In this document: positions 1-64,000 of the stretch, in pieces
How the letters are laid out: each line of letters opens with the position of its first letter
How positions within the stretch are numbered: the stretch's first letter is position 1
NCBI GenBank assembly: GCA_021737405.1
Contig: JAIPEG010000003.1
Span: forward strand, 186,001 to 250,000
Source of the DNA: Bacteriovoracaceae bacterium
GTDB taxonomy: Bacteria; Bdellovibrionota; Bacteriovoracia; Bacteriovoracales; Bacteriovoracaceae
Direction: 5' to 3'
Length of the DNA: 64,000 nucleotides
Made by a program: the position numbers and the translations under genes
Notes under the pieces: generated by a model
The model's database searches: none
What the model was told of the DNA's origin: nothing
Seen by the model: the letters and a program-made list of their open reading frames with translations, nothing else

Positions 1-326
1 GTGGTTCTCTTCCTCAAAAAGGAAAAAGTAGTCTTTCTTTAGAGCACAAAGGTGTCACCTACTTCTTTGCCAACAATGACAATAGAGAAGTGTTTAAGAC
101 AATGCCAGAGAGATATGAGCCAACTTATGGCGGGTTTTGTGCTTGGGCAATGGCCAATGGTTCGGCGATTGACATTATTCCAGACATCTTCACCATCAAT
201 GGAAACCGCTTGCATCTGTTCTTTTCAAAACGTGCAAAACGAAACTTTGACAGAGATGTGGCCAAGTACGAAAGCATGGCAGATTCAAACTGGAAAAGTC
301 TCTCCGGTGAATCACCAAGACTTTAA
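1..326 (+). CDS. YHS domain protein, 3' part only
   Basis: The gene enters from the left edge; the frame is open from base 3 to the TAA at 324-326. The visible 107 residues fit the C-terminal half of the YHS domain family: a Tyr-Phe-Phe strand with Asn/Asp, then a 'PERYEPTYGGFCAWA' block and a closing 'DSNWKSL' helix. YHS proteins are small, often exported, and are usually linked to metal or haem handling, with no fixed reaction. The next gene, a di-haem lipoprotein, starts 12 bases downstream, so the two are probably co-transcribed. The true start and any signal peptide lie outside the window. Confidence 0.8.
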   Translation, partial: GSLPQKGKSSLSLEHKGVTYFFANNDNREVFKTMPERYEPTYGGFCAWAMANGSAIDIIPDIFTINGNRLHLFFSKRAKRNFDRDVAKYESMADSNWKSLSGESPRL

Positions 327-338
327 AAAAATAAACAA

Positions 339-1019
339 ATGAGGTGGAAAGTGTCCCTTTTAAATAAGAAGTTGTGTTTAAAGTTATTCTTAGGCCTAAC
401 TCTCGTCATTTCCATAGGTGGCTGTGGAAACTATGAAGAGTTTAAAGAGGACCCTTCCACCTTATTTTCAAGAGTGGCCCCTGCACAGGGGCTAACCTTC
501 TCTGAAATAAAGTCTCAAGTATTAACCCCAAAGTGCATTCGCTGCCACCCGGGTTATGAAGACTACCAAACGGTGATTAATAGTATTGACTCCATCACTG
601 CTCAGGTTAGAAGTGATCGCATGCCAAAAGATGGACCGATGGCGGCTGAGCTAAAGGGATTACTCTTTAGCTGGATTGCGGCGGGCTCTCCCCAAGGAGA
701 TGTCATTCCCGTAAAACCCTCTCCTCGTGATGAGCTAGCGCCCAATTACGAGAGTATTGCTAAGAATATTTTAGGAAAAAAATGTGTTGTCTGCCATAAC
801 CCTCAGGGGCAGGTTCCTTTTCTCGATTTTTCGACAAGAGAGTCCATTTGGAAGAAACGAAAATTACTCTTTAACTTTGATAAACCAGAGAACTCTTACT
901 TAATAGAGGTTATTCAAGACCCCGTGGAACCAATGCCACCAATGAATAGCCCCTTTGAGCAGCTGAACCAAGAAGAAATAGATGTCTTAAAAGAATGGAT
1001 AGGCTTGGGCCTCCCATAA
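339..1019 (+). CDS. Di-haem c-type cytochrome lipoprotein
   Basis: A 226-residue exported protein. A hydrophobic segment ends in an Ile-Gly-Gly-Cys lipobox near residue 29, so it is probably a lipoprotein. There are two CxxCH haem-c motifs, 'CIRCH' and 'CVVCH', and each half ends in a Trp-Ile-x-x-Gly helix ('LFSWIAAG', 'LKEWIGLG'), the pattern of planctomycete-type cytochrome domains. It therefore looks like a duplicated haem domain carrying electrons in the periplasm or at a membrane face. The ATG at 339 lacks an upstream Shine-Dalgarno (SD) sequence; a GAGGTGG just inside the frame may instead serve the GTG at 351, which keeps the signal sequence. It is followed by the YceI and haem-barrel genes with short gaps. 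Confidence 0.75.
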   Translation: MRWKVSLLNKKLCLKLFLGLTLVISIGGCGNYEEFKEDPSTLFSRVAPAQGLTFSEIKSQVLTPKCIRCHPGYEDYQTVINSIDSITAQVRSDRMPKDGPMAAELKGLLFSWIAAGSPQGDVIPVKPSPRDELAPNYESIAKNILGKKCVVCHNPQGQVPFLDFSTRESIWKKRKLLFNFDKPENSYLIEVIQDPVEPMPPMNSPFEQLNQEEIDVLKEWIGLGLP

Positions 1020-1037
1020 CAATCGTAGGAGAAGAAC

Positions 1038-1583
1038 ATGAAGAAACAAATCATCGTAATGACCACAAGTATAATGCTCACTCTCTCTTCTACATGGGGA
1101 GCAAATTATAAAGTCAATCAAGGAGAAGTTGAATTCACCGCCAAGGGTTTCCCTACTTTCATTACTATAAGTGGCAAAAGCCAGAATGTATCTGGAGAGC
1201 TCGGACTTTCGAAAAAGAGAGCTAAAGGTAAATTTAAGCTTCCTTTAAATACACTAAAAACCGGCATGGATTTAAGGGACGAGCATATGACCCAAAAATA
1301 CCTTGAAGTTAGTAAATACCCAGAGGCTACACTCACTCTTAATGAGTTTGACCTTGAAGAATCTGGCGAGGTTCAAGGTCTTTTAAAACTTCATAATGTA
1401 GAAAGACCAATTCAAATCACTTATGAGAGCGAATTAACAGACTCAGGCATCACAGTAAAAACTGAATTTTCTCTTCAACTAAGTGACTATGGTATCGACA
1501 TTCCTTCTTTTCAAGGAATTACTGTGGCAAAAGAAATCAAACTAAAAGTGGCCTTTAAAACAGGAGGGGCCGATGGGAACTAA
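1038..1583 (+). CDS. YceI family periplasmic protein
   Basis: A 181-residue protein with a signal peptide (cut after about residue 22, 'TWGA') and the YceI lipocalin-like fold: 'GEVEFTAKGFPTF', then 'MDLRDEHMTQKYLEVSKYPEATL', the family's most conserved stretch. YceI proteins bind isoprenoid or amphiphilic molecules, and some members occur beside cytochromes. An AGGAGAAG RBS lies 7 bases before the ATG. The last 11 bases overlap the haem-barrel gene, indicating one operon with the flanking cytochromes. The ligand cannot be read from sequence; the cytochrome context suggests a quinone or similar redox lipid, which is inference. Confidence 0.85.
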   Translation: MKKQIIVMTTSIMLTLSSTWGANYKVNQGEVEFTAKGFPTFITISGKSQNVSGELGLSKKRAKGKFKLPLNTLKTGMDLRDEHMTQKYLEVSKYPEATLTLNEFDLEESGEVQGLLKLHNVERPIQITYESELTDSGITVKTEFSLQLSDYGIDIPSFQGITVAKEIKLKVAFKTGGADGN

Positions 1584-2706
1584 GAGAGGTCTGTTCTTTA
1601 CCCTAACAATCTTTGCCTTTGTTTTAATAACACCAACGCCTGCTTATGTTGAAAATGTTACGAATGGATACCCAAATTGCATGGCCTGTCATATTAATCC
1701 AACAGGTGGTGGTATCTTAACGGACTATGGTCGCTCCTTATCAAGTGAACTCATGGCAACCATCAAAACAAAGAACTTTCAAGACCCCTTCTTTGGACTG
1801 GTAAAGAATAACAATCGAATCAAGTGGGGTGGGCATATAAGAACCATTCAGACGCGTTTTGAAAATAACCAAATTAAAAGAGGCTCTAGTTTTATCATGC
1901 AAAAGAATGTGGAAGCAGCGGCCTATGTAAGAGATTTTGTCTTTGTGGGAACAGTTGGCACAAAAGAAGGACCAAGTGAGAGAAACCCTGAAAAAGGAGA
2001 CTTTATTTCGGAGCGCCACTTCGCTCTTTACCAAGCTGATAATACTGTCAGGATTAAAATTGGAAAATTTCGCCAAAATTATGGTCTAAACGATCCCAAT
2101 CACACTCGCTTTACCAAAAGAGACCTAGGATTTGGAAGTTACTCCGAGACTTACCAGCTGGAAGTCTTTAAGATCCTAGAAAATGGAGAGGCCTTGCTCT
2201 CAACAAGTCTTGGAAGACTTGATTTACCAAGAGACCGACAAGAAAAAAATGTCATGGGCCAATGGACTCACTACCTAGATGGTAAAAGTCGCCTGACGAC
2301 TAATATTCTTTTAGGAGAGAGTGCCACAAACAGAAGGTCAATCGTTGGGATCAATGGAGTCCTACCTATTATCAATAAATCCAACGTCTTTCGCTTTCAA
2401 CTTGATTACCAAGTAAGTGAGCAGATAACGACAGGACCAAGAACAGCGAAAACAAAGGGGATATATGGCAACTTCCTAGTAGGCCGAAAACTCATTGATG
2501 GCCTCTTCCCCTACTTTATCTATGAACATAAGCAGACAAATATAGAGCAAAGCCGCCTAAGCATGACAACGTCACCAGGCATTGGTTTGCAGTTCTTTCC
2601 TATTGCCCACTTTGAGCTGCAAATTGAACACCAGTACCGAACGAATCTCACTCAAAGTGACAATCCAGAGCACAGAACCTTTGCGGCCCTTCATGTCTAT
2701 TTGTAG
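1573..2706 (+). CDS. Outer-membrane beta-barrel with one N-terminal haem-c motif
   Basis: A 377-residue protein with a signal peptide (residues 1-25), one CxxCH motif just after it ('CMACHINPTGGG', about residues 36-40), and then about 300 residues rich in alternating polar/aromatic strands. The C-terminal strand ends in 'FAALHVYL', typical of outer-membrane barrels. No second haem motif is present. I do not know a characterised function. A haem motif at the periplasmic mouth of a barrel, in an operon with a di-haem lipoprotein and YceI, suggests electron transfer across or at the outer membrane; that is inference. The start overlaps the YceI gene by 11 bases. Confidence 0.65.
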   Translation: MGTKRGLFFTLTIFAFVLITPTPAYVENVTNGYPNCMACHINPTGGGILTDYGRSLSSELMATIKTKNFQDPFFGLVKNNNRIKWGGHIRTIQTRFENNQIKRGSSFIMQKNVEAAAYVRDFVFVGTVGTKEGPSERNPEKGDFISERHFALYQADNTVRIKIGKFRQNYGLNDPNHTRFTKRDLGFGSYSETYQLEVFKILENGEALLSTSLGRLDLPRDRQEKNVMGQWTHYLDGKSRLTTNILLGESATNRRSIVGINGVLPIINKSNVFRFQLDYQVSEQITTGPRTAKTKGIYGNFLVGRKLIDGLFPYFIYEHKQTNIEQSRLSMTTSPGIGLQFFPIAHFELQIEHQYRTNLTQSDNPEHRTFAALHVYL

Positions 2707-2810
2707 CTTAATGTGTCTTTAGGAGAAGACCATTATTTTCGAGACGAGGAAATCTTTTATGATGGAAACAACATTGACGAACGATCTATTGCTAGGCCTT
2801 TAGCACAAAA

Positions 2811-3266
2811 CTAAAAGCTCCTTTTAAGTTGATCACAACTTGTTAGGCCAAGAAAGTGTTTTATGACTTCGCCATCTCTAAATACAAACATCTGGGGACT
2901 AAGTCCCCTCTCTATTTTAAAGTTGCTTAAAACTTCTTGATTGGCCTGGTAAACTCTCGCACCAAATACCTTTTTCAAATTTAGTTTTTGGGCCTCTCGC
3001 CAAAGACTCAATTTCACACCGCCAAAGCCCATCGCGATCAAAGAAAGACTATTGCCCAAACAATTAAATTCAGAAACCTGTTGCTTACACGCTGGACACT
3101 CTGGTTTAAAGAAGAAGAAAATACCTGAGCCCTTCGAAAGTTCTTTTATATTTTGTGTTGAGTTACCACTCAGCTCTGCCACGCTCTGGGCTTCTATAGA
3201 AAAAGAATAAAGCGATAATCCAATAAGAGTAAGAGAGAGTATGTGGACTTTAATTGCTGAGGTCAT
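2811..3266 (-). CDS. Exported thioredoxin-like protein (CPAC)
   Basis: A 151-residue protein with a signal peptide (residues 1-26) and a thioredoxin-like segment 'FFFFKPECPACKQQ' holding a CPAC redox pair. A further Cys pair ('FNCLG', 'LTSCDQL') lies outside the active site. The overall shape resembles TraF/ResA-like periplasmic thioredoxin folds, shorter than DsbC. It overlaps the tonB gene by 17 bases and is translated after it. It may keep cysteines of neighbouring exported proteins reduced, for example the Cys-x-x-Cys in the plug of the TonB-dependent receptor across the divergent promoter; that link is speculative. Confidence 0.65.
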   Translation of the reverse strand: MTSAIKVHILSLTLIGLSLYSFSIEAQSVAELSGNSTQNIKELSKGSGIFFFFKPECPACKQQVSEFNCLGNSLSLIAMGFGGVKLSLWREAQKLNLKKVFGARVYQANQEVLSNFKIERGLSPQMFVFRDGEVIKHFLGLTSCDQLKRSF

Positions 3267-3837
3267 ACTTTAGAGGAATATTAAGTGTTACTTTCTTCCC
3301 CATAGTCAAAGGCAGTGGTTTAAATTTAGAAATTTCCTCGACTAGAGAAAGGGCTGCCTTATTTAGACTTGAAAACGGAGAAGGACGTTTGATATGGATA
3401 CCGTGAAAGTTTCCATTTTGATCTATTTCAAGACAAATCTCAACCGAGCCTGCCTGTTTAAGCATAAGGGCCATTTTTGGATAATATTTTTTAGCTTCGA
3501 TATGCTTTCTAAGCTCTAAAAAATACTTATTCAAGAGTTCATCTCCCTTTACTTTAGAAACACCTTCTTGAACAACTGTGCTCTTTTTAATTGGTTGCTG
3601 TTGGAATTTTTTCTTTATTGTAGAAGTAACTTTATTTACGATTTTTTCTTTCTTTATAATATCTATTTTTTTCTCAAGCTCCCTAACTTCTGATTCATTG
3701 AGCTTAATGGTTACATGAATGACCTCACTGCTAGATTCAACTCTAGGCCTAAAAGAGTAATCCTTTTTTAGAACAGAGATATCTGAAAAAAACAAAAGGC
3801 CAAAGTGAATGAATAAACTAATAAAAAAAAATTTCAT
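3250..3837 (-). CDS. TonB-like energy-transducing protein
   Basis: A 195-residue protein with one N-terminal membrane helix (residues 2-18), a charged linker full of Lys/Glu (residues 40-95), and a C-terminal TonB domain: 'YFLELRKHIEAKKYYPKMA', 'GSVEICLEIDQNGNFHGIHI', then 'LNKAALSLVEEISKFKPLP'. TonB links the ExbBD motor to outer-membrane receptors. The linker is Lys-rich rather than the Pro-rich linker of E. coli TonB. ExbB and ExbD are not in the window. The gene is divergent from a lipoprotein plus TonB-dependent receptor, so it is probably dedicated to that receptor. Confidence 0.8.
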   Translation of the reverse strand: MKFFFISLFIHFGLLFFSDISVLKKDYSFRPRVESSSEVIHVTIKLNESEVRELEKKIDIIKKEKIVNKVTSTIKKKFQQQPIKKSTVVQEGVSKVKGDELLNKYFLELRKHIEAKKYYPKMALMLKQAGSVEICLEIDQNGNFHGIHIKRPSPFSSLNKAALSLVEEISKFKPLPLTMGKKVTLNIPLKYDLSN

Positions 3838-3881
3838 AGATCTTGCACTTTTAAGAGGTACGGATTAAAACATACACTAAA

Positions 3882-3896
3882 TGCAAGTCAGTTGCA
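3882..3896. promoter_or_regulatory. Inverted repeat between tonB and the receptor operon
   Basis: A perfect 5-5-5 inverted repeat (TGCAA, five bases, TTGCA) lies in the 79-base gap between the divergent tonB and lipoprotein genes, 9 bases before the SD of the latter. Its position suits a repressor operator controlling both directions. It does not match a Fur or Zur box that I can recognise. Confidence 0.35.
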
Positions 3897-3916
3897 ACAA
3901 CAACCAGGAGAAACTG

Positions 3917-4600
3917 ATGAATTTTCGTTACCCATTGGCCTTATTTTGCACCTTAATTCTCAACACTTGTGCTCAAGAACCCTCTCCCGTAGTTGCTGCA
4001 CAGTCAGGCTTTACTGGTATTGCCGATCTAAATCCCGCCGGCCCTATGACAAAGAATGCTGTGGTATATAAAGGATCAGACTTCTTCGGCCAGTCATGCG
4101 GCTTGGCCGTCTCTCTTATTGAGGAAAATGGAGAACACCTTTATCTTACGAAGGTTAACTATAAACTCCACGGCGAGACCCTTCCGGACGTAGAGTCTAC
4201 AATCTATCGATTTGACCTTGCGTCAAATTCATATAGTGACGCTGAAACAGGCAATGGAAACATTACTTTAGGTGCTGCCATCTTGAATGATGGATCAATA
4301 GCAGACCTTAATCTTTTAAGTGTCTATGAGTCCCAAGGAAGACTAGTTTATTCCCTAAGAGTAGAAACTACAGCTTCTTCTGCTTCAAGTTTTGATGAGG
4401 CCCTTGAAAAAGTTGTCGATGACCCTCAAGAGCTGGCCGCCTACGCTTCGACTTTAGATCAAATTAGTCGCATTGTTTTTAAAATTAATCATGCTGGCCA
4501 CTACGATGCCACGGGCTGCCTAAACCTAAAACTTGATTCTGTCTCTAAAACTGACTTTAATGTAGGACATCACGACGATCATGATCATGATCATGACTAA
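3917..4600 (+). CDS. Putative lipoprotein with His/Asp-rich tail
   Basis: The start is set at ATG 3917 because AGGAG lies 6 bases upstream and a signal sequence with a lipobox-like 'LNTC' begins there; an upstream in-frame ATG at 3881 has no RBS. The 227-residue product is not from a family I recognise. Two internal Cys ('GQSCGL', 'ATGCLN') may pair. The last residues are a His/Asp run ending 'HDHDHD', a metal-chelating tail. The tail is encoded by a GATCAT repeat that also supplies the start codons of the next gene, a TonB-dependent receptor. A role as metal-binding partner of the receptor is inferred. Confidence 0.65.
   Translation: MNFRYPLALFCTLILNTCAQEPSPVVAAQSGFTGIADLNPAGPMTKNAVVYKGSDFFGQSCGLAVSLIEENGEHLYLTKVNYKLHGETLPDVESTIYRFDLASNSYSDAETGNGNITLGAAILNDGSIADLNLLSVYESQGRLVYSLRVETTASSASSFDEALEKVVDDPQELAAYASTLDQISRIVFKINHAGHYDATGCLNLKLDSVSKTDFNVGHHDDHDHDHD
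4577..4594 (+). repeat. Three tandem GATCAT hexamers at a gene junction
   Basis: Three perfect GATCAT units encode the His-Asp tail of the upstream lipoprotein and, in another frame, three alternating ATG codons (4581, 4587, 4593) at the start of the receptor gene. Gain or loss of one unit would keep both frames, changing the length of the metal-binding tail and the number of start codons together. Confidence 0.8.
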
Positions 4601-6725
4601 GAAGTTTTTGGCATTCCTTCTCTTCATGCTCCAAGGACTAGCTTGGGCAGAGTATTCAACAGGTGAGATCCTGGTAAAGGGAGGCAGCGAAGCTGTCTCC
4701 CCTGTGCTCAAATCTAAATCATTTAAAACCGAAACCGTCTCCCCCGATAAATTTGATGATCCTTTTAGGCAAAGCTTAGCTGACCTTGTGAAAGATCAGG
4801 TCGGCGTTGATACTCAGGTCTACTGTGCAAATTGTGGTGCCAAGAGATTAACAATTAATGGATTGAAGGGAGAGCACACTTCTATTCTCATAGATGGAAT
4901 TCCTCTGCACTCGGCCGTGAGTAGCTTCTATGGCGTTGATAGTGTCCCTCTCCTGGGTCTTAGTAGTGTGGAAGTCATGAGAGGAGCAGGGGCAGCACTC
5001 TCAAACCCCGAATCCATTGGTGGAACATTAAATCTCATTACCGTCGACCCCCTTAACTTCACCTCAAAGATTAGAACTTCTTTTGGTGTGAATGATATTG
5101 GAAACAGGCAGTCTCAAAATTATAATGTTCTCACTGGAAAAACCGCTCATTCGAAGAAGTGGGGCTTTGTTGTAGGCGGCTCATTCACAAGGAATGAGAC
5201 ATGGGATGAAGATCAAAACAAGGTTGCCGAACTTCCTCAACGCGTTGGAAAGAGCATGCTAGCGAAAGCGAGACTACTTTTAGGTGAAAAACTTGATGTG
5301 AATTTGCGGTTAGGCTATGCCGATATTGAAATTCTTGGTGGCTTTCATAATCCGAAAAGGCCAACGAGAGTTCGCCCTTTGGCCGCCTCTCAATCTGATT
5401 TCAATGGCGGAGATACTTTTGGTGCTTATATTGGTGATCCCGCAAAGATAACCGATTGGGTAAACCTTGATCGATTGGAAAGTGCACTTTCAGTTAGCAC
5501 CCATTTAGGTGACTCAACACTGCTCGAATGGAAAACAGCTCATGCAAGACAAGAGCAAAAATCAATTTACCAACATGGTTTTGACTACGCTCATATCAAT
5601 AACCTCTTTCTGACAGATATCAATATTCAACATTTTTTAAATGGATCTACTAGTGTAAAGGGAGGCATTTTTGTAAAGGATGAAAGACTTCGCTCTGCTT
5701 CTTCGACACTCTTTGAGCGTTACGCTGCCTCAGATCCCAATGACATAAAAAAAGATAATTTTGATTATAGTTCAAAGGCTTTTTATACAGAACTCTCTTT
5801 TATCAAAAATAAATTTGAATTTAACTTTTCTCTTAGGGCCGATCATATCGATATCAACTGGCTAGAATTAACAAATGAAATCAAAGAATGGGTCCTTGCT
5901 CCTCGGGTAAATCTTGTTCACAATATTAGTGATCACCTTACTCAACGATTTTCATATGGACTTGGCTATAGAGCGCCCTTGACTTTTTTTGAATCGGGTC
6001 ATGGTAATGAAGAAAATGGTTATGAAGTGGCCATTACCCAATTGGAAAAAGCGCACTCTTTTGTCTACTCACTCAGTTACAACACACCAAGGGGCTACGC
6101 GACAGCTGGTGTTCACTACACTCATCTCATGAATATGGCCTATGGCCTTGAGCAATTCAATCAGCCTATCAGATATAAAAACAGTGTCGAAGATTACGAC
6201 GTCCTAGTAAGTGACCTTTTAATCGGCCATAAAGTAAGCGAGGATTGGCTTTTAGAAGCTTCTCTTGAATTTTTTAATTATCAAGGAGGTTACAAAAGAC
6301 GTCTACCAACTGCGGCCATTGAAAAAAGGCTCTCTTTGATCTCTACTCTAAATCTTGGAAAATGGAGCCACCGTTTTTCAGGCCAATATATTCCCTCTCG
6401 TAATCTCTCTAACTATGGACGCTATTACGATCATTATAGAGTTAGAAATCAAGGGCTAGAACCAATACTAGACACTAACCTCCCTAGAAAACTCCAAGAA
6501 GCACCAGGCTTCTTTTTATTTGACACAAACGTTAGCTATTCTTTCAACGAAACCTTGAAATTGAATTTTTCCATTCAAAACTTACTCGACTATACTCAAG
6601 CAGGAGAGGGAGACTCACCCGCAACTTGGCATTGGCACTTTAATCATGCTCACTATGATGGCCTTCATACCTGGGGTCCAAATTCTGGCCGACAGTTTGC
6701 TTTAGGGGTTGAATACATCTTTTAA
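4593..6725 (+). CDS. TonB-dependent outer-membrane receptor, probably metal
   Basis: The chosen start (third ATG of the repeat) gives a 710-residue protein with a clean signal peptide, 'MTKKFLAFLLFMLQGLAWA'. The plug domain follows: 'LADLVKDQVGVD', a Cys-x-x-Cys ('YCANCGAKR'), 'ING', 'SILIDGIPL' and 'VEVMRGAGAAL', all standard receptor motifs. A 22-strand-type barrel follows and ends in 'FALGVEYIF'. A late segment is His-rich ('WHWHFNHAHYDGLH', about 30 residues from the end). With the His-tailed lipoprotein upstream and tonB opposite, a metal or metal-chelate substrate is likely; which metal cannot be told. The gene overlaps its neighbour by 8 bases. Confidence 0.88.
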   Translation: MTKKFLAFLLFMLQGLAWAEYSTGEILVKGGSEAVSPVLKSKSFKTETVSPDKFDDPFRQSLADLVKDQVGVDTQVYCANCGAKRLTINGLKGEHTSILIDGIPLHSAVSSFYGVDSVPLLGLSSVEVMRGAGAALSNPESIGGTLNLITVDPLNFTSKIRTSFGVNDIGNRQSQNYNVLTGKTAHSKKWGFVVGGSFTRNETWDEDQNKVAELPQRVGKSMLAKARLLLGEKLDVNLRLGYADIEILGGFHNPKRPTRVRPLAASQSDFNGGDTFGAYIGDPAKITDWVNLDRLESALSVSTHLGDSTLLEWKTAHARQEQKSIYQHGFDYAHINNLFLTDINIQHFLNGSTSVKGGIFVKDERLRSASSTLFERYAASDPNDIKKDNFDYSSKAFYTELSFIKNKFEFNFSLRADHIDINWLELTNEIKEWVLAPRVNLVHNISDHLTQRFSYGLGYRAPLTFFESGHGNEENGYEVAITQLEKAHSFVYSLSYNTPRGYATAGVHYTHLMNMAYGLEQFNQPIRYKNSVEDYDVLVSDLLIGHKVSEDWLLEASLEFFNYQGGYKRRLPTAAIEKRLSLISTLNLGKWSHRFSGQYIPSRNLSNYGRYYDHYRVRNQGLEPILDTNLPRKLQEAPGFFLFDTNVSYSFNETLKLNFSIQNLLDYTQAGEGDSPATWHWHFNHAHYDGLHTWGPNSGRQFALGVEYIF

Positions 6726-7100
6726 AATAGTATACATGTTTAATTTTTTCTCCCTTCTTCTCTTAGGTCCAGCTCGTACATATTATAAAACCCTGGCGTA
6801 GTACCTATGCTTTAGCAATATATCCCATAGCGAAGAGATATATTTCGAGTAAACCTAATCAAATAGTGGAATATATTTTTATCCTTCTAGCCTCCTTTTA
6901 TTCAAGACATTTCTTCCCTCTTGTAAGCTTTAAAAAAAAATCTAGAGGGGACACTCATTGACTAGTTGACTATTTTGATTGCTTTAAAAGTTTTTGACAA
7001 AAATCTCCAATTGTTTTGGTCTAACTTAGAAGTACAAATTTTTAAAAAATAAATAGTGATTGCCGATAAGTACTGTTCAACCAATCAAAGGCAAAACAAA
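6726..7100. other. Intergenic region before the M48-ABC1 fusion gene
   Basis: About 375 AT-rich bases with no convincing gene on either strand. It holds clustered TTGAC elements at about 6957-6998, including a full TTGACA, but no well-spaced -10 box follows (the best, TCTAAC behind a TG, is 20 bases away). The promoter of the downstream gene is presumably here but cannot be fixed. No clear terminator follows the receptor gene. Confidence 0.4.
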
Positions 7101-10100
7101 ATGGGTATTAAGAAAAAAATTGAGCAAGAATTCTTAAAAGTTGACTTAAAAGAGTACAAAGAAAGATTTAGAAATAATTTAGGTGAGCTTCTTAACCCAC
7201 CAGAATTACCTATTCGACCAGATATTGAAGACGCTATAAATGCCATTGAAACGATCGTCATGGATCTAGCAGGGCCTTGGATTGAAAAACAAGCAAACAA
7301 ACTAGTTATAAGTATATTTTCATCAAAAGAGAAAAACGCTTTTGCTCTTGCGAACTCGGAATTAACAAAAAGTCCTCCTGTTTTTGATGAACGCCCTTAC
7401 ATGCTTAGGGAAATTTGGGGGGCGCAAAAAAATAATCAGCCAGTATTCGAAATTGGTGTAACCGTAGGACTCTTGCAAGGAAATTTTACCACTGATGAAC
7501 TCGCATTTGTTTTAGCACATGAACTTTCTCATCTTATGGAAGGCCATGTTCACCATGAAAATGATTACGATTACCGCTCAAACTTCTATTCTTCTCAAGT
7601 TGAAGAACTCGCAGCAGACACTGCTGCCATTCAATTAATGATGGGTAAATATAATCCAAAGGCGGCTTACACTGCCTTAAATAAAATACTATCTGAAAAT
7701 GAGGATGAAGAGAAGGAATCAGTGAACCCTCTCAATGAAGACCCATTATGTAGTCAAGATATCCTAGACGGATTAAAAAATGGAATAAGTTCTCATCATC
7801 ACCCAGGAGTTCGTTTAGGTTCAATCCAAACATATTTAAAATATTTACAATTTCAAGGTGAATGGAAAAGTATTGAAAATGAAGTAGGTACCAAAATCCC
7901 AAGTTTCCCCTACGATGAAAAATCACCAAAGGAAGAAACTAAGATTGTAAAAAAACTAATAACCAATTTTTTTGAAAATTTGGAGGAATTATTCTTTGAA
8001 GGCGAAATTTTTCAACCCGAAGCATTTTCTCACTTTGCTGGAAGAGATGATTATTTTTTAGTTATAGAGACTATAGAGGCAGACGCCTATCATTACTGTT
8101 GTCAATTTGTGGAAAAACTTAGTCATATAAACCGGACAAAAACAGAAAAATTCTTATCCTTTTTGTTGTTTCTGACCTGGTGCCACCGTTACCATTCTGA
8201 TTCAGAAATAACTAGCGATCAGAGCAACATACTATCATCTTTTCTTAATGAAACAACAGAAGGACTGACTGTCGAAGACTTTGAACAGAGTCAAGACTTT
8301 ATAGATTGCTTACAAAAATATCACAGAAGATTTTTAGACTATTGCTTTTCAAAATCCTCTGAATGTTTCTTTAAAGATTCCACAAAGCATTTAGATTCTT
8401 GGCGAAATTTTCTAGAGGTTTTTATCACCACTTCTCAAAAAGAGATTAAGACTAGTTCTACTATAGAGACATTAACTCACTATTACCAAACTTACAGAGC
8501 ATTTGAAACGTCCTTTACCTTCTCTTCATTAATTCGAGAAGTTTACACAGATTTAGATAAAAATATTGATACTAACCAGTTCACTAAAGATTTTTTCTCT
8601 CTTATACCAGGAGAATCCCATCAGCATTTCACTCAGATTCTTTCACACTTTAGACCTTATGCTTTACAAAAGAATAGGGAAGAAAATGATGAAGGCATTT
8701 ACGAACCCCTACCATCTCAGGTTAGTATATACAATTCACTTATCGCTCAGTTTTCCTCCTGGCCAGGAAATGTATTAGGACCAGGGAGTACTATCGAAAT
8801 CATTGAATGTTTAAATTTTTATTCTGGATTTTTAGAATCACTAAATGATTGTACAAGAGAGGGAGACCTTGAATATCCGACTTTGGGTCTCTTACATTTT
8901 CAAAACTGTTTTTTCCATTCTAGTTACATAACAAAAGGTGAACATGATAGTACAGGATATTCTTATAATTATCTTTTCAAACAATATATAAATCATTCCT
9001 CAAAGCAATCACTAATAAGTTCCGAGAATCTTCACCAATTGAGTCTATTTCTAGCGTTGTACGATCCAAGTGAAAATATGTTTATAAATCTATCTAAAGA
9101 ATCGGAAATTAAATGGAGACCTTTTTTAACGAAAACAACTCTTGAGGATATGAAAAGATTTCTTGAAGATCTTCCAAGTTGCCTCGATAATTTGGAGGCA
9201 ATTGATGACTATGGTCAACTCACTCTAAAATTGAATTATTTTGTAAATAGTTTTCAATTACTTTCAGCATGGACTCATGCAAATGAATCCAAAGAACTAT
9301 TCACTAATGCAGCATATCTGAAAAAGATGATCTTTTCTCTTAGAGAAATTGTAGCTTTAAAAGAAAGACGGGAAGAGCACCCAAATCACAACGGATGGGA
9401 AGAGAGTATAATTTTAAGCCGATATTCTCAAGAAACCTTCTCAGAAGCTTTAATTACACTCATTGACAGTGTCGACTATAAAGACTGGTTTCAAGTATAT
9501 ATGTTGTTTTGTGAATTTGGTTTTAGTAAGTCTCATTTTTCTGAGGATCAATATATTAAAACCTCAAAGTACTTGTTTGAAGTTCTCAAAAATGAATTTT
9601 CAAGAGACGAACTTATCGTTGCCCTAACAGACAAAAAGCTTAGAAATTTGTTACACTCTCATGAATTTTGTGAACTTCTACTCACATACATTAAAGAGAA
9701 ATGCCCAATAGAGGATCGTGATTTTCTAAAGAGCACTTTTAGAAAAATAAATAATGATCTCCATCTTGATGTTCAATTTACTGAAGTCTTCCTTGACCTC
9801 AGAAATCAGGTTGTTCAATACTACCAAATACAGCCAAATGAATTGGAGTCCGTTTTCCCTCCAGACAGAAGATCCCTTACCGAAAAATTAATTGGTTTTT
9901 CAATGAAGACTCGCTACTTCAGTGCAATATGTTCTGTATTTCGAAGTCGTGAGTTTACTGAACAATTTGAGTTAATGTCTTATTTAATGGGACGCATTGA
10001 TGTAATCCCTGAATTTATTAAAGAGGTCCATAACGATGTTTTAACAGAAACAGACGGTCGCTATGGACTACTTGGTCCCCTGCTAAACTTCAAGGCCGAG

Positions 10101-11501
10101 TTGAATCATCGATCAACTGTAGAGAGGGCGTATATTTTAAATTGCTTAATTACAGGTTACGGCGGCATGGCACAAGATGAAGAAGGTCAAAGAATCCTCA
10201 TCGATGATATAAAAGAATCCTTTCCTGATGAACAAAAAGAACTTGTTGAAAATATGGCACAGGCCCTTATCGAAACAGATGGTCATGATTGTTCACTCTT
10301 TCTCTCTTATATATTCGCTCAACCTCCTAAAGGTAATCTTATTTCGAAAACACAAGTCTTTGGAGCAATCTTAGAATCATTTGGTGTTCCTGGCCAAAAA
10401 CTGGCTCAATACTTGGCCTTTACAAATAGCTTTAAAGAGTATTACGAGAGCTTCAAGGACTTTCAGGATTCAGTAAACCCTGTTAATCATTTTGAAGTAC
10501 TATCCTTGATTAAAGCAAGATTTTCTAATAGTTGGCCTGATCATTTAAAGATCATTAAAACAATCGGCAGCGGAACTGTAAACCTAGCTGTTTTAATAAA
10601 AAACACCCAAACAAATGAAAATCAAGTATTATCTATCGCCAGAAAAGGAATCCAGGACAAGACCCTTATGGATTTTGACCGTTTTAAATCATTCATTGAT
10701 CATTTGGATCGAATCAGTCATGGGAAAAAAGAATTCCGCTTTATTAAAGGTTTAGTCGACGTCATAAAAGAGTCCGTTGAACTAGAGTTTGATAAAGTAA
10801 ATTCAGCAAAAATGCAAGAAATGGCATTAGAGCACTACTCAAGTCGTGACCACAAAGTTGAGACGGTTCCAGTCTATGAAAATTTTGATCACGCCTTATT
10901 AATGGGTCACGCTTTTGGTGAAACAGCAAAAGTTATACTTGAACAAGACTTGGATAAGTATGTTTTGGCCATGACTCATTTATTTGAAGCAGAATGGAAT
11001 GTTTTAAGTCATCTCCTGTCAGAATCTGAAGTAGAGTCTTCATCATTTGCAAACCCGGACATGCACGATGGCCAAGTCATTGTAAATGATAACCAAGTAT
11101 TTGTTATAGACTTTGGTCAGGCCGTAGAGGTTACTAAAGAGGATTGTCTTGAGGGTTTTGCAATTGCTAAAATAATCAGTGGTCTCTTCTCTCCTGAAAA
11201 GGCACATGGTATTCTATCCAATGAAACAAACCTTAATGCCAATAAGATAACGATTTCAGATCTTACTGAAGTACTGGCCTTTGATGATAAAATGGAGCGT
11301 TTTGTAAATCTCCTATCCATTACTGGTGAGAGAGATGAAAAGATTGCACTCGGACCTATTCACTGGGTATTGGCGGTCAATAGATTGTATCAATTAAGTG
11401 AAAAGATTGATGTCTCCTTTGAGGCAAAAATTACTAAATTATATCTAGCTCAAAACTCTCTTTTAGAGAATTTATCAACTTTTTTTAATAAAGCATCTTA
11501 A
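7101..11501 (+). CDS. M48-type zinc metallopeptidase fused to UbiB/ABC1 kinase-like domain
   Basis: The ATG at 7101 has AAAGG 10 bases upstream and gives 1466 residues; an in-frame GTG at 7056 is less likely. There is no signal peptide or membrane helix, so the protein is probably cytoplasmic. Residues about 60-270 form an M48 domain: HELSH at 140-144, third zinc ligand E169 in 'EELAAD', and a late 'HHHPGVRLGSI' matching the M48 His-Pro...Arg element. Residues about 270-1080 are helical and match nothing I know. Residues about 1090-1440 resemble the UbiB/ABC1 atypical kinase: 'VPGQ' (1096-1099) where KxGQ is expected, a Gly-rich loop GSGT (1156-1159), K1182, 'DMHDGQV' (D1320-) aligned to the DFHPGN loop, and D1337-Phe-Gly. 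Function unknown. The architecture is new to me. Confidence 0.8.
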   Translation: MGIKKKIEQEFLKVDLKEYKERFRNNLGELLNPPELPIRPDIEDAINAIETIVMDLAGPWIEKQANKLVISIFSSKEKNAFALANSELTKSPPVFDERPYMLREIWGAQKNNQPVFEIGVTVGLLQGNFTTDELAFVLAHELSHLMEGHVHHENDYDYRSNFYSSQVEELAADTAAIQLMMGKYNPKAAYTALNKILSENEDEEKESVNPLNEDPLCSQDILDGLKNGISSHHHPGVRLGSIQTYLKYLQFQGEWKSIENEVGTKIPSFPYDEKSPKEETKIVKKLITNFFENLEELFFEGEIFQPEAFSHFAGRDDYFLVIETIEADAYHYCCQFVEKLSHINRTKTEKFLSFLLFLTWCHRYHSDSEITSDQSNILSSFLNETTEGLTVEDFEQSQDFIDCLQKYHRRFLDYCFSKSSECFFKDSTKHLDSWRNFLEVFITTSQKEIKTSSTIETLTHYYQTYRAFETSFTFSSLIREVYTDLDKNIDTNQFTKDFFSLIPGESHQHFTQILSHFRPYALQKNREENDEGIYEPLPSQVSIYNSLIAQFSSWPGNVLGPGSTIEIIECLNFYSGFLESLNDCTREGDLEYPTLGLLHFQNCFFHSSYITKGEHDSTGYSYNYLFKQYINHSSKQSLISSENLHQLSLFLALYDPSENMFINLSKESEIKWRPFLTKTTLEDMKRFLEDLPSCLDNLEAIDDYGQLTLKLNYFVNSFQLLSAWTHANESKELFTNAAYLKKMIFSLREIVALKERREEHPNHNGWEESIILSRYSQETFSEALITLIDSVDYKDWFQVYMLFCEFGFSKSHFSEDQYIKTSKYLFEVLKNEFSRDELIVALTDKKLRNLLHSHEFCELLLTYIKEKCPIEDRDFLKSTFRKINNDLHLDVQFTEVFLDLRNQVVQYYQIQPNELESVFPPDRRSLTEKLIGFSMKTRYFSAICSVFRSREFTEQFELMSYLMGRIDVIPEFIKEVHNDVLTETDGRYGLLGPLLNFKAELNHRSTVERAYILNCLITGYGGMAQDEEGQRILIDDIKESFPDEQKELVENMAQALIETDGHDCSLFLSYIFAQPPKGNLISKTQVFGAILESFGVPGQKLAQYLAFTNSFKEYYESFKDFQDSVNPVNHFEVLSLIKARFSNSWPDHLKIIKTIGSGTVNLAVLIKNTQTNENQVLSIARKGIQDKTLMDFDRFKSFIDHLDRISHGKKEFRFIKGLVDVIKESVELEFDKVNSAKMQEMALEHYSSRDHKVETVPVYENFDHALLMGHAFGETAKVILEQDLDKYVLAMTHLFEAEWNVLSHLLSESEVESSSFANPDMHDGQVIVNDNQVFVIDFGQAVEVTKEDCLEGFAIAKIISGLFSPEKAHGILSNETNLNANKITISDLTEVLAFDDKMERFVNLLSITGERDEKIALGPIHWVLAVNRLYQLSEKIDVSFEAKITKLYLAQNSLLENLSTFFNKAS

Positions 11502-11517
11502 ACAAATAGGAGAAGCG

Positions 11518-11823
11518 ATGAAAAAAACAGTTTTAACATTAATGATCATTAGTTCACTATCAGGCTTTGCAGCAGACCGTACTAAAGATAAAAAATCCGC
11601 GACTATTGCAAAAGAGGCACTCAAATATATCCATGAAAATGCCCCAGATGCAAAAGTCGCAAAGAAAGTTCATGAAGCGCTGCTAAAAATGTGTACTAAG
11701 AAACCACCTATGGGTTGCTGGTTCCGTGGCGGCTCTTCAATAACTTTTCAACAACTTGATAAAGATGGCCAAGAGGAAGGTAAAATATATGATCTCAAAA
11801 AATGGGTAAGAGATAATATTTAA
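11518..11823 (+). CDS. Small exported protein downstream of the fusion
   Basis: A 101-residue protein with a signal peptide ('MKKTVLTLMIISSLSGFAA', cut near residue 19) and a mature part of about 80 residues, with helical first half and two Cys ('KMCTKK', 'MGCWFRGG') that could form one disulfide. An AGGAGAAGC RBS lies just before the ATG and only 16 bases separate it from the fusion gene, so the two are almost surely co-transcribed; a strong terminator follows. No family recognised. It may be a periplasmic partner, but the fusion itself has no export signal, so direct contact would need the precursor form. Confidence 0.7.
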   Translation: MKKTVLTLMIISSLSGFAADRTKDKKSATIAKEALKYIHENAPDAKVAKKVHEALLKMCTKKPPMGCWFRGGSSITFQQLDKDGQEEGKIYDLKKWVRDNI

Positions 11824-11845
11824 TCAATTCAAATGAATAATTATC

Positions 11846-11880
11846 GACTCATGCAGGTTTTATTTGCATGAGTCTCTTTT
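11846..11880 (+). terminator. Rho-independent terminator of the fusion operon
   Basis: A perfect 10-bp stem (GACTCATGCA / TGCATGAGTC) with a 9-base loop is followed by TCTTTT and another T-rich run. It lies 23 bases after the small exported protein gene and closes the two-gene operon. Confidence 0.9.
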
Positions 11881-11904
11881 AATTTTTAAGGCTTTTATAT
11901 TTGC

Positions 11905-12330
11905 CTAATAACCAAGGGCTGCCAACTTCTTATACATATCAGATAAACCTACTACTTGATATCTTGGTCCACCAACGATGATCTTACCTTCTTTATAAGT
12001 AAAAAAAGGCTCTTTAGCTTTTTCAATTTTAATCGACTTTATCTCTTTACAAATCTTAGGTCGCTTCTTATCTTCTACAAAGTAGCGAATGGTTTGAAGG
12101 ACTTCTAGATAGTTCTGACGAACATGTTCCATCTCATTTATATCTTCATACGCTTTCCAATCAACAATGAGTTCAGGTTCCGTTGCGCAAAGTCCCTTGT
12201 AAATAGTAAAGTAATTTTTAAGGCCTTTCAACATTTCAGTCTTGGCATCTTCACCCTTAGCAACGTCATTACTAGATACTGGTGCGAGGAAAAAGGTAAA
12301 AAGAGACATTAGTATTATTGTTTTTCTCAA
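11905..12330 (-). CDS. Exported protein of unknown function
   Basis: A 141-residue protein. The start is a TTG with GGGAGAA 8 bases upstream. A signal peptide spans about residues 1-20. The mature part has two Cys ('GLCATEP', 'KICKEI'), a helical middle, and a basic strand-rich end ('FFTYKEGKIIVGGPRYQVVGL'). I recognise no family. It is followed leftward by the terminator hairpin of the opposite operon, which has only a weak T-run in this direction. Together with 12379-12828 it forms a pair of small exported orphans. Confidence 0.6.
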   Translation of the reverse strand: MRKTIILMSLFTFFLAPVSSNDVAKGEDAKTEMLKGLKNYFTIYKGLCATEPELIVDWKAYEDINEMEHVRQNYLEVLQTIRYFVEDKKRPKICKEIKSIKIEKAKEPFFTYKEGKIIVGGPRYQVVGLSDMYKKLAALGY

Positions 12331-12378
12331 AATAATTCTCCCAATAAAAGTTTATACAATATTTTATCCTTTCTAATT

Positions 12379-12828
12379 TTATCGAATTTTACTCTGTAAG
12401 AGACTACTAAAGCTCTTACCTGGAGAATTCGCAATAGTGATCATAATCTTCCCAGACTGGGCCTTAACCCGCCATACAGAATCTGTAACTGCTGTAATTT
12501 GTACTTCCTTATATTTTTTTAATTTTTGCTTAAAGGATGAGCTTTTACAATTTGAGAAAATCTCCTCAAGAACTGTATCTAATTTTTTCTTTAACCTATC
12601 AAATTGATTAAATTTTGACTGGATTTCCAAGTTTTCTAATTCGCTATAAGTAATATTGAACTTTAATTTCGTATCACAATTCTTATGAGCTGACCGTTGT
12701 GCTTTGGTTATGCTCCTCTCAATTCTTGATTTATCCTTTTCTATACCTGCTTCTAATTCAGGACTGGAAAAAACTTGCTGACCCAATAAAAGAGAAAAAG
12801 CCCCAATAAAAAAAAGATTCTTATGCAT
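12379..12828 (-). CDS. Exported protein of unknown function
   Basis: A 149-residue protein with a signal peptide (residues 1-21) and an AAGGACG RBS before the ATG. The mature part is mainly helical and highly charged, with two Cys ('KNCDTK', 'SNCKSS') and a C-terminal strand region 'VWRVKAQSGKIMITIA'. No family is recognised. It lies 48 bases upstream of the gene at 11905-12330 on the same strand, and the two may share a transcript. Confidence 0.6.
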   Translation of the reverse strand: MHKNLFFIGAFSLLLGQQVFSSPELEAGIEKDKSRIERSITKAQRSAHKNCDTKLKFNITYSELENLEIQSKFNQFDRLKKKLDTVLEEIFSNCKSSSFKQKLKKYKEVQITAVTDSVWRVKAQSGKIMITIANSPGKSFSSLLQSKIR

Positions 12829-12969
12829 ATTACGTCCTTATCTCAAAAAGTTAATTATATGCTACAAATTATACTCATAATTCCTTTTGGGTAAAGATTC
12901 TTACTTTTGTAACTAGATCAAGAATGAAAAACTAAAAGACTCGGACTTAAAAATTAAAGTATTCTTATC

Positions 12970-13902
12970 CTACAAAAGCTTTTTCCCAAACCAATTGAGG
13001 AGAAACTTTTCCTTAACAATGAGTTCTAAAGCTCCACGAACATGTCCCTTGTCTAAAATGAAGGTTTTTGGGTGAACTCCTTCGGCCTTTATTTTCTTCC
13101 AAAGAATCCACTGATTTCGAGTAGGGACGATCTTATCTTTATCGGAAATAACCATCGCTACATTTTCAACTTTTGGGTTATTAATAATGAGGTTGGGGTC
13201 TAAAAAAAGAAAACCCCTAAGATAAGTCTCGTATCTACTGAGGCTTCTTATTCCTAGGGCCTCCATAAGACAGTTTCTAAAATCGATCAGATCTTCACGT
13301 TGAGTATCCTTGAGAAGGCTTGGAGTGTCTCCTCCTGCGACTGCCATAAAGAGGGCCTGGAAACGATGATCTAGCCCATAGAGAATCGCAGAGTGAATGC
13401 CTCCGAGGCTAGCTCCAACGAGTCCCATTTTATTCGTCCTAAGTGCCGGCAATTCTTTTTTCAAACCCTTAATGGCAAAAAAGGTCCCAGCGAGATCCCT
13501 TCTTATCTTTCTCTCAATCTTAGAGGCACTCTCCTCATCAAAAGAAATCTCTTCAGCGCGGTTAATCGGAACGAGTACGGGATGACCCTCTTTTGCTAGT
13601 CGATGGGCAAGACGCCTCTCAAGTATCGTCACTCCATCAATATTGGGAGATAGAACGACCAGTGACTTTAGGCTTAATCGAATAGGTTTATAGAAGAGAA
13701 AATTAAATGAGAGTTCTTCTTGAGTATAGCTTTCAACAATGGCGAGATCTCCCTTATTTACTCTATAATACCGCTTTTCTTTTATGACCTCACCCAAATC
13801 AAAAGACTTTGCTTCAAAGTCTTTAATGAGTTCTTTAATATTTTTAAAAGCGAAAACATTAAGTGGTGAAATTAAGATAAAAATGATTACTAGGTGCTTC
13901 AT
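12970..13902 (-). CDS. Exported alpha/beta hydrolase
   Basis: A 310-residue protein with a signal peptide ('FILISPLNVFA', cut near residue 18). It has the alpha/beta-hydrolase nucleophile elbow GASLGG with Ser165, a likely acid in 'VISDKDKIVP' and a likely catalytic His in 'LDKGHVRGA'. It may act on an ester or peptide in the periplasm or outside the cell; the substrate cannot be told. A 13-bp inverted repeat covers the region just upstream of the start codon and touches the SD, so translation may be controlled. Confidence 0.75.
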   Translation of the reverse strand: MKHLVIIFILISPLNVFAFKNIKELIKDFEAKSFDLGEVIKEKRYYRVNKGDLAIVESYTQEELSFNFLFYKPIRLSLKSLVVLSPNIDGVTILERRLAHRLAKEGHPVLVPINRAEEISFDEESASKIERKIRRDLAGTFFAIKGLKKELPALRTNKMGLVGASLGGIHSAILYGLDHRFQALFMAVAGGDTPSLLKDTQREDLIDFRNCLMEALGIRSLSRYETYLRGFLFLDPNLIINNPKVENVAMVISDKDKIVPTRNQWILWKKIKAEGVHPKTFILDKGHVRGALELIVKEKFLLNWFGKKLL

Positions 13903-13908
13903 AATCCC

Positions 13909-13943
13909 CTCTGATGAGAGAGTTTACACTTCTCTCATCAGAG
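13909..13943 (-). promoter_or_regulatory. 13-bp inverted repeat over the RBS of the hydrolase gene
   Basis: CTCTGATGAGAGA and its exact reverse complement are separated by 9 bases. In the hydrolase mRNA this would be a stable hairpin whose 3' arm ends in the GAG of the AGAGGGG SD, 6-7 bases before the ATG. It could hide the RBS, or as DNA be a repressor site. There is no T-run, so it is not a terminator in either direction. Confidence 0.6.
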
Positions 13944-13971
13944 AAAATCTAAGATTATAAAAGAAATTCTA

Positions 13972-13994
13972 TGTCTTATATCAGGTCGTCTTTA
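13972..13994. repeat. 23-base direct repeat, copy 1
   Basis: Identical over 23 bases to 14608-14630 (core CTTATATCAGGTCGTC). It lies 70 bases upstream of the leftward hydrolase gene. Read on the minus strand it contains ATATAAGACA, which might be part of a promoter, but no -35 box is well spaced. Confidence 0.85.
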
Positions 13995-14056
13995 GAATTT
14001 ATAATGTTAACGTTCATCTTTTAAACTCTTTAATCGAATTTGCAGAGAACACGCCC

Positions 14057-14088
14057 CCCCTTAGTATTTAAGTCAAATCTCTAAGGGG
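14057..14088. repeat. Inverted repeat in the 13.9-14.2 kb spacer
   Basis: CCCCTTAG and CTAAGGGG are separated by 16 bases, preceded by extra Cs. There is no T-run on either side. It lies between the two copies of the 23-base repeat, in a 293-base spacer that holds no gene I can support. Possible protein-binding site or RNA hairpin of unknown role. Confidence 0.4.
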
Positions 14089-14195
14089 ATGCAAATGAGT
14101 TTGGGAATAATGGAGAATAGGTTTATTAGGTGATTTTTTTGTATTTGTTCATTAGAGATATCATAATAAATACGACGACATAATATGTATGTTTT

Positions 14196-14579
14196 TTATA
14201 TTTTAGTGTGAGTCATTAAAGCCCACTCTTCATCGCTCATGTCCACGAATTCTAGTTCAACTTCATCTCCTTTGGCACTAATTAATTTTTCGGGCCAAAT
14301 TCGTCGAAAAGCATAAGTAAAAAGTTCAACTAGTTCATTATCGGTTAAAGGGAAGTCTTGGCTCGCGAATGACTGTATCCTGCCACTTGGGTTGGCGATT
14401 AGGGCGTCGATAGAAATGTATAGCCAACCTAGGTCACCATTTTTTTCTGCAGCTAATTGCATGTTGCGAATATCTCCCTTAAAATTTCCTAAGTCAGACA
14501 TGGGGTTTTCAGTATTGACAGCTCGACCCATTGTTAATTTTTGGAGATAAAACTTAATTAATTCACGATTCATCTTCAT
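14196..14579 (-). CDS. Hypothetical protein flanked by 23-base repeats
   Basis: A 127-residue soluble protein without signal peptide. It begins 'MKMNRELIKFYLQKLTMGR' and has a helical, acidic C-terminal part ('ELVELFTYAFRRIWP', 'VDMSDEEWALM'). No family recognised. Two ATG codons lie close together (14579 and 14573), neither with a strong SD. The gene sits alone between long spacers and between the two copies of a 23-base direct repeat, one copy being 29 bases upstream of its start. This could mark an inserted unit or simply a shared regulatory site. Confidence 0.55.
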   Translation of the reverse strand: MKMNRELIKFYLQKLTMGRAVNTENPMSDLGNFKGDIRNMQLAAEKNGDLGWLYISIDALIANPSGRIQSFASQDFPLTDNELVELFTYAFRRIWPEKLISAKGDEVELEFVDMSDEEWALMTHTKI

Positions 14580-14607
14580 TATATAATTCCATAAGGTTTG
14601 GTTACTT

Positions 14608-14630
14608 TGTCTTATATCAGGTCGTCTTTA
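14608..14630. repeat. 23-base direct repeat, copy 2
   Basis: Exact copy of 13972-13994, same orientation. It lies 29 bases upstream of the gene at 14196-14579. A shorter, partly matching version (TGTCTTAT...GGTCGT) is at 28877-28892 upstream of a leftward FecR gene. Confidence 0.85.
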
Positions 14631-14688
14631 AATAGAGTGTCCACACTTAATATTTTGAATGAAATTAAGTGGGTTCTATTTAGGAAAT

Positions 14689-15315
14689 TTAATCATGTCT
14701 CTTAGCAGAAGTATTCTTGGCGCGTATAAGTTCAAGTTTTCGATGATGCTTACTATCATCTTCAAACCTTTTTCTCTCTTCATCACTATAAGGGACATCA
14801 TAAATATCGATTAATTTTAACATTCTCTCGATGTTCACCCCTGTGTCCTGAAGAGTTAAAAAACCCGAATGTTCACTATTAATCACTCGACCATAACGAG
14901 ACATAAATGGTCTTAAGGATCGTATGATTTGCTTACTCACCAACTTATTTTTAAGCTTATAGTTAACCAATTTATAATCATAATTTTTGGGGATACTTTT
15001 AAATTCATCTACTGATAACAATTCTGTAGGTTCATAGCGAACATCTCTTGTACTATAAATGACGAGACCATCTTCAAAGGGGATGCGAGTAAAACCATGG
15101 CGATAAAGAGTTAAACTAAACAGGTTATCTATCTTCTGAGAATCGCCCTCAAATTTAATAGGCTTAAACTTCGTATCCTTTATATCTTCAAGGAGATAAT
15201 GATTCTTTTTAGTTATTTCAGAAATTTTTTCAATACAATTCACGAGAGAATTACAGTCAAGTGTCGCTGAATGAGCAGAAAAAAGAAAGAGTGATCCTAA
15301 AATTAAAAATTTCAA
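14689..15315 (-). CDS. Exported protein with secretin N-domain-like region
   Basis: A 208-residue protein translated from a TTG start behind GGAGG. A signal peptide covers residues 1-16. The central part ('DNLFSLTLYRHGFTRIPFEDGLVIY') resembles an N0-type domain, and residues about 115-170 resemble a secretin N1 domain: a 'VNYKLKNKLVSKQIIRSLRPFMS' strand-helix, 'GRVINSEHSGFLTLQDT', then 'NIERMLKLIDIYD'. The secretin barrel itself is absent, and the end is a charged tail. It might be a free N-domain partner of a type II/IV secretin encoded elsewhere, or a shortened relic. The resemblance is by eye only. Confidence 0.55.
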   Translation of the reverse strand: MKFLILGSLFLFSAHSATLDCNSLVNCIEKISEITKKNHYLLEDIKDTKFKPIKFEGDSQKIDNLFSLTLYRHGFTRIPFEDGLVIYSTRDVRYEPTELLSVDEFKSIPKNYDYKLVNYKLKNKLVSKQIIRSLRPFMSRYGRVINSEHSGFLTLQDTGVNIERMLKLIDIYDVPYSDEERKRFEDDSKHHRKLELIRAKNTSAKRHD

Positions 15316-15503
15316 ATAAACCTCCAGGTTAATTGAAAATTATTCTAACTGACCGAAACAGATCTTCAAAGACAAATGCTCTAACCTTACTCTCTCTTTC
15401 CTCAAATTTTACCTGATGTTCACAATTCATAAGCGCTGTCTAGAAAGTAACCAGTAAAGTGGCTCTAACCCATTGAAATAACTTCATTTATTTGGTCTAT
15501 AAA

Positions 15504-16889
15504 ATGCATAAAAACCCAATAGCCATGGTATTACTTAAAAAAGGTCAAAGATTAGGCCTTACACTTCTATTCATATTCTTCTTCGCAGCTCCTATTGGAT
15601 CTCAGGAAGAAGCACCTCTGGCCAATAAGGTAGAAGAGGTCATCGTCATCGATGAGGATCGTCTCACTCTCCCTCGCCTTAATGAATCAAGTTTTTACCA
15701 AAGAATTGACCGCAAAACCCAAAAAATTCTCAAAGATATGGGTGGCAGTTTTACTGCTGAGGAGAGGTCCTCTCTTGAAAAGGCGCGACGAGCAGTTCTT
15801 AAATTTTTAAAAGAGCAAAACCCCTATCACCATGTCAAAGAACTTTTTGTTAAACACGGACTAGGTGTTGGTATTACTGCCGGGATAACAGAGTTCACAA
15901 CCATCATCGTCTTACCTGCTATCTTTACGGCCATTGATTTGCCGCAACTTGCTGTGGTGTCAGCAGCAACTCCGAGCTTCTTAGCATCAGTACCAGCGTT
16001 TCTCGGTATAAAATCCATGAGGATGAAGAGAAAGCTTGCAGGAAAACTAGGAATCACGAATATTGGACATCTCGATAAATTAAGAAATAGTATTTTGGGG
16101 TATTCAAGTAAGAATCGTCTCTTATCAGTGATCATTGCAAGAAGTAAGAGAGAGCTTGAAATCAATGTTATAAAGAGACCCTTTTCAAGATTTAGAAGTT
16201 CTCCCATGGGCAATATTGTCGACCTCTCTGAATTAAAAGATATTGTCTCTCAACAAGAAGGAGCTCAGGTCCTTGAGCTCATAAAGGCGGCCTCTCATGA
16301 AGATGATGCCCTATTCTCCTACCTTCTTCTCAAGCAAATCCAGAGGAGACCAGAGAGTTTTAATCATTTTAATGAGCTTATTAAAAAACGTGTGACAGAA
16401 CTTCCCGTCACCGAACACCAATTGACCCAAATTCTTATCACTCATGAAAAGAGAGAAATCATCAAAACGAGAATGATAAAAGTAAGAGAATTAAAGGCCT
16501 CTCTTTTAAGTAAATTAGAATCGATTGAGGATAAGTTAGTGATAAAGGAGTGGAGTAATTCAATTAATGTTGACCTTCAAAATCTCGACTTTGATATCCA
16601 GCGTTTTGAATATAACCTCTTAGCGCAAATCCACGCTAAAGGAGACATCACTCAATTTGATCTAACATCATCTCATACAAAGGTCGTTGAGAGAATGAAG
16701 GAGATACGCCTCCATCTTGAAAAAATAGAATCATGGATAGAAGGAGAGGAAAGTCTTGAGATAAAAAAGGTCATCTACAAACTTAAAGAATTTAATCGTT
16801 TGTGGATTCCTTTAGAAATAAGATTAACCCCGCGTGGTGATTGTTATGGCTGGATGAAGTCCGTCCTCAACCATTCGGGGCTCTTATAA
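15504..16889 (+). CDS. Membrane protein of unknown function
   Basis: The ATG at 15504 gives 461 residues; a TTG at 15492 and an ATG at 15525 are alternatives and none has a clear SD. An N-terminal hydrophobic helix (about residues 16-32) is followed by an acidic segment, then two hydrophobic helices (about 120-170: 'LGVGITAGITEFTTIIVLPAIFTAI' region and 'AVVSAATPSFLASVPAFLGI'). The remaining 270 residues are charged and helical, with coiled-coil character near the end. No family recognised. It ends against the App1-like gene on the other strand with no spacer. Confidence 0.6.
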   Translation: MHKNPIAMVLLKKGQRLGLTLLFIFFFAAPIGSQEEAPLANKVEEVIVIDEDRLTLPRLNESSFYQRIDRKTQKILKDMGGSFTAEERSSLEKARRAVLKFLKEQNPYHHVKELFVKHGLGVGITAGITEFTTIIVLPAIFTAIDLPQLAVVSAATPSFLASVPAFLGIKSMRMKRKLAGKLGITNIGHLDKLRNSILGYSSKNRLLSVIIARSKRELEINVIKRPFSRFRSSPMGNIVDLSELKDIVSQQEGAQVLELIKAASHEDDALFSYLLLKQIQRRPESFNHFNELIKKRVTELPVTEHQLTQILITHEKREIIKTRMIKVRELKASLLSKLESIEDKLVIKEWSNSINVDLQNLDFDIQRFEYNLLAQIHAKGDITQFDLTSSHTKVVERMKEIRLHLEKIESWIEGEESLEIKKVIYKLKEFNRLWIPLEIRLTPRGDCYGWMKSVLNHSGLL

Positions 16890-17690
16890 TTAGAGTCTTG
16901 TGTAGTAGTCTTGCCAGAGCTTTTCAGACTCATTTTCAGCAGTACAGCGACAACCAAAGTTTAGGCCACAACCCCACTCTTTTCGAAGTCTTTTCTCTAA
17001 AGTCTTGAGGGTGTATTTAGGAACTAAACGTTGATCAGCATAGGCCGTCATAATGGTTTTGATGAGCTTTTCCGTCATAAAGAAAAGACCTTCCTCTCCA
17101 ATAAGCTCTCTTTCAGAGAAGAAGTAATTAACCCCAGCAAGTTGATTAACAGGTAGATCCGTATTCCAAAAAGTGGCATCAGTCTCAACATCACGAATAT
17201 AAATAAAACTATTTACCAGGCCTAATTTCTCAGTAAGTTCCTTGTAAACAATCGCATCTTTTGAAGAGTTATCACCAAAAAGGTAAATCGTATCTGTCGG
17301 TTTCGCGGCCTTTAAAATAGCTCCTATCGTATTTGTTTTGTACTCGTATGTGTCACCATCACCTGGTCTTCTAAGAATCGCCTGGCCTTTAGGAAACTTA
17401 TTTTTATTAATCCATTTATCTTGCTGAAATAGAGCGTCCGGGGCTGCTGAGACATAGTAAAATTCAACTTCCTCACCAAGCTTTTCATAACCACTTTCTA
17501 ATTCATTAAAAAGGTCTCTCATCTCTGGATAAATTCTCTTTTTAAAGAAGTGATACGCCTGACCGATGCCACCATTAGCACTATTGGCCTTCTTAATCGT
17601 GTCATCAATATCACTGATAACAAAAACCTTTGCTTCAATAAGTTGAGTCGCAAAAATAAGAACAAACAACAAAATATTAGCTAATTTCAT
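16890..17690 (-). CDS. App1-like (DUF2183) HAD-superfamily phosphatase, exported
   Basis: A 266-residue protein with a signal peptide (residues 1-20) and GGAGG RBS. The HAD motif I is D27-I-D29-D-T ('ISDIDDTIK'), followed by 'FYYVSAAPDALF' (motif II Ser) and 'YLFGDNSSKDAIVYKEL' (motif IV Asp/Lys region), the layout of the App1 phosphatidate-phosphatase catalytic domain. Family members act on phosphatidic acid or are poorly characterised in bacteria. Export suggests action on envelope or foreign phospholipid; this is inference. Three late Cys ('WGCGLNFGCRC') could form disulfides. Monocistronic. Confidence 0.75.
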   Translation of the reverse strand: MKLANILLFVLIFATQLIEAKVFVISDIDDTIKKANSANGGIGQAYHFFKKRIYPEMRDLFNELESGYEKLGEEVEFYYVSAAPDALFQQDKWINKNKFPKGQAILRRPGDGDTYEYKTNTIGAILKAAKPTDTIYLFGDNSSKDAIVYKELTEKLGLVNSFIYIRDVETDATFWNTDLPVNQLAGVNYFFSERELIGEEGLFFMTEKLIKTIMTAYADQRLVPKYTLKTLEKRLRKEWGCGLNFGCRCTAENESEKLWQDYYTRL

Positions 17691-17809
17691 AAGAAAACCT
17701 CCGGGGTATCATTTCTTTTACCTTAGTCATGCGCAGAGGGTCAACCGCACAGCATAATTGCTTTTCATTTTAAGTATTTCTTTATCCCTAAAGCTTGTCT
17801 TAGGGAAGA

Positions 17810-18400
17810 ATGCGTACTAAGTTGCTGATTATGGGCCTTATTTTTCAAACACCAGTTGAACTAAACGAACTCGACGACAGAATTCAGGTCATCGATGGCA
17901 AGCTTATCCTTAGAACTTATGGGCTTCCCATGATTTTCTGGGGTTACCTGCTCGCAATACTCGGAGTTATGTTTTTCATGATTTTGGCGATTAAAGGTCC
18001 ACTCATGACTATTTTAAGGGGAGATGATTTCATCAATATGATTTTAGGAATCTGTGTCCTCTTTCTCTTTATCTTTGGCCCTCTTACCCTAATGGCCTTT
18101 TACTTTTATGAAAAAGAGATTTCAAAAAAGGGAGAAGCCCTTTTGGTGAGACACAAGGTATTCTTCATTCCCTTTAGAACTCATACAGCTTCCCTTAAAG
18201 ATCAAGAAATTGTTCTAGAGCACTTCTTAGATTCCCCTAATAAGGCCGCCCTTGAACCAAAGGCCGGTATGAAGGGCTTTGAAAATAGGGGTTACTTTAA
18301 GCTGATTGCTAAAAGTAAGACCGGAAAAAATATTTTGATTGATCGAAATGGCAGGCGTGGAGAAATGAAAAAGCTAAAGACCTTACTAGAGAGTTATTAA
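17810..18400 (+). CDS. Two-helix membrane protein of unknown function
   Basis: A 196-residue protein with AGGGAAGA before the ATG. Two membrane helices (about residues 45-65 and 80-105) are separated by a short loop ('RGDDF') and followed by a cytoplasmic-type domain of about 90 residues ending 'IDRNGRRGEMKKLKTLLESY'. The layout resembles PH-like membrane proteins (helix pair then a small strand-rich domain), but I cannot name a family. Its last bases overlap the ferredoxin gene on the opposite strand. Confidence 0.6.
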   Translation: MRTKLLIMGLIFQTPVELNELDDRIQVIDGKLILRTYGLPMIFWGYLLAILGVMFFMILAIKGPLMTILRGDDFINMILGICVLFLFIFGPLTLMAFYFYEKEISKKGEALLVRHKVFFIPFRTHTASLKDQEIVLEHFLDSPNKAALEPKAGMKGFENRGYFKLIAKSKTGKNILIDRNGRRGEMKKLKTLLESY

Positions 18401-19008
18401 GAGTCTTTTGTTTCTTTTTTATCTTCCGTCTTTAATTCTTCTGTCTTTATTAGAGACTCTTCTTTCGCAGCTTCGTTTTCCTCAAAGTCCGTTCTAAAAG
18501 TTTTTGGCCGTCTATTGCCACCACTACCGCCGGCCTTAGAAGGGTCTTTCTCTCTTTCCCAGTGTTTTTGCCAAGAATTACGTTTTTCTTCTTTCTCTTT
18601 ACCAAGATCTTGGCGCTCTTTCTTAATGGCAATAACTTCATCACGCGTACGCTTGCGTACATTTCCCTTTGGTGGGTTAAATTTCTTCGTTTTTAATTTT
18701 TCAGCATCATTACTTTTATCATGAGCAGAGATATCAACAGAGACGGGTCCTAAGACTTTTGTCTGGCAACTTAATCTCTCTTTAGTGATATGAAAAACAT
18801 TTCCAATAAGTTGAGTTTCTTCAAAGCTAGGAGAATTTAAATCATCTTCACCTTGAGTAATTTTGATAAGACAATCTGAGCAACTCGCGTGCCCACCACA
18901 ACCAGATTTTATATAAATACCAGCTTCTCGGCAGGCCTCTAATAGGTTTTGATCTTCTCTCACCATGAGAGTTTGGCCATTACTAAATGTTACTAAGTGC
19001 TCTTTCAT
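18397..19008 (-). CDS. 2Fe-2S ferredoxin with long charged tail
   Basis: A 203-residue protein. Residues 1-95 are a plant-type ferredoxin domain with cluster ligands C37, C43, C46 and C81. The remaining about 110 residues are a Lys/Glu-rich, low-complexity tail ending 'EDKKETKDS', which is not part of the family. It probably carries electrons in the cytoplasm; no partner reductase is near. It is the last gene of a leftward run after pnp, dut and a PHA-system-like gene, each separated by a few bases. Confidence 0.85.
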   Translation of the reverse strand: MKEHLVTFSNGQTLMVREDQNLLEACREAGIYIKSGCGGHASCSDCLIKITQGEDDLNSPSFEETQLIGNVFHITKERLSCQTKVLGPVSVDISAHDKSNDAEKLKTKKFNPPKGNVRKRTRDEVIAIKKERQDLGKEKEEKRNSWQKHWEREKDPSKAGGSGGNRRPKTFRTDFEENEAAKEESLIKTEELKTEDKKETKDS

Positions 19009-19011
19009 GAA

Positions 19012-19296
19012 CTAGATATGCCTTTTTAACTTATTTTCAATTGTTTCAAGAACCGTCTTCTTAAAAGGTCTCAACATTAAAGACAGGTCACACTTTACCT
19101 GGGCCTCTGTATCATTGAAGGCCAATTCCAAGGTAAAACCCTTTCCCGTTGCTTTAATAAGGTGGCTCGACTCTATATAAGAAATCTCAGCCTTAATCTT
19201 CCACTTCTCTATATACTCAGGGGTTATTAAAGAACAAGCCACTTTGTAGGCTTCTTCTTTATTTGTAAGTTTTGCATAGGGTACGCGTATATCCAC
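19012..19296 (-). CDS. Small protein similar to polyhydroxyalkanoic acid system proteins
   Basis: A 94-residue protein from a GTG start behind AAGGAG. The pattern of a Trp-containing strand ('YIEKWKIKAEISYIE'), 'ATGKGFTLELAFND' and a final amphipathic 'MLRPFKKTVLETIENKLK' fits the short PHA-granule/PHA-system family (PF09650-like). Its molecular role in that family is unclear. It lies between dut and the ferredoxin gene with 18- and 3-base gaps. Confidence 0.55.
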   Translation of the reverse strand: MDIRVPYAKLTNKEEAYKVACSLITPEYIEKWKIKAEISYIESSHLIKATGKGFTLELAFNDTEAQVKCDLSLMLRPFKKTVLETIENKLKRHI

Positions 19297-19314
19297 AAAA
19301 TACTCCTTAAAAGG

Positions 19315-19779
19315 CTACTTGGTTCCTGTTGAACCAAATCCCCCTGTACCACGCTCCGTTTGAGAGAGATCCCCCTCTACTTTGTATGTTGCTTGAATAA
19401 CAGGGGCAAGAACTAACTGGGCCATTCTCTCGCCGTGATTTACGGTAAATGGGTCCTTACCAAAGTTTCCAATGATTATTTTCACCTCTCCTCGATAATC
19501 GCTGTCAATAGTACCAGGACTATTCACAACCAAAAGATCAGTCTTGAGGCTTAGGCCTGAGCGAGGTCGTACCTGAAGCTCAAAGCCTTTCGGGATTTCA
19601 AGGGCCAAGCCTGTTGGGACCAAGACCCTCTCACCTGGGGCAATAATCAAACCTTGAGAGCGAACCTCCTTAGATAAGGAGGCCCTAATATCTGCACCGG
19701 CCGCCTCTGTCGTCTCGTAAGACGGCAATGGTAGGTCAGTATCAAAATGCTCTAGAGTAAGGACTTTAATCGTTTCCAC
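19315..19779 (-). CDS. dut: dUTP diphosphatase
   Basis: A 154-residue homotrimeric-type dUTPase that hydrolyses dUTP to dUMP and pyrophosphate. All five motifs are present: 'GADIRAS', 'RPRSGLSLK', 'PGTIDSDYRGE', 'ERMAQLVLAPV' and the C-terminal 'TERGTGGFGSTG'. The start is a GTG with AAAGG upstream. It lies 13 bases after pnp, the common dut-pnp neighbourhood in this part of the bacteria. Confidence 0.95.
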   Translation of the reverse strand: METIKVLTLEHFDTDLPLPSYETTEAAGADIRASLSKEVRSQGLIIAPGERVLVPTGLALEIPKGFELQVRPRSGLSLKTDLLVVNSPGTIDSDYRGEVKIIIGNFGKDPFTVNHGERMAQLVLAPVIQATYKVEGDLSQTERGTGGFGSTGTK

Positions 19780-19792
19780 TCTTAGTAATCCT

Positions 19793-21907
19793 TTATTTTT
19801 TTTGTAGCGGCTGAACAGCTTTTATAGAAAGTTTTAAACGACCCATACGATCAACTTCAATAACTTTCACTTTAACAGTGTCACCTTCAGCAAGGTACTC
19901 AGCAACATCATTCACTCTATCTTCTGAGATTTCAGAAACGTGAACCAGTCCACTAACTCCAGGAACGATATCTACGAATGCGCCGTACTCTTTAAGAGTA
20001 ACAACTTTTGCATCATACTCTGTCCCAACGGCAGGACCATTGATTTGAAGTTGAATGTAACTGATACAATCTTTAAGAGCTTGAGTATCTGTCCCCAGAA
20101 CCTTAACAGTACCGTCTTCTTCCACTTCCATGGTAACGCCATAGTCTTCTTGAGTTTGCTTGATGTTCTTTCCACCAGGTCCAATAAGAGCACCAATTTT
20201 GTCTGTTGGAATCTTAGTCGTTTCAATTCTTGGAACACCCTCTTTAAACTCAGGTCGTTGAGTAGAAATCGTTTTGGCCATTTCACCAAGAATATGAAGA
20301 CGACCTTCACGCGCTTGATCCATTGCTTTTTCAACAATTTCACGAGTAAGACCCGTTATTTTGATGTCCATCTGAATAGCTGTTACACCTTCAGTCGTAC
20401 CAGCAACTTTAAAGTCCATATCACCAAGGTGATCTTCGTCACCAAGAATATCAGTAAGAATTTTAAAGCGCTCACCTTCAGTAATAAGTCCCATCGCAAT
20501 ACCTGCAACTGGAGCCTTAAGAGGAACACCTGCATCCATAAGGGCCATAGAGGCTGAACAAACCGAACCCATTGAAGAAGAACCATTTGATTCTAAAACT
20601 TCACAGACAACTCTTGTCGTGTAAGGAAAATCAGCTGGCATAACGGCTTTTACACCACGCTCAGCAAGGTTTCCGTGACCAAGTTCACGACGACCAACTC
20701 CTCTTACACCACGAGCTTCACCAACAGAATAAGGAGGAAAGTTATAATGAAGATAGAAATTATCGTAGCTAATACCAACAATACGATCATTCATTTGTTC
20801 ACCAGCTCCACCACCAATGGTAACGGCCGCTAATACTTGGGTTTCACCTCTTGTGAAAAGAGAAGAACCATGGGGAGTTCCAAGAACTGAAGTTTCTGTT
20901 TCAATATCACGAACTTCATTTAGTTTACGTCCACCGATACGTTTCTCTTCATTAAGGATATCCCCTCTCATCATGTTATAAAGAAGTTCATCAACACCTT
21001 TGTAGGCTTCTTTACCAAAAGAGTCCTTATCAGTTAGACCAAATGCACTTGGATTTTCGGCCATGGCTGTTTTTACTTTTAACTCAATAGCTTTAACAGC
21101 ATGTTGTCTTTCAAGCTTATCAACGATTGAAACAGCAGCACGGGCTTCGCCTGCATAGTCCGCTGTAATTTTCTCAACCATTGTTTCATTAGCAGCAGCA
21201 GAGATAAACTCTCTCTTAGGCTTACCAGCCTCTTCGCGTACTTTTTCCATCAAGCTTACATAGTCACGGATATTATCGTGAGCAAACCAAATGGCTTCTA
21301 GTACATCTTTTTCTGGTGCAATTTCGGCTTCACCTTCAACCATAAGAATAGCGTCTTTTGAAGCAGCAACACAGATTTCCATGTCAGAATGTTCCCACTG
21401 CTCGTAGCTTGGGTTTAATACAAACTTACCGTCAATGCGACCAACCTTACAGGTACCAATTGGACCCGCAAAAGGAATATCAGAGATTGTTAAGGCAGCT
21501 GAAGCACCAAGAGAAGCTAATACTTCAGGGTCTCCACCTGTGCCGTATGACATAACCGTACAAGAAACGACTGTGTCGAACATGTATCCACTAGGGAATA
21601 ATGGTCTTAGAGGACGATCGATTAAACGAGCGTTAAGTGTTTCTGGATCTGTTGGACGACCTTCACGTTTTCTAAAGCCACCAAGAAACTTTCCAGCAGC
21701 ATAAAACTTCTCAGTATATTCTACCAATAAAGGGAAGAAATCCTGTCCATCTTTCATTTGTGTTGCAGAACAAACCGTTACAAGAACTTGAGTTCCTTCT
21801 GAGCTTACGAGAACTGAACCATCCGCTTGCTTTGCCATGCGACCTGTTTCAATTGTTACTTCTTTGCCACCAAAATTTAGCGACCATACTTTTTTGTTTT
21901 CGTTCAT
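19793..21907 (-). CDS. pnp: Polyribonucleotide nucleotidyltransferase (PNPase)
   Basis: A 704-residue phosphorolytic 3'-5' exoribonuclease. Two RNase PH domains are followed by a KH domain ('KIGALIGPGGKNIKQ') and an S1 domain ('VTLKEYGAFVDIVPGVSGLVH') at the C terminus. The length matches the family. AAGGAG lies 8 bases before the ATG at 21907 (5 before a GTG at 21910, which is the alternative). It has its own promoter at 22156-22184 and a leader of about 240 bases, which suits the autoregulation known for pnp in other bacteria. Confidence 0.97.
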   Translation of the reverse strand: MNENKKVWSLNFGGKEVTIETGRMAKQADGSVLVSSEGTQVLVTVCSATQMKDGQDFFPLLVEYTEKFYAAGKFLGGFRKREGRPTDPETLNARLIDRPLRPLFPSGYMFDTVVSCTVMSYGTGGDPEVLASLGASAALTISDIPFAGPIGTCKVGRIDGKFVLNPSYEQWEHSDMEICVAASKDAILMVEGEAEIAPEKDVLEAIWFAHDNIRDYVSLMEKVREEAGKPKREFISAAANETMVEKITADYAGEARAAVSIVDKLERQHAVKAIELKVKTAMAENPSAFGLTDKDSFGKEAYKGVDELLYNMMRGDILNEEKRIGGRKLNEVRDIETETSVLGTPHGSSLFTRGETQVLAAVTIGGGAGEQMNDRIVGISYDNFYLHYNFPPYSVGEARGVRGVGRRELGHGNLAERGVKAVMPADFPYTTRVVCEVLESNGSSSMGSVCSASMALMDAGVPLKAPVAGIAMGLITEGERFKILTDILGDEDHLGDMDFKVAGTTEGVTAIQMDIKITGLTREIVEKAMDQAREGRLHILGEMAKTISTQRPEFKEGVPRIETTKIPTDKIGALIGPGGKNIKQTQEDYGVTMEVEEDGTVKVLGTDTQALKDCISYIQLQINGPAVGTEYDAKVVTLKEYGAFVDIVPGVSGLVHVSEISEDRVNDVAEYLAEGDTVKVKVIEVDRMGRLKLSIKAVQPLQKK

Positions 21908-21910
21908 CAC

Positions 21911-22155
21911 GAAATCTCCTTAAGTGGTAATGCCATAAAGGTTCGAACCTATTTAAAAGGCACCACCGAGTTAATTAATATCTGATAGGTAGGAAATCTG
22001 AGCCTGGGTCGTAACAAAAACTTTCCCCTAGACCTATAAGGTGAGAGCTTCCAGGACGGATTCAAAGAATATTTCAAAATTTAAAAAGAATTGACCTTTT
22101 AAACCTTCAAATATCCCTTGATTCCTATCAGCTCCTTACCTATCTTACGAAAATC
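21911..22155 (-). promoter_or_regulatory. Long 5' leader of pnp
   Basis: About 240 transcribed bases precede pnp. The segment 21982-21991 can pair with 22124-22131 (CTGATAGG with CCTATCAG) or with 22137-22144 (GATAGGTA with TACCTATC); the two pairings exclude each other. A 12-base palindrome, AGGTTCGAACCT, is at 21939-21950. No gene is visible. In a leader this long, such 8-bp matches can also arise by chance. Confidence 0.4.
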
Positions 22156-22184
22156 ATTATAAATTTAAATCTTTGCCTTGTTAA
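22156..22184 (-). promoter_or_regulatory. Sigma-70-type promoter of pnp
   Basis: Read leftward: -35 TTAACA (22179-22184), 17-base spacer, -10 TATAAT (22156-22161, perfect). It lies between the rpsO terminator and pnp, so pnp can be expressed independently of rpsO. Confidence 0.75.
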
Positions 22185-22197
22185 TAGCTAAAAAGGC

Positions 22198-22222
22198 AAA
22201 AAAAAAGGAGGCTTTAGCCCCC
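22198..22222 (-). terminator. Terminator after rpsO
   Basis: Read leftward, GGGGGC-TAAA-GCCTCC forms a 6-bp stem (one G-T pair) followed by nine Ts. It begins within 10 bases of the rpsO stop codon. Confidence 0.88.
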
Positions 22223-22230
22223 TTTTGCTT

Positions 22231-22509
22231 TTATTTTCTAAGACCGAGGTCCTGAATTACTGCCTTGTACTTATCTCCACCAGTATCTTTTAAGTACCTT
22301 AGGAGTGAACGACGACGACCAATAAGTTTTAGAAGACCACGATTTGAGTGATAGTCATGCTTATTCGCTGCAAAATGCTCTTTAAGACCATTGATTCTTG
22401 CTGTCATAATCGCTACTTGAACAGCTGTACAACCGGCATCTTTCTCGCCAGCGCCATACTTTGCCCCAAATGTTTTTACGATTTCTGCTTTCTTTTCTGT
22501 TGCAATCAT
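22231..22509 (-). CDS. rpsO: 30S ribosomal protein S15
   Basis: A 92-residue protein with the S15 signature 'TAVQVAIMTARINGLKEHFAANKHDYHSNRGLLKLIGRR'. It binds 16S rRNA helices in the small-subunit platform. It is 3 residues longer than E. coli S15, with 'GAGEKDAG' near the N terminus. RBS AAGGAG. Its order, rpsO then pnp, is the widely kept arrangement. Confidence 0.97.
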   Translation of the reverse strand: MIATEKKAEIVKTFGAKYGAGEKDAGCTAVQVAIMTARINGLKEHFAANKHDYHSNRGLLKLIGRRRSLLRYLKDTGGDKYKAVIQDLGLRK

Positions 22510-22582
22510 TTTTACTCCTTAACATACCCTCACCGTAGTTTTAACCACACGCGGGGCGAAATTATCTATAGAATTCGGCAAT

Positions 22583-23629
22583 TTACCGAATATACTCACC
22601 CATGTAAACCTTTAAATTCTTCAGTAACCTTTCTTCAATTTGACGCACACGTTCACGACTAATCCCATAATCATCAGCAATCGTCTGAAGACTGGGGGGA
22701 ACTTCACTAAGTAACCGTTTTTTAAAGATATCTTTGTCTCGTTCTTTGAGATTATCAACAAAATCCTTAAGGTGGACTTGGAGAAGCTCAAGAGACTGGC
22801 TCTCCTCAACCAACTCATCCGGACCTGGACTGCCGTCTTCTAAGAACTGGGCAAAAGTGCCACTAGACTCATCACCAATCGGGGTATCGATACTAATTTC
22901 CCCGCCACTCTGGGGATCAAGCCGTTTATCCATGGTAATAACGGCTTTTTCACTAACCCCTAAACTCTCAGATATGGCCTTGGCATCGGGCTTAATTCCT
23001 TCTGATTCAAGACGACTCTTCTCTTTCATAAGATTAAAGAAGAGCTTTTTCTGATCATTAGTCGTGCCTATTTTAACAAGACGAAAGTTATCTAAGATAA
23101 ACTTTAGAATATAAGAGCGAATCCACCAGCTTGCATAATAGGATAGCTTGGCACCCTTTCCCCCATCATACTTTGAGACGGCCTTCATTAAACCAATATT
23201 CCCCTCTTGAATGAGGTCCATTGTATTTTGCCAAGCCGTCTTATATTCCATCGCTATTTTAACGACTAAGCGTAAATTGCCGACAACTAACTTTTTCGCG
23301 ACTTCGACATCACCAGTTTCTTCAAGTGCCTTTGTTAAGGCCTTCTCTTGATCCTCTGATAAAAGGGGGTAGCGGCTAATTTCCCGCATATAAGCGGTTA
23401 AAGGGTCCTTACTCTTCTTGGAGTCAAAGGGGACTAAGTCACTCCCTACTTCCAAGGGAATGAGAGCTTGGTTAATCTTCTCTATTTGCGCCTCAAGCTC
23501 TTCAAAGGATTGAGTTGCCTCAACATCTATCACCAAATCCTCAATGTCTTGAAGATCCTGTGATATCTCCTCTTTTGGAAGGGGGCCTAAAACTTCACCT
23601 TCTAAAGAATTTGGTTTTTTCTTTGCCAT
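22583..23629 (-). CDS. rpoH: RpoH-type sigma factor (sigma-32 family)
   Basis: The ATG at 23629 gives 348 residues; a TTG at 23659 is possible. Region 1.2 starts at 'DPLTAYMREISRYPLL'. Region 2 follows ('DLIQEGNIGLMKAVSKYD', 'YASWWIRSYILKF'), then the RpoH box 'QKKLFFNLMK', region 3, and a region 4 helix-turn-helix 'LQTIADDYGISRERVRQIE'. This is a group 3/RpoH-like sigma factor, expected to direct heat-shock or envelope-stress genes. It carries about 90 extra acidic residues before region 1.2, longer than E. coli RpoH (284 residues). It lies just downstream of the exported 592-residue protein gene and upstream of rpsO. Confidence 0.9.
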   Translation of the reverse strand: MAKKKPNSLEGEVLGPLPKEEISQDLQDIEDLVIDVEATQSFEELEAQIEKINQALIPLEVGSDLVPFDSKKSKDPLTAYMREISRYPLLSEDQEKALTKALEETGDVEVAKKLVVGNLRLVVKIAMEYKTAWQNTMDLIQEGNIGLMKAVSKYDGGKGAKLSYYASWWIRSYILKFILDNFRLVKIGTTNDQKKLFFNLMKEKSRLESEGIKPDAKAISESLGVSEKAVITMDKRLDPQSGGEISIDTPIGDESSGTFAQFLEDGSPGPDELVEESQSLELLQVHLKDFVDNLKERDKDIFKKRLLSEVPPSLQTIADDYGISRERVRQIEERLLKNLKVYMGEYIR

Positions 23630-23692
23630 AAGACTCGACTCGACTTTTGCTAAATTCAAATTGGGGGGACAATAACACGATGAAGGCTATAC

Positions 23693-25468
23693 TCAAAGCC
23701 GCAGAGACCTTAACTTTTGTAGATCACTGACCACATCACCTTGATTCTTTTTAATGATATAGCGGTCACGCATATGGCGAAGAGCGAAAATTCCATAGTT
23801 TAGATAAACTGGAATATCCACAAGTCCCGTTATGTCCTTTAAGAAGAAGTCTCCTCTATAAGTGGCCAATTGATCAAGAATTTCCACTATAATGAGGTCG
23901 TCAATTTTAGAAGTAATTGGCACAACTGGGTACCCCGTTATCAGGGAAGCGATTTGATCCTCTACCATCTTTCGAAAAGGTATCTTTATCCTCTCTGCCT
24001 TTAAAAGATCTTCCTTTTGATCAAGATTCTTCCATTCATCCCTTGCCCACTTTAAAAATTTCTTTGAAAAACTTAGTTTCATCTTGGTTCTAAGTTTTCC
24101 AACGATACTGATAACCCTGTCGAACTCTCCTTGATTAATATCTAGCTCAACAGAAAATTCCGGTTTAAAAACTTTAAAGTACATAGTTGATGGTACAACT
24201 TGAACTTTTAAAGGTTCCTCATAGGCCAATGCCTTTTCATATGTTTCTTTTTGACCATTGGCCCAAAAGTCCCATGCCTGATCCATTGAACTCCGAGTTA
24301 ATTCAACTAGGTCTGAGAACTTTGGTGATTGAATCAGAAAATCGGGAACACCTGTTATCAATGCGATTAATTGACCCGTTAATAAATTTTGCTCATCAAA
24401 AGTAATAGACTTAATCTTCTTAGCAATTTGTGGCACCTGAAACTTTATTAAATAATCAGCATCCCTAAACTCAGAGCAATAAAGTCTACTAAAATCACTG
24501 CCAATACTCGTGCTCCCTACACTTCGGGGAGTTTGACGCAGAAAATCCTCTAAGTTACTTTTTCGGCAGATCAAATTTTGACAACTAATCCTGACCGATT
24601 TATTTGAGTCTTCAATTGTAGGCTGATTTAAATCATCGGCCCAAGAAAGAGCTTTGCCCTCTAACTCGCGAATGACCATTGAAGATATGACAGGACTTCT
24701 AAGTAGCGGGACAAGTAATCCATAATTTTCAGGATCATTTCCCCATGAACAGGCACTTTTAAAAAGCTCTAGGGTCCAGGCAAACTCATTCCTTCGGGAG
24801 GAAACTCTTGATTCCTGACGGGCGAGTTTTTGTGGAAAGTAAGGGTTCCCTTTAATTGACGGCAATATAATATTTGTCTGTTGATCAAAACGTTTCATCA
24901 TATTTAGCTTTAACTGCTTTAATGAAACGGTCGTAATATTCTGGCTACATGAATTAGTTATAAGCCCATTAACAAGATTACTATAGTTATCCCTATCGAA
25001 TTCAAAATATTTGGCATACAGGGGTAAGTAGTGGGCGGTAATATCCATGACCAAGTACTGCAGAGTTGCTAAAAACCCTCGTTTTGCCTGAAGCTTATCA
25101 CTGGTAATCGCATAATTGATTTGAGGATTAGATTTACAAAGATTTTCTAAGTTAAAACCCTCTTCAATGGTTCCTCTGAAGAGTCCTAATTTAATTCTCG
25201 CACGAAAATAGTCCTGTTTAGAAAGATTAGAATTCATTTGATACCCTAAAGGCATTTTTAAAACACTAGACTGTTGAACGCTTTCATCATAGCGAAGAAA
25301 AAGACTTTCTATAGGGTTTGAAACTTCTGTGTATACCTCTGGGGCGTAGTTCCCAAGAAGAACATTCTCTAGTGGCGTGAGAGCAAAGGAATTGCTCAAG
25401 GCGAAAAAAATAGTCACGAGAAATTGAATCCCTAATAGTGGAAAAATTTTCCTATCCTTTACCTGCAT
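23693..25468 (-). CDS. Exported protein of unknown function
   Basis: The ATG at 25468, with GGAG 5 bases upstream, gives 591 residues beginning with a signal peptide (about residues 1-30). The mature protein has many Arg/Lys and scattered Cys ('NLCKSNP', 'NSCSQN', 'SACSWGN', 'ISCQNLICRKS', 'LYCSEFR'), suggesting several disulfides. It begins near 'PLENVLLGNYAPEVYTEV' and ends 'FALRHMRDRYIIKKNQGDVVSDLQKL'. I recognise no domain. It diverges from the TPR protein at 25518 across 49 bases containing an inverted repeat. Confidence 0.6.
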   Translation of the reverse strand: MQVKDRKIFPLLGIQFLVTIFFALSNSFALTPLENVLLGNYAPEVYTEVSNPIESLFLRYDESVQQSSVLKMPLGYQMNSNLSKQDYFRARIKLGLFRGTIEEGFNLENLCKSNPQINYAITSDKLQAKRGFLATLQYLVMDITAHYLPLYAKYFEFDRDNYSNLVNGLITNSCSQNITTVSLKQLKLNMMKRFDQQTNIILPSIKGNPYFPQKLARQESRVSSRRNEFAWTLELFKSACSWGNDPENYGLLVPLLRSPVISSMVIRELEGKALSWADDLNQPTIEDSNKSVRISCQNLICRKSNLEDFLRQTPRSVGSTSIGSDFSRLYCSEFRDADYLIKFQVPQIAKKIKSITFDEQNLLTGQLIALITGVPDFLIQSPKFSDLVELTRSSMDQAWDFWANGQKETYEKALAYEEPLKVQVVPSTMYFKVFKPEFSVELDINQGEFDRVISIVGKLRTKMKLSFSKKFLKWARDEWKNLDQKEDLLKAERIKIPFRKMVEDQIASLITGYPVVPITSKIDDLIIVEILDQLATYRGDFFLKDITGLVDIPVYLNYGIFALRHMRDRYIIKKNQGDVVSDLQKLRSLRL

Positions 25469-25487
25469 AATATCTCCAACTTTAATC

Positions 25488-25510
25488 TTTTCGGCACAAC
25501 TCACCGAAAA
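25488..25510. promoter_or_regulatory. Inverted repeat between divergent exported-protein genes
   Basis: TTTTCGG and CCGAAAA flank a 9-base spacer in the 49-base gap between the two divergent starts. Position and symmetry suit an operator acting on both genes; it could also be a hairpin in either leader. Confidence 0.35.
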
Positions 25511-25517
25511 AGCATGT

Positions 25518-26948
25518 ATGAACGCACAAAAGAAATTCTATGGAAAATTCTTCCTGATCAATTTAGTTCTTTTACTCTCAAGTGGGTCAAACGCCACACC
25601 AAGTGATCTTGTTCCTAAGAAGTTTGATAAAGATTGGTCCTATTACAATGACCAAGAAGTAGATGCTTATAAACTTAAAAGAGAGTACGAAGAAAAGAGT
25701 GCTACCATTTTTGCCCTTCAACAAGCAAAGAAAGGCATTATTAATGGAGACTTAGAGTTAGCAAAATTCTTTCTCTCTAAAATTAGCTCAAAGAAATCAA
25801 AATTGGGTCTTGTTAAAAACCGCTATGAATCGATTATTTATTTTATTGAAGGTAAGTACAAAGATTCCCTCAGAATGATATCTTCAAATGAGTATAATGA
25901 AATAAAAAATTATCGTGAAATATGCCTTTTAAGAATCCTTAACCTTGTGGCCCTAGACCAGGTAAAACCCTTGTTAGAGGAAGTTGGAAGTTGCCAAAAC
26001 CTCACTATTCAATATAGCACCTCCAATCAGTTCTGGCTTACACAGCTGACAAGAATTAAAAGTAAGGACGAAGACCTTTTAAAAGGCAACCTTATGGCGA
26101 ACCTTAGAAATGCCCTATCCTCTGTGGAGTTTTCTGAAATATGGATGAAGATGGCCCTCTTTTTAAATAAGGAACACATCATACTCAATTACGTTGGCAC
26201 TTTTCCTCCTGCAACCTACCGGTCTAAGAAAGTAAGGGAGCTTATTGGATTTGCTTATTACAGACTTGGAAAAATAGAAAAAGCACTTGAATTTATCGAA
26301 GATATTGAAACTCCGAATACAGATAATATCAGAGGAAATATTAATCTTTTGGCCGGCAAGTATGAACTCGCCTTTGGTCATTTTAAACTCGCCTTGCAAA
26401 AGAAAGAAAATTCCCAAAATGCTTTACAGCGATCCATCCCAATCGCCTATATTTTAGGGCTTTGGGATGATGGTCTAAAAATGCTTAAGAGAATTATTGG
26501 AAATAATTTAAATCAAAGAAGAAAGGTCTCCTTAGAAACACTTTTTTTAATTAGAAAAAGTGATTTTAAGGCCGCGGCAGAAAACCTTCTCTATCTTGAA
26601 TCTCTCTATAATAAAAAACTACCAAGACAGGTCAATCTAATGGACTCCTATGTTGCTTTAAGAACGGGAGAGAATGAGCGTCTAGAAAAAGCCTCTGGTC
26701 AGGCCTGTGTTCATTATGACGGGTTAAATTGTTGGCTCAACCTACAAATTTTACACTGGGAAAATATCGGTCTGACCATAAACAGAGACGATGAAACGCT
26801 TGTTTTAAATAATTTTGATATTGAAAGTTTAAAGATGCCTTTAAAAGTTGATCCTCTCAAAGAGAGTATCTTTGTCGATCAAAGAGATATTGAAGAACTA
26901 GATAATGAACAAGTAAGAATTAATCCCAATAAAATTAAAAGTAAGTAG
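25518..26948 (+). CDS. Exported TPR-like repeat protein
   Basis: A 476-residue protein with a signal peptide (residues 1-26). The body is made of helix pairs with TPR spacing, e.g. 'AKKGIINGDLELAKFFLSKI', 'IGFAYYRLGKIEKALEFIEDI', 'NINLLAGKYELAFGHFKLAL' and 'TLFLIRKSDFKAAAENLLYLE'. TPR arrays hold protein complexes together, here in the periplasm. Its 3' end overlaps the FecR/barrel gene on the opposite strand by 14 bases, and both are probably envelope components. No precise function can be given. Confidence 0.65.
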   Translation: MNAQKKFYGKFFLINLVLLLSSGSNATPSDLVPKKFDKDWSYYNDQEVDAYKLKREYEEKSATIFALQQAKKGIINGDLELAKFFLSKISSKKSKLGLVKNRYESIIYFIEGKYKDSLRMISSNEYNEIKNYREICLLRILNLVALDQVKPLLEEVGSCQNLTIQYSTSNQFWLTQLTRIKSKDEDLLKGNLMANLRNALSSVEFSEIWMKMALFLNKEHIILNYVGTFPPATYRSKKVRELIGFAYYRLGKIEKALEFIEDIETPNTDNIRGNINLLAGKYELAFGHFKLALQKKENSQNALQRSIPIAYILGLWDDGLKMLKRIIGNNLNQRRKVSLETLFLIRKSDFKAAAENLLYLESLYNKKLPRQVNLMDSYVALRTGENERLEKASGQACVHYDGLNCWLNLQILHWENIGLTINRDDETLVLNNFDIESLKMPLKVDPLKESIFVDQRDIEELDNEQVRINPNKIKSK

Positions 26949-28842
26949 CAAGACCGAGATGTAGGCCATTGGAGTTGCGAGTAACGTCTGCTTGATAGAC
27001 TTGAGATGTTCCTCCTACTGAATATGACTCATAAGCACCTTTAAATCCAAAAGAGAGAATATATTTCTTACTTAGCCAATATTTCAATTTTATAGAATAA
27101 TCCATATTAAAACCTAGACCATTAAGCTTATGATCGCCAGTCGTTTGGGCCAAGTTAGTACCAAGAAGTAATCCAGTATTAATAAAAAATCTACCAGACC
27201 TTAATAAGGTGCCCTCAAAGCCTGCTTTAAATTTAGGGATTGTTACCCTGATAAAAGATGTCGAAACTGTTGTTCCTAAAACATGATGTAAGAAATACTG
27301 CTGATCTAATGCTGTTATAAGAACAGTATTCCATCTAGGACTTAATGAGTACTTGACGCCAACTAAGAGAGAGGTCAAATCACTCCCTGTTTGAGAGATT
27401 GAAGCCCCCCTTTGAGATTGAGGGATCGTTAAACTTCTAAAAGTGAAACTCGTCGTTGGTTGCCATTTTGAACCCGAAGCATAATCTAAAGCGAGAGTTA
27501 AATCCTTTGATTCTTCACTTTCATAGGCCCTGTTACTGCCTAAATAAGTGTCACTATTTTGATTTATCTTTTGAGAATAAGGCTCCAAATTTAAACTAAA
27601 AATATTCTTTGATATTAGCTCGCGATTACTTAATGCTCTAAAAGAGCCTTCCATCGTTTCAGATGCCCCTTTTCCAATCACAACATCTTGAGACAAGGAT
27701 TTATTAAGCCTGTTTTTATTTTCTAATACCGCTGCCACAAATTCTGCTGGTGCTGAGTCTTTAATCTTCTGAGCGACAAAACCATCTTTGGCGTCCAGCT
27801 CAATTCCGACAGGTGGTACATAAGTTCCAGTCTCAATATCTATAGCACCATCATTTTGAGCATAGTATACCTTATTTTTTTGATCGAAGAGAGCGTCCGC
27901 AGAGGGCGCCACATATAGACCAGTCTTTCGATCAAAAAACCCTCCAGACTTGGCCGCGTAGATTTTTTTCTCAGGATCATAAATGCCTTCTGCAGGAGCA
28001 TTCTGGTCAACTGGGATCAGCGTTATTTTAGCCTTAGAAGAATCAAGCTCAGCAGGCTTTGCCTTACTACGATCTGTTTCAACAAATTCGTTATTGGCAT
28101 AGAGAGCATTTAACTGTACGGGTGATATTTTCACGGGTTGGCTTACAGAATCAATTTTTTGAACGGTTTGAGAAAATTGGCCTCTTTTAATAAGTACTGG
28201 ATTTTCTTTTAATAACGATTCTAATTCCTTTTCGTTAATTTCTTTTAATGCAGGCTCTTCTTCTAAAATAATTTTATTATCAAAGTTTCTAACGATTCTC
28301 TTTGCCTTCTTTAAGTCTGTCTTAGAAGTATCCTGACTATCTGATGTTTTCACCATGGCCACTTCACCCGTATAGGTAAGAAGACTGGTAATTTTGTTTT
28401 CAGGATTATAAATGGTTTCAAACTCAGTCCCTCTAACCCCAACTGCCGTGTTTCTGGTTCTTACGAAGAATTTCTTATTTCCTTCATCATTTTGTTTGAT
28501 GTGATAGCGGGTTTGGCCTTTTAAAAGGTTAATGATGCCATTACCCTCTTTACTCATCTTAGTAACAACCGCCTTAGAGTTGGGACCAATATTAAGGGTC
28601 GAGCCATCCTCAAAAACCAGTTTAATAAAGCTTTTATCATGGGTAACGATAGAGGTGTCCTCTCTGACCTTTTCATTTACCTTGATCGATCTTGCTATTT
28701 TTTCACCAGGAGCAAGTTGGGTTACTTTTCCCCTAGTCTTTGCAACCTCTGCAACTAAGCGTCGCGACTTTGCACTTGTATTAAAGCAAGTGGCAAAAAT
28801 TAATATAAAAACTAGAGTCTTGTAGAGGCCACACCATTTCAT
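26935..28842 (-). CDS. FecR-domain protein with short repeats and C-terminal beta-barrel
   Basis: A 635-residue protein with a signal peptide (residues 1-24). A FecR domain covers about residues 30-165 ('VREDTSIVTHDKSFIKLVFEDGSTLNIGPNSKAV', 'NTAVGVRGTEFE'). A Lys/Glu-rich linker follows, then about five degenerate repeats of about 16 residues at about 290-365 (pattern [FIL]-D-x-K/T-x-x-x-Y-x-A/P). The last 200 residues are barrel-like strands ending in 'LGLATYF'. It probably spans periplasm and outer membrane. FecR domains act as anti-sigma regulators or as surface modules; no partner ECF sigma factor is near. The ATG has no clear SD. Confidence 0.7.
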   Translation of the reverse strand: MKWCGLYKTLVFILIFATCFNTSAKSRRLVAEVAKTRGKVTQLAPGEKIARSIKVNEKVREDTSIVTHDKSFIKLVFEDGSTLNIGPNSKAVVTKMSKEGNGIINLLKGQTRYHIKQNDEGNKKFFVRTRNTAVGVRGTEFETIYNPENKITSLLTYTGEVAMVKTSDSQDTSKTDLKKAKRIVRNFDNKIILEEEPALKEINEKELESLLKENPVLIKRGQFSQTVQKIDSVSQPVKISPVQLNALYANNEFVETDRSKAKPAELDSSKAKITLIPVDQNAPAEGIYDPEKKIYAAKSGGFFDRKTGLYVAPSADALFDQKNKVYYAQNDGAIDIETGTYVPPVGIELDAKDGFVAQKIKDSAPAEFVAAVLENKNRLNKSLSQDVVIGKGASETMEGSFRALSNRELISKNIFSLNLEPYSQKINQNSDTYLGSNRAYESEESKDLTLALDYASGSKWQPTTSFTFRSLTIPQSQRGASISQTGSDLTSLLVGVKYSLSPRWNTVLITALDQQYFLHHVLGTTVSTSFIRVTIPKFKAGFEGTLLRSGRFFINTGLLLGTNLAQTTGDHKLNGLGFNMDYSIKLKYWLSKKYILSFGFKGAYESYSVGGTSQVYQADVTRNSNGLHLGLATYF

Positions 28843-28876
28843 AAGATAACTTTTGTTTAAGGGATAGATAATATTG

Positions 28877-28892
28877 TGTCTTATGCGGTCGT
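28877..28892 (-). promoter_or_regulatory. Partial copy of the 13.97/14.61 kb repeat motif
   Basis: On the minus strand it reads ACGACC-N2-ATAAGACA, against ACGACC-N4-ATAAGACA in the two 23-base repeats. Like them it sits 30-70 bases upstream of a leftward gene. This hints at a shared promoter or regulator site; the similarity is short. Confidence 0.3.
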
Positions 28893-28974
28893 GGTGGTCA
28901 ATGAAAGATGGAAAACATCAATTCTGACAAAATGGATCAGAAAAAGGTCTTATTAGATCATTAGCTAGAATAAG

Positions 28975-30486
28975 TTATTTTAAGGGCCTCATCTCTTTAC
29001 CGTCGTGAACAAAAGTGACCTCTTTTCCTTCTTGAATCGTTGTCAAATTAACAGGTCTACTCCAGATTCCTGCTATATTTCGCAAGGTATCCGTGGCAAA
29101 ACCCACATCTAGGTCGACGCCTTGGTGACGATGAACAAGATGAAGCTCTCCTCTATTGGCAAAGTTACCCGATTCTACTTCAATCACTGGTTGACCGAAG
29201 TTCGTTAAGCTTAAAAGAAGCTTTTGTTTGATGGCCTCAAAATCTCGAGTTTCAATCTCCATGCGCGATGTTCTTGGATTATATTTATAAGTAAACAACT
29301 GCATCCGCTCGCAAAACTCTCTCGTAAAAAATTCGTCAATGAAAGTAATGTCATTATGAGAGCGTCTGACTTCAAAAATCTTCTCTTTCCCAAGACCTGC
29401 ACCAGTATTCCAATTTTCTCTTTTATACATGTCTGTGCAATCATTAAACTCTTTTCCAAACATGCCTCTATCCCAGCGATACTCAATATCACGAAATAGC
29501 TCAATTCCAATTTTATAAGGATTAATTTGCTGACGACTCATCGCCATGACGCCCGCATGCTTATCTGCAAACTCAATGATCTCACTGGATTTTAAGGCAT
29601 TTTTTGTCATGATGGTTGAGTGCCAATAACTGGCCCAACCTTCATTCATAATTTTCGTCATTCTTTGAGGCAAGAAGTAATAAGCTTCTTCTCTCAGTAT
29701 CCCTAATATATCGGCTTGCCACTCCTTCAAAGGGGCATGCTCAATCAGGTACATCATAATATCTCTTGGAGAGATATAATCGCGCTTTGGCCTAATCGCT
29801 GGGCCTTCCTCTCTTTCAGGAGTCTCTTCTTCTGAATCGGGATTAAAAAGCTTAGAGCGCATAAAACTTTTCAGATGACGGGAACGACCATCATCCTCAT
29901 CATCGTGAAAGAATTGATTCTTAAATTCGTCTTCTTTATTATTTCTAGAATGTTTAACTTCTGCTGTTTCAAAGAGAACATTGATATCAAGTAAATTCTC
30001 AAGTGAAAGGACACGATCGATGAATTCTTCGACCTTGTCTTGACCATACCTTTCCATGTAGCGACGTATTTTTGTGCCATGATTGGCCATGACATCCATC
30101 ATGGAACGGTCAGTTGATTTAAACCAGGCATTATTTTTGAAAAAATCAGCGTGCCCATAAACATGGGCCATAACGATTTTCTGATCGACAAGATGATTGG
30201 CCTTTAAAAGATAAGCGTAACAAGGGTCGGTGTTAATAACCATCTCATAAATCTTTTGAAGGCCATAGGCATAAGACTTTGAGAGTTGGTCATACTCCAT
30301 TCCAAAGCGCCAATGAGGATATCGAGAAGGAAAACCCCCTTGGGCCGCGAGAATGTTAATAGTATCGTAGTCTACAACTTCGAAGACAACAGGATAAAAA
30401 TCTAATCCATAATCCAGAGCATATTGATGAATTTCTTCTTTAAGACGGAGAATCTCTCCTGTAATGGGTGCTGATCTTGTTGTCAT
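28975..30486 (-). CDS. spoVR: SpoVR family protein
   Basis: A 503-residue SpoVR protein, close to the family length, with '[38 protein letters not shown]' near the N terminus and '[10 protein letters not shown]' in the middle. It has an acidic insert at about residues 175-230. SpoVR was named from sporulation but is widespread in non-sporulating bacteria, where it accompanies DUF444 and PrkA in a stress or stationary-phase operon; the biochemical role is unknown. It overlaps the DUF444 gene by 4 bases (ATGA), so they are translationally coupled. Confidence 0.93.
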
Positions 30487-31598
30487 TTCCCCTTCCCTAG
30501 AAAGTCTTTAATAGAATCCAAAATTGCTTCTTTATTTTTGATTTTTGAAAGGATGACTCTATCGTCGTCTTCTTTATAGTGACCTGATAAATCTTTATAA
30601 AATTGTCCTGAACCGTAGCGACTTTCGACCTGACCATAACAAAAGACATTGGAGGCAGGTAGAATGTCATTTTCAAGAATTTCTAAACATAGTTTAGTGT
30701 CATCAGTTGACCAGTTATCACCATCACTAAAATGAAAGGGATAAATATTCCACTCGGAAGGATTGTAATCCTTCTCAATAATCTCACGACATAATTTAAA
30801 AGCAGAAGAAATAAGGGTACCACCACTTTCTCTCGTTCTAAAAAAAGTCGTCTCATCAACTTCTTTGGCAGTTGCATCGTGAATGATATAACGAATCTCA
30901 ATGTCTTTATACTGAGACTTAAGCCATAGGTTAATCCAAAAAGACTCTGTACGAACAATTTCCTTTTGTTCATCTCCCATCGAACCAGAGACATCCATCA
31001 TGTAAATCACAACTGCTGAGTTTTCAAATTCTACCTTTTGAGTAGAACTTCTGTAGCGCATATCGGATTTAATAGGAACGATAATGGGGTTTTCTGGATC
31101 ATAGGTTCCAGTCGCCACTTGTCTTTTAAGAGCTTCTTTATAAGAGCGCTTAAAATGTTTCAGGGAATCAGGACCAACAGTTCCAATTGAAGAATATTTA
31201 TCAGTAGTCGACTGCATGGTCTTCTTGCCCTTAGGCTCAATATTTGGGAGTTCAAGTTGTTCTCCTAAAATACTCGCAAGTTCCTCAAGACTTAGCTCTA
31301 CCTCTAATTCTTTATTCCCCTCACCTTCTCCTGCTTCACCTTCTCCAGGTTGCCCTTCACCTTCTTGGCCATCGACGGGATCACCTTGTTGCCCATCTCC
31401 TTGACCTGTTCCACCTTGGCTTTGATCACCAAATTTAAAGCGGGGAGTTTCAATAGAAGGCATCGGTATTTTGTAAGAGCCATCCCCTTTTGGGAGTGGC
31501 ATCTCACCGTTAGATACATACTTTCGTAAATTGTCGCGGATTTTACCCTTAACAATATTACGAAAGCGAGAATGGTCTCTTTTTATAGGATGATCCAT
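30483..31598 (-). CDS. DUF444 / YeaH-YhbH family VWA-like protein
   Basis: A 371-residue protein of the YeaH/YhbH family. It has an N-terminal '[21 protein letters not shown]' block, a Gly/Gln/Glu low-complexity linker (residues about 55-95), and a VWA-like fold with a MIDAS motif '[14 protein letters not shown]' (DxSxS). It works with the PrkA kinase and SpoVR; mechanism unknown. It sits between prkA (24 bases upstream) and spoVR (4-base overlap). Confidence 0.92.
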
Positions 31599-31622
31599 AA
31601 AGGAACTTCTCCTCTCAAATGA

Positions 31623-33683
31623 TTAAGACTTGGCCGAGTCACCTTTTGCAAAGATTGAAGCAACAAAATTAAGAGCATCTGTCGCACAAATTTCGCAATA
31701 GCCATGATTTTTCATGAGTCTCGACTTAACAACATCAATCTTCTCTTGGGTTTCTTTATCAACAACCTTTGAGATGATGGTCTTAAGCTTAATAGTGTCT
31801 TTTTGGTCTTCAAAAAGCTTAAGCTCAAGAGCGCGATGCAGTCTTTCATTCATTTTATAATCAAACTGCTTACCTTCAATGGCCAAGGCACCAATGTAAT
31901 TCATTATCTCTCTTCTAAAGTCATCTTTACGAGATTCTGGAATATCGATTTTTTCCTCAACGCTTCTCATGAAACGCTCATCCGCATCTTCAAGGCGATT
32001 AGAGTATTTATTTCTAATCTTTTCTCTTTGTGTATAGGCCTTTACGTTATCAATGTAGTTAGAACAAAGTGTCTGAATAGCATTTTCATCGACACTTATG
32101 GCCTTTTGAACATCATTTTTAACAATGTCTTCGTACTCTTGTCTCGCGATGGCTAAAAGCTCACGATAATTATCAAGTTGTTCTGAAGAATTGATTAAAG
32201 AGTGATGCTTTAAGCCCGCTTCAAGTTCATTAAAAACCATAAAAGGATTCAAACATCCCGCTGTCGAATTCTTAACAAGAGCATTTGAAAGCTTATCTTG
32301 AATATAACGAGGTGAAATACCTTCTAAACCTTCACGAACGGCTTCTTTTCTCAACTCTTTTACGTTGTCTTCATTATAACCAGGAAGTGTCTTCCCATTA
32401 TAAAGTTTTAACTTTTGAAGTTTAGTAAGATCCGACTTCTTTGGCTCTTCGATACGAGTGAGTACAGACCAAAGGGCTGCCATATCAATTGTGTGGGGAG
32501 CAACATGCATATGAGGGATTTTTTCTGTATTAAAATCTCTCTTATAAATCTTCACTTCATTATCAAGACGAGTGATATAAGGAATATCAATTTTTACCGT
32601 CCTATCTCTTAGTGCTTCCATAAACTCATTATTTTGAAGCTTTCTAAATTCAGGCTCGTTAGTATGGCCTAAGATCACTTCATCAATATCAGTTTGGGCA
32701 AACTTCTTTGGTTTAATGGATTGCTCTTGAGATGCTCCAAGGAGATCGTAAAGAAAGGCCACGTCCAACTTAAGCATTTCGATAAATTCAACAATACCAC
32801 GATTGGCAATATTAAATTCGCCATCAAAGTTAAAAGCTCGTGGATCTGAATCAGAACCATAAAGAGCAATCTTACGATAGTTGATATCTCCTGTTAGCTC
32901 AGTCGAGTCTTGGTTTTTCTCATCTTTTGGCTGAAAAGTACCAATACCAATTCTATCTTTTTCACTTAAAAGTAGTCTCTTCACTTTTACGTGATTCATG
33001 ACCTTAGTCCAATCTCCATCATACTTTGCCATATAAGCCGTATAGATATAACGATCAGCTGGATTTAAAGAACCTTTAATATTAATTTTATAAGTTCCCT
33101 CAGGCCGTGACTTATTTAGCTTGGCCATGAACTCTGCACGAACTTCAACCGGTATTAATTTAAGAGGATCTTCATGCATTGGTGAAGGAAAAGATCTTTG
33201 ACCACCAAGAAGCTCTGGTGCCTCTTCATCCACCCACTCAAAAGTGTACATCGCACCATCATCCGTACGGCTGTAGTGCTCAAGTCCTTTCTTGACTAAT
33301 CTTGAAATAGAGGACTTCGCCGATCCTACAGGACCGTGAAGGAGAAGAACCCTTTTTTCCGTTCCATAACCAGCAGAAGCAGACTTAAAAAAGTTCGCAA
33401 ACTTCATAAGGTGAACATCAATTCCAAAAACAGCATCTTTGCCATTTTCAATAGGATCATCAAAGAAGTGGTAACGAGTAATTTCTTTTTTATACTCTGT
33501 GTATTGAGAAGTTCCATAGGACATGACCATGTCATGGATCCTTTGAAAGGCATTACGAGCAATTCGGGGGTCTTCAGCAACCTTATCAACATACTCTTGA
33601 AAAGAGCCTGTCCAATGTAGGTGCGAAAAATCCTCCGCTCGGTAGTTTTCTTTTATAAATTCACTAATGTTTACTGTGCCCAT
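31623..33683 (-). CDS. prkA: PrkA serine protein kinase / AAA+ ATPase
   Basis: The ATG at 33683 has GGGGGAG just upstream and gives 686 residues; ATGs further up (to 33731) lack an SD. The PrkA AAA domain has Walker A '[14 protein letters not shown]', and the family's later signatures are present ('[23 protein letters not shown]', '[12 protein letters not shown]', 'HTNEPEF'). PrkA proteins have been reported as Ser kinases and as AAA+ proteases. It is the first gene of the prkA-DUF444-spoVR operon. A PP2C phosphatase gene is divergent from it across 278 bases. Confidence 0.93.
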
Positions 33684-33877
33684 TCTCTCCCCCATCCGTG
33701 GTTCTATGGCCATTTGGTAAAATGATTTCATTTAAGACAAAAGAAAAATCCCTTTATCCTTTTCTTTATTGTAGCAAACCGAGGGCCAATATCTAAAGGA
33801 TTTAATTGTATATTTAACAAACACTTATCTAAAAAATGGTGGTGTCATTTCGTCACCTTTTAAGTCACTTTCTCTGT

Positions 33878-33905
33878 TTGACAGGGACCTGACAAAAGAT
33901 AAACT
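33878..33905 (+). promoter_or_regulatory. Sigma-70-type promoter of the PP2C gene
   Basis: TTGACA (33878-33883), 16-base spacer and TAAACT (33900-33905) lie 56 bases before the ATG. Perfect -35; the -10 matches at 4 of 6 positions. Confidence 0.5.
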
Positions 33906-33961
33906 AATTGAAAGAGTTTTTTGGTTTTAAATAACTTAAGGCTGACAAAAAAGGACGGTCA

Positions 33962-34705
33962 ATGGGACTTGTTGCTTCTGGCATCACCGACATTGGAATG
34001 AAAAGAAAAACCAATCAAGATGCGATTTATCTTAATCCAGATAAGCACCTTTTTGTGGTTGCCGATGGAATGGGTGGCCACAACGATGGAGATATTGCTT
34101 CACAAATGGCCGTTGATCTTGTTCCAAAATATGTCATCGACCATTTCCAGGATGACCCCGCTAAAACCCAAAAAGCTGCCGTGCTCTATGCCAATAAGGC
34201 CATTAAAGCTCATGGTGAACAAAATGAAGAGCTCGTTGGCATGGGAACAACCCTCGTTAGCCAACTTTTTCGTGGTCCCTATCTCTACACAGCTAATGTT
34301 GGAGATTCCCGAGCTTACCTTTTTAACAATAAGAAGATTTATCAACTCACAAGTGACCACTCATTAGTCCAAGAAAAACTTAATCTCGGTTTCTATACGC
34401 GGGACCAAGCAAGTGATGACCCGCAAAAAAATGTTCTCGTTCGAACAGTGGGATTTGAGGACGAGGTTGAGGTTGATGTCTTTACTTATAAAGTTCATCG
34501 TAACGATATTTTTCTAAGCTGCTCAGATGGATTGCACGGTAAGGTTAGTGACCCCGACCTCCTTTATATCATCAATCACTTCATTCCAGACCCCTCCAAG
34601 GCGACCCAAGAAACTCTTGATAAGGCCTGTAAATACATGGTTGAAATCGCTAACAAAAATGGTGGTCAGGATAATATCTCGGTCGTCCTTGTTGTGGCGC
34701 AATAG
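33962..34705 (+). CDS. PP2C-type serine/threonine protein phosphatase
   Basis: A 247-residue soluble phosphatase with all metal-binding motifs: 'RKTNQDAIYL', 'VVADGMGGHNDGDIAS', 'GTTLVSQLF', 'GDSRAYLF', 'SCSDGLHGKVSD' and 'GGQDNISVVLV'. It removes phosphate from Ser/Thr using Mn/Mg. It is divergent from prkA, so it may reverse phosphorylation by PrkA or by another kinase; the link is positional only. The M23 peptidase gene follows. Confidence 0.93.
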   Translation: MGLVASGITDIGMKRKTNQDAIYLNPDKHLFVVADGMGGHNDGDIASQMAVDLVPKYVIDHFQDDPAKTQKAAVLYANKAIKAHGEQNEELVGMGTTLVSQLFRGPYLYTANVGDSRAYLFNNKKIYQLTSDHSLVQEKLNLGFYTRDQASDDPQKNVLVRTVGFEDEVEVDVFTYKVHRNDIFLSCSDGLHGKVSDPDLLYIINHFIPDPSKATQETLDKACKYMVEIANKNGGQDNISVVLVVAQ

Positions 34706-34768
34706 ACAGACTCCCTAAAAATCATTTTGTTGGTAAGTGTCATCTTCTTCAAAGCAAAGAAGGCTTTG

Positions 34769-34816
34769 TAAAATTAGTAGCCCATTGGGCATAAGTTGTT
34801 TAAAATTAGTGCCCAT
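34769..34816 (+). repeat. Short direct repeat overlapping the M23 start codon
   Basis: TAAAATTAGTAGCCCAT (34769-34785) recurs as TAAAATTAGTGCCCAT (34801-34816), whose last bases hold the ATG at 34815. The first copy forms an inverted repeat, GCCCATTGGGC, at 34780-34790. It may be a local duplication; no role known. Confidence 0.55.
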
Positions 34817-35924
34817 GGATCGTTATTTTACCATTATGGTTGTCCCAGAAAGAGAGAAAGGTGTTAAATCCTTTCGAATTCCTCGTGTTGTCTTTCACGC
34901 GGCCCTCTTCTTTATAGTGATCTTTGTCGTTCTATTGGGCATTTTGACTTATGACTATTGGAAAATCTTACGACAAGTTTATGAAAATAAGCACCTTACG
35001 ATCGAGAACCGGCAATTAAAAGAGCAAGTCCAGCTCTTCCAAATGAAACTTAACACTTTAACAGAAGACTTAGAGCGTATTCATACCTTTGAAAAAAAGT
35101 TGCGCATCATTACAGGGATTGAAGAAGCTGACCTTACTCAAAGCATAAAAGGCTTGAGCACCGAGGATGAATACCCCCTTAATGAAACGGATGAGCAAGA
35201 TCCAGAGATTCCTAAAAAAGAAGAAGAAAAGAAGAAAGATAAGCAAACCAAAATCTTTGAAAATCTTGATCAATTAAAGACCTTTACTGAAGCGCCTGAG
35301 TACCAAAATCTCCAAGACCTCTATGAAAAAAAAATCGCAACAATTTTTGGTCTTCAAACAAGCTACTCCTACACCAAAGAATGGGGTGAACTAACAAAAC
35401 AATCTTTTAGCTTGGCCTCAGATTTTGCAGAATTTGATTATAAATTCTCTACGGTCAAAGGATTTGTTCAGAATTTAGAAGTTAATATACATAAGTTGGA
35501 TCAGTTTCTTTTAGATAAGGATTCTTTTTTGCGCTCTACCCCTACTCTTTTGCCAACCAAGGGTTGGTTAACAAGTTATTATGGGCCGCGCATCAGTCCT
35601 ACCTCTAAAAGACTGAGGATGCATGAAGGTGTTGATATTGGAGCCCGTTCAGGAACGCCCATTGTGGCGGCCGCTGATGGTCGAATTACCTTTGCCGGAA
35701 AAAAACCTGGTTTTGGTAACTTTGTACAAATTGATCATGGTTATGGTGTAGAAACTTTCTATGCCCATGCCAAGGGACTCTTCACAAAAAAAGGTCAAGT
35801 CGTAAAAAGAGGAGACCTTATTGCTTCTATCGGTAACACCGGTGCCTCCACAGGTCCACACTTACACTATGAAATTAGAGTAAATGGGACCCCAGTTGAT
35901 CCCTTATATTTTGTATTAGATTAA
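34815..35924 (+). CDS. Membrane-anchored M23 (LytM-type) peptidase
   Basis: The ATG at 34815 gives 369 residues: a short cytoplasmic part, one membrane helix (about residues 30-52), a coiled-coil (55-90), an acidic Lys/Glu linker, and the M23 domain with 'RMHEGVDIGARSGTPI', 'VQIDHGYGVETFYAHAKG' and 'TGPHLHYEIRVNG', so the zinc ligands are intact. It should cut peptidoglycan cross-bridges or act as an amidase activator. The start has no SD, and a 16-base near-repeat of its upstream sequence is found 32 bases earlier (34769-34785). Confidence 0.88.
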   Translation: MDRYFTIMVVPEREKGVKSFRIPRVVFHAALFFIVIFVVLLGILTYDYWKILRQVYENKHLTIENRQLKEQVQLFQMKLNTLTEDLERIHTFEKKLRIITGIEEADLTQSIKGLSTEDEYPLNETDEQDPEIPKKEEEKKKDKQTKIFENLDQLKTFTEAPEYQNLQDLYEKKIATIFGLQTSYSYTKEWGELTKQSFSLASDFAEFDYKFSTVKGFVQNLEVNIHKLDQFLLDKDSFLRSTPTLLPTKGWLTSYYGPRISPTSKRLRMHEGVDIGARSGTPIVAAADGRITFAGKKPGFGNFVQIDHGYGVETFYAHAKGLFTKKGQVVKRGDLIASIGNTGASTGPHLHYEIRVNGTPVDPLYFVLD

Positions 35925-35959
35925 ATTTTTTCCCCAAGTTTATTTGGGAGGAGTAAAAA

Positions 35960-38506
35960 ATGAACCCATTGCGCGCCATTTTTGGTTCGAAGAACGATCG
36001 TGACATCAAAAAAATGAAGCCTCTCGTAAAGCAAATTGGCTCTTATGAAGAACAGATAAAAAAGTTATCTGATGAGGAACTAAAAGCACAAACTCCAAAG
36101 TTTCGTAAAATGCTAAGTGAAGGGGCAACTCTTTCAGACATTCTTCCAGAAGCCTACGCTACCGTAAGGGAAGCTTCGGTAAGAGTTCTTGGTATGCGCC
36201 CTTATGATGTACAGCTCGTTGGTGGCATTGCCCTTTTTGAAGGAAATATTGCCGAGATGAAAACTGGTGAAGGTAAAACCCTTACAGCGGCCCTTCCCAT
36301 GTATCTTCATGGTCTAACTCAAAAAGGTGCCCACCTGGTCACAGTGAACGATTACCTTGCCCGTCGAGATGCAGAAGAAATGGTGGGTCCTCTTTACGAA
36401 TGGCTCGGCTTAACTGTTGGGGTCATCATTGCTGACATGGATGAAGAAGATAGGAAAAAAGCTTACCAAGCAGACATTACTTACGGAACCAATAATGAAT
36501 TCGCTTTTGATTATCTAAGAGACAACATGAAGTTTGATCTTGAGGACTACGTTCAGCGCGGCCACAACTATTGTATCGTCGATGAAGTTGACTCCATTCT
36601 TATCGATGAAGCCCGTACTCCCCTTTTGATCTCTGGTCCTAGTGAAGGAAAAACAGATCTTTACTACACGGCAAACGAAGTGATGCCAAAGCTTGTAAAG
36701 GAAGAGGATTATACGGTTGATGAAAAATCAAGAACGGCCACTTACACTGAAACGGGACTTGAAAAGATTCAGAAAATTTTAAAGATTGATGATCTTTTTA
36801 ATCTTCAGCACAACGACCTTCTTCACCATCTTAATCAGGCTCTTAAGGCCCATCATCTTTTTAAGAAGGACATTGACTATGTAATCAAAGAAGAAAAAGT
36901 TATCATTGTTGATGAGTTTACTGGCCGACTCAAAGACGGATCTCGTTGGAGTGATGGACTCCATCAAGCAGTAGAAGCAAAAGAAAATGTTCCTATCAAA
37001 TCAGAAAACCAAACTTTAGCTTCTGTTACTTTTCAAAATTATTTCCGTCTCTACGACAAGCTTGCCGGAATGACTGGTACTGCTGAAACTGAAGCAGAAG
37101 AATTTAGAAAGATTTATAAACTCGATGTTCTCGTCGTTCCCACAAATGTACCAATTGCTAGAATTGATGAGCCCGATGTTATCTATAAATCTAAAGAAGC
37201 AAAAACCAAGGCCGTCATAAAACTCGTGAGAGAGCTCAATGCAAAAGGACAGCCGATTCTTATTGGAACGAACTCAATTGATAGCTCCGAGCACTTTCAT
37301 AAGTCCCTTACCCAAGCGGGAATAAAGCACGAAATGCTAAACGCTAAAAATCACGAAAGAGAAGCACAAATCATTGTAAAAGCTGGTGAGATTGGCTCGG
37401 TTACGATTGCTACAAACATGGCAGGTCGAGGGACCGATATTAAAATCAATGATGAAGTGAAAGCTTTAGGTGGCCTTTATATTGTCGGAACTGAAAGAAA
37501 TGAAGCCCGTCGTATTGATAATCAACTTCGAGGCCGTTCTGGTCGACAAGGTGACCCAGGACATTCTAAGTTCTTCCTAAGCCTTGAAGACGATTTAATG
37601 AGAATCTTTGGTTCAGACCGTATTAAAGGCATGATGAATACTTTGGGTATGGAAGAAGACGAGCCCATTGAACACAAAATGATTTCAAATGCCATTGCCA
37701 AGTCTCAAAAGAAAGTTGAGGCCCATAACTTTGAAATAAGAAAACACCTTCTTCAATATGATGATGTCATGGGTGAGCAAAGAAGCGTTATCTATCGCCT
37801 TAGGCGCGATATATTGGCGGATCTTGCCAATGAGGAGCTCCTTCAAAACTTTATAGAAGATGTTAGTGAGTCCCTCATTGATGTTTACCGACCTGACAAA
37901 AAAGTTCCACTTGATTCTTGGAGCTGGGAAGATATGCAAACGGGCTTTCAAAATACCTTCCATACAGAGTTAAAAGTTACCCATGATGGCTGTATCAAAG
38001 AGGGCGATGGTGAGCCAGAAGTCTACTTTGCCAAAAAGGCAAAAGAGATTTTAGAAAAAAAATTTAGTCAGTATGATCCTGAGCAAGTTAAGCTTGCTCT
38101 AAGAGAAGTCCTACTCTCTACCTTTGACCAGCACTGGAAAGATCATCTTCAATCGATGGATCACATAAAAGAGGGCATCAACCTTAGGGCCTACGCTCAG
38201 AAGGACCCCCTTACAGAGTATAAGAGAGAGGCCTTTAATCTCTTTGAGGATATGCGAGGTGCTGTAAAGAAAGCTGTAGTGAACGCCATTTTTAGCGTCA
38301 AGCTCTACACTCAAGAAGAGATTGAACAGCTACAAAAGCGTCACCAAGAAGAACTTGAAAGACAACTTGCCGCCCATAAAGCTGCTCAAGAAATGGCAGA
38401 AGAAGCGAGAAGCCAACCAATCCAAAGGTCGACTAATAAGGTCGGAAGAAATGATGCTTGCCCTTGTGGCAGCGGAAAAAAATTCAAACACTGTCACGGG
38501 GCATAA
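35960..38506 (+). CDS. secA: Preprotein translocase ATPase SecA
   Basis: An 848-residue SecA that drives protein export through SecYEG. Seen in order: Walker A '[11 protein letters not shown]', DEAD-like '[21 protein letters not shown]', preprotein-binding domain, second NBD ('[12 protein letters not shown]', '[22 protein letters not shown]'), helical scaffold, and a C-terminal zinc SEC-C motif '[15 protein letters not shown]' for SecB/lipid binding. RBS GGAGGAG. Full length. Confidence 0.98.
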
Positions 38507-38548
38507 GCTTGCCCCAAGTGGGCACTAAGGTGTTATACTTAAAAGGGT

Positions 38549-40099
38549 ATGAGCACAGAAAATGATGACCAAAATGACGGTGAATGGGATGACCCCTCTG
38601 ATCTTACGAGACTAGAGGACTTGTCTGAATTTCTCCACCAAGATGACCCCGATGTTGAGGCACGCCTAAAGGCCGCAGACGACGATATTGTTGATACCCC
38701 ACCAAATCTTCCTGGTGAAGACCTCTTAGGTCTTGATGACTTAGATGGTGATCCTGACAATCTTGTTGAAGGGTCCGATAATGATTTCTCCAGTGAAGAT
38801 GTCACTAACCCTGATATGAACTTTACTGGTGAGCTTGAATCAACTCCACTAGAAAATGAAGATGAAACAGAACCTGATTCCTATGAATTTAACAGTGAAG
38901 ATTCCGAGGACGACCAATTCGTAAGTACAGAGGAAGAGACGAGCTTTGGATCAAGTGATGACCTCTTCAATGCAACAAATGATGACCAAGAAGATAATGA
39001 TCCTCTCGACACACAGTCTTTCGATGAAGATGAAGAAGACTCTTCAGCAAGTTTTTTAGAAGAAGAAACTGAAGAAGATTACACGGGAGAGAGTTTCTCA
39101 ATAGAAGAAGATAGTAATGAACTTGGACAAAACTTTACTGAGGAAAATGAAGAAGAAGAACTCACTGATTCCTACAGTAACTCTCCTCAGGACTTTGCCC
39201 TCCCCGACCCAAAAGAGTTAGAGGACCCTCCTTTTATAACAGCAGCGACTCAACCAGAGAGTTCTACTAATTACGCTCCTCGCGAAAATTTTCAAGACTT
39301 ACGCGATTTTGGAAATGCCATCACTTATGGAGTTGTGACCACAGGAGGAAATCCTCCTTATAGTTTGATTTTACGCCAAATTAAATTTGAAGAAGACGCG
39401 GAAGATATAAAAATTGTTTTACGAGAGCATGGCCTATTAAGTGACGATAATGAAGAGACGATTGATCAGGGTCTGGATCAAGGAAGTTTATTAATTTCTC
39501 AAATTAGTGAATACTCCGCGATTTATTTGGCGCATAAACTCAGGCGTTTTGATGTTGAGATGAGAATTGGTCTAAGTGACCAACTCCACCCTTCAAAATC
39601 CTATTCTCGAGAAGGAAGAGGTCTCGTTAGTAAATTTAATCTTCATCAAAATAAATCGGAGTCTCTTACAACCATCAACTCAGAAGTCGACATTGAAGAC
39701 ATAAAGATCACGACCACTCCTACTGTTGATGGGTATAACATTCATCGCTATATTGAGGTGATCACAAGTCACTCCATCGTAGAAGAAGATGAACTTAAAA
39801 GACTTCATGACCTCAATCAAAACAGTGAACCTACTGACGATGAGGGTGACCTTCGAGACATAATGGAACAATTCCCAAAAGAAGAATCAGCCTTTGATCA
39901 GTATGATTTGGGAATCAACGAAGTTTATAAAGAGTTAGTTGTCGAGCTTCGAAATGAAGCCTTTAAGCTTGAGGCCAATGCGGTGGTTGGAGTCAATTTT
40001 ACGATTACCCCTCTAATGTTTCGAACAGGAAATACGTCTTCTACTCAATATAAAATCACCTGCTCTGGTAACGCCGTTTGGGTAGTGGATCAACAATAA
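38549..40099 (+). CDS. Acidic protein with C-terminal YbjQ-like (UPF0145) domain
   Basis: A 516-residue protein with no signal peptide. Residues 1-215 are almost all Asp/Glu/Ser/Asn with few hydrophobics, probably disordered. The C-terminal part has 'IKITTTPTVDGYNIHRYIEVITSHSIV' and 'ELVVELRNEAFKLEANAVVGVNFTI', matching the YbjQ/UPF0145 pentamer-forming domain ('TTT..I.GY.I..YLGIV', 'A..LGANAVVGV'). The middle part (about 240-360) is a separate unknown domain. YbjQ proteins were suggested to bind heavy metals, without firm proof. The gene follows secA by 42 bases; a TATACT lies at 38532. Confidence 0.65.
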   Translation: MSTENDDQNDGEWDDPSDLTRLEDLSEFLHQDDPDVEARLKAADDDIVDTPPNLPGEDLLGLDDLDGDPDNLVEGSDNDFSSEDVTNPDMNFTGELESTPLENEDETEPDSYEFNSEDSEDDQFVSTEEETSFGSSDDLFNATNDDQEDNDPLDTQSFDEDEEDSSASFLEEETEEDYTGESFSIEEDSNELGQNFTEENEEEELTDSYSNSPQDFALPDPKELEDPPFITAATQPESSTNYAPRENFQDLRDFGNAITYGVVTTGGNPPYSLILRQIKFEEDAEDIKIVLREHGLLSDDNEETIDQGLDQGSLLISQISEYSAIYLAHKLRRFDVEMRIGLSDQLHPSKSYSREGRGLVSKFNLHQNKSESLTTINSEVDIEDIKITTTPTVDGYNIHRYIEVITSHSIVEEDELKRLHDLNQNSEPTDDEGDLRDIMEQFPKEESAFDQYDLGINEVYKELVVELRNEAFKLEANAVVGVNFTITPLMFRTGNTSSTQYKITCSGNAVWVVDQQ

Positions 40100-40102
40100 T
40101 TG

Positions 40103-41503
40103 ATGAAGAACTTTTCTGAAAAATCTCAATTAAAGAATCTCCCTCCGCACCTTCCAGTGATGATCATTGGTGGTGGGATTGCAGGAGCAGGAGTCTTTAG
40201 GGACTTATCCCTTCACAATATTCCCTGTGCACTAATCGACATTAAGGACTTCACTTCACAGACAAGTCAATCAAGTTCAAAAATGCTCCATGGTGGAATT
40301 CGCTATTTAGAAAACCTCGATTTTGCCCTAGTCTGGGAAGCACTTCATGAGAAAAATCTCTGGTTAAAGCTAACCCCTCACCTTGCCTACCCAGAAAAAT
40401 TCTATCTCCCCGTTTATAAAAGTAGCCTAAGACCACTTTGGATGGTTCGTATGGGTCTACTCCTATATGATGCACTCTCAAGTTTTCAAAATCTCCCCCA
40501 TGAAGTTGCCTCTGTTGAAAAGACACTCGATCGATTTCCAACTTTAAAGAAAGTTGGTTTGACAGGCTCGGGCGTTTATTCCGATGCTGTCGTAGATGAT
40601 GCAAAACTTACCCTTGAGTGCATCTATGATGGAATGGTTAGTAAAAACTCCTATGCCTGTAATCATACTTCTCTGGTAAATTGCATTAAAAAAGGTAGTG
40701 GCTACCTTGTTACTTTAAAAGATGAGTTGACTGGAGAACAAAGAGATATCGCTTGTGATCATCTCATCTTCACAACAGGACCCTTTACAGATAATTTACT
40801 TAAGAGACTTGATCTCTTTCCCTGGATTCCAAAGCTCATGCTGAGTCGTGGCTCTCATTTATGGTTTAAAAATGACATGCTAAAAGCGAAGGGCCCTATG
40901 GTCCTCACTCCCAAGGATGGTAGAGTCATTTTTGTGATTCCACAAAAAGATAAAACTCTTGTTGGAACCACTGAAGTGCCCGGGGACGCTAGTTTTGATC
41001 AAATGCCCTCTGATGCAGAAGTTAATTATCTCTTAGATAACCTTAAAGACTTTTTTCCTCAATCAGATATCTCTGAAGATCATATTCTCGGAAAATTTGC
41101 AGGTGTTAGACCTTTAGTAAAGGAAGACCCTAATGCCACCCTTGGAAAAGTCGCAAGAGATCACAAAGTCTACCAACCTGAAGAAAACATATTTATTCTA
41201 CTTGGGGGCAAATACACAACATTTAGAATTATGGCCCAAGATGTTGTCAGACCTCTTCTTCATAAAATGAAGATGGCCTATAGGGATGATCTTACTCTCA
41301 GGCCCTTAAGAAGAGAGAGTCATGTCTTACCATGGAAGGATTTCTCTCTAACAAAAGAGCTCATTGAAAAGATTTTAGTAGATGAATTTCCTAAAACTGA
41401 AGAAGATCTCATTTACCGAAGACTTGGCTTTAATAGTGAAAAGGAGTACAACCAGATGAAAAAACAAATTGATAATCTAAACCTAAACTTACCTTGGTCA
41501 TGA
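40103..41503 (+). CDS. glpD: FAD-dependent glycerol-3-phosphate dehydrogenase
   Basis: A 466-residue protein (ATG 40103; TTG at 40100 is unneeded). It has the N-terminal FAD motif 'IIGGGIAGAGVFRDL', the family block 'TSQSSSKMLHGGIRYLE', and 'VIFVIPQKDKTLVGTTEVPGD'. It oxidises glycerol-3-phosphate to DHAP, passing electrons to quinone. It is about 35 residues shorter than E. coli GlpD, at the C-terminal helical domain. No glpK or glpF nearby. Its stop overlaps the FecR gene start (ATGA). Confidence 0.85.
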   Translation: MKNFSEKSQLKNLPPHLPVMIIGGGIAGAGVFRDLSLHNIPCALIDIKDFTSQTSQSSSKMLHGGIRYLENLDFALVWEALHEKNLWLKLTPHLAYPEKFYLPVYKSSLRPLWMVRMGLLLYDALSSFQNLPHEVASVEKTLDRFPTLKKVGLTGSGVYSDAVVDDAKLTLECIYDGMVSKNSYACNHTSLVNCIKKGSGYLVTLKDELTGEQRDIACDHLIFTTGPFTDNLLKRLDLFPWIPKLMLSRGSHLWFKNDMLKAKGPMVLTPKDGRVIFVIPQKDKTLVGTTEVPGDASFDQMPSDAEVNYLLDNLKDFFPQSDISEDHILGKFAGVRPLVKEDPNATLGKVARDHKVYQPEENIFILLGGKYTTFRIMAQDVVRPLLHKMKMAYRDDLTLRPLRRESHVLPWKDFSLTKELIEKILVDEFPKTEEDLIYRRLGFNSEKEYNQMKKQIDNLNLNLPWS

Positions 41504-42141
41504 AAACACTAATCATTGTATATCTTTCTCTCCTTTCAACACTCACTTTTTCTCAAGGACAGATATTAAAAGTTATTGGGGACGTAAAAGTTGCCGGAAA
41601 AGTGGTTAAAACGGGAGCCTTTTTTAGAGAGTCCCAAACCTTAACAACGGGATCAAAATCTTTGGCCCTCGTTCGTTTTTCAACAGGTAGTACCCTAAAG
41701 ATCAATGAAAACTCTTCCCTACGCCTTCAACAAAGAAACCCCAAAAAGAGTATAACGACATTCAGACTCCTAAAAGGAAGTTCCTTCTTTAGTAAAGATC
41801 CAACGAAAATTGAAAAGATGAATGTGTTGGCCAAAAATGTTTCGATGGGAGTTAGAGGGACCGTATTCTTTGTCGCATTCGGACAAAAGGCCGAGGAAGA
41901 TGTTTACATGTGTGTTCATAAAGGAAAAGTCCTTATCAAAGGTTCTGAACAAAAGAAGGCCACTGTCGTTAAGGCGGGTAAGGGAGTCGTGGTAGCGAAG
42001 GGGAAGAAATCAAGCACACCAATGACTCTTCCTGGGACTGAGTCTCTTAACTGGAACTTTGACCCTAACTCCACTGAACTCATCAATAAGGCAAAGATTG
42101 ATGAGAACTATCAAGATCCGATTCAAAGAGATTATGACTAA
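41500..42141 (+). CDS. Exported FecR-domain protein
   Basis: The ATG at 41500 overlaps the glpD stop and gives 213 residues. A signal peptide (1-20) is followed by a FecR domain over nearly the whole length: 'GDVKVAGKVVKTG', 'ALVRFSTGSTLKINENSSLRL', 'VSMGVRGTVFFVAFG'. There is no membrane helix beyond the signal, so it is a free periplasmic FecR module, not an anti-sigma factor of the classical kind. It overlaps the barrel gene at 42134 by 8 bases, pairing FecR with a barrel as in the fused protein at 26935-28842. Confidence 0.8.
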   Translation: MKTLIIVYLSLLSTLTFSQGQILKVIGDVKVAGKVVKTGAFFRESQTLTTGSKSLALVRFSTGSTLKINENSSLRLQQRNPKKSITTFRLLKGSSFFSKDPTKIEKMNVLAKNVSMGVRGTVFFVAFGQKAEEDVYMCVHKGKVLIKGSEQKKATVVKAGKGVVVAKGKKSSTPMTLPGTESLNWNFDPNSTELINKAKIDENYQDPIQRDYD

Positions 42142-42871
42142 AGAACTTCTACTGATCTTTATCACTCTCTCTTCTTTTGGGGCCAACGCTGCTTTATTTC
42201 CAAAAGATCAAAATTCGACAAACTCGTCTCTTAGTCTAAATGCCTTTATCAAACATACGGAGGATTGGACAACAAGTCTTCAAATTCGTCTTCAAGACAA
42301 TGAAGACTTAAGTGATCAAAAGTCTATTCAACTTGGTGTTCGCTATAATTTAGCGCCACAATGGAAGACAGGGCTCTTCATTCGTAAAGACTATGGTCTA
42401 CGACATAACGAGGATTGGGTCTGGAAGTCTAGAGGTAACTACTCATGGCTTGATACAAAAAAACGAGATGAAGACAGCATTATTCCCTTTATTCAGTACA
42501 AAGTTCGCTTAAGCTCTTTTAAAGGAATGGCCTACAAATTAAGAATTCACTATCGCCACAATACCTTTAATCAACAAGAAGATATTTTTTTTAGAACAGG
42601 TTTCATTAACATCCTTCCCGCCAATTTCATCATGATTAATCAAATCAACATGACAATGCCCACCAATTATTCTCAACGATTTATAACCTATTATGGATAC
42701 TACTTCTCTTTAGCTTGGAGCATGAAACCAAATATTACGATCGGCCCCGAGTTTTCATTTAATCACCAATTTTGGAATGAATCGGTTGCCTTTAGAATGA
42801 GAGAAAATGATGTTTTTGAGGTTAAAAATCAAAACCTTCGCTCCGGAATTGTCCTTAACTCCTACTTTTAA
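42134..42871 (+). CDS. Outer-membrane beta-barrel protein
   Basis: The ATG at 42134 sits in the stop region of the FecR gene and gives 245 residues with a signal peptide ending 'FGANA'. The rest alternates aromatic and polar residues with strand-turn patterns and ends in 'NLRSGIVLNSYF', a barrel-type last strand. It somewhat resembles DUF2490-type outer-membrane proteins. Probably a partner of the FecR protein. It ends directly against the oppositely oriented gene at 42872. Confidence 0.65.
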   Translation: MTKELLLIFITLSSFGANAALFPKDQNSTNSSLSLNAFIKHTEDWTTSLQIRLQDNEDLSDQKSIQLGVRYNLAPQWKTGLFIRKDYGLRHNEDWVWKSRGNYSWLDTKKRDEDSIIPFIQYKVRLSSFKGMAYKLRIHYRHNTFNQQEDIFFRTGFINILPANFIMINQINMTMPTNYSQRFITYYGYYFSLAWSMKPNITIGPEFSFNHQFWNESVAFRMRENDVFEVKNQNLRSGIVLNSYF

Positions 42872-43987
42872 TTAAAAACGATAACTTAAACCAAGAAGTA
42901 AACGAGGGCCAGAGACGACCTTTGTGAAACTATCTGTATCATCAAACTGATAGCTCTCACTCCTTCTATAGAAGTCAATCATCGCCCGTGCCCCAAAGCC
43001 CTGGCGAGTGTAATACTTGATTCCGGTGGCAAGTGATAGAAAACTGGAACTTCCATCAAGTGTATTACTGGTTTGGGCACTATTATTACTTAAGACATCG
43101 ATTGTATCTGTTACAGAACCCACTCCAAGAGAGACTCCCGCAAATCCAATTAAGCGATTATACGACAACGCTGGAGCTATATAGTGAAAGTGCGCCCCCA
43201 CTCCATACTCAGTTACTGAAGTCGTTGTTTGCTGACCCTGGGCCGAAGTTATTGAATTTGAAGAGCTATGAAAGAGAGCAAAGAAGCTCACTTTTGAGAG
43301 AAAACTATTGGGGTTATTAAAGTATTTTTCAAGCCCTAAACTAAAATCGATATTAGCGTCTTGACCCACAAATGAGCCAGCGTCCCCTTCATCCACACTA
43401 GAAGAGAGTGAATTAAAATGAATCAAACCATAAGCTTCCAGCGTCTTATCAGGGGTCAACCCAGGTCCTTCAACAACGGGAAAGCCTGCCATATCAACAG
43501 TTCCAAGCGAGTCGAGTTCACGTTTTTCATCATCATTTAGACCGATTCCCCGAACTCTTGCTGGAGCAGTACCACGAGAATCACCTCTTAATGTCATGAC
43601 TTCAGTTCCGGCCGTCATTGTGGCATTAGATTCGTCATATAAACTGCGACTAGGATCAGTTGTGGTATTTAAAGGTGACGTAATTTTTATGTTTACGACA
43701 CTATCAGGAATCATTCTACTGTCATTAATAATGCGGTAAATACTCCAAATACTTCTTGTCGGAGAGGCCTTAACAACAGAACCTCTTGCGATAACACCAG
43801 TGGTGAGAAAAAATTTAGCGTGATCCCCAACAACAATCCCATCTTCAAGCCCTCTATTAAGGAGAACCGTCTTTTTTGTTCGAGAGACTTTTAAAAATCT
43901 GGTTGTGAGTTTCTCATCAAGCTCTAATGCATTCGTCGATTGAAAACAAATAATCAAAACAGAGAGTAGAGAAAAAGCTAGCTTCAT
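42872..43987 (-). CDS. Envelope protein with FlgT/GD-type N domain and barrel end
   Basis: A 371-residue protein with a signal peptide (1-20). The N-terminal domain has 'KTVLLNRGLEDGIVVGDHAKFFLTTGVIARG', a small strand domain also found in its upstream neighbour (44000-45550). A Thr/Ser-rich middle follows, then about 190 residues of barrel-like strands ending 'GLSYRF'. The last residue Phe suits BamA-dependent insertion. It lies 12 bases downstream of its paralogue. No characterised relative known to me. Confidence 0.6.
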   Translation of the reverse strand: MKLAFSLLSVLIICFQSTNALELDEKLTTRFLKVSRTKKTVLLNRGLEDGIVVGDHAKFFLTTGVIARGSVVKASPTRSIWSIYRIINDSRMIPDSVVNIKITSPLNTTTDPSRSLYDESNATMTAGTEVMTLRGDSRGTAPARVRGIGLNDDEKRELDSLGTVDMAGFPVVEGPGLTPDKTLEAYGLIHFNSLSSSVDEGDAGSFVGQDANIDFSLGLEKYFNNPNSFLSKVSFFALFHSSSNSITSAQGQQTTTSVTEYGVGAHFHYIAPALSYNRLIGFAGVSLGVGSVTDTIDVLSNNSAQTSNTLDGSSSFLSLATGIKYYTRQGFGARAMIDFYRRSESYQFDDTDSFTKVVSGPRLLLGLSYRF

Positions 43988-43999
43988 TATTCTTCCCTT

Positions 44000-45550
44000 T
44001 TAAAAATAAACATTAAAACCGACACTAAAGCGAGTCTGATTACTACTAATCACCGGCTCTATGCTATCGACAATAATATCTGTAATGTTATATCTCATGG
44101 ATTCATATTTAAGTTGAAAATTCACGCCATAACCAATTTTTAAACTGGCATCTTTTTCATCACCCGCTTTAAATCGATACTTCATTCCAAAGTGCATTGA
44201 AGGAAAAGCTGTTTGCTGAACAGTATAAACGGTTTCAAATTCCGCACTCTCTAGGGTTCCATTTCCTCTTTTAAGGCCGATGCCAACATAGGGCATATAG
44301 CTATGAAGTGAGTAAGGACCTCTTAAAAAGTACCAGTTTAAATATCCCTTTAGGGATCCCTCAGCGATTCTCCCATTAATACCCTCACCAATAGCGTAGT
44401 GAGAAATTCCCCTCTCTAACTCAAACTCGAGAGTAAAATTCTTTAGAAATTGAGACGTTCCAATTAAATGCCACTCATAGGAAAACGCCAAAGCATAATC
44501 AGTTCCTTGAAAATTTGCATCATCTGGGGTGGTATTAGTTGTGATATTAGAAATATATTTTAACGTAAATTCATGACCGGCCTTCTCTCCGAGGGCCCGC
44601 TTTTGTCTTTCGTACTCTTCTGCAATTCCCGATTCAATAAGATAAGCGCGAAGCTGCTTATCACTCATGTCCTGTGACCAACGAGGACCTTCACGACGAA
44701 TTCTTGCAACTGCTGTAGGAGAAATTTTTCGACGTTTTTCATCCTCAATGGCCCCTCTTTCTCGAGAATTTAAAGAGTCCATACTTTCTTTAGCATTAGT
44801 TCCAGGGTCTCTCATTTGCGATTTATAGAGAGTCTTGAGTCCATATTTTAAATCATTAAACTTCCCAACAGAGTTTGTCGTTGTTGAGTCAAACCTATGA
44901 TCTCTGGCCTTTTTTTCAATCTCCTCAATCAGCGCCTCATCACCACTATCATTAGGAACCATTCTCCCCTTTGCCACTTGGTCAAATTCATCATCAAATT
45001 CTTCTCCCATATCGATGTAAGGAGTTTTGCGGGTGAGTTCTATATTTTGATTTCTTAGAGTTTTTGTGGATTTAATATTGTCACCCTTGAAGAAGTCTTG
45101 TTCTTCAAAAATGAGATCTTCAGGAACACCCTTGTCTTCACTTACCTGATAATAATCCTGATCCTCTGCTCGCCCCTGCACCCTAAGAGTTCTTCTTGTC
45201 ACAAAGGGACGCCTTGGGTCTTTGGATTGCCTGACAATAACTAAATCCTTATCTTTTTTAATATTTTGAAAATTTTTAATTTTTCGTAGAAACCAGTAGC
45301 TCACTGAGTTCTTAACTTTAATGGCCTCCCCCTCGCCCACATAAACAAACTGGGGATAATCGAGACCATTTTCTAAATTCTTTATATAAAGCTTTGCCCG
45401 ATCTCCATTTCGAAGACCCTCAGCGTATCCTAAATTTAGAAGAACAGATTTTTTGGAAGAGCTAACCTCAAGTACAGCAACGCCCTCCATAGACTCGGAC
45501 ATACTCGAAAAGCTCAAGATCAACAAATAAGATATAATGAGAGACTTCAT
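44000..45550 (-). CDS. Envelope protein, paralogue of the next gene
   Basis: The ATG at 45550 has AGGTGGGAAG upstream and gives 516 residues. A signal peptide (1-20) is followed by 'KKSVLLNLGYAEGLRNGDRAKLYI', the same N domain as in 42872-43987. Residues about 130-310 are charged and probably unstructured. The final 200 residues are barrel-like, ending 'RFSVGFNVYF'. The pair probably arose by duplication of an N domain-barrel unit, with a long insertion in this copy. Confidence 0.6.
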   Translation of the reverse strand: MKSLIISYLLILSFSSMSESMEGVAVLEVSSSKKSVLLNLGYAEGLRNGDRAKLYIKNLENGLDYPQFVYVGEGEAIKVKNSVSYWFLRKIKNFQNIKKDKDLVIVRQSKDPRRPFVTRRTLRVQGRAEDQDYYQVSEDKGVPEDLIFEEQDFFKGDNIKSTKTLRNQNIELTRKTPYIDMGEEFDDEFDQVAKGRMVPNDSGDEALIEEIEKKARDHRFDSTTTNSVGKFNDLKYGLKTLYKSQMRDPGTNAKESMDSLNSRERGAIEDEKRRKISPTAVARIRREGPRWSQDMSDKQLRAYLIESGIAEEYERQKRALGEKAGHEFTLKYISNITTNTTPDDANFQGTDYALAFSYEWHLIGTSQFLKNFTLEFELERGISHYAIGEGINGRIAEGSLKGYLNWYFLRGPYSLHSYMPYVGIGLKRGNGTLESAEFETVYTVQQTAFPSMHFGMKYRFKAGDEKDASLKIGYGVNFQLKYESMRYNITDIIVDSIEPVISSNQTRFSVGFNVYF

Positions 45551-45720
45551 TCTTCCCACCTAGCCCCTCCATGGTCCGTGCGGGTTTGCTCATGGCAAAA
45601 TCTAAAAAAATCAATACATTGAATATCTTAACACACAACAGCTTTGGTCAGGAGTGCAATAAAGATGGGAAAATATTCCTCTTCAACCCGGTGCGCATCG
45701 CACAAATCTTATCTAGACCA

Positions 45721-45749
45721 TTGAATTATGCCAATTATTCACCTATAAA
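45721..45749 (+). promoter_or_regulatory. Sigma-70-type promoter of the 63-residue protein gene
   Basis: TTGAAT (45721-45726), 17-base spacer and TATAAA (45744-45749) precede the GTG at 45779 by about 30 bases. A small inverted repeat, GTGCG-CAT-CGCAC (45691-45703), lies just upstream. Confidence 0.7.
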
Positions 45750-45778
45750 TAGTGAAAATCATAAGACAAGAGGACAAC

Positions 45779-45970
45779 GTGGCCAGAAAAAAACATGTTC
45801 AAATTTACCGATACAACTGCACGATGACAGATGAAGAATTCAAAACGACGGCAAAAGCCGAAAATCCAGATGATCTCATCTCAGTTTCTGCTTATTATGA
45901 GATGAATCCTGACAAAGATGACAGGCCAGAACATATTAAACAAGAGCTCGGAATCCTCGACAAAGAATAA
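45779..45970 (+). CDS. Small protein of unknown function
   Basis: A 63-residue cytoplasmic protein starting at a GTG with AAGAGG 5 bases upstream ('MARKKHVQIYRYNC...'). A well-formed promoter is upstream. The first part is basic, the rest acidic ('KAENPDDLISVSAYYEMNPDKDDRPEHIKQEL'). One Cys. I recognise no family. It has its own transcription start and precedes trxB by 89 bases, so it may be read through into trxB. Confidence 0.6.
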   Translation: MARKKHVQIYRYNCTMTDEEFKTTAKAENPDDLISVSAYYEMNPDKDDRPEHIKQELGILDKE

Positions 45971-46059
45971 GCACTCACCCAATACTTTTTCGTCGAAGAA
46001 AAAATGTCTTAACTATTAGTCGAAACCATAATCTTTAAAAATTAAGTAAGGAAAGTACT

Positions 46060-46998
46060 GTGGAAAAAAGAAATGTCATCATTGTTGGTTCTGGTCCTGC
46101 TGGCTACACTGCAGCTTTATACGCTTCACGCGCCAGTTTAAACCCACTCGTCATTGAAGGTCATGAGCCTGGCGGACAACTCACAACAACCACAGATGTT
46201 GAAAACTTTCCAGGTTTCCCAGAAGGTGTCATGGGTCCAGAGCTCATGAGTAAAATGAAAGCTCAAGCGGCTCGTTTTGGAACTGAGTACTTAAGTTCAT
46301 TCGTTAAAGATGTTGATCTTTCTAAGCGCCCTTTTAAAGTGAGCTGTGAAAATGGAAATGAATATCTTGCAGAAACTCTTATTATCTCAACCGGTGCTTC
46401 AGCAAAGTACCTTGGACTCGCTAATGAGATGGAGTTAATTGGTAAAGGTGTAAGTGCCTGTGCAACCTGTGATGGTTTTTTCTATCGCGAGAAAGTCATT
46501 CATGTTGTTGGTGGTGGAGATACCGCAATGGAAGAGGCCACTTTTCTTACAAAATTTGCTTCAAAAGTTTATGTTCTTGTCAGAAAAGATAGCCTTAGAG
46601 CTTCAAAGGCCATGCAAGATCGTGCCTTTAAAAATGAAAAAATTGAATTCATTTGGAACACTGAAGTAGAAGAGATTCTCTTTGATGACTCTGGTGTTAC
46701 AGGAGTTCGCGTAAAGAATAATCAAACTGGAGAAGTTACAGATAGAGCAACTGATGGCTTTTTCTTGGCCATCGGCCATAAGCCCAATACTGACTTCCTT
46801 CGCGGACAAATTAACTTAGATAATCAAGGCTATATTGTACCTACAAACGCCCCACACCCGGATACAAATATCCCAGGTGTTTTTGCTTGTGGGGATGTTC
46901 AAGACCACTACTATCGCCAGGCCATCAGCGCAGCAGGTTCAGGCTGTATGGCGGCCATTCGCGCAGAAAGGTTTATTGAAGAAGCTAATAATGGCTAG
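46060..46998 (+). CDS. trxB: Thioredoxin reductase
   Basis: A 312-residue NADPH-dependent flavoprotein that reduces thioredoxin. GTG start with AAGGA upstream. FAD-binding 'IIVGSGPAGYTAALYASRA', active-site C134-A-T-C137, NADPH-binding 'VVGGGDTAMEEA' and C-terminal 'GVFACGDVQDHYYRQAISAAGSG' are all present. Standard length. Confidence 0.96.
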   Translation: MEKRNVIIVGSGPAGYTAALYASRASLNPLVIEGHEPGGQLTTTTDVENFPGFPEGVMGPELMSKMKAQAARFGTEYLSSFVKDVDLSKRPFKVSCENGNEYLAETLIISTGASAKYLGLANEMELIGKGVSACATCDGFFYREKVIHVVGGGDTAMEEATFLTKFASKVYVLVRKDSLRASKAMQDRAFKNEKIEFIWNTEVEEILFDDSGVTGVRVKNNQTGEVTDRATDGFFLAIGHKPNTDFLRGQINLDNQGYIVPTNAPHPDTNIPGVFACGDVQDHYYRQAISAAGSGCMAAIRAERFIEEANNG

Positions 46999-47033
46999 GA
47001 ATTAGTCCTTTAAAATGGGTGGATAATCCTAGT

Positions 47034-48575
47034 ATGGCCATTTTTAAACAATTAAAAATTATCGCTCCCATCATTCTTTCAAGGGCCCTTAAAAAGGGCT
47101 CTCCTCAACGAAAGCGAGTCAATGCCTTCTTGGTTAAACAAATGGGAGAAAACAAAGGTCTTTGGCTTAAAGTAGGCCAAATGCTTAGTCTTCATCCAGA
47201 GTCATGGGAAGGGCTAGAAGATCTTCCACAAAGCCAACAAATCCCTCCAATAGATAAGAGTGAAATTGAGCCCTACTTGAAGGATCTTTTTAAATATCAC
47301 AATCTTGATTTGCAACTTGAATTCCCTACCATTAAACACCCAGGCCTTGCTGCCTCACTCTCTCAGGTTCACGAAGTTCAAAGTTCAGATGGATTAACCT
47401 GGATGCTTAAGGCAAAACTCCCCGGCATAAAAGATGTCATTGAAGATCAACTTAGCTTATTTGGCTTTTTACAAAAGACTGAAGGATTACAAGCTGAGAA
47501 AAGAAAGTTCTCTACAGAAGCTTATCAAAAATCGATGACAGAAAGTTTTGCTAAGGAACTTGATTATGAAAAGGAGCGCTTAAATCTTAAGATGATGCAA
47601 GGTCTGCAAGACAGGTTTCCTCTTTTTGAAGGCCCACACCTGCACCCTACGATTCAGGGGGACGATTTCATTGTCATGGAAAGGTTACAGGGTGACTCAT
47701 GGACTTTTGTTCTGGAAAACTACTCATATGAACAAAAGCAAGAACTCGCTGAAGAGCTCTTTCGCCAAACACTTTATCAATATTTTTGTCGCGGCCACTG
47801 TCAGGGAGATTTTCACCCAGGGAACTTCTTTTTTAAAAGAACACCTGAAGGCATCAAAATTAGCTGGATCGATTTAGGACAATGCCTTCACCCTAGCACG
47901 ACGGAGAGAAAAGCTCTTTTTCAGGCCATCGATTGTACAATGACGAGTCATAATTTCACCTTAGGTTCAGTCTTTTCCGCCTGGCATTTTGACCTTAATA
48001 AACTAGGACATATTGCGGAGAGGTTACCTCTTTTACTAACTAAACTCTTTGCCCCTTTTCTTTCTCCAAACTCTTTCAACGTAGCCGATTGGCATTTAAA
48101 AAAGGATATCGATGACATTCTCGGTGAGGATAGATGGTGGTTTAGAACAGCAGGTAGTCCTGATTTATTCTTAAGTATTCGCTGTTGGATTGGGCTTTTT
48201 TCAATGATTGAAATCTTGGGTGTCCCTATTTTTTATAAAGGTCTTTGGCTTGAACTAAGAAATGAAATGCTAGAATTCATTCCTGATATTCCTCTTCCAG
48301 AGGATAGTATTCACAATATTTCATTTGATGACATGGCAAAAAAACTTCATGTTCAAGTCTTTGAGGATACTCATGAAAAGGTTTCAGTAGAGCTTCCAGC
48401 AAGGGCCATAAATGATATCGAAGACTTCATTTCTCTAGAGGTACAAACCGAGATGAAGAGAGTAGGTATTAATTTAGAAGAGCTCATTAAAAATCAGCTT
48501 AAGAATGGTCTTTTTCCTGGAGTTGTCCTCGATTTTAAAGAAGGTCAAAAACACTACCTCGTTACCCTGAAATAG
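47034..48575 (+). CDS. UbiB/ABC1 (AarF) family atypical kinase
   Basis: A 513-residue protein (ATG 47034; an in-frame GTG at 47019 is possible). Canonical family motifs are intact: K46-V-G-Q, Ala-rich loop 'AASLSQVHEV', D259-F-H-P-G-N264 and D280-Leu-Gly in place of DFG. UbiB/ADCK proteins are ATPases that support quinone or isoprenoid-lipid metabolism. The C-terminal 200 residues lack the usual membrane helices. It makes a useful contrast with the divergent ABC1 domain of the fusion at 7101-11501. Confidence 0.88.
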   Translation: MAIFKQLKIIAPIILSRALKKGSPQRKRVNAFLVKQMGENKGLWLKVGQMLSLHPESWEGLEDLPQSQQIPPIDKSEIEPYLKDLFKYHNLDLQLEFPTIKHPGLAASLSQVHEVQSSDGLTWMLKAKLPGIKDVIEDQLSLFGFLQKTEGLQAEKRKFSTEAYQKSMTESFAKELDYEKERLNLKMMQGLQDRFPLFEGPHLHPTIQGDDFIVMERLQGDSWTFVLENYSYEQKQELAEELFRQTLYQYFCRGHCQGDFHPGNFFFKRTPEGIKISWIDLGQCLHPSTTERKALFQAIDCTMTSHNFTLGSVFSAWHFDLNKLGHIAERLPLLLTKLFAPFLSPNSFNVADWHLKKDIDDILGEDRWWFRTAGSPDLFLSIRCWIGLFSMIEILGVPIFYKGLWLELRNEMLEFIPDIPLPEDSIHNISFDDMAKKLHVQVFEDTHEKVSVELPARAINDIEDFISLEVQTEMKRVGINLEELIKNQLKNGLFPGVVLDFKEGQKHYLVTLK

Positions 48576-48679
48576 CGATGGATACACGCCTTAGGCATTT
48601 TTTGCCCCTACACAATCTACCAAATGCCCACATTTTTTCCACATTTACCAACTAACTTCATCAACTAAATCACAAGCTT

Positions 48680-48708
48680 TTGACAGAAAGTTTTCCCCTT
48701 GAAACAAT
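48680..48708 (+). promoter_or_regulatory. Likely promoter of the enoyl-CoA hydratase gene
   Basis: TTGACA (48680-48685), 17-base spacer, AACAAT (48703-48708), about 110 bases before the ATG. Perfect -35, weaker -10. The rest of the 243-base gap shows no gene. Confidence 0.45.
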
Positions 48709-48818
48709 GAATGTAACGAAAGCAAAGGAATGCTTTTGTTAGCGGCGAAAACTTCATCCTTACGGATAAATAGGAACGAGTTTAGAAAAGACTGCAGGAC
48801 AAGACCAAGGAAGGTAAC

Positions 48819-49643
48819 ATGAATTTTAATTACAACACACTTCAAGTAACTCTTAACAAAGAGTCCCGCTCCATCTCCATTGCCCTCAACAGACCAGAAG
48901 AACAAAACGCTATTAATGTCGAAATGCTTTTTGAGTTAGAGAGTTTATTTGGATGGTTAACGAGCCACCTTGAAGTAAATGCCGTTGTCTTAACAGGAAA
49001 TGGCGATATTTTCTGTAATGGTTTTGATCAAAACGAATTAAGAATCATGAGTGAAGAAAAGTTTCAAAAATATATCGTTCGTTTTCAAAAAATTGTAACC
49101 GGTATGCTCTCTCTTCCGCAGACTATCATTTGTGATCTAAAAGATGGTGCAAGAGGTATGGGAATTGAGCTGGCGCTAGGTGCTGATATCCGAATAGCTC
49201 GTTCAACATCTTCCGTAAATTTCAATACCTTAAAAACGGGCTGGGTCCCTTGCTGTGGTGGAATCAGTCTACTTAGCCAGTGGGTAGGTCATAGTGCTGC
49301 TCGCTATTGGACAATGACAAGCGCTCGTGTTGGTTCACAAGAAATGATCAATAAGGGCCTTATTGGAAAAACATACTCTACCAGTGAAGATGCTCTCTCC
49401 CCTCTTCTTAAAGAGATAGCCGCACAAGCTCCTGTCCCTCGAATCCAGGCAAAGAGAAGCTTTCTAGAAGGAATGATGGCCGAATTAAAAAGGGGTCTTG
49501 AGTATGAAACAGTCTTTGCCTTTGCCGCAATGAAAACAGAAGACTGGAAGAAAGATCCTACAAATGAGGAAGGTTTTAAATCTGCCAGGGACTTAGCTAA
49601 AGAATTAAAGAAGTCTCTACAACCAGAGCCTTCTTTATCCTAA
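48819..49643 (+). CDS. Enoyl-CoA hydratase/isomerase family protein
   Basis: A 274-residue crotonase-fold protein with 'ISIALNRPEEQNAINVEM', the oxyanion segment 'GNGDIFCNGFDQNEL' and 'KDGARGMGIELALGADIRIA'. The usual hydratase Glu pair is not clear: the position after the Gly-rich loop reads 'MGIELALG' (one Glu), so another crotonase reaction is possible. RBS GGAAGG. It is convergent with the mevalonate operon. Confidence 0.8.
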   Translation: MNFNYNTLQVTLNKESRSISIALNRPEEQNAINVEMLFELESLFGWLTSHLEVNAVVLTGNGDIFCNGFDQNELRIMSEEKFQKYIVRFQKIVTGMLSLPQTIICDLKDGARGMGIELALGADIRIARSTSSVNFNTLKTGWVPCCGGISLLSQWVGHSAARYWTMTSARVGSQEMINKGLIGKTYSTSEDALSPLLKEIAAQAPVPRIQAKRSFLEGMMAELKRGLEYETVFAFAAMKTEDWKKDPTNEEGFKSARDLAKELKKSLQPEPSLS

Positions 49644-49649
49644 AGTCAT

Positions 49650-50558
49650 TTAAATTTTAAAGAGGGGTCTTATTTCTAGCGAGTCTAATTCTTTGGTAAG
49701 ACCCTTAAAATCTCTCGTCATTCCCATAAGAAAACCACCTCCACCTGCTCCACATAGTTTAAGCAGATAGTCCTTACTCTCCAAACCTTGTTCCCATAGA
49801 TCGATGTAGAGCTTTGGGATCATTGGTCTAAAATGTTCGAATTGAAAACGAGAGAGCAACAAGAAGTGTTCCCATAATGAAATTGAGTCGTGATTCAAAA
49901 AAGAGTCGATACAATGATTCGTAATAGGCGTAAGTTCCTTTTCACATAGGTAAGAGAATTCTTCGCTTTTACACTTTTCTAAAAATAAGTTTACGAGCGG
50001 CTCAGTTTTTCTACTTCTTCCAGTATTGAGAAGAAAAAGAGCACCTGTAGCATCAGGATTTTCATCAAATTGAATGGTCAATAGGCCTTCATCTCTTTTT
50101 TTAAGAATAGAACGATTTAAGAAACTAACCAAAGGATCAAACCCACTACTTGATCCATGAAAATGAGACTCCATCAAAGCAAAGCGCGCTTTCAAAGTCG
50201 ATATATCAAGATCATTTTCTACGTATTTTTGTCCATAGCGATCATATAATGCGGCCACCAGAGCACCACTACTACCCACACCATAACCTTGGGGTATAGT
50301 GCTATCAAAGAATAGACCCTGACCAACATCAAAAGAAAATGAGCTCACATCAAAGTCAAACTTAAGATCTCCTCCTTCCTCACTTTTCTTTAAGAAGCGA
50401 GCAAGGGCACTTAGCTCAGGATCCCTTTGACCTTTATTTTGTTTTTCAAAGGCCAGTTTTCCCTCAAATAAAGGATAAGGAGTGGCCAGAGCATTAGAGT
50501 TTTGAATGACGGAATATTCTCCGAAAAGGAGTACTTTTGAGGCAAAGGAGCGATTCAT
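49650..50558 (-). CDS. mvk: Mevalonate kinase (GHMP family)
   Basis: A 302-residue GHMP kinase, expected to phosphorylate mevalonate with ATP. 'KVLLFGEYSVIQNSNALATPYP' is the N-terminal substrate motif, 'PQGYGVGSSGALVAALYD' the ATP loop, 'HFHGSSSGFDPLVSF' the catalytic Asp region and 'KLCGAGGGGFLMG' motif 3. Its ATG overlaps the mvaD stop (ATGA). It is the last gene of the mevalonate operon. It could instead be the phosphomevalonate kinase, with the GYDIA protein taking the first step. Confidence 0.8.
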   Translation of the reverse strand: MNRSFASKVLLFGEYSVIQNSNALATPYPLFEGKLAFEKQNKGQRDPELSALARFLKKSEEGGDLKFDFDVSSFSFDVGQGLFFDSTIPQGYGVGSSGALVAALYDRYGQKYVENDLDISTLKARFALMESHFHGSSSGFDPLVSFLNRSILKKRDEGLLTIQFDENPDATGALFLLNTGRSRKTEPLVNLFLEKCKSEEFSYLCEKELTPITNHCIDSFLNHDSISLWEHFLLLSRFQFEHFRPMIPKLYIDLWEQGLESKDYLLKLCGAGGGGFLMGMTRDFKGLTKELDSLEIRPLFKI

Positions 50559-51616
50559 AGGCCGTCCTCTTTATAAGGACCAGTTCCAATTTTATCGTCA
50601 ATAATCGTAACGTTAGCACCAAGATCTTTTTTTAAGTCTTCTAAGAATTTTTGAACTTCTGCTCGAACGTCCTGTGGATATAAGAGGTGCAGATTAGGTC
50701 CAGCGTCGAGGGTAAAATAGATGGGAACCCCAGTTCTGTAGCGGTATTCTCTTACGAGTTGAATGGCCGTAATTGTTTGAGGCTCCATAAGAAGGTAACC
50801 CGGTCTTGAGGTCATCATCATGGCATGAAGACTTAAGGCCTCTTCCTCAACGAGATTGCCTAAGTTATCCCATGCCCCTTCTTTGAGCCAACCGATACTA
50901 TAATTCCAATTGGTCAGAGCATGATGATAGCGGGCCTTCCCATAGAAATGTTCATCCATAAGACCGTGCCCAGCACGAGAGCTCACTTTTTTCTCCGCAG
51001 AATTTACCACGACAATGGAATCGTACATTGACTTAAAGATAGGATGACAGTCAACTGGCTCTGCCCAAAGGTCACTGCCAAAATTATCAGACTCGCCCCA
51101 GCTTGCAGCAAAGGGATATAGGGACCGACAGGCGCTTCCGCTACCCATTCTAGCAATAAAACTCGCTCTCTTTAAAAATTCTTCTTTAGAGTACTCTACA
51201 CCTTTTTCAACTTGCTCTAACTCAATCAAATTAAGCGCCAAGGCCGCCATCGAAGAGGCGGAACTAGCAATACCTGCGCTATGAGGAAAGGTGTTTTCTG
51301 TTTTAAGGAGAAACTTATAATCATTTAAAAAGGGTAACTCACCACTAGCGTACTTAAAGAATTTTTCAATCTTTGGGATGAAGCTTGGCATTTGTTGGCC
51401 AGCAAAATAAAGGTCAATCCAGGGCGTATCTTCAGTGGTTTCCACGCTCTTTACGACACTTAAACTTACCCGAGTCTTTGCCGTACTTAATGTCAAACTG
51501 ACTGAAGGATTCGCAGGTAATTGATGCCCAACTTTCTTACCCCAATATTTAACAAGGGCAATATTTGAAGGCGCCCACCAAGTAAATTTAAGACCATCAA
51601 GCTTTTTTTGAGTCAT
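50555..51616 (-). CDS. mvaD: Diphosphomevalonate decarboxylase
   Basis: A 353-residue enzyme making isopentenyl diphosphate from mevalonate diphosphate with ATP. Motifs: 'APSNIALVKYWGKK', 'NPSVSLTLS', 'HSAGIASSASSMAALAL' and 'ARMGSGSACRSLYP', plus 'TLDAGPNLHLLY' near the end. RBS AAGGTGA. Between the GYDIA kinase (14 bases) and mevalonate kinase genes. Confidence 0.93.
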   Translation of the reverse strand: MTQKKLDGLKFTWWAPSNIALVKYWGKKVGHQLPANPSVSLTLSTAKTRVSLSVVKSVETTEDTPWIDLYFAGQQMPSFIPKIEKFFKYASGELPFLNDYKFLLKTENTFPHSAGIASSASSMAALALNLIELEQVEKGVEYSKEEFLKRASFIARMGSGSACRSLYPFAASWGESDNFGSDLWAEPVDCHPIFKSMYDSIVVVNSAEKKVSSRAGHGLMDEHFYGKARYHHALTNWNYSIGWLKEGAWDNLGNLVEEEALSLHAMMMTSRPGYLLMEPQTITAIQLVREYRYRTGVPIYFTLDAGPNLHLLYPQDVRAEVQKFLEDLKKDLGANVTIIDDKIGTGPYKEDGL

Positions 51617-51630
51617 ATTACTTGGTCACC

Positions 51631-52725
51631 TTAGTGAATACTTTTTTCTTGAGTTTGATTAGGAAGAACTGATGGAGTCTTAAGAATTAATTCATTAAAA
51701 GGAATGACAACATTTAGACCTCTTTCTTGAAAGTAGGACTTAATCCCATCTTCTCCCATCGGAGAGGTCACCATAACAAAGTCTCCCCCCCATGCTCCAA
51801 GAGATTTAACGTGACCGTCAAAATCCGCAAAGCGCTCTTCTTTAATAGAGGAGAGCCCTAACTGGGCGGAGAGAAGCTGCTCATGTGAGCTTAAAAGGTG
51901 GTTAAATTCTTCAATAGAATCAACCTCTAGCATTTCTCGCGTAATCGCAGAGACTTCACGCACGACATCTTTTGGATAAGGACTTTTTTGTTTGTAGTAC
52001 TTAATAGCGTCACGAGAGTCTTTTTTAGAGCCAAGATAAACAAAGAAAAGCTCTTCATGAAAACTTGGATAGAAAGAGACAGGTCCCCACTTTGGACCAT
52101 TTGAGTCTAGTTCATAAAGGATCGGTCCATCACTTTGAGCACAGGCGATATCATATCCACTACCACCATAAGTTTTAAATAATAATTCAAAGGGAGAAAT
52201 ATAGGCCCACTGAGCAATGTTATAAACCAAAGTAGAACTAGAGCCAAGGCCCCAATCGAGAGGAAAACCGAGGCGTGTTTCAACGTAAACATCCTGCCCT
52301 TCTCTTAAGAAGTGTTTATTTTGAACGCGAGCATGTCTTAAAATTCGTTGAAGAAGCTTAACTTCTTCCGAAGGATTTTCATCTAAAATATCAAAATGCC
52401 AAAATTCAAAATGAGCTTCTAGCCATAGGTTGCCATTAACATCAAATGATTTCCAAGTAAGTTTCGGATTAAAGCTTTGGGAATAGCGAACCCCCATAGA
52501 TTGTCCAACAGTTGTTGGAAGGGCCAAACCTGTTGCTCCATCAAGAACGAAATACTCCCCAGTGAGAAGAAGCTTACCGTGACCATAGTAGTATTGATCA
52601 AATTTTTCTGAAGGGCTTGGTTTACTTTGGTCTTTATTCATAATTTTGAGGTAACTCTCCTGATCTTCATCATTAAAACAACCAGTCGCTAATTTAGTTT
52701 TAGTATCCTCAATCACTTTGATCAC
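51631..52725 (-). CDS. GYDIA-type GHMP kinase, putative phosphomevalonate kinase
   Basis: A 364-residue protein as drawn from a GTG at 52725, 18 bases after mvaA; an internal ATG at 52641 would trim 28 residues and leave the domain intact. Motifs: 'GHGKLLLTGEYFVLDGATGLALPT', 'DWGLGSSSTLVYNIAQW' and 'SGYDIACAQSDGPILY', the signature of the GYDIA GHMP kinase family, which I know mainly from Bacteroidetes. In this operon it fills the only kinase step not otherwise assigned, most likely phosphomevalonate kinase. Confidence 0.75.
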   Translation of the reverse strand: MIKVIEDTKTKLATGCFNDEDQESYLKIMNKDQSKPSPSEKFDQYYYGHGKLLLTGEYFVLDGATGLALPTTVGQSMGVRYSQSFNPKLTWKSFDVNGNLWLEAHFEFWHFDILDENPSEEVKLLQRILRHARVQNKHFLREGQDVYVETRLGFPLDWGLGSSSTLVYNIAQWAYISPFELLFKTYGGSGYDIACAQSDGPILYELDSNGPKWGPVSFYPSFHEELFFVYLGSKKDSRDAIKYYKQKSPYPKDVVREVSAITREMLEVDSIEEFNHLLSSHEQLLSAQLGLSSIKEERFADFDGHVKSLGAWGGDFVMVTSPMGEDGIKSYFQERGLNVVIPFNELILKTPSVLPNQTQEKSIH

Positions 52726-52743
52726 TTTCCCGCTGTAAAAAAA

Positions 52744-54144
52744 TTATTGATAATTTCTTAGTTGGCCGATGAAGTCACTAACGGCCCTAAAAGAGATGCT
52801 TCTATCTTCAAAATGTTTCTTAGCCTTTTCACGCTCTTCTTCACTTGTCTCTAAGTGATTAAGAATATTCATGAGGTGCATTTTCATGTGACCCTTTTGA
52901 ATACCTGTTGTCACTAACGATCTTAAGGCCGCAAAGTTTTGGGCCAAACCAATGGTCGCCACAACTTCCATCAGTTTAGAAGCACTCGGTCTACCGAGCA
53001 AATCCAATGAGAAGTTTGCCATAGGATGAAGGGCAGTAAGTCCACCAACAGTTCCGATAGATAATGGGATAGAAATTTCAAAACGAAAGATGCCATTTTC
53101 AATAGAACAAGTCGTTAAGCTTTTATAGCGCCCAGATCTTGCAGCGTATGTGTGAGCACAGGCCTCAACGGCACGAAAGTCATTTCCCGTTGCCAAAATA
53201 ACGGAGTCAATTCCATTCATGATGCCTTTATTGTGGGTGGTTGCTCTATAGGTATCGATTTCCGCTATTCTTACACTTTGAAAAAACTTTTGAGCAAAGT
53301 GCAAAGGGTCCATCCCTAATGATTTCTCTTCTAATTTCTCAATTGGACACTCGACCCAAGCTTTTACTAAGCACTCAGGTGTGTAATTTGAAAGAATCGC
53401 CATGACGACTTCAAAGTTATCTTTTGCGGCCTTTCCAAGTTCAGCTTCAACAATGGCCTCTAACTCTTTACCGAGACCTTCAAGAACAGAATTTATAAAA
53501 TTCGCTCCCATAGCATCACAGGTATCAAAGGTTGCCCAAAGCTGAAAATAGCCGGGCTCCCTATTCGTTAAGTCTTTTAACTCAAGAGACAGCATTCCTC
53601 CGCCTCTTTCTTCCATATTTGTCATCAAAGGTTTAACAGAAGCGATTAAGGATTCCTTAACTTTTTCAAATAGTTTTGGAAGATCACTCTCAAGACCTTT
53701 GGCCATAAGATGGACCTGACCGATTTTCGTCGTACTAACAACTTCTGTGCGAAAACCACCACGATCAAGCCAGAACTTTGCCGCCTTTGAGGCAGCCGCA
53801 ACCACAGAAGATTCTTCAATCACCATGGGGACACAGAAAAGCTCATCATTAATTAAAACATTTGGTGCCACACCAAAAGGAAGTACGAAGTTTGTTAAAG
53901 TATTTTCGGAAAACTCATCAAGTGTTTTTTGAAGGTTAGGATTTTTATGCCAAAAACTTTTGATAAGATCTCTATCTTTTACTGATCCCGAAAAAAACTT
54001 CGAAATAATAAAGTCGATTTTCTCTTCTTTAGATAGCTTAGAAAAACCTGATACGGGTTTCTGTTCAGAAGTAGCGAGGCTTCCTCCTTCTCCAGTTGAT
54101 TCAGAAATGAGCGGCATTTGCTTTTGCTCCTTTTTCCAGCTCAT
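52744..54144 (-). CDS. mvaA: Hydroxymethylglutaryl-CoA reductase, class II type
   Basis: A 466-residue enzyme giving mevalonate from HMG-CoA. 'TTHNKGIMNGIDSVILATGNDFRAVEACAHTYAARSG' holds the catalytic Lys and Asp. 'GTVGGLTALHPMANFSLDLLG' and 'VTTGIQKGHMKMH' carry the C-terminal catalytic His. It lacks a membrane domain, as class II bacterial enzymes do. It starts 4 bases after fni. Confidence 0.93.
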   Translation of the reverse strand: MSWKKEQKQMPLISESTGEGGSLATSEQKPVSGFSKLSKEEKIDFIISKFFSGSVKDRDLIKSFWHKNPNLQKTLDEFSENTLTNFVLPFGVAPNVLINDELFCVPMVIEESSVVAAASKAAKFWLDRGGFRTEVVSTTKIGQVHLMAKGLESDLPKLFEKVKESLIASVKPLMTNMEERGGGMLSLELKDLTNREPGYFQLWATFDTCDAMGANFINSVLEGLGKELEAIVEAELGKAAKDNFEVVMAILSNYTPECLVKAWVECPIEKLEEKSLGMDPLHFAQKFFQSVRIAEIDTYRATTHNKGIMNGIDSVILATGNDFRAVEACAHTYAARSGRYKSLTTCSIENGIFRFEISIPLSIGTVGGLTALHPMANFSLDLLGRPSASKLMEVVATIGLAQNFAALRSLVTTGIQKGHMKMHLMNILNHLETSEEEREKAKKHFEDRSISFRAVSDFIGQLRNYQ

Positions 54145-54148
54145 AAAC

Positions 54149-55228
54149 CTATTCTCCCTTTAAGGGCCTAGGCCTAAGAAATGTATGCGCCATCTTTAAA
54201 CTATCCAGTTCCTTTTGAACAAATTGGGCCAGTTCTTCGTAACTTCCTTGCGAGGCCTCTAAAAATGGCTTTGCCATGCCGTAGCATGCTGGTGCCTTGA
54301 GAGTCTCGGTTAGATAATAGCCCTGCAAAAAGGAGCGGATGCCACCGGAGACGATGAAAAGTTTATCCCCAGTTTTGACGCTCTTGTCATCAATAAAATT
54401 ATTGACGATTCTTACCATTTCTAAGGCCGTATGGCCAACGTAACAAAGCTCATTTGGCTTATTTAAGTCGTTAGAATTATTAGTCTTTTTATCCCTTAAG
54501 GTTTCTAGCAAACTAAAGTTAGTGCCGCCGAAGGCCGCGAACTCAATAACGGTGATAGGTAAATCGAGTAGGGCCCTTAAACTCTTTGCCCCCATGCCCT
54601 GACCGACTTCTTTGATACCAAGGATTAACTGGGGCATTGCAATGGCCGTAATCTCGGTAAATTCTTTTATAATCTCTTGTGGAGAGCGAAACCAACGATC
54701 GCCCTCATCCTGAAACCACTCCTGTAAGGGGTTAACATGGATAAAGAGACCATCAACTTCAAGGCGCTTGCAAACTTCAAGTAAATGCTTTGCCTGATCT
54801 TTAAGAAGTTCTTGCTCAAGTTGGGCCACACCAAAATTAGCAAAGAGCACCCCATCTCCAATTAAAGGCCGAAGATTAAAATCATCAAAATACTCATCCC
54901 CTTGCAGTAAAGGGCGACAAGAGCCTAATCCAAGCCCTAATCCAAATTCACCAGCGGCCTTTGCTAAATTTTTATTGATGGGACCAGCAGCAGAAGTACC
55001 TCCCGTCATTGAACTAATCCATAGAGGGGCTTTGAGGGTTTTCTTACCCAATGTTAAGGGAGCAAAGCAAAAGTCATCTGTTGGAAAACCAGAGAGCATG
55101 GGCTCATAATCAAAGAGCTCATTTAGTGAAGCCTCTGAAGTCTGTGCCGACTTAGCAAAATCTAAGTGGTGCGACTTTCTCTGAGGACTAGTGTCCGAAG
55201 AGTTATGAGGATCTCTGGTGGATGACAT
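54149..55228 (-). CDS. fni: Isopentenyl-diphosphate delta-isomerase, type 2
   Basis: A 359-residue FMN/NADPH-dependent isomerase of IPP and DMAPP. 'RKSHHLDF' near the N terminus, 'PLWISSMTGGT', 'HVNPLQEWFQDEGD' and 'GGTNFSLLE' are family signatures. RBS AAGGAAG. First gene of the leftward operon fni-mvaA-GYDIA-mvaD-mvk. Confidence 0.93.
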   Translation of the reverse strand: MSSTRDPHNSSDTSPQRKSHHLDFAKSAQTSEASLNELFDYEPMLSGFPTDDFCFAPLTLGKKTLKAPLWISSMTGGTSAAGPINKNLAKAAGEFGLGLGLGSCRPLLQGDEYFDDFNLRPLIGDGVLFANFGVAQLEQELLKDQAKHLLEVCKRLEVDGLFIHVNPLQEWFQDEGDRWFRSPQEIIKEFTEITAIAMPQLILGIKEVGQGMGAKSLRALLDLPITVIEFAAFGGTNFSLLETLRDKKTNNSNDLNKPNELCYVGHTALEMVRIVNNFIDDKSVKTGDKLFIVSGGIRSFLQGYYLTETLKAPACYGMAKPFLEASQGSYEELAQFVQKELDSLKMAHTFLRPRPLKGE

Positions 55229-55344
55229 ACTGCTTCCTTTAATCTATTTTTAACACTCAACATTACTTAGGTCATGGTTAAACTATGAGACAACCCTTTG
55301 AAAAGAGTATTTGTCAGGCCTGCAGCTTTTATAAACCACTAATT

Positions 55345-56055
55345 TCACTTCGGAGCGACAACTAAGACGAACTCTCTTTTACCTAAATCCTTTAAATTCA
55401 ATAAATTCTTTAGGGTTCCCCAATAGGACTCCTCTTCTTCCCGGTTTATATCCATCAAAAGAAAGTGGAGTCTATGACGACCATTTTCGGGACTCGCCTC
55501 CCCTAGCTCTTCTATTACCCTCTGAAGCCTATAAGGAGTGTCCATAAAAACCTGACAATGGTTTTTTAGATAGAGTGACTTAAAAAATTTCGCCCTTTCT
55601 TCTTTTTCCTTTGGAGGAAAGCCAAGAAATTCAAAAGGCCCTTCAGTAAATCCACTCAACGCCACGGCCGGTAAGAGAGAGTTGTCACAAGATAACATTT
55701 TGACCTTTATCCCAGCTTGCTGGCAGTCATAGATCAAACTTCGACCTGGATCGCAAAATCCTGGGGTACCGCCGTCACTCATGAGAAAGTAGTCTTTTCC
55801 CCCTGAGAGGCCCTTTAGAATTTTAGCATCAAGCTCTCCGCGAGAATGCTCATTATAGGGAGTAAATTCATCAATGGCCGCACGCGGAAGTCCCCATGCA
55901 AGCCAGCGCCTTCGCCCAGGCTTCTCATCTTCAATCAATAGGCCTGCCCCACTCTCAAACGCCACCTCAAGCTTCTCCTTGAGAGATCCACTAAGAGTTC
56001 CCTTCTCAGCAACTGGGGTCGGAATGAGAAAGAGCTGGCCTGGTTTTGGTCCCAT
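55345..56055 (-). CDS. RsmI-like SAM methyltransferase (tetrapyrrole methylase fold)
   Basis: A 236-residue protein with the RsmI layout: 'QLFLIPTPV', 'LLIEDEKPGRRR', 'NEHSR', 'FLMSDGGTPGFCDPGRSLIYDCQQAGIKV' and 'GFPPKEKEERAKFF'. RsmI 2'-O-methylates C1402 of 16S rRNA. This one is about 40 residues shorter than E. coli RsmI, and its second motif is altered, so it may be a side branch of the family. RBS AAGGA. Confidence 0.8.
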   Translation of the reverse strand: MGPKPGQLFLIPTPVAEKGTLSGSLKEKLEVAFESGAGLLIEDEKPGRRRWLAWGLPRAAIDEFTPYNEHSRGELDAKILKGLSGGKDYFLMSDGGTPGFCDPGRSLIYDCQQAGIKVKMLSCDNSLLPAVALSGFTEGPFEFLGFPPKEKEERAKFFKSLYLKNHCQVFMDTPYRLQRVIEELGEASPENGRHRLHFLLMDINREEEESYWGTLKNLLNLKDLGKREFVLVVAPK

Positions 56056-56088
56056 AAGATTCCTTGAGCATCAATTGTTAAAATCACC

Positions 56089-56094
56089 TATAAT
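56089..56094 (+). promoter_or_regulatory. TATAAT box 12 bases before a start codon
   Basis: A perfect -10 box ends 11 bases before the ATG at 56106, which has no SD. Transcription would start at about 56101, leaving a leader of about 5 bases. No good -35 (TTGAGC, 19 bases upstream). Confidence 0.45.
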
Positions 56095-56105
56095 ATACAT
56101 TAACG

Positions 56106-57341
56106 ATGAAAGAAACATTTTTCCTCCAAGTTACCCCCGGTTTTGAAAAACTTGCTAAGCAAGAGTTTGCTCTCAAGTTTCCGGTACTATTTCCCGCGCA
56201 ATCCATACCAGAGTCCATCATCGAACAGGGGGGTCTGAGCGTTGAACTCCCTTTAGCATCAGGCTTTCAGCTCAACTACTGGCTTAAAATACCCAACAGA
56301 ATCCTTTTAAGATTCGCGCACTTTAAATGTAGAGATATCCCCAAATTATTTAATAAAGTCTCAAAGCTAAATTGGTCTCCATACTACGCTGGTCAAAACT
56401 TTGAATTTCATATTTCAAGTCATGAATCTCGTCTCTTTGATTCTCGAAAAATCGAAAAGAGTTTAAGAGATGCCCTCGAAAAAACAATTAAAAATCAAGA
56501 ACCAAAAAAGAAGGCCCGCCAAAGAGTTGAAGTGACAAAAGACTGGCATCTCTTTTGTCGTTTTGAAGACGATTGGTGCACGATTAGCATCGATACCTCT
56601 GGCGAGAGATTAGGAAAAAGAGGTTATAAGCAAAGAAATGGTCTTGCTCCACTAAGAGAAAATCTCGCGGCAGGCCTGTATCTTCACACCCTCCTCTCTT
56701 CTCCTACTAAAGAGACTTTTGAGTTTGAAAAACATTTTAAAGAATATGGCACTCCTTCCCTTACTCTTGTTGATCCCTTTTGTGGTAGCGGTACCCTTTT
56801 GCTTGAGGCGGCTTTATTTTATGAGCCCAATCTCTTTAGAAACTTTGCTTTTGAATTTTTTCCCCTATGGGAATCAAAAAATACACCTATGAATAGTAAA
56901 GGACGCCCATCTGCAATAAATCTCGACCTGCCTCTCTTTTTAGTGGGAAGTGATATTAATGAAGATCGTATTTTGGACACCCAAGAAAACTTTAAAGAGT
57001 CCGGCCTTCACAGTGTCCCCCATTCCCTACGCTCTGGAGATATTCAATCAAGTGGATTTGGAAAAAAAATGGCCTTAGACATTTTTAGTAACCCACAAAT
57101 TGTTGCCTGGTGCATGACAAACCCTCCTTATGGGAAAAGAATCAAACAACCAATGGATCAATTTCAATTACTAGAAACACTAAAGTCTTGGGGGCCTTGG
57201 CAAAGAATTGGTCTTTTACTTCCCCAAAATCAAAAGTGTAAAAGCCTTCCAGAGGGCATTACCTTATTGAGCACTCTTAATTTTGAAAATGGTGGAGAAA
57301 AGGTCAGCTACTTTCTCTATGAGAGAGAATTATCTAAGTAA
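56106..57341 (+). CDS. THUMP-domain 23S rRNA (guanine-N2)-methyltransferase, RlmL-N-like
   Basis: A 411-residue protein with a THUMP region (about residues 50-165) and a Rossmann methyltransferase domain: SAM loop 'LVDPFCGSGTLLLEAAL', acidic loop 'GSDINEDRI' and catalytic 'MTNPPYGKRI' (NPPY). This is the layout of the N-terminal half of E. coli RlmL and of YpsC/RlmL-like single-domain enzymes, which make m2G in 23S rRNA. Its 3' end overlaps the U32-like gene by 25 bases. Confidence 0.88.
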   Translation: MKETFFLQVTPGFEKLAKQEFALKFPVLFPAQSIPESIIEQGGLSVELPLASGFQLNYWLKIPNRILLRFAHFKCRDIPKLFNKVSKLNWSPYYAGQNFEFHISSHESRLFDSRKIEKSLRDALEKTIKNQEPKKKARQRVEVTKDWHLFCRFEDDWCTISIDTSGERLGKRGYKQRNGLAPLRENLAAGLYLHTLLSSPTKETFEFEKHFKEYGTPSLTLVDPFCGSGTLLLEAALFYEPNLFRNFAFEFFPLWESKNTPMNSKGRPSAINLDLPLFLVGSDINEDRILDTQENFKESGLHSVPHSLRSGDIQSSGFGKKMALDIFSNPQIVAWCMTNPPYGKRIKQPMDQFQLLETLKSWGPWQRIGLLLPQNQKCKSLPEGITLLSTLNFENGGEKVSYFLYERELSK

Positions 57342-58525
57342 ACCATCGAACGAATGGATATGCCGCCAACCGGTGAGACGAAGACAATGTCTCCATCAGT
57401 TGCCTCTGTAATGCCATTTTTTAAGGCGTCTTGCATATATTCAACGGTAAGAACTTTTTCATTTCCCTCAGGACTCATTAAGCGCAAGCGATCACCTAAT
57501 TTCAAACTATTATTTGGTGATTTTATTAAAAGCCCCAAATGCTTCTTCTTTTTAACATCAACAATTTCACCCAGGTAATCACCACTTCGGTCTTGGAGGC
57601 GTGAATTCTTTAGTTTTTTAAAGAGAACATCTGTTTTGTTAACCCTGAAAAATCCTTTGGTAACCGAGCGAACATATTGGCGTTTTAGTTCCTCAATGCT
57701 TTCTAGCGGATTTTTAAGACCTTTAAAAATTTGAGCGAATGTTACCTCTCCCGGCCCTTCAATAAAGTCTAATCTCCAAAAGAGATTTTTTTGCTTTAAT
57801 AAAGAACTTTTTAATAGATCTGGTTCAAGAAAAAGTTCATCAAAAATGAACTTATCTTTTGTGTTTAACATAAAAGTGCCGTGCACATTCTCTCTGATAG
57901 GAAAGCCCTTATGAGGACTCTCCTCTGAAGTACCTAGCACATGGATTTCATCTTCATCCTGACCGTATAAGGGACTCACGAGGGCGCGAGGAGTATAAAA
58001 AAGCAGAATGGGTCCCCAACTAAGGATTTCACAGTCACAAGGCAGGGCCATGGCATACTCTAGCACCTTGGTGCCTGGAAGCTCTGGGCTTAATATAATT
58101 CGCTTTATTTTCTCGGGCCAAATATTATACCAGGATTTAAGTCCCAATAGATTATGGTTTCCTTGTTCACAAAGAAGGTGAATGTCTCCCTCATAATTGA
58201 TTTCTTTAAGTGACTGGAGGGCACCAGGGTCTTGCACTCGAATTCCAGAAAAAAGTTCGTTTGTTAATAGACCTTGAGACTTTAGACTGTGAAAAACACT
58301 CTGAAAGATGTTTTCAGTCATTAAGACATCCCACTGCAAGTAGACCAAGACGTTTTTTTCTTTAAGCCTCGCGCACTCTTTTAAACACTCTTCCTTAGTA
58401 AAAGAGAAAAAACGACTAATTTCTTTAAATCCAATAATGACTTCTTTAGGGCCATCTATTAAATCAAGGGCAGAAAGGAAATCATCAACCATCTCCTGAT
58501 TATAAAGAGCAATGGATAAGTTCAC
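57317..58525 (-). CDS. U32-family-like protein without the iron-sulfur cysteines
   Basis: A 402-residue protein starting at a GTG that overlaps the stop of the upstream U32 gene (GTGA). It follows the U32 TIM-barrel pattern, but the region where the family has 'GxxC..YSGxC' reads 'SWGPILLFYTPRALVSPLYG', with no cysteine ligands. The end (about 310-402) is a small beta-barrel ('LGEIVDVKKKKHLGLLIKSPNNSLKLGDRLRL'). It is probably the non-catalytic partner of the intact U32 protein, as in paired U32 systems such as UbiU-UbiV (where both keep their clusters). Confidence 0.7.
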   Translation of the reverse strand: MNLSIALYNQEMVDDFLSALDLIDGPKEVIIGFKEISRFFSFTKEECLKECARLKEKNVLVYLQWDVLMTENIFQSVFHSLKSQGLLTNELFSGIRVQDPGALQSLKEINYEGDIHLLCEQGNHNLLGLKSWYNIWPEKIKRIILSPELPGTKVLEYAMALPCDCEILSWGPILLFYTPRALVSPLYGQDEDEIHVLGTSEESPHKGFPIRENVHGTFMLNTKDKFIFDELFLEPDLLKSSLLKQKNLFWRLDFIEGPGEVTFAQIFKGLKNPLESIEELKRQYVRSVTKGFFRVNKTDVLFKKLKNSRLQDRSGDYLGEIVDVKKKKHLGLLIKSPNNSLKLGDRLRLMSPEGNEKVLTVEYMQDALKNGITEATDGDIVFVSPVGGISIRSMVYLDNSLS

Positions 58526-59724
58526 AGCTGCCCTCCAGGATAAACACGAATGATATTATAGGCCCTGGCCCCCTTAATTGCGGGTAGCCTTAAAAGCATT
58601 CCTGGACGAGATTTTTCAAATGACTCTCCACTTGCATCAATGATTGAATCAACTTTTGAAATGATCGCTTCGCCATTAAAGGGAAGATACTCAAGCGTGT
58701 CACCGACATGAAAAGGGCTTCTCACTTCTGCAAGGATATATTGATCTTCTTTAGCTTCTAAAATGATCGCCGCCATATTGGCCTCAGAAGAGACATGTTG
58801 GCGTTCATCAAATATTGAATCAAAACCGGCAGTATGCTCTAAACTCGCACTTGTGTAAGAGCGATGACTAACTTTTGAAAGTTCTTCTTCCCAGCGATAG
58901 AGATCATCACTCATAAAACTTCCCGAATTCTTATAAAAACTTAAGGCCTCTGAATAGACTTTTGAAATCGTCCCCGCATAGTGATGGGACTTCATGCGCC
59001 CCTCTACTTTTAAAGAGTCAATTCCGGCGTTTATAAATTCATCTAATTGGCGAATGCCCTGAAGATCTTTCGAGCTCATAAAATGAGCATACTTTTTTTC
59101 TTCATCATTCTTGGTTAACGAATATTCAAAGCGACAGCTATGGGCGCAACCACCGCGATTGGAATCCCTTCCCTGCGTATAATTTGAAATGACACAATTT
59201 CCTGAGTAGGCCATGCACATAGAACCATGGACAAACATTTCAAGTTCAATATCTACTTTCTCTTTAATTCTTTTGGCCTCATCGATAGAGACTTCCCGAC
59301 CAAGAACAATACGACTAACACCAAGATCTTTCCACAGCTTTGCTGCAGCTGCATTTAAGCAGCTTGCCTGGGTTGATAAATGAATCACAAGATCAGAATG
59401 CTCTTTTATCGCTTCGATGACACCACGGTCACTAACAATGACGGCATCCACGTTACAATCTTCTAATAGGGAGAGGAACTCTGGTAGCCCCTCAAAATCT
59501 TGGTCGTGAAGAAAGCTGTTGAGAACGACATAAACTTGGGAGCCATGAAGGTGAGCAAAGCGAACCCCTTCTCTTAATTCAGAAGGAGTGAAGTTGTCAG
59601 CAGCAGAGCGCAGGCCAAACTTTTGGCCACCCAAATAAACGGCATCAGCTCCGTAGGACACGGCCACTTTTAATTTCTCTAAGGAACCAGCAGGTGCAAG
59701 GAGCTCGGGGACCCAGTGTGTCAT
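58522..59724 (-). CDS. U32 family protein, tRNA/rRNA hydroxylation type
   Basis: A 400-residue U32 protein beginning 'PELLAPAGSLEKLKVAVSYGADAVYLGG' with the Fe-S Cys set 'HGSMCMAYSGNCVIS' and 'RGGCAHSCRFEY'. Relatives include TrhP (tRNA ho5U34) and RlhA (23S C2501 hydroxylation), and older annotation calls them peptidases or collagenases. The neighbours (THUMP methyltransferase, RsmI) support an RNA role. Which target is unclear. Confidence 0.85.
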   Translation of the reverse strand: MTHWVPELLAPAGSLEKLKVAVSYGADAVYLGGQKFGLRSAADNFTPSELREGVRFAHLHGSQVYVVLNSFLHDQDFEGLPEFLSLLEDCNVDAVIVSDRGVIEAIKEHSDLVIHLSTQASCLNAAAAKLWKDLGVSRIVLGREVSIDEAKRIKEKVDIELEMFVHGSMCMAYSGNCVISNYTQGRDSNRGGCAHSCRFEYSLTKNDEEKKYAHFMSSKDLQGIRQLDEFINAGIDSLKVEGRMKSHHYAGTISKVYSEALSFYKNSGSFMSDDLYRWEEELSKVSHRSYTSASLEHTAGFDSIFDERQHVSSEANMAAIILEAKEDQYILAEVRSPFHVGDTLEYLPFNGEAIISKVDSIIDASGESFEKSRPGMLLRLPAIKGARAYNIIRVYPGGQL

Positions 59725-59869
59725 TATTTTGCCTTTTATCCTTTTTCTTCTTTCCTAAGTTTTGGTTTTTACTAGCAGAAAAGTCCGATACAATAAAGGA
59801 AAGTGAAAAAGCTTATCTAAAATAATCTACCAATAATCGGGTAAGTTACTAAAAAAACGTAAGAGAGTC

Positions 59870-61003
59870 ATGAAAAAGGTTAAAGTCATTATTCTTCTTC
59901 TCCTGATTGCCAGCTTTGGTTATGGGGTTTTTCGTATTTTGAGTAACCCTAATCAGTCCTACCCCTACCCATATACCATGGGAGAATTGAAATTAGATGA
60001 AATAACAAGTGCTTCAAAGGCGGATGTTCTCATCATTGGAGACAGTGCAGGAGTCTATATCGCGCCTTTTTTAGAGGACTTTAAAAGCCAGACTTCAAAT
60101 GAACTTAAGAGGCCACTTAAAATTTTTAACTGGGCACGAAAAGGGGAAACTCTGGCCCATAGTTTAAAAAAAGTTCAATCTCTTCTTAAGATGCCTCTTC
60201 TCATTATTTACCACGCGGGTCTTGATGAGATGGATCATGCTCGTTTTCAATTAGAAGAAGTTCCAAAAATTTTAAAAAATATTTCCATAACAAAGAACGA
60301 TAGTTTGATGAGCAGTATTCTCAGTGCTCCTATTATTGGGAGACTTCTTTTTTGGCCTCATAAAAGACCGCAGTTGAATTTCAATACCAATGATATACTC
60401 TCTCCCCTTCCCTCTGATCTTCCACCAAAGTACGCCTTAAAATCTTTAGAAGTAATATATGAAGTTTACAGTTGGGAAGCAAAAGAATTTTTCTCCTATC
60501 TCAAACTAAAAGATGCCAGTGTTTGGTTTATCCCTCAAGCCTATAACCTTAAAGTCCCACCCTCAAGAACATGCGAGAGTGCTAGTGACAGTGAGATAGA
60601 TAGTTTACTTAAGCAAGCCTCTAATCTCATCGTCAAAGGCAAGACAAAAGAAGCCTTTAGTATCGTCAATTCAATTCTAACGAGCAATAAAACTCATGCT
60701 CGCGCTCTTTATACGATGGGTAATCTTTTTATGAAAAGAGGAGATTTCTCTTCTGCTAAAAGGGCCTATTATCAATCAATGATCTATGATTGTGGCTTAA
60801 GAAGGGCCAACCCTTTGCTCTTAAAGATCCTCATGGAGGAAGCTGAAAAAAAAGATTTTACCATTATAGACTTTAATAGAAGTGTAACGAACTTTCTTGG
60901 TAAGAATTTACTGTTTCAAGATCTTAGGCAACCGCAAAGTATTTATTACAAAAAATTAATAGAGCAACTTGTCGGTGAATTTCGACGGTTTATCAGAAGA
61001 TAG
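59870..61003 (+). CDS. Membrane-anchored SGNH-like protein with TPR segment
   Basis: A 377-residue protein with an N-terminal membrane helix (5-22), then 'ADVLIIGDSAGVYIAPFL', a GDS-type block like SGNH hydrolases, followed by 'NWARKGETLAHSL'. Residues about 245-315 are two TPR-like repeats inserted in the domain. The expected late Asp-x-x-His is not clear ('DLRQPQSIYYKKL'), so catalysis is uncertain. An upstream TACAAT (59789-59794) and SD AAGAGAG are present. It is followed 10 bases later by a cNMP-binding protein. Confidence 0.6.
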   Translation: MKKVKVIILLLLIASFGYGVFRILSNPNQSYPYPYTMGELKLDEITSASKADVLIIGDSAGVYIAPFLEDFKSQTSNELKRPLKIFNWARKGETLAHSLKKVQSLLKMPLLIIYHAGLDEMDHARFQLEEVPKILKNISITKNDSLMSSILSAPIIGRLLFWPHKRPQLNFNTNDILSPLPSDLPPKYALKSLEVIYEVYSWEAKEFFSYLKLKDASVWFIPQAYNLKVPPSRTCESASDSEIDSLLKQASNLIVKGKTKEAFSIVNSILTSNKTHARALYTMGNLFMKRGDFSSAKRAYYQSMIYDCGLRRANPLLLKILMEEAEKKDFTIIDFNRSVTNFLGKNLLFQDLRQPQSIYYKKLIEQLVGEFRRFIRR

Positions 61004-61013
61004 GAATTTTTTT

Positions 61014-61496
61014 ATGAGCAAGAAAAAAGTATCTGGACCTCTTACAAAAACGGTAAAAGCAGGAGAGATGATTTGCGTCGCTGGTGAAAAAAACTCTGAT
61101 TTATTTATTATTCACTCAGGAAAACTCCTCGTTTTTGTTACTGATGGAACCAAGGTAACTCCTTTAGCTTACCTAGGAGAGGGTGAATACTTAGGAGAGC
61201 TTAGCTTCTTTGATAAAGAACCAAGAAGTGCTCATGTCATTAGTGTGGAAGAGAGTACCCTTATTCAAATTCCTGTTAGTGAAATCGATAAACAGTTTCC
61301 TGATTGGCTGGTTACTATTGCCCTCTCTATCACTAAAAAACTTCGCTACTCCTCTGATCTGATTCGACAAAAAGGCATCCGTCGACAAAATGTTGAATCT
61401 ATTAAGCCTCTTACAATAGAGGAGCAAAGAAATACTTACCAATCTCTTCAGGCTTACCTTGAAGACAATCCTATTATTATGGATGATATTTCTTAA
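61014..61496 (+). CDS. Cyclic nucleotide-binding domain protein
   Basis: The ATG at 61014 (AGGA upstream) gives 160 residues. One cNMP-binding domain spans about residues 10-120: 'VKAGEMICVAGEKNSDLFIIHSGKL' and a phosphate-binding cassette 'LGELSFFDKEPRSAHV' with the Arg that contacts the cyclic phosphate. There is no DNA-binding HTH, so it is a stand-alone sensor or regulatory subunit. Ligand identity unknown. Confidence 0.85.
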   Translation: MSKKKVSGPLTKTVKAGEMICVAGEKNSDLFIIHSGKLLVFVTDGTKVTPLAYLGEGEYLGELSFFDKEPRSAHVISVEESTLIQIPVSEIDKQFPDWLVTIALSITKKLRYSSDLIRQKGIRRQNVESIKPLTIEEQRNTYQSLQAYLEDNPIIMDDIS

Positions 61497-61543
61497 CCAA
61501 ATTTCCGACTAATTTATTCGGGGTCAAATTCTTCTTCATACTG

Positions 61544-61556
61544 GGTCAAATTGACC
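61544..61556. promoter_or_regulatory. 13-base palindrome upstream of the sigma-54-type promoter
   Basis: GGTCAA-A-TTGACC lies about 40 bases before the -24/-12 element. A direct GGGTCAAATT copy is 23 bases earlier (61520-61529). This could be an activator site; the distance is short for a sigma-54 enhancer, but such sites are known to vary. Confidence 0.4.
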
Positions 61557-61594
61557 ACGAAGTAATCATTAAAACCTTTATACGCCAATTTTCT

Positions 61595-61610
61595 TGGCAC
61601 TAGTCATGCA
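61595..61610 (+). promoter_or_regulatory. Sigma-54-type -24/-12 promoter
   Basis: TGGCACTAGTCATGCA fits the RpoN consensus TGGCACRNNNNTTGCW at all but two of its fixed positions, with the GG and GC dinucleotides correctly 10 bases apart. Transcription would start at about 61622 and read a 43-codon ORF. Confidence 0.65.
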
Positions 61611-61694
61611 TTGATAAAAGGTGGATAGGCACTTAATTATGACCATGGAGGGTTATAGGAGTCCTCTAATGAAGCATTCGACAAGGAGGTTTGA

Positions 61695-61826
61695 GTGACT
61701 TCAATGAAGATAGCAGGTTTTTTACTTTTGAGTATGGTTTTAACTCTTGAGTATGATTTTGAGAAACGCGTTCCAAAAGACGATGAAGGACTAAGTCAGC
61801 GCATTTCTCAAGAAAGACCAGCTTAA
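61695..61826 (+). CDS. Small 43-residue ORF behind a sigma-54-type promoter
   Basis: A GTG with AAGGAGG 5 bases upstream, the best SD in the window, opens a 43-residue frame: 'MTSMKIAGFLLLSMVLTLEYDF' and a charged end. The first 17 residues are a hydrophobic helix, so it is a short membrane or exported peptide. A terminator follows 4 bases after the stop. It is not matched to any family. A regulatory RNA role is the alternative. Confidence 0.6.
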   Translation: MTSMKIAGFLLLSMVLTLEYDFEKRVPKDDEGLSQRISQERPA

Positions 61827-61830
61827 CTTG

Positions 61831-61858
61831 AAAGGGGTCGCCTAGGCGGCCCTTTTCT
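61831..61858 (+). terminator. Terminator of the small-ORF unit
   Basis: AAAGGGGTCGCC-TA-GGCGGCCCTTTT forms a 12-bp stem (two G-T pairs) with a T-run. It ends a transcript of about 240 bases from the sigma-54-type promoter. Confidence 0.85.
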
Positions 61859-61882
61859 CGATATCGATGAAGAAGTAAATAT

Positions 61883-62437
61883 TTATATAATTTGCTCTTT
61901 TTTAACATAACTCCACTCACCCGCTTTTAAGGAATCAATGGAATACTTTCCAACTTTAGAGCGAATAAGCCGTAAGCAGGGAAAACCAATCGCCGCACAC
62001 ATTCGTCTTACTTGGCGATTCTTTCCCTCAATTAAGCGCACTTCTAGCCAAGAGGTTGGAATACTCTTTCTTTCGCGAATAGGAGGATCTCTTGGGGGTA
62101 ACTCAAAGTCATGAAGGACTTTCGCCTGGCAGGGTAAGCATTTATAACCTTGTATGATGGGACCAGATCGCAAACTCAAGAGATCGTCCTCACCTGGTTC
62201 TCCCTCCACTTGGACCCAATAAGTTTTTTCTTTATTTGATTTAGGATCACTCAACTTTTTAATAAAGGGACCATCATTTGTGAGAACAAGTAACCCCTCA
62301 CTGTCTTTATCAAGTCGGCCGGCCGCATAGACGCCAGCGGGTAAATTGAAGTCTGCTAAGGTTCTTTGATCCTTCTCTCCAGTGAATTGAGATAAGACAC
62401 CATAGGGCTTATAAAAGGCAACATATAGATTATTCAT
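61883..62437 (-). CDS. 23S rRNA pseudouridine synthase, RluE/RsuA family
   Basis: A 184-residue pseudouridine synthase with 'AAGRLDKDSEGLLVLTNDG' (catalytic Asp) and 'LIEGKNRQVRRMCAAIGFPCLRL'. It lacks an N-terminal S4 domain, like RluE, which modifies U2457 of 23S rRNA. The ATG at 62437 follows directly on the T-run of a terminator hairpin, and the only SD-like sequence (GAGGGG) is the hairpin's 3' arm. Confidence 0.88.
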   Translation of the reverse strand: MNNLYVAFYKPYGVLSQFTGEKDQRTLADFNLPAGVYAAGRLDKDSEGLLVLTNDGPFIKKLSDPKSNKEKTYWVQVEGEPGEDDLLSLRSGPIIQGYKCLPCQAKVLHDFELPPRDPPIRERKSIPTSWLEVRLIEGKNRQVRRMCAAIGFPCLRLIRSKVGKYSIDSLKAGEWSYVKKEQII

Positions 62438-62463
62438 AAAAAAAAAGCCCCTCAAAGAGGGGC
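62438..62463 (-). terminator. Terminator hairpin touching the RluE-like start codon
   Basis: Leftward: GCCCCTC-TTT-GAGGGGC then nine Ts, immediately followed by ATG. It ends the upstream outer-membrane protein gene. When not folded, GAGGGG could be the RBS of the next gene, 10-11 bases before its ATG. Confidence 0.85.
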
Positions 62464-62477
62464 GAGCAATCTGTTAA

Positions 62478-63089
62478 TTAAAGATCAAGTGGAAGTGAGA
62501 CTGACAACATAATTTCAGAAAGGTCCGTTTTCTCGTTATAAGTAGAAAGCGCAGTACCACTTACTTCTAACTTATCATATTCAAGAGTACGGTATTCCAA
62601 ATTTACTGAGACAAAAGGAAGTCCCGTAAAACCAGCACCTAAGGCGTAACCACTACCACTAGAATATTCATAGCGACTATCAATTAAATTAGAAGCAGTT
62701 TGTGGATCATCCCCTTCTAAACTGCTTGAAAGAAAATAGGTCCCCCAAACTCTTAAAAGAATGGGAAGATTGTATCCAACAAAAATACCCAACTGGCTTT
62801 TCTTAACGCCATCTTTATTTGTAGTAGAACCCCTTTCAGATTCTAAATCAAAGGTTTGCATGGAGTAATCGATGCCGCCCATAAATCCAAGCATGCCATA
62901 ACCGAGGCGCCCTCCAATTGTTGGAGATGAATAAGAGTGCTCATATTTATTTGTACCAAAGGTTGTGTCTCCACTTCCGGCCAAGGAGAATCCAAGGTAA
63001 GGCTCAATTAAGACTCCGGCCTTTGTATTGCTAGAAAAAACAAATAGGCTTAGGAAAAATAAAATTAAAAAACTTTTAGTAAGACGCAT
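62478..63089 (-). CDS. Small outer-membrane beta-barrel protein
   Basis: The ATG at 63089 has AAGGAGG 5 bases upstream and gives 203 residues; earlier ATG at 63110 lacks an SD. Signal peptide 1-24 ('FVFSSNTKA'), then 'LIEPYLGFSLAGSG' and repeated strand-turn units with Gly/Tyr, ending 'LSEIMLSVSLPLDL'. Probably an OmpA/OmpW-like 8-stranded barrel of unknown function. Confidence 0.75.
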   Translation of the reverse strand: MRLTKSFLILFFLSLFVFSSNTKAGVLIEPYLGFSLAGSGDTTFGTNKYEHSYSSPTIGGRLGYGMLGFMGGIDYSMQTFDLESERGSTTNKDGVKKSQLGIFVGYNLPILLRVWGTYFLSSSLEGDDPQTASNLIDSRYEYSSGSGYALGAGFTGLPFVSVNLEYRTLEYDKLEVSGTALSTYNEKTDLSEIMLSVSLPLDL

Positions 63090-63261
63090 GTGTTCCTCCT
63101 TGAACAACATAAGACTGTATCCCTTATCATTATAAGGACTTATGAAATTTAAGCAAAAGATTAAGGTTTGTGAATTAAAAATGATGAAGGCCTCCTAGAA
63201 TGGGACCCTCTGTTTTCTCTTCGCCATTATCCCATTCAAAAAACCGAGTATTCTAGGCAGA

Positions 63262-63295
63262 AAAGTTTGCCCCTATAAAAAACTCTTATAGGGGC
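63262..63295 (-). terminator. Probable terminator of mdh
   Basis: GCCCCTATAA (63269-63278), 7-base loop, and TTATAGGGGC (63286-63295) form a perfect 10-bp stem 13 bases after the mdh stop. The leftward T-run is short and interrupted (AAACTTTTC). Confidence 0.65.
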
Positions 63296-63307
63296 GCTTT
63301 AGATTTC

Positions 63308-64000
63308 TTAGATTAAGCCTGCAGACTTTACAGAATCTCGCTCTTCAACAAGTTCTTTATGAGTCACATCAAACTTCTCTTTACCAAAGTCATTGAGGTT
63401 TACACCCTCTACAACTTTAACTACTCCATTTTCAGTACGGCATGGGTAAGAGAAGATCAAACCTTCATCCACACCATATTGACCTTGAGAGGCCAAACAC
63501 ATTGAGTAGGTTTCACCAGCTACTGTGTCATGAGTCAAATTATAGATGCCATCGACAGCAGCGTTTGCCGCAGAAGCCGCTGAAGAAGCGCCTCTTGCTT
63601 CAATAATAGCAGCACCACGTTTTTGAACGGTAGAGATAAAGTCACCTTTTAACCAATCATGATCACTGATAACTTCTGTCGCCAATTTTCCACCAATTTT
63701 TGCATTGAAGAAATCAGGGTACTGAGTTGCTGAGTGATTGCCCCAAATCGTCATATTTGTAACTTCTGTTACATCGACACCTGCTTTTTGGGCCAATTGA
63801 GTTTTTGCTCTATTCTCATCAAGCATAGTCATCGCAAAGAAGTTACTCTTTGGAAGACGTGGTGCAGAATGCATCGTAATGAGACAGTTGGTGTTACAAG
63901 GGTTGCCGACAACAAAGACCTTCGCATCATCTGCGCCATGATCATTAATCGCCTTACCTTGTTTAGTAAAGATCCCACCATTGATATTAAGAAGATCTGA
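63308..64000 (-). CDS. mdh: Malate dehydrogenase, C-terminal part (5' end outside)
   Basis: The frame is open to the right edge, so 230 residues of the enzyme are visible. '[12 protein letters not shown]' (nucleotide-loop region), '[16 protein letters not shown]' with the catalytic His, and the Ala/Ser-rich '[19 protein letters not shown]' match the cytosolic/GroupI-type malate dehydrogenase that interconverts malate and oxaloacetate with NAD. Many annotations would begin at the ATG at 63874, but homology continues upstream of it. Confidence 0.93.

What the first reader, a model, noticed from the sequence alone, without database searches (positions are those of the whole stretch)
7101..11501. 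A 1466-residue protein joining an M48 zinc peptidase to a UbiB/ABC1 kinase-like domain
The N-terminal HELSH (140-144), E169 and HP-R elements form a complete M48 core, and the C-terminal third has the Gly loop, Lys, catalytic-loop and DFG elements of ABC1 kinases. Some 800 unknown residues lie between. I know of no described fusion. In plant plastoglobules an M48 peptidase (PGM48) and ABC1K kinases occur together, so a functional tie between the two families has precedent. The fusion could be a cytosolic peptidase controlled by its own nucleotide-binding domain.
Basis: partly seen in the sequence, partly recalled or inferred. Interest (0 to 1): 0.85.

Follow-up and report, generated by a model that had tools for sequence, protein, structure and literature searches.

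The report
Giant M48 peptidase–ABC1 kinase-fold fusion
The gene encodes one very large protein that joins an intact-looking zinc protease to a degenerate relative of the UbiB/COQ8 kinase family, and it belongs to a diverse, mostly exported protein family, for which I found no earlier description, scattered through the phylum of the Bdellovibrio predators.

Summary
The fusion is real and recurs. Window 7101-11501 (1466 aa) has a complete M48 core (HELSH 140-144, E169, H232/R238; Pfam E 7e-7) and a C-terminal ABC1/UbiB domain that Pfam misses. Family profiles (COQ8B 5.8e-24), hhalign of the window's subgroup against UbiB (prob 98) and a confident model whose best PDB match is Rv3197 show it. Four of five relatives scanned exceed both Pfam cut-offs in one ORF. 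At least 34 of 368 genomes of the phylum hold a matching ORF of 1000 aa or more (capped listing); one named relative is a Bdellovibrionales MAG. Catalytic Asp, DFG Asp and ExD remain, with KLAQ for KxGQ, so pseudokinase is likelier. Of 42 full-length members, 39 have a signal-like N-terminus and 31 keep HExxH; the window protein has HExxH but no signal. Inferred mechanism: a BepA/LoiP-type peptidase head on a helical scaffold, docked or gated by a ligand-binding pseudokinase. My paper searches found no such fusion.

The parts
7101..11501 (+). whole gene, 1466 aa, M48-helical-ABC1 fusion; possible alternative start GTG 7056
7137..8060 (+). M48 zinc peptidase region, residues 13-320
   Evidence: Pfam PF01435 7e-7; blastp to relatives within residues 13-371; subgroup profile A12 hits M48 structures 3c37 and BepA
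7518..7532 (+). HELSH zinc-binding and catalytic motif, residues 140-144
7605..7607 (+). E169, third zinc ligand by alignment
   Evidence: invariant in A12, 8 rows
7794..7814 (+). H232...R238, the HP-R-like element of M48
   Evidence: H232 and R238 invariant in A12
8061..9977 (+). helical middle, residues 321-959; residues 780-920 modelled well, 400-700 poorly
9978..10370 (+). family-specific helical region just before ABC1, residues 960-1090
   Evidence: alignment A6, phylum search, model
10371..11168 (+). ABC1/UbiB-like kinase-fold core, residues 1091-1356
10398..10409 (+). KxGQ motif as KLAQ, residues 1100-1103
10563..10586 (+). nucleotide loop IGSGTVNL, residues 1155-1162
10632..10634 (+). 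S1178 where the beta-3 (VAIK) Lys should be
10779..10796 (+). ExD motif within ELEFDK, residues 1227-1232
   Evidence: E1229 is one of four nearly invariant columns of A7
11052..11075 (+). catalytic loop NPDMHDGQ (D1320 kept, Asn replaced by Q1325)
11109..11117 (+). DFG, residues 1337-1339
   Evidence: Asp in 54 of 54 rows with a letter there
11169..11498 (+). C-terminal helices after the kinase-like core, residues 1357-1466

Best explanation
The protein belongs to a family of very large, mostly exported proteins of the phylum Bdellovibrionota. A typical member has an N-terminal BepA/LoiP/HtpX-like M48 zinc peptidase, a long helical scaffold, and a C-terminal divergent ABC1/UbiB domain. Shown by computation: the two domains, the single-chain fusion and its recurrence. 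Shown by sequence: in the window copy the peptidase core is intact, while the ABC1 domain has lost the beta-3 Lys and the catalytic-loop Asn but keeps the catalytic Asp, DFG Asp, ExD, and KLAQ for KxGQ. Inferred: the M48 head is an active zinc endopeptidase; the scaffold positions substrate; the ABC1 domain is a pseudokinase that binds a ligand (nucleotide with weak or no turnover, a lipid, or a protein partner) and docks the protein or gates the peptidase, rather than phosphorylating substrates. Most members probably act in the envelope or outside the cell. The window copy lacks the export signal and is probably cytosolic, or exported by another route.
For: M48: Pfam above cut-off; A12 profile to 3c37 (3.2e-10) and BepA (1.8e-7); 3c37 and BepA at Foldseek ranks 1 and 5 for the N-terminal model. 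ABC1: A11 against UbiB A10 by hhalign, prob 98, E 2.3e-13, 343 columns; A7 profile finds six ABC1-family sequences first, COQ8B 5.8e-24 to 7cy2 8.1e-17, the next kinase at 1.9e-4; model pLDDT 86.7, pTM 0.85, best PDB match Rv3197 8.3e-7. In A7 (23 rows) only four columns reach 90%: the Q of KxGQ, the E of ExD, the catalytic Asp and the DFG Asp. Fusion: at E 0.01, Pfam M48 in 17 and ABC1 in 15 of 26 rows; both over cut-off in one ORF in 4 of 5 proteins and in L136. Recurrence: 48 ORFs of 1000 aa or more in 34 of 368 genomes among the listed matches (count). Pseudokinase: in 54 rows with letters, beta-3 Lys in 14, Asn in 43, DFG Asp in 54. Export: 39 of 42 full-length members against 1 of 28 UbiBs.
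Against: The window's own C-terminus gets no Pfam ABC1 hit at E up to 10, and the 8-row subgroup profile alone finds no kinase in the PDB (3 chance-level hits, best 0.024). The model was built on an alignment that includes relatives with recognisable ABC1 domains, so it is not independent of them. Foldseek TM-scores are low (0.35 and 0.44 for Rv3197), perhaps because the query includes the helical region; the M48 fold match has E above 0.01. One relative with an HEYVH motif (L126) gets no Pfam M48 hit at E 0.1. Retention of both Asps in nearly all rows suggests that nucleotide or metal binding still matters, against a purely structural role. 11 of 42 full-length members lack HExxH, so proteolysis is not the only role in the family. 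Nothing here links the ABC1 domain to peptidase activity.
Confidence: 0.5

Rival explanations
1. The ABC1 domain is an active ATPase or kinase that powers or switches the peptidase, essentially the first reader's idea of a cytosolic peptidase controlled by its own nucleotide-binding domain.
For: Catalytic Asp (52 Asp, 2 Glu) and DFG Asp (54) in 54 rows with letters; 14 of 56 aligned rows have beta-3 Lys, Asp, Asn and Asp together, and 7 of the 42 full-length members have these and HExxH. E. coli UbiB, yeast Coq8 and COQ8A have ATPase activity stimulated by quinone-intermediate analogues (PMC7263595, passages). The window copy has no signal-like N-terminus.
Against: In the window the beta-3 Lys is Ser and the Asn is Gln, and the window's subgroup has S or N and Q at these places wherever it has letters. 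Most members look exported, and ATP is scarce outside the cytoplasm (general knowledge).
Confidence: 0.2
2. Exported members are predation factors delivered into prey periplasm or cytoplasm, where the peptidase attacks prey proteins.
For: The phylum is that of the Bdellovibrio predators; 39 of 42 full-length members have signal-like N-termini; patchy, diverged and multi-copy distribution (4 ORFs of 1000 aa or more in G027).
Against: No expression, secretion or lifestyle data for any of these genomes; the window copy has no signal; BepA, a nearest solved relative, serves the cell's own envelope. A 2025 proteome of Bdellovibrio predation names one M48 protein (Bd1874, M48B) and no kinase in its main text (PMC12546842, find).
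Confidence: 0.2
3. Envelope quality control: a BepA-like protease-chaperone whose helical and ABC1 parts recruit outer-membrane or lipid-linked substrates.
For: Closest solved M48 relatives are 3c37 and BepA; BepA is a periplasmic M48 peptidase acting on LptD (PMC8423444, start of abstract in listing).
Against: Patchy for a housekeeping role: P0001 finds nothing in the six other genomes of its genus, and a long family ORF shows in 34 of 368 genomes of the phylum (capped listing). The window copy is unsignalled.
Confidence: 0.2
4. A gained accessory gene that is decaying, with no kept function in this genome.
For: G+C 0.348, against 0.405 upstream, 0.359 just downstream and 0.405 further on; its gene neighbourhood is not kept in the genus; nearest relatives lie in other taxonomic families; signal missing; kinase residues lost.
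Against: The frame is open over 1466 codons, the M48 core is intact, and subgroup residues (KLAQ, PDxHxGQ, DFG Asp) are kept at about 30% identity to relatives. The kinase changes are shared by the whole subgroup, so they are not fresh decay.
Confidence: 0.1

Closest known systems
ABC1/UbiB/COQ8 family (COQ8A, COQ8B, Rv3197, E. coli UbiB)
   Same: Kinase-like fold, KLAQ for KxGQ, ExD, catalytic Asp, DFG; best profile and fold matches
   Different: Beta-3 Lys and catalytic-loop Asn lost in the window; fused to a peptidase; no C-terminal hydrophobic helix (highest family value 1.43, while 25 of 28 UbiBs reach 1.79 or more); most family members look exported
BepA (beta-barrel assembly-enhancing protease, M48)
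   Same: M48 head with HExxH and Glu followed by a helical part; among the closest solved structures
   Different: BepA chains are 439-492 aa with a TPR domain (recalled); here about 640 residues of helices and an ABC1 domain follow; window copy has no signal-like N-terminus
3c37 (putative M48 zinc peptidase) and HtpX
   Same: M48 core; 3c37 is the nearest profile hit; HtpX matches over a short stretch only
   Different: Solved chains without ABC1; HtpX is a membrane protein (recalled)
Plastoglobule PGM48 and ABC1K proteins of plants
   Same: Both families occur in one compartment (search listing only)
   Different: Separate proteins in an organelle; kinship with this fusion not tested

Membership tests
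Peptidase family M48 | HExxH zinc motif | tested here: met
   HELSH 140-144; Pfam PF01435 29.7 bits, cut-off 20.3
Peptidase family M48 | third ligand Glu with the following Asp (E169, D173) and the H-x-R element | tested here: met
   E169, D173, H232, R238 invariant in A12, 8 rows
Peptidase family M48 | M48 fold | tested here: met
   Profile hit to 3c37 3.2e-10; the N-terminal model's first Foldseek hit is 3c37, prob 1.00 but E 0.012
Peptidase family M48 | zinc-dependent proteolysis | not testable with these tools
   needs an assay
ABC1/UbiB | protein-kinase-like fold | tested here: met
   (model built on an alignment with clearer ABC1 relatives)
ABC1/UbiB | KxGQ motif | tested here: inconclusive
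   KLAQ: K and Q kept, G replaced by A
ABC1/UbiB | ExD motif | tested here: met
   EFD within ELEFDK; E1229 nearly invariant in A7
ABC1/UbiB | beta-3 VAIK Lys | tested here: not met
   S1178; Lys in 14 of 54 family rows
ABC1/UbiB | catalytic Asp and DFG Asp | tested here: met
   D1320, D1337
ABC1/UbiB | catalytic-loop Asn (HxGN) | tested here: not met
   Q1325
ABC1/UbiB | common descent with UbiB | tested here: met
   hhalign A11-A10 prob 98; A7 to COQ8 and Rv3197; relatives over Pfam ABC1 cut-off. Kin by descent; two catalytic motifs are not met, so I do not call it a working ABC1 kinase
BepA | NCBIfam BepA equivalog model | tested here: not met
   No BepA match listed for P0001 at E up to 0.1
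UbiB orthologue (ubiquinone regulator) | NCBIfam UbiB equivalog score 487.55 | tested here: not met
   No match listed for P0001; 70.7 bits for the relative L053

The most novel reading that the evidence does not exclude
A family, in the phylum of Bdellovibrio, of exported proteases that stay silent until their ABC1 pseudokinase meets a ligand found only in the target compartment (for example ATP or a quinone lipid of the prey): a compartment-sensing, pseudokinase-gated protease. The window copy would be a cytosolic offshoot.
Probability: 0.1. Interest if true: 0.85.

Novelty: new variant of a known kind. Interest (0 to 1): 0.6.

Why it matters
It adds an architecture, undescribed as far as I could search, that joins two families whose functions are still partly open: M48 envelope peptidases and ABC1/UbiB 'atypical kinases'. 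If the exported members are real, they place a UbiB-type kinase fold outside the cytoplasm, where ATP is scarce. Since 14 of 56 aligned rows keep all four kinase residues checked while the others lose the Lys, and 31 of 42 full-length members keep HExxH, the family offers natural sets to test which half needs catalysis.

Tried and rejected
Chance or mis-assembled fusion: rejected, since relatives in many genomes carry the same order. Complete active kinase in the window: rejected on S1178 and Q1325. Hidden signal peptide upstream: the three frames of 6726-7160 show none joined to the gene; a short hydrophobic ORF near 6736 ends in a stop and I treat it as chance. Conserved operon partner: none found; the only neighbour cluster that reached 4 genomes mixes response-regulator-like and sensor-like ORFs (the annotation is by eye). 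The small gene 11518-11823 has no Pfam match over cut-off. Virus origin: no relative in viral contigs (pattern-based, close relatives only). Family outside the phylum: hardly tested; two pattern scans of genome contigs, one empty, one with 2 loci; the genome search was run only inside the phylum. The middle's resemblance to exportins and importins has E above 0.01 and low pLDDT, so I claim only 'helical'. Tree: quick method, several long branches; 53 family rows (3 of 56 were too short) and 14 other ABC1 rows. The family label needs 2 changes, because the window's second ABC1 protein falls among the family rows, so one origin is likely, not proven.

Rows dropped or set apart: 58 proteins were gathered (26, 32 more; count); 56 have a C-terminus to align and 54 have a letter at each kinase position, not always the same 54. 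The 42 full-length rows are those over 1300 aa without G309c, which is cut at its 5' end. G182 and G177 (about 700 aa, no M48) are inside the 58, not inside the 42. Two long ORFs from the ABC1 search (in L090 and L092) look like other protein kinases by eye and were left out. Of 29 UbiB ORFs found, 28 served as export control, 16 in A10 and 13 in the tree.
Full report
OBSERVATION. Window 7101-11501 (+) is one open frame of 1466 aa. HELSH lies at 140-144. E169, D173, H232 and R238 are invariant in an 8-row alignment of the window's closest M48 relatives (A12). Pfam finds M48 at 7e-7 and nothing credible for the C-terminus. The kinase-like elements are present by alignment, except the beta-3 Lys, which is S1178.

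THE FAMILY. Among 98 genomes searched with P0001, 8 matched: the window's own, a two-contig copy (G090), two other long ORFs (G094, G068) and four ORFs of 573-586 codons (G009, G010, G016, G017). Those four lie at the places where the Pfam ABC1 model scores 1.7e-58 to 7.5e-67, so they are ordinary ABC1/UbiB proteins. With G090's piece as query, 13 of 368 genomes of the phylum matched. The Pfam ABC1 search over 59 genomes also rang in long ORFs of 1549-2014 aa. I then aligned the region just before ABC1 (A6, 20 rows) and searched 368 genomes: 286 have a match. In the capped listing the matches fall into two kinds: UbiB-sized ORFs that match mostly around KxGQ, and 48 ORFs of 1000 aa or more in 34 genomes, the window's included (count); one of the 48 (G088) matches only the part before KxGQ. 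In the window's taxonomic family, five other genomes carry such ORFs in that listing (G003, G019, G023, G027, G031), and two more (G035, G128) have pieces at contig ends. G003 is of the window's genus; its copy is of another subgroup.

TAXONOMY. Two loci have names: a Bdellovibrionales MAG (the contig of G284) and 'Deltaproteobacteria bacterium' RIFCSPHIGHO2_02_FULL_40_11 (the contig of G090). Bdellovibrionales belongs to phylum Bdellovibrionota, and the genome search lists G284 and G090 in the window's phylum, hence my reading.

IS IT ABC1? Four lines, not fully independent. (1) Profile A7 (23 rows) finds six ABC1-family PDB sequences first (COQ8B 5.8e-24 down to 7cy2 8.1e-17); the next kinase is at 1.9e-4. 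(2) The window's subgroup alone (A11, 8 rows) aligns with 16 UbiBs (A10) over 343 columns, probability 98, E 2.3e-13; against this, the same subgroup profile finds no kinase in the PDB by hmmsearch. (3) The model of window residues 940-1466 has pLDDT 86.7 and pTM 0.85; Foldseek's best hit is 5yk2, Rv3197 (8.3e-7), and the further listed hits are protein kinases. The sequence of 5yk2 is one of the six found; that Rv3197 is an ABC1-family protein is otherwise recalled. (4) Relatives carry Pfam ABC1: 15 of 26 rows at E 0.01, up to 2.3e-31 in L091. In A7 four columns reach 90% identity and no more, and they are UbiB signature residues: Q1103 of KxGQ, E1229 of ExD, D1320, D1337.

IS IT ONE FUSION? 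Both Pfam cut-offs are exceeded in one ORF in L053, L089 (10324-15027), L091 and P0005 and in L136. In L050 and L043 ABC1 falls just under (22.2 and 22.5 bits for 22.9); L126 has ABC1 just under and no M48 hit at E 0.1 in spite of its HEYVH. A quick tree of 67 ABC1 domains puts 51 family rows together (SH-aLRT 94) apart from 13 UbiBs; G182, G177 and the window's second ABC1 protein lie between, weakly placed. The fewest changes on it are 8 for HExxH and 5 for the beta-3 Lys, so both active sites seem to have been lost (or regained) several times. The window falls with G262 and G284 (supports 87 and 89), not with G003 of its own genus.

RESIDUES. In 54 rows with letters: KxGQ K 45, Q 53; beta-3 Lys 14; catalytic Asp 52 (plus 2 Glu); catalytic-loop Asn 43 (Gln 10, Lys 1); DFG Asp 54. 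Of 56 aligned rows, 14 have Lys, Asp, Asn and Asp together; 7 of the 42 full-length members have these plus HExxH, and 24, the window among them, have HExxH without the Lys. HExxH is present in 31 of 42. So the family runs from proteins that look active at both ends to proteins that have lost one end or both. The window keeps the peptidase end.

EXPORT. A hydrophobic N-terminal stretch (12-residue Kyte-Doolittle mean of 1.75 or more in the first 82 residues) is present in 39 of 42 full-length members against 1 of 28 UbiBs. Exceptions are the window, G305 and G357; G357 shows a signal-like stretch further in, behind an overlong start. This is a crude measure, not a signal-peptide predictor. The window protein begins about where the mature part of its relatives begins.

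N-TERMINAL MODEL. Residues 1-960 gave mean pLDDT 61.6 and pTM 0.41. Within M48, blocks of ten score 77-93 over residues 31-80, 111-150 and 171-200, and lower between (E169 lies in a block of 68). Residues 781-920 score 76-94. The rest is low and helical. Foldseek ranks 3c37 first and BepA fifth, with E above 0.01 and no hit under 0.001. The M48 subgroup profile finds 3c37 3.2e-10, BepA 1.8e-7 and an HtpX homologue 2.7e-5.

CONTEXT. G+C is 0.348 in the gene, 0.405 upstream (339-6725), 0.359 just downstream (11518-16889) and 0.405 further on. In seven stretches fetched around the homologues of two flanking genes in the genus, no long family ORF and no two-sided neighbourhood is seen; the upstream pair 3881-4600 and 4581-6725 stays together in two of them (L173, L174), and one stretch (L171) is a short contig. 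No neighbour family recurs convincingly around family genes. This fits horizontal gain or an old accessory gene.

MECHANISM. Shown: domains, order, residue changes, lack of a signal. Established: M48 peptidases use HExxH plus Glu for zinc (recalled); UbiB, Coq8 and COQ8A have ATPase activity stimulated by quinone-intermediate analogues (PMC7263595, passages); BepA is a periplasmic zinc metallopeptidase acting on LptD, with a regulatory mechanism under study (PMC8423444 and PMC7950410, titles and starts of abstracts in the listing). Inferred: an active zinc peptidase held by a helical scaffold and gated or targeted by a ligand-binding ABC1 pseudokinase. Nothing here tests the gating.

LITERATURE. 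Searches for the combination listed no paper that I recognise as describing an M48-ABC1 fusion; I saw the top 6 to 15 rows of each. The passages of PMC1262709 that I saw name ABC1 architectures with membrane segments, a RIO1-like and a Usp domain, not a peptidase. PMC11656739, a comparative study of Bdellovibrionota, has no occurrence of M48, AarF, ABC1, UbiB or kinase in its main text (find). PMC12546842 names one M48B protein, Bd1874, and no kinase (find). Only open-licence papers are held, and no supplements were searched.

VERDICT. A real, recurrent fusion of two known families, apparently undescribed; the window copy has an intact-looking peptidase and a degenerate ABC1 domain. New variant of a known kind, interest 0.6.

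Noticed in passing
window 47019-48575 (+): A second, separate ABC1 protein of 518 aa, Pfam ABC1 5.7e-24, beside a gene that looks like a thioredoxin reductase by eye; five same-genus genomes hold ABC1 ORFs of 512-556 codons.
   Followed up: partly
L155 1132-3255 (-) and L156 1772-3865 (+): ABC1 proteins of about 700 aa with a signal-like N-terminus and no Pfam M48, in the single-contig genomes G182 and G177 (ABC1 6.9e-27 and 2.5e-29): an apparently exported UbiB-fold protein without the peptidase.
   Followed up: partly
L133, L141, L143, L144: Family ORFs of 2465-3350 aa with the ABC1 part and no HExxH in the first 450 residues; what fills the extra length is unknown.
   Followed up: no
L089 5025-15027: Two members of the family side by side in divergent orientation, sister rows in the tree.
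   Followed up: no
window 11518-11823 (+): Small 101-aa gene with a signal-like N-terminus by eye, 16 bases after the fusion gene; no Pfam match over cut-off.
   Followed up: partly
L048 6340-10750: In G210 the family gene is split over two overlapping frames, so it looks broken or mis-sequenced; described only.
   Followed up: no
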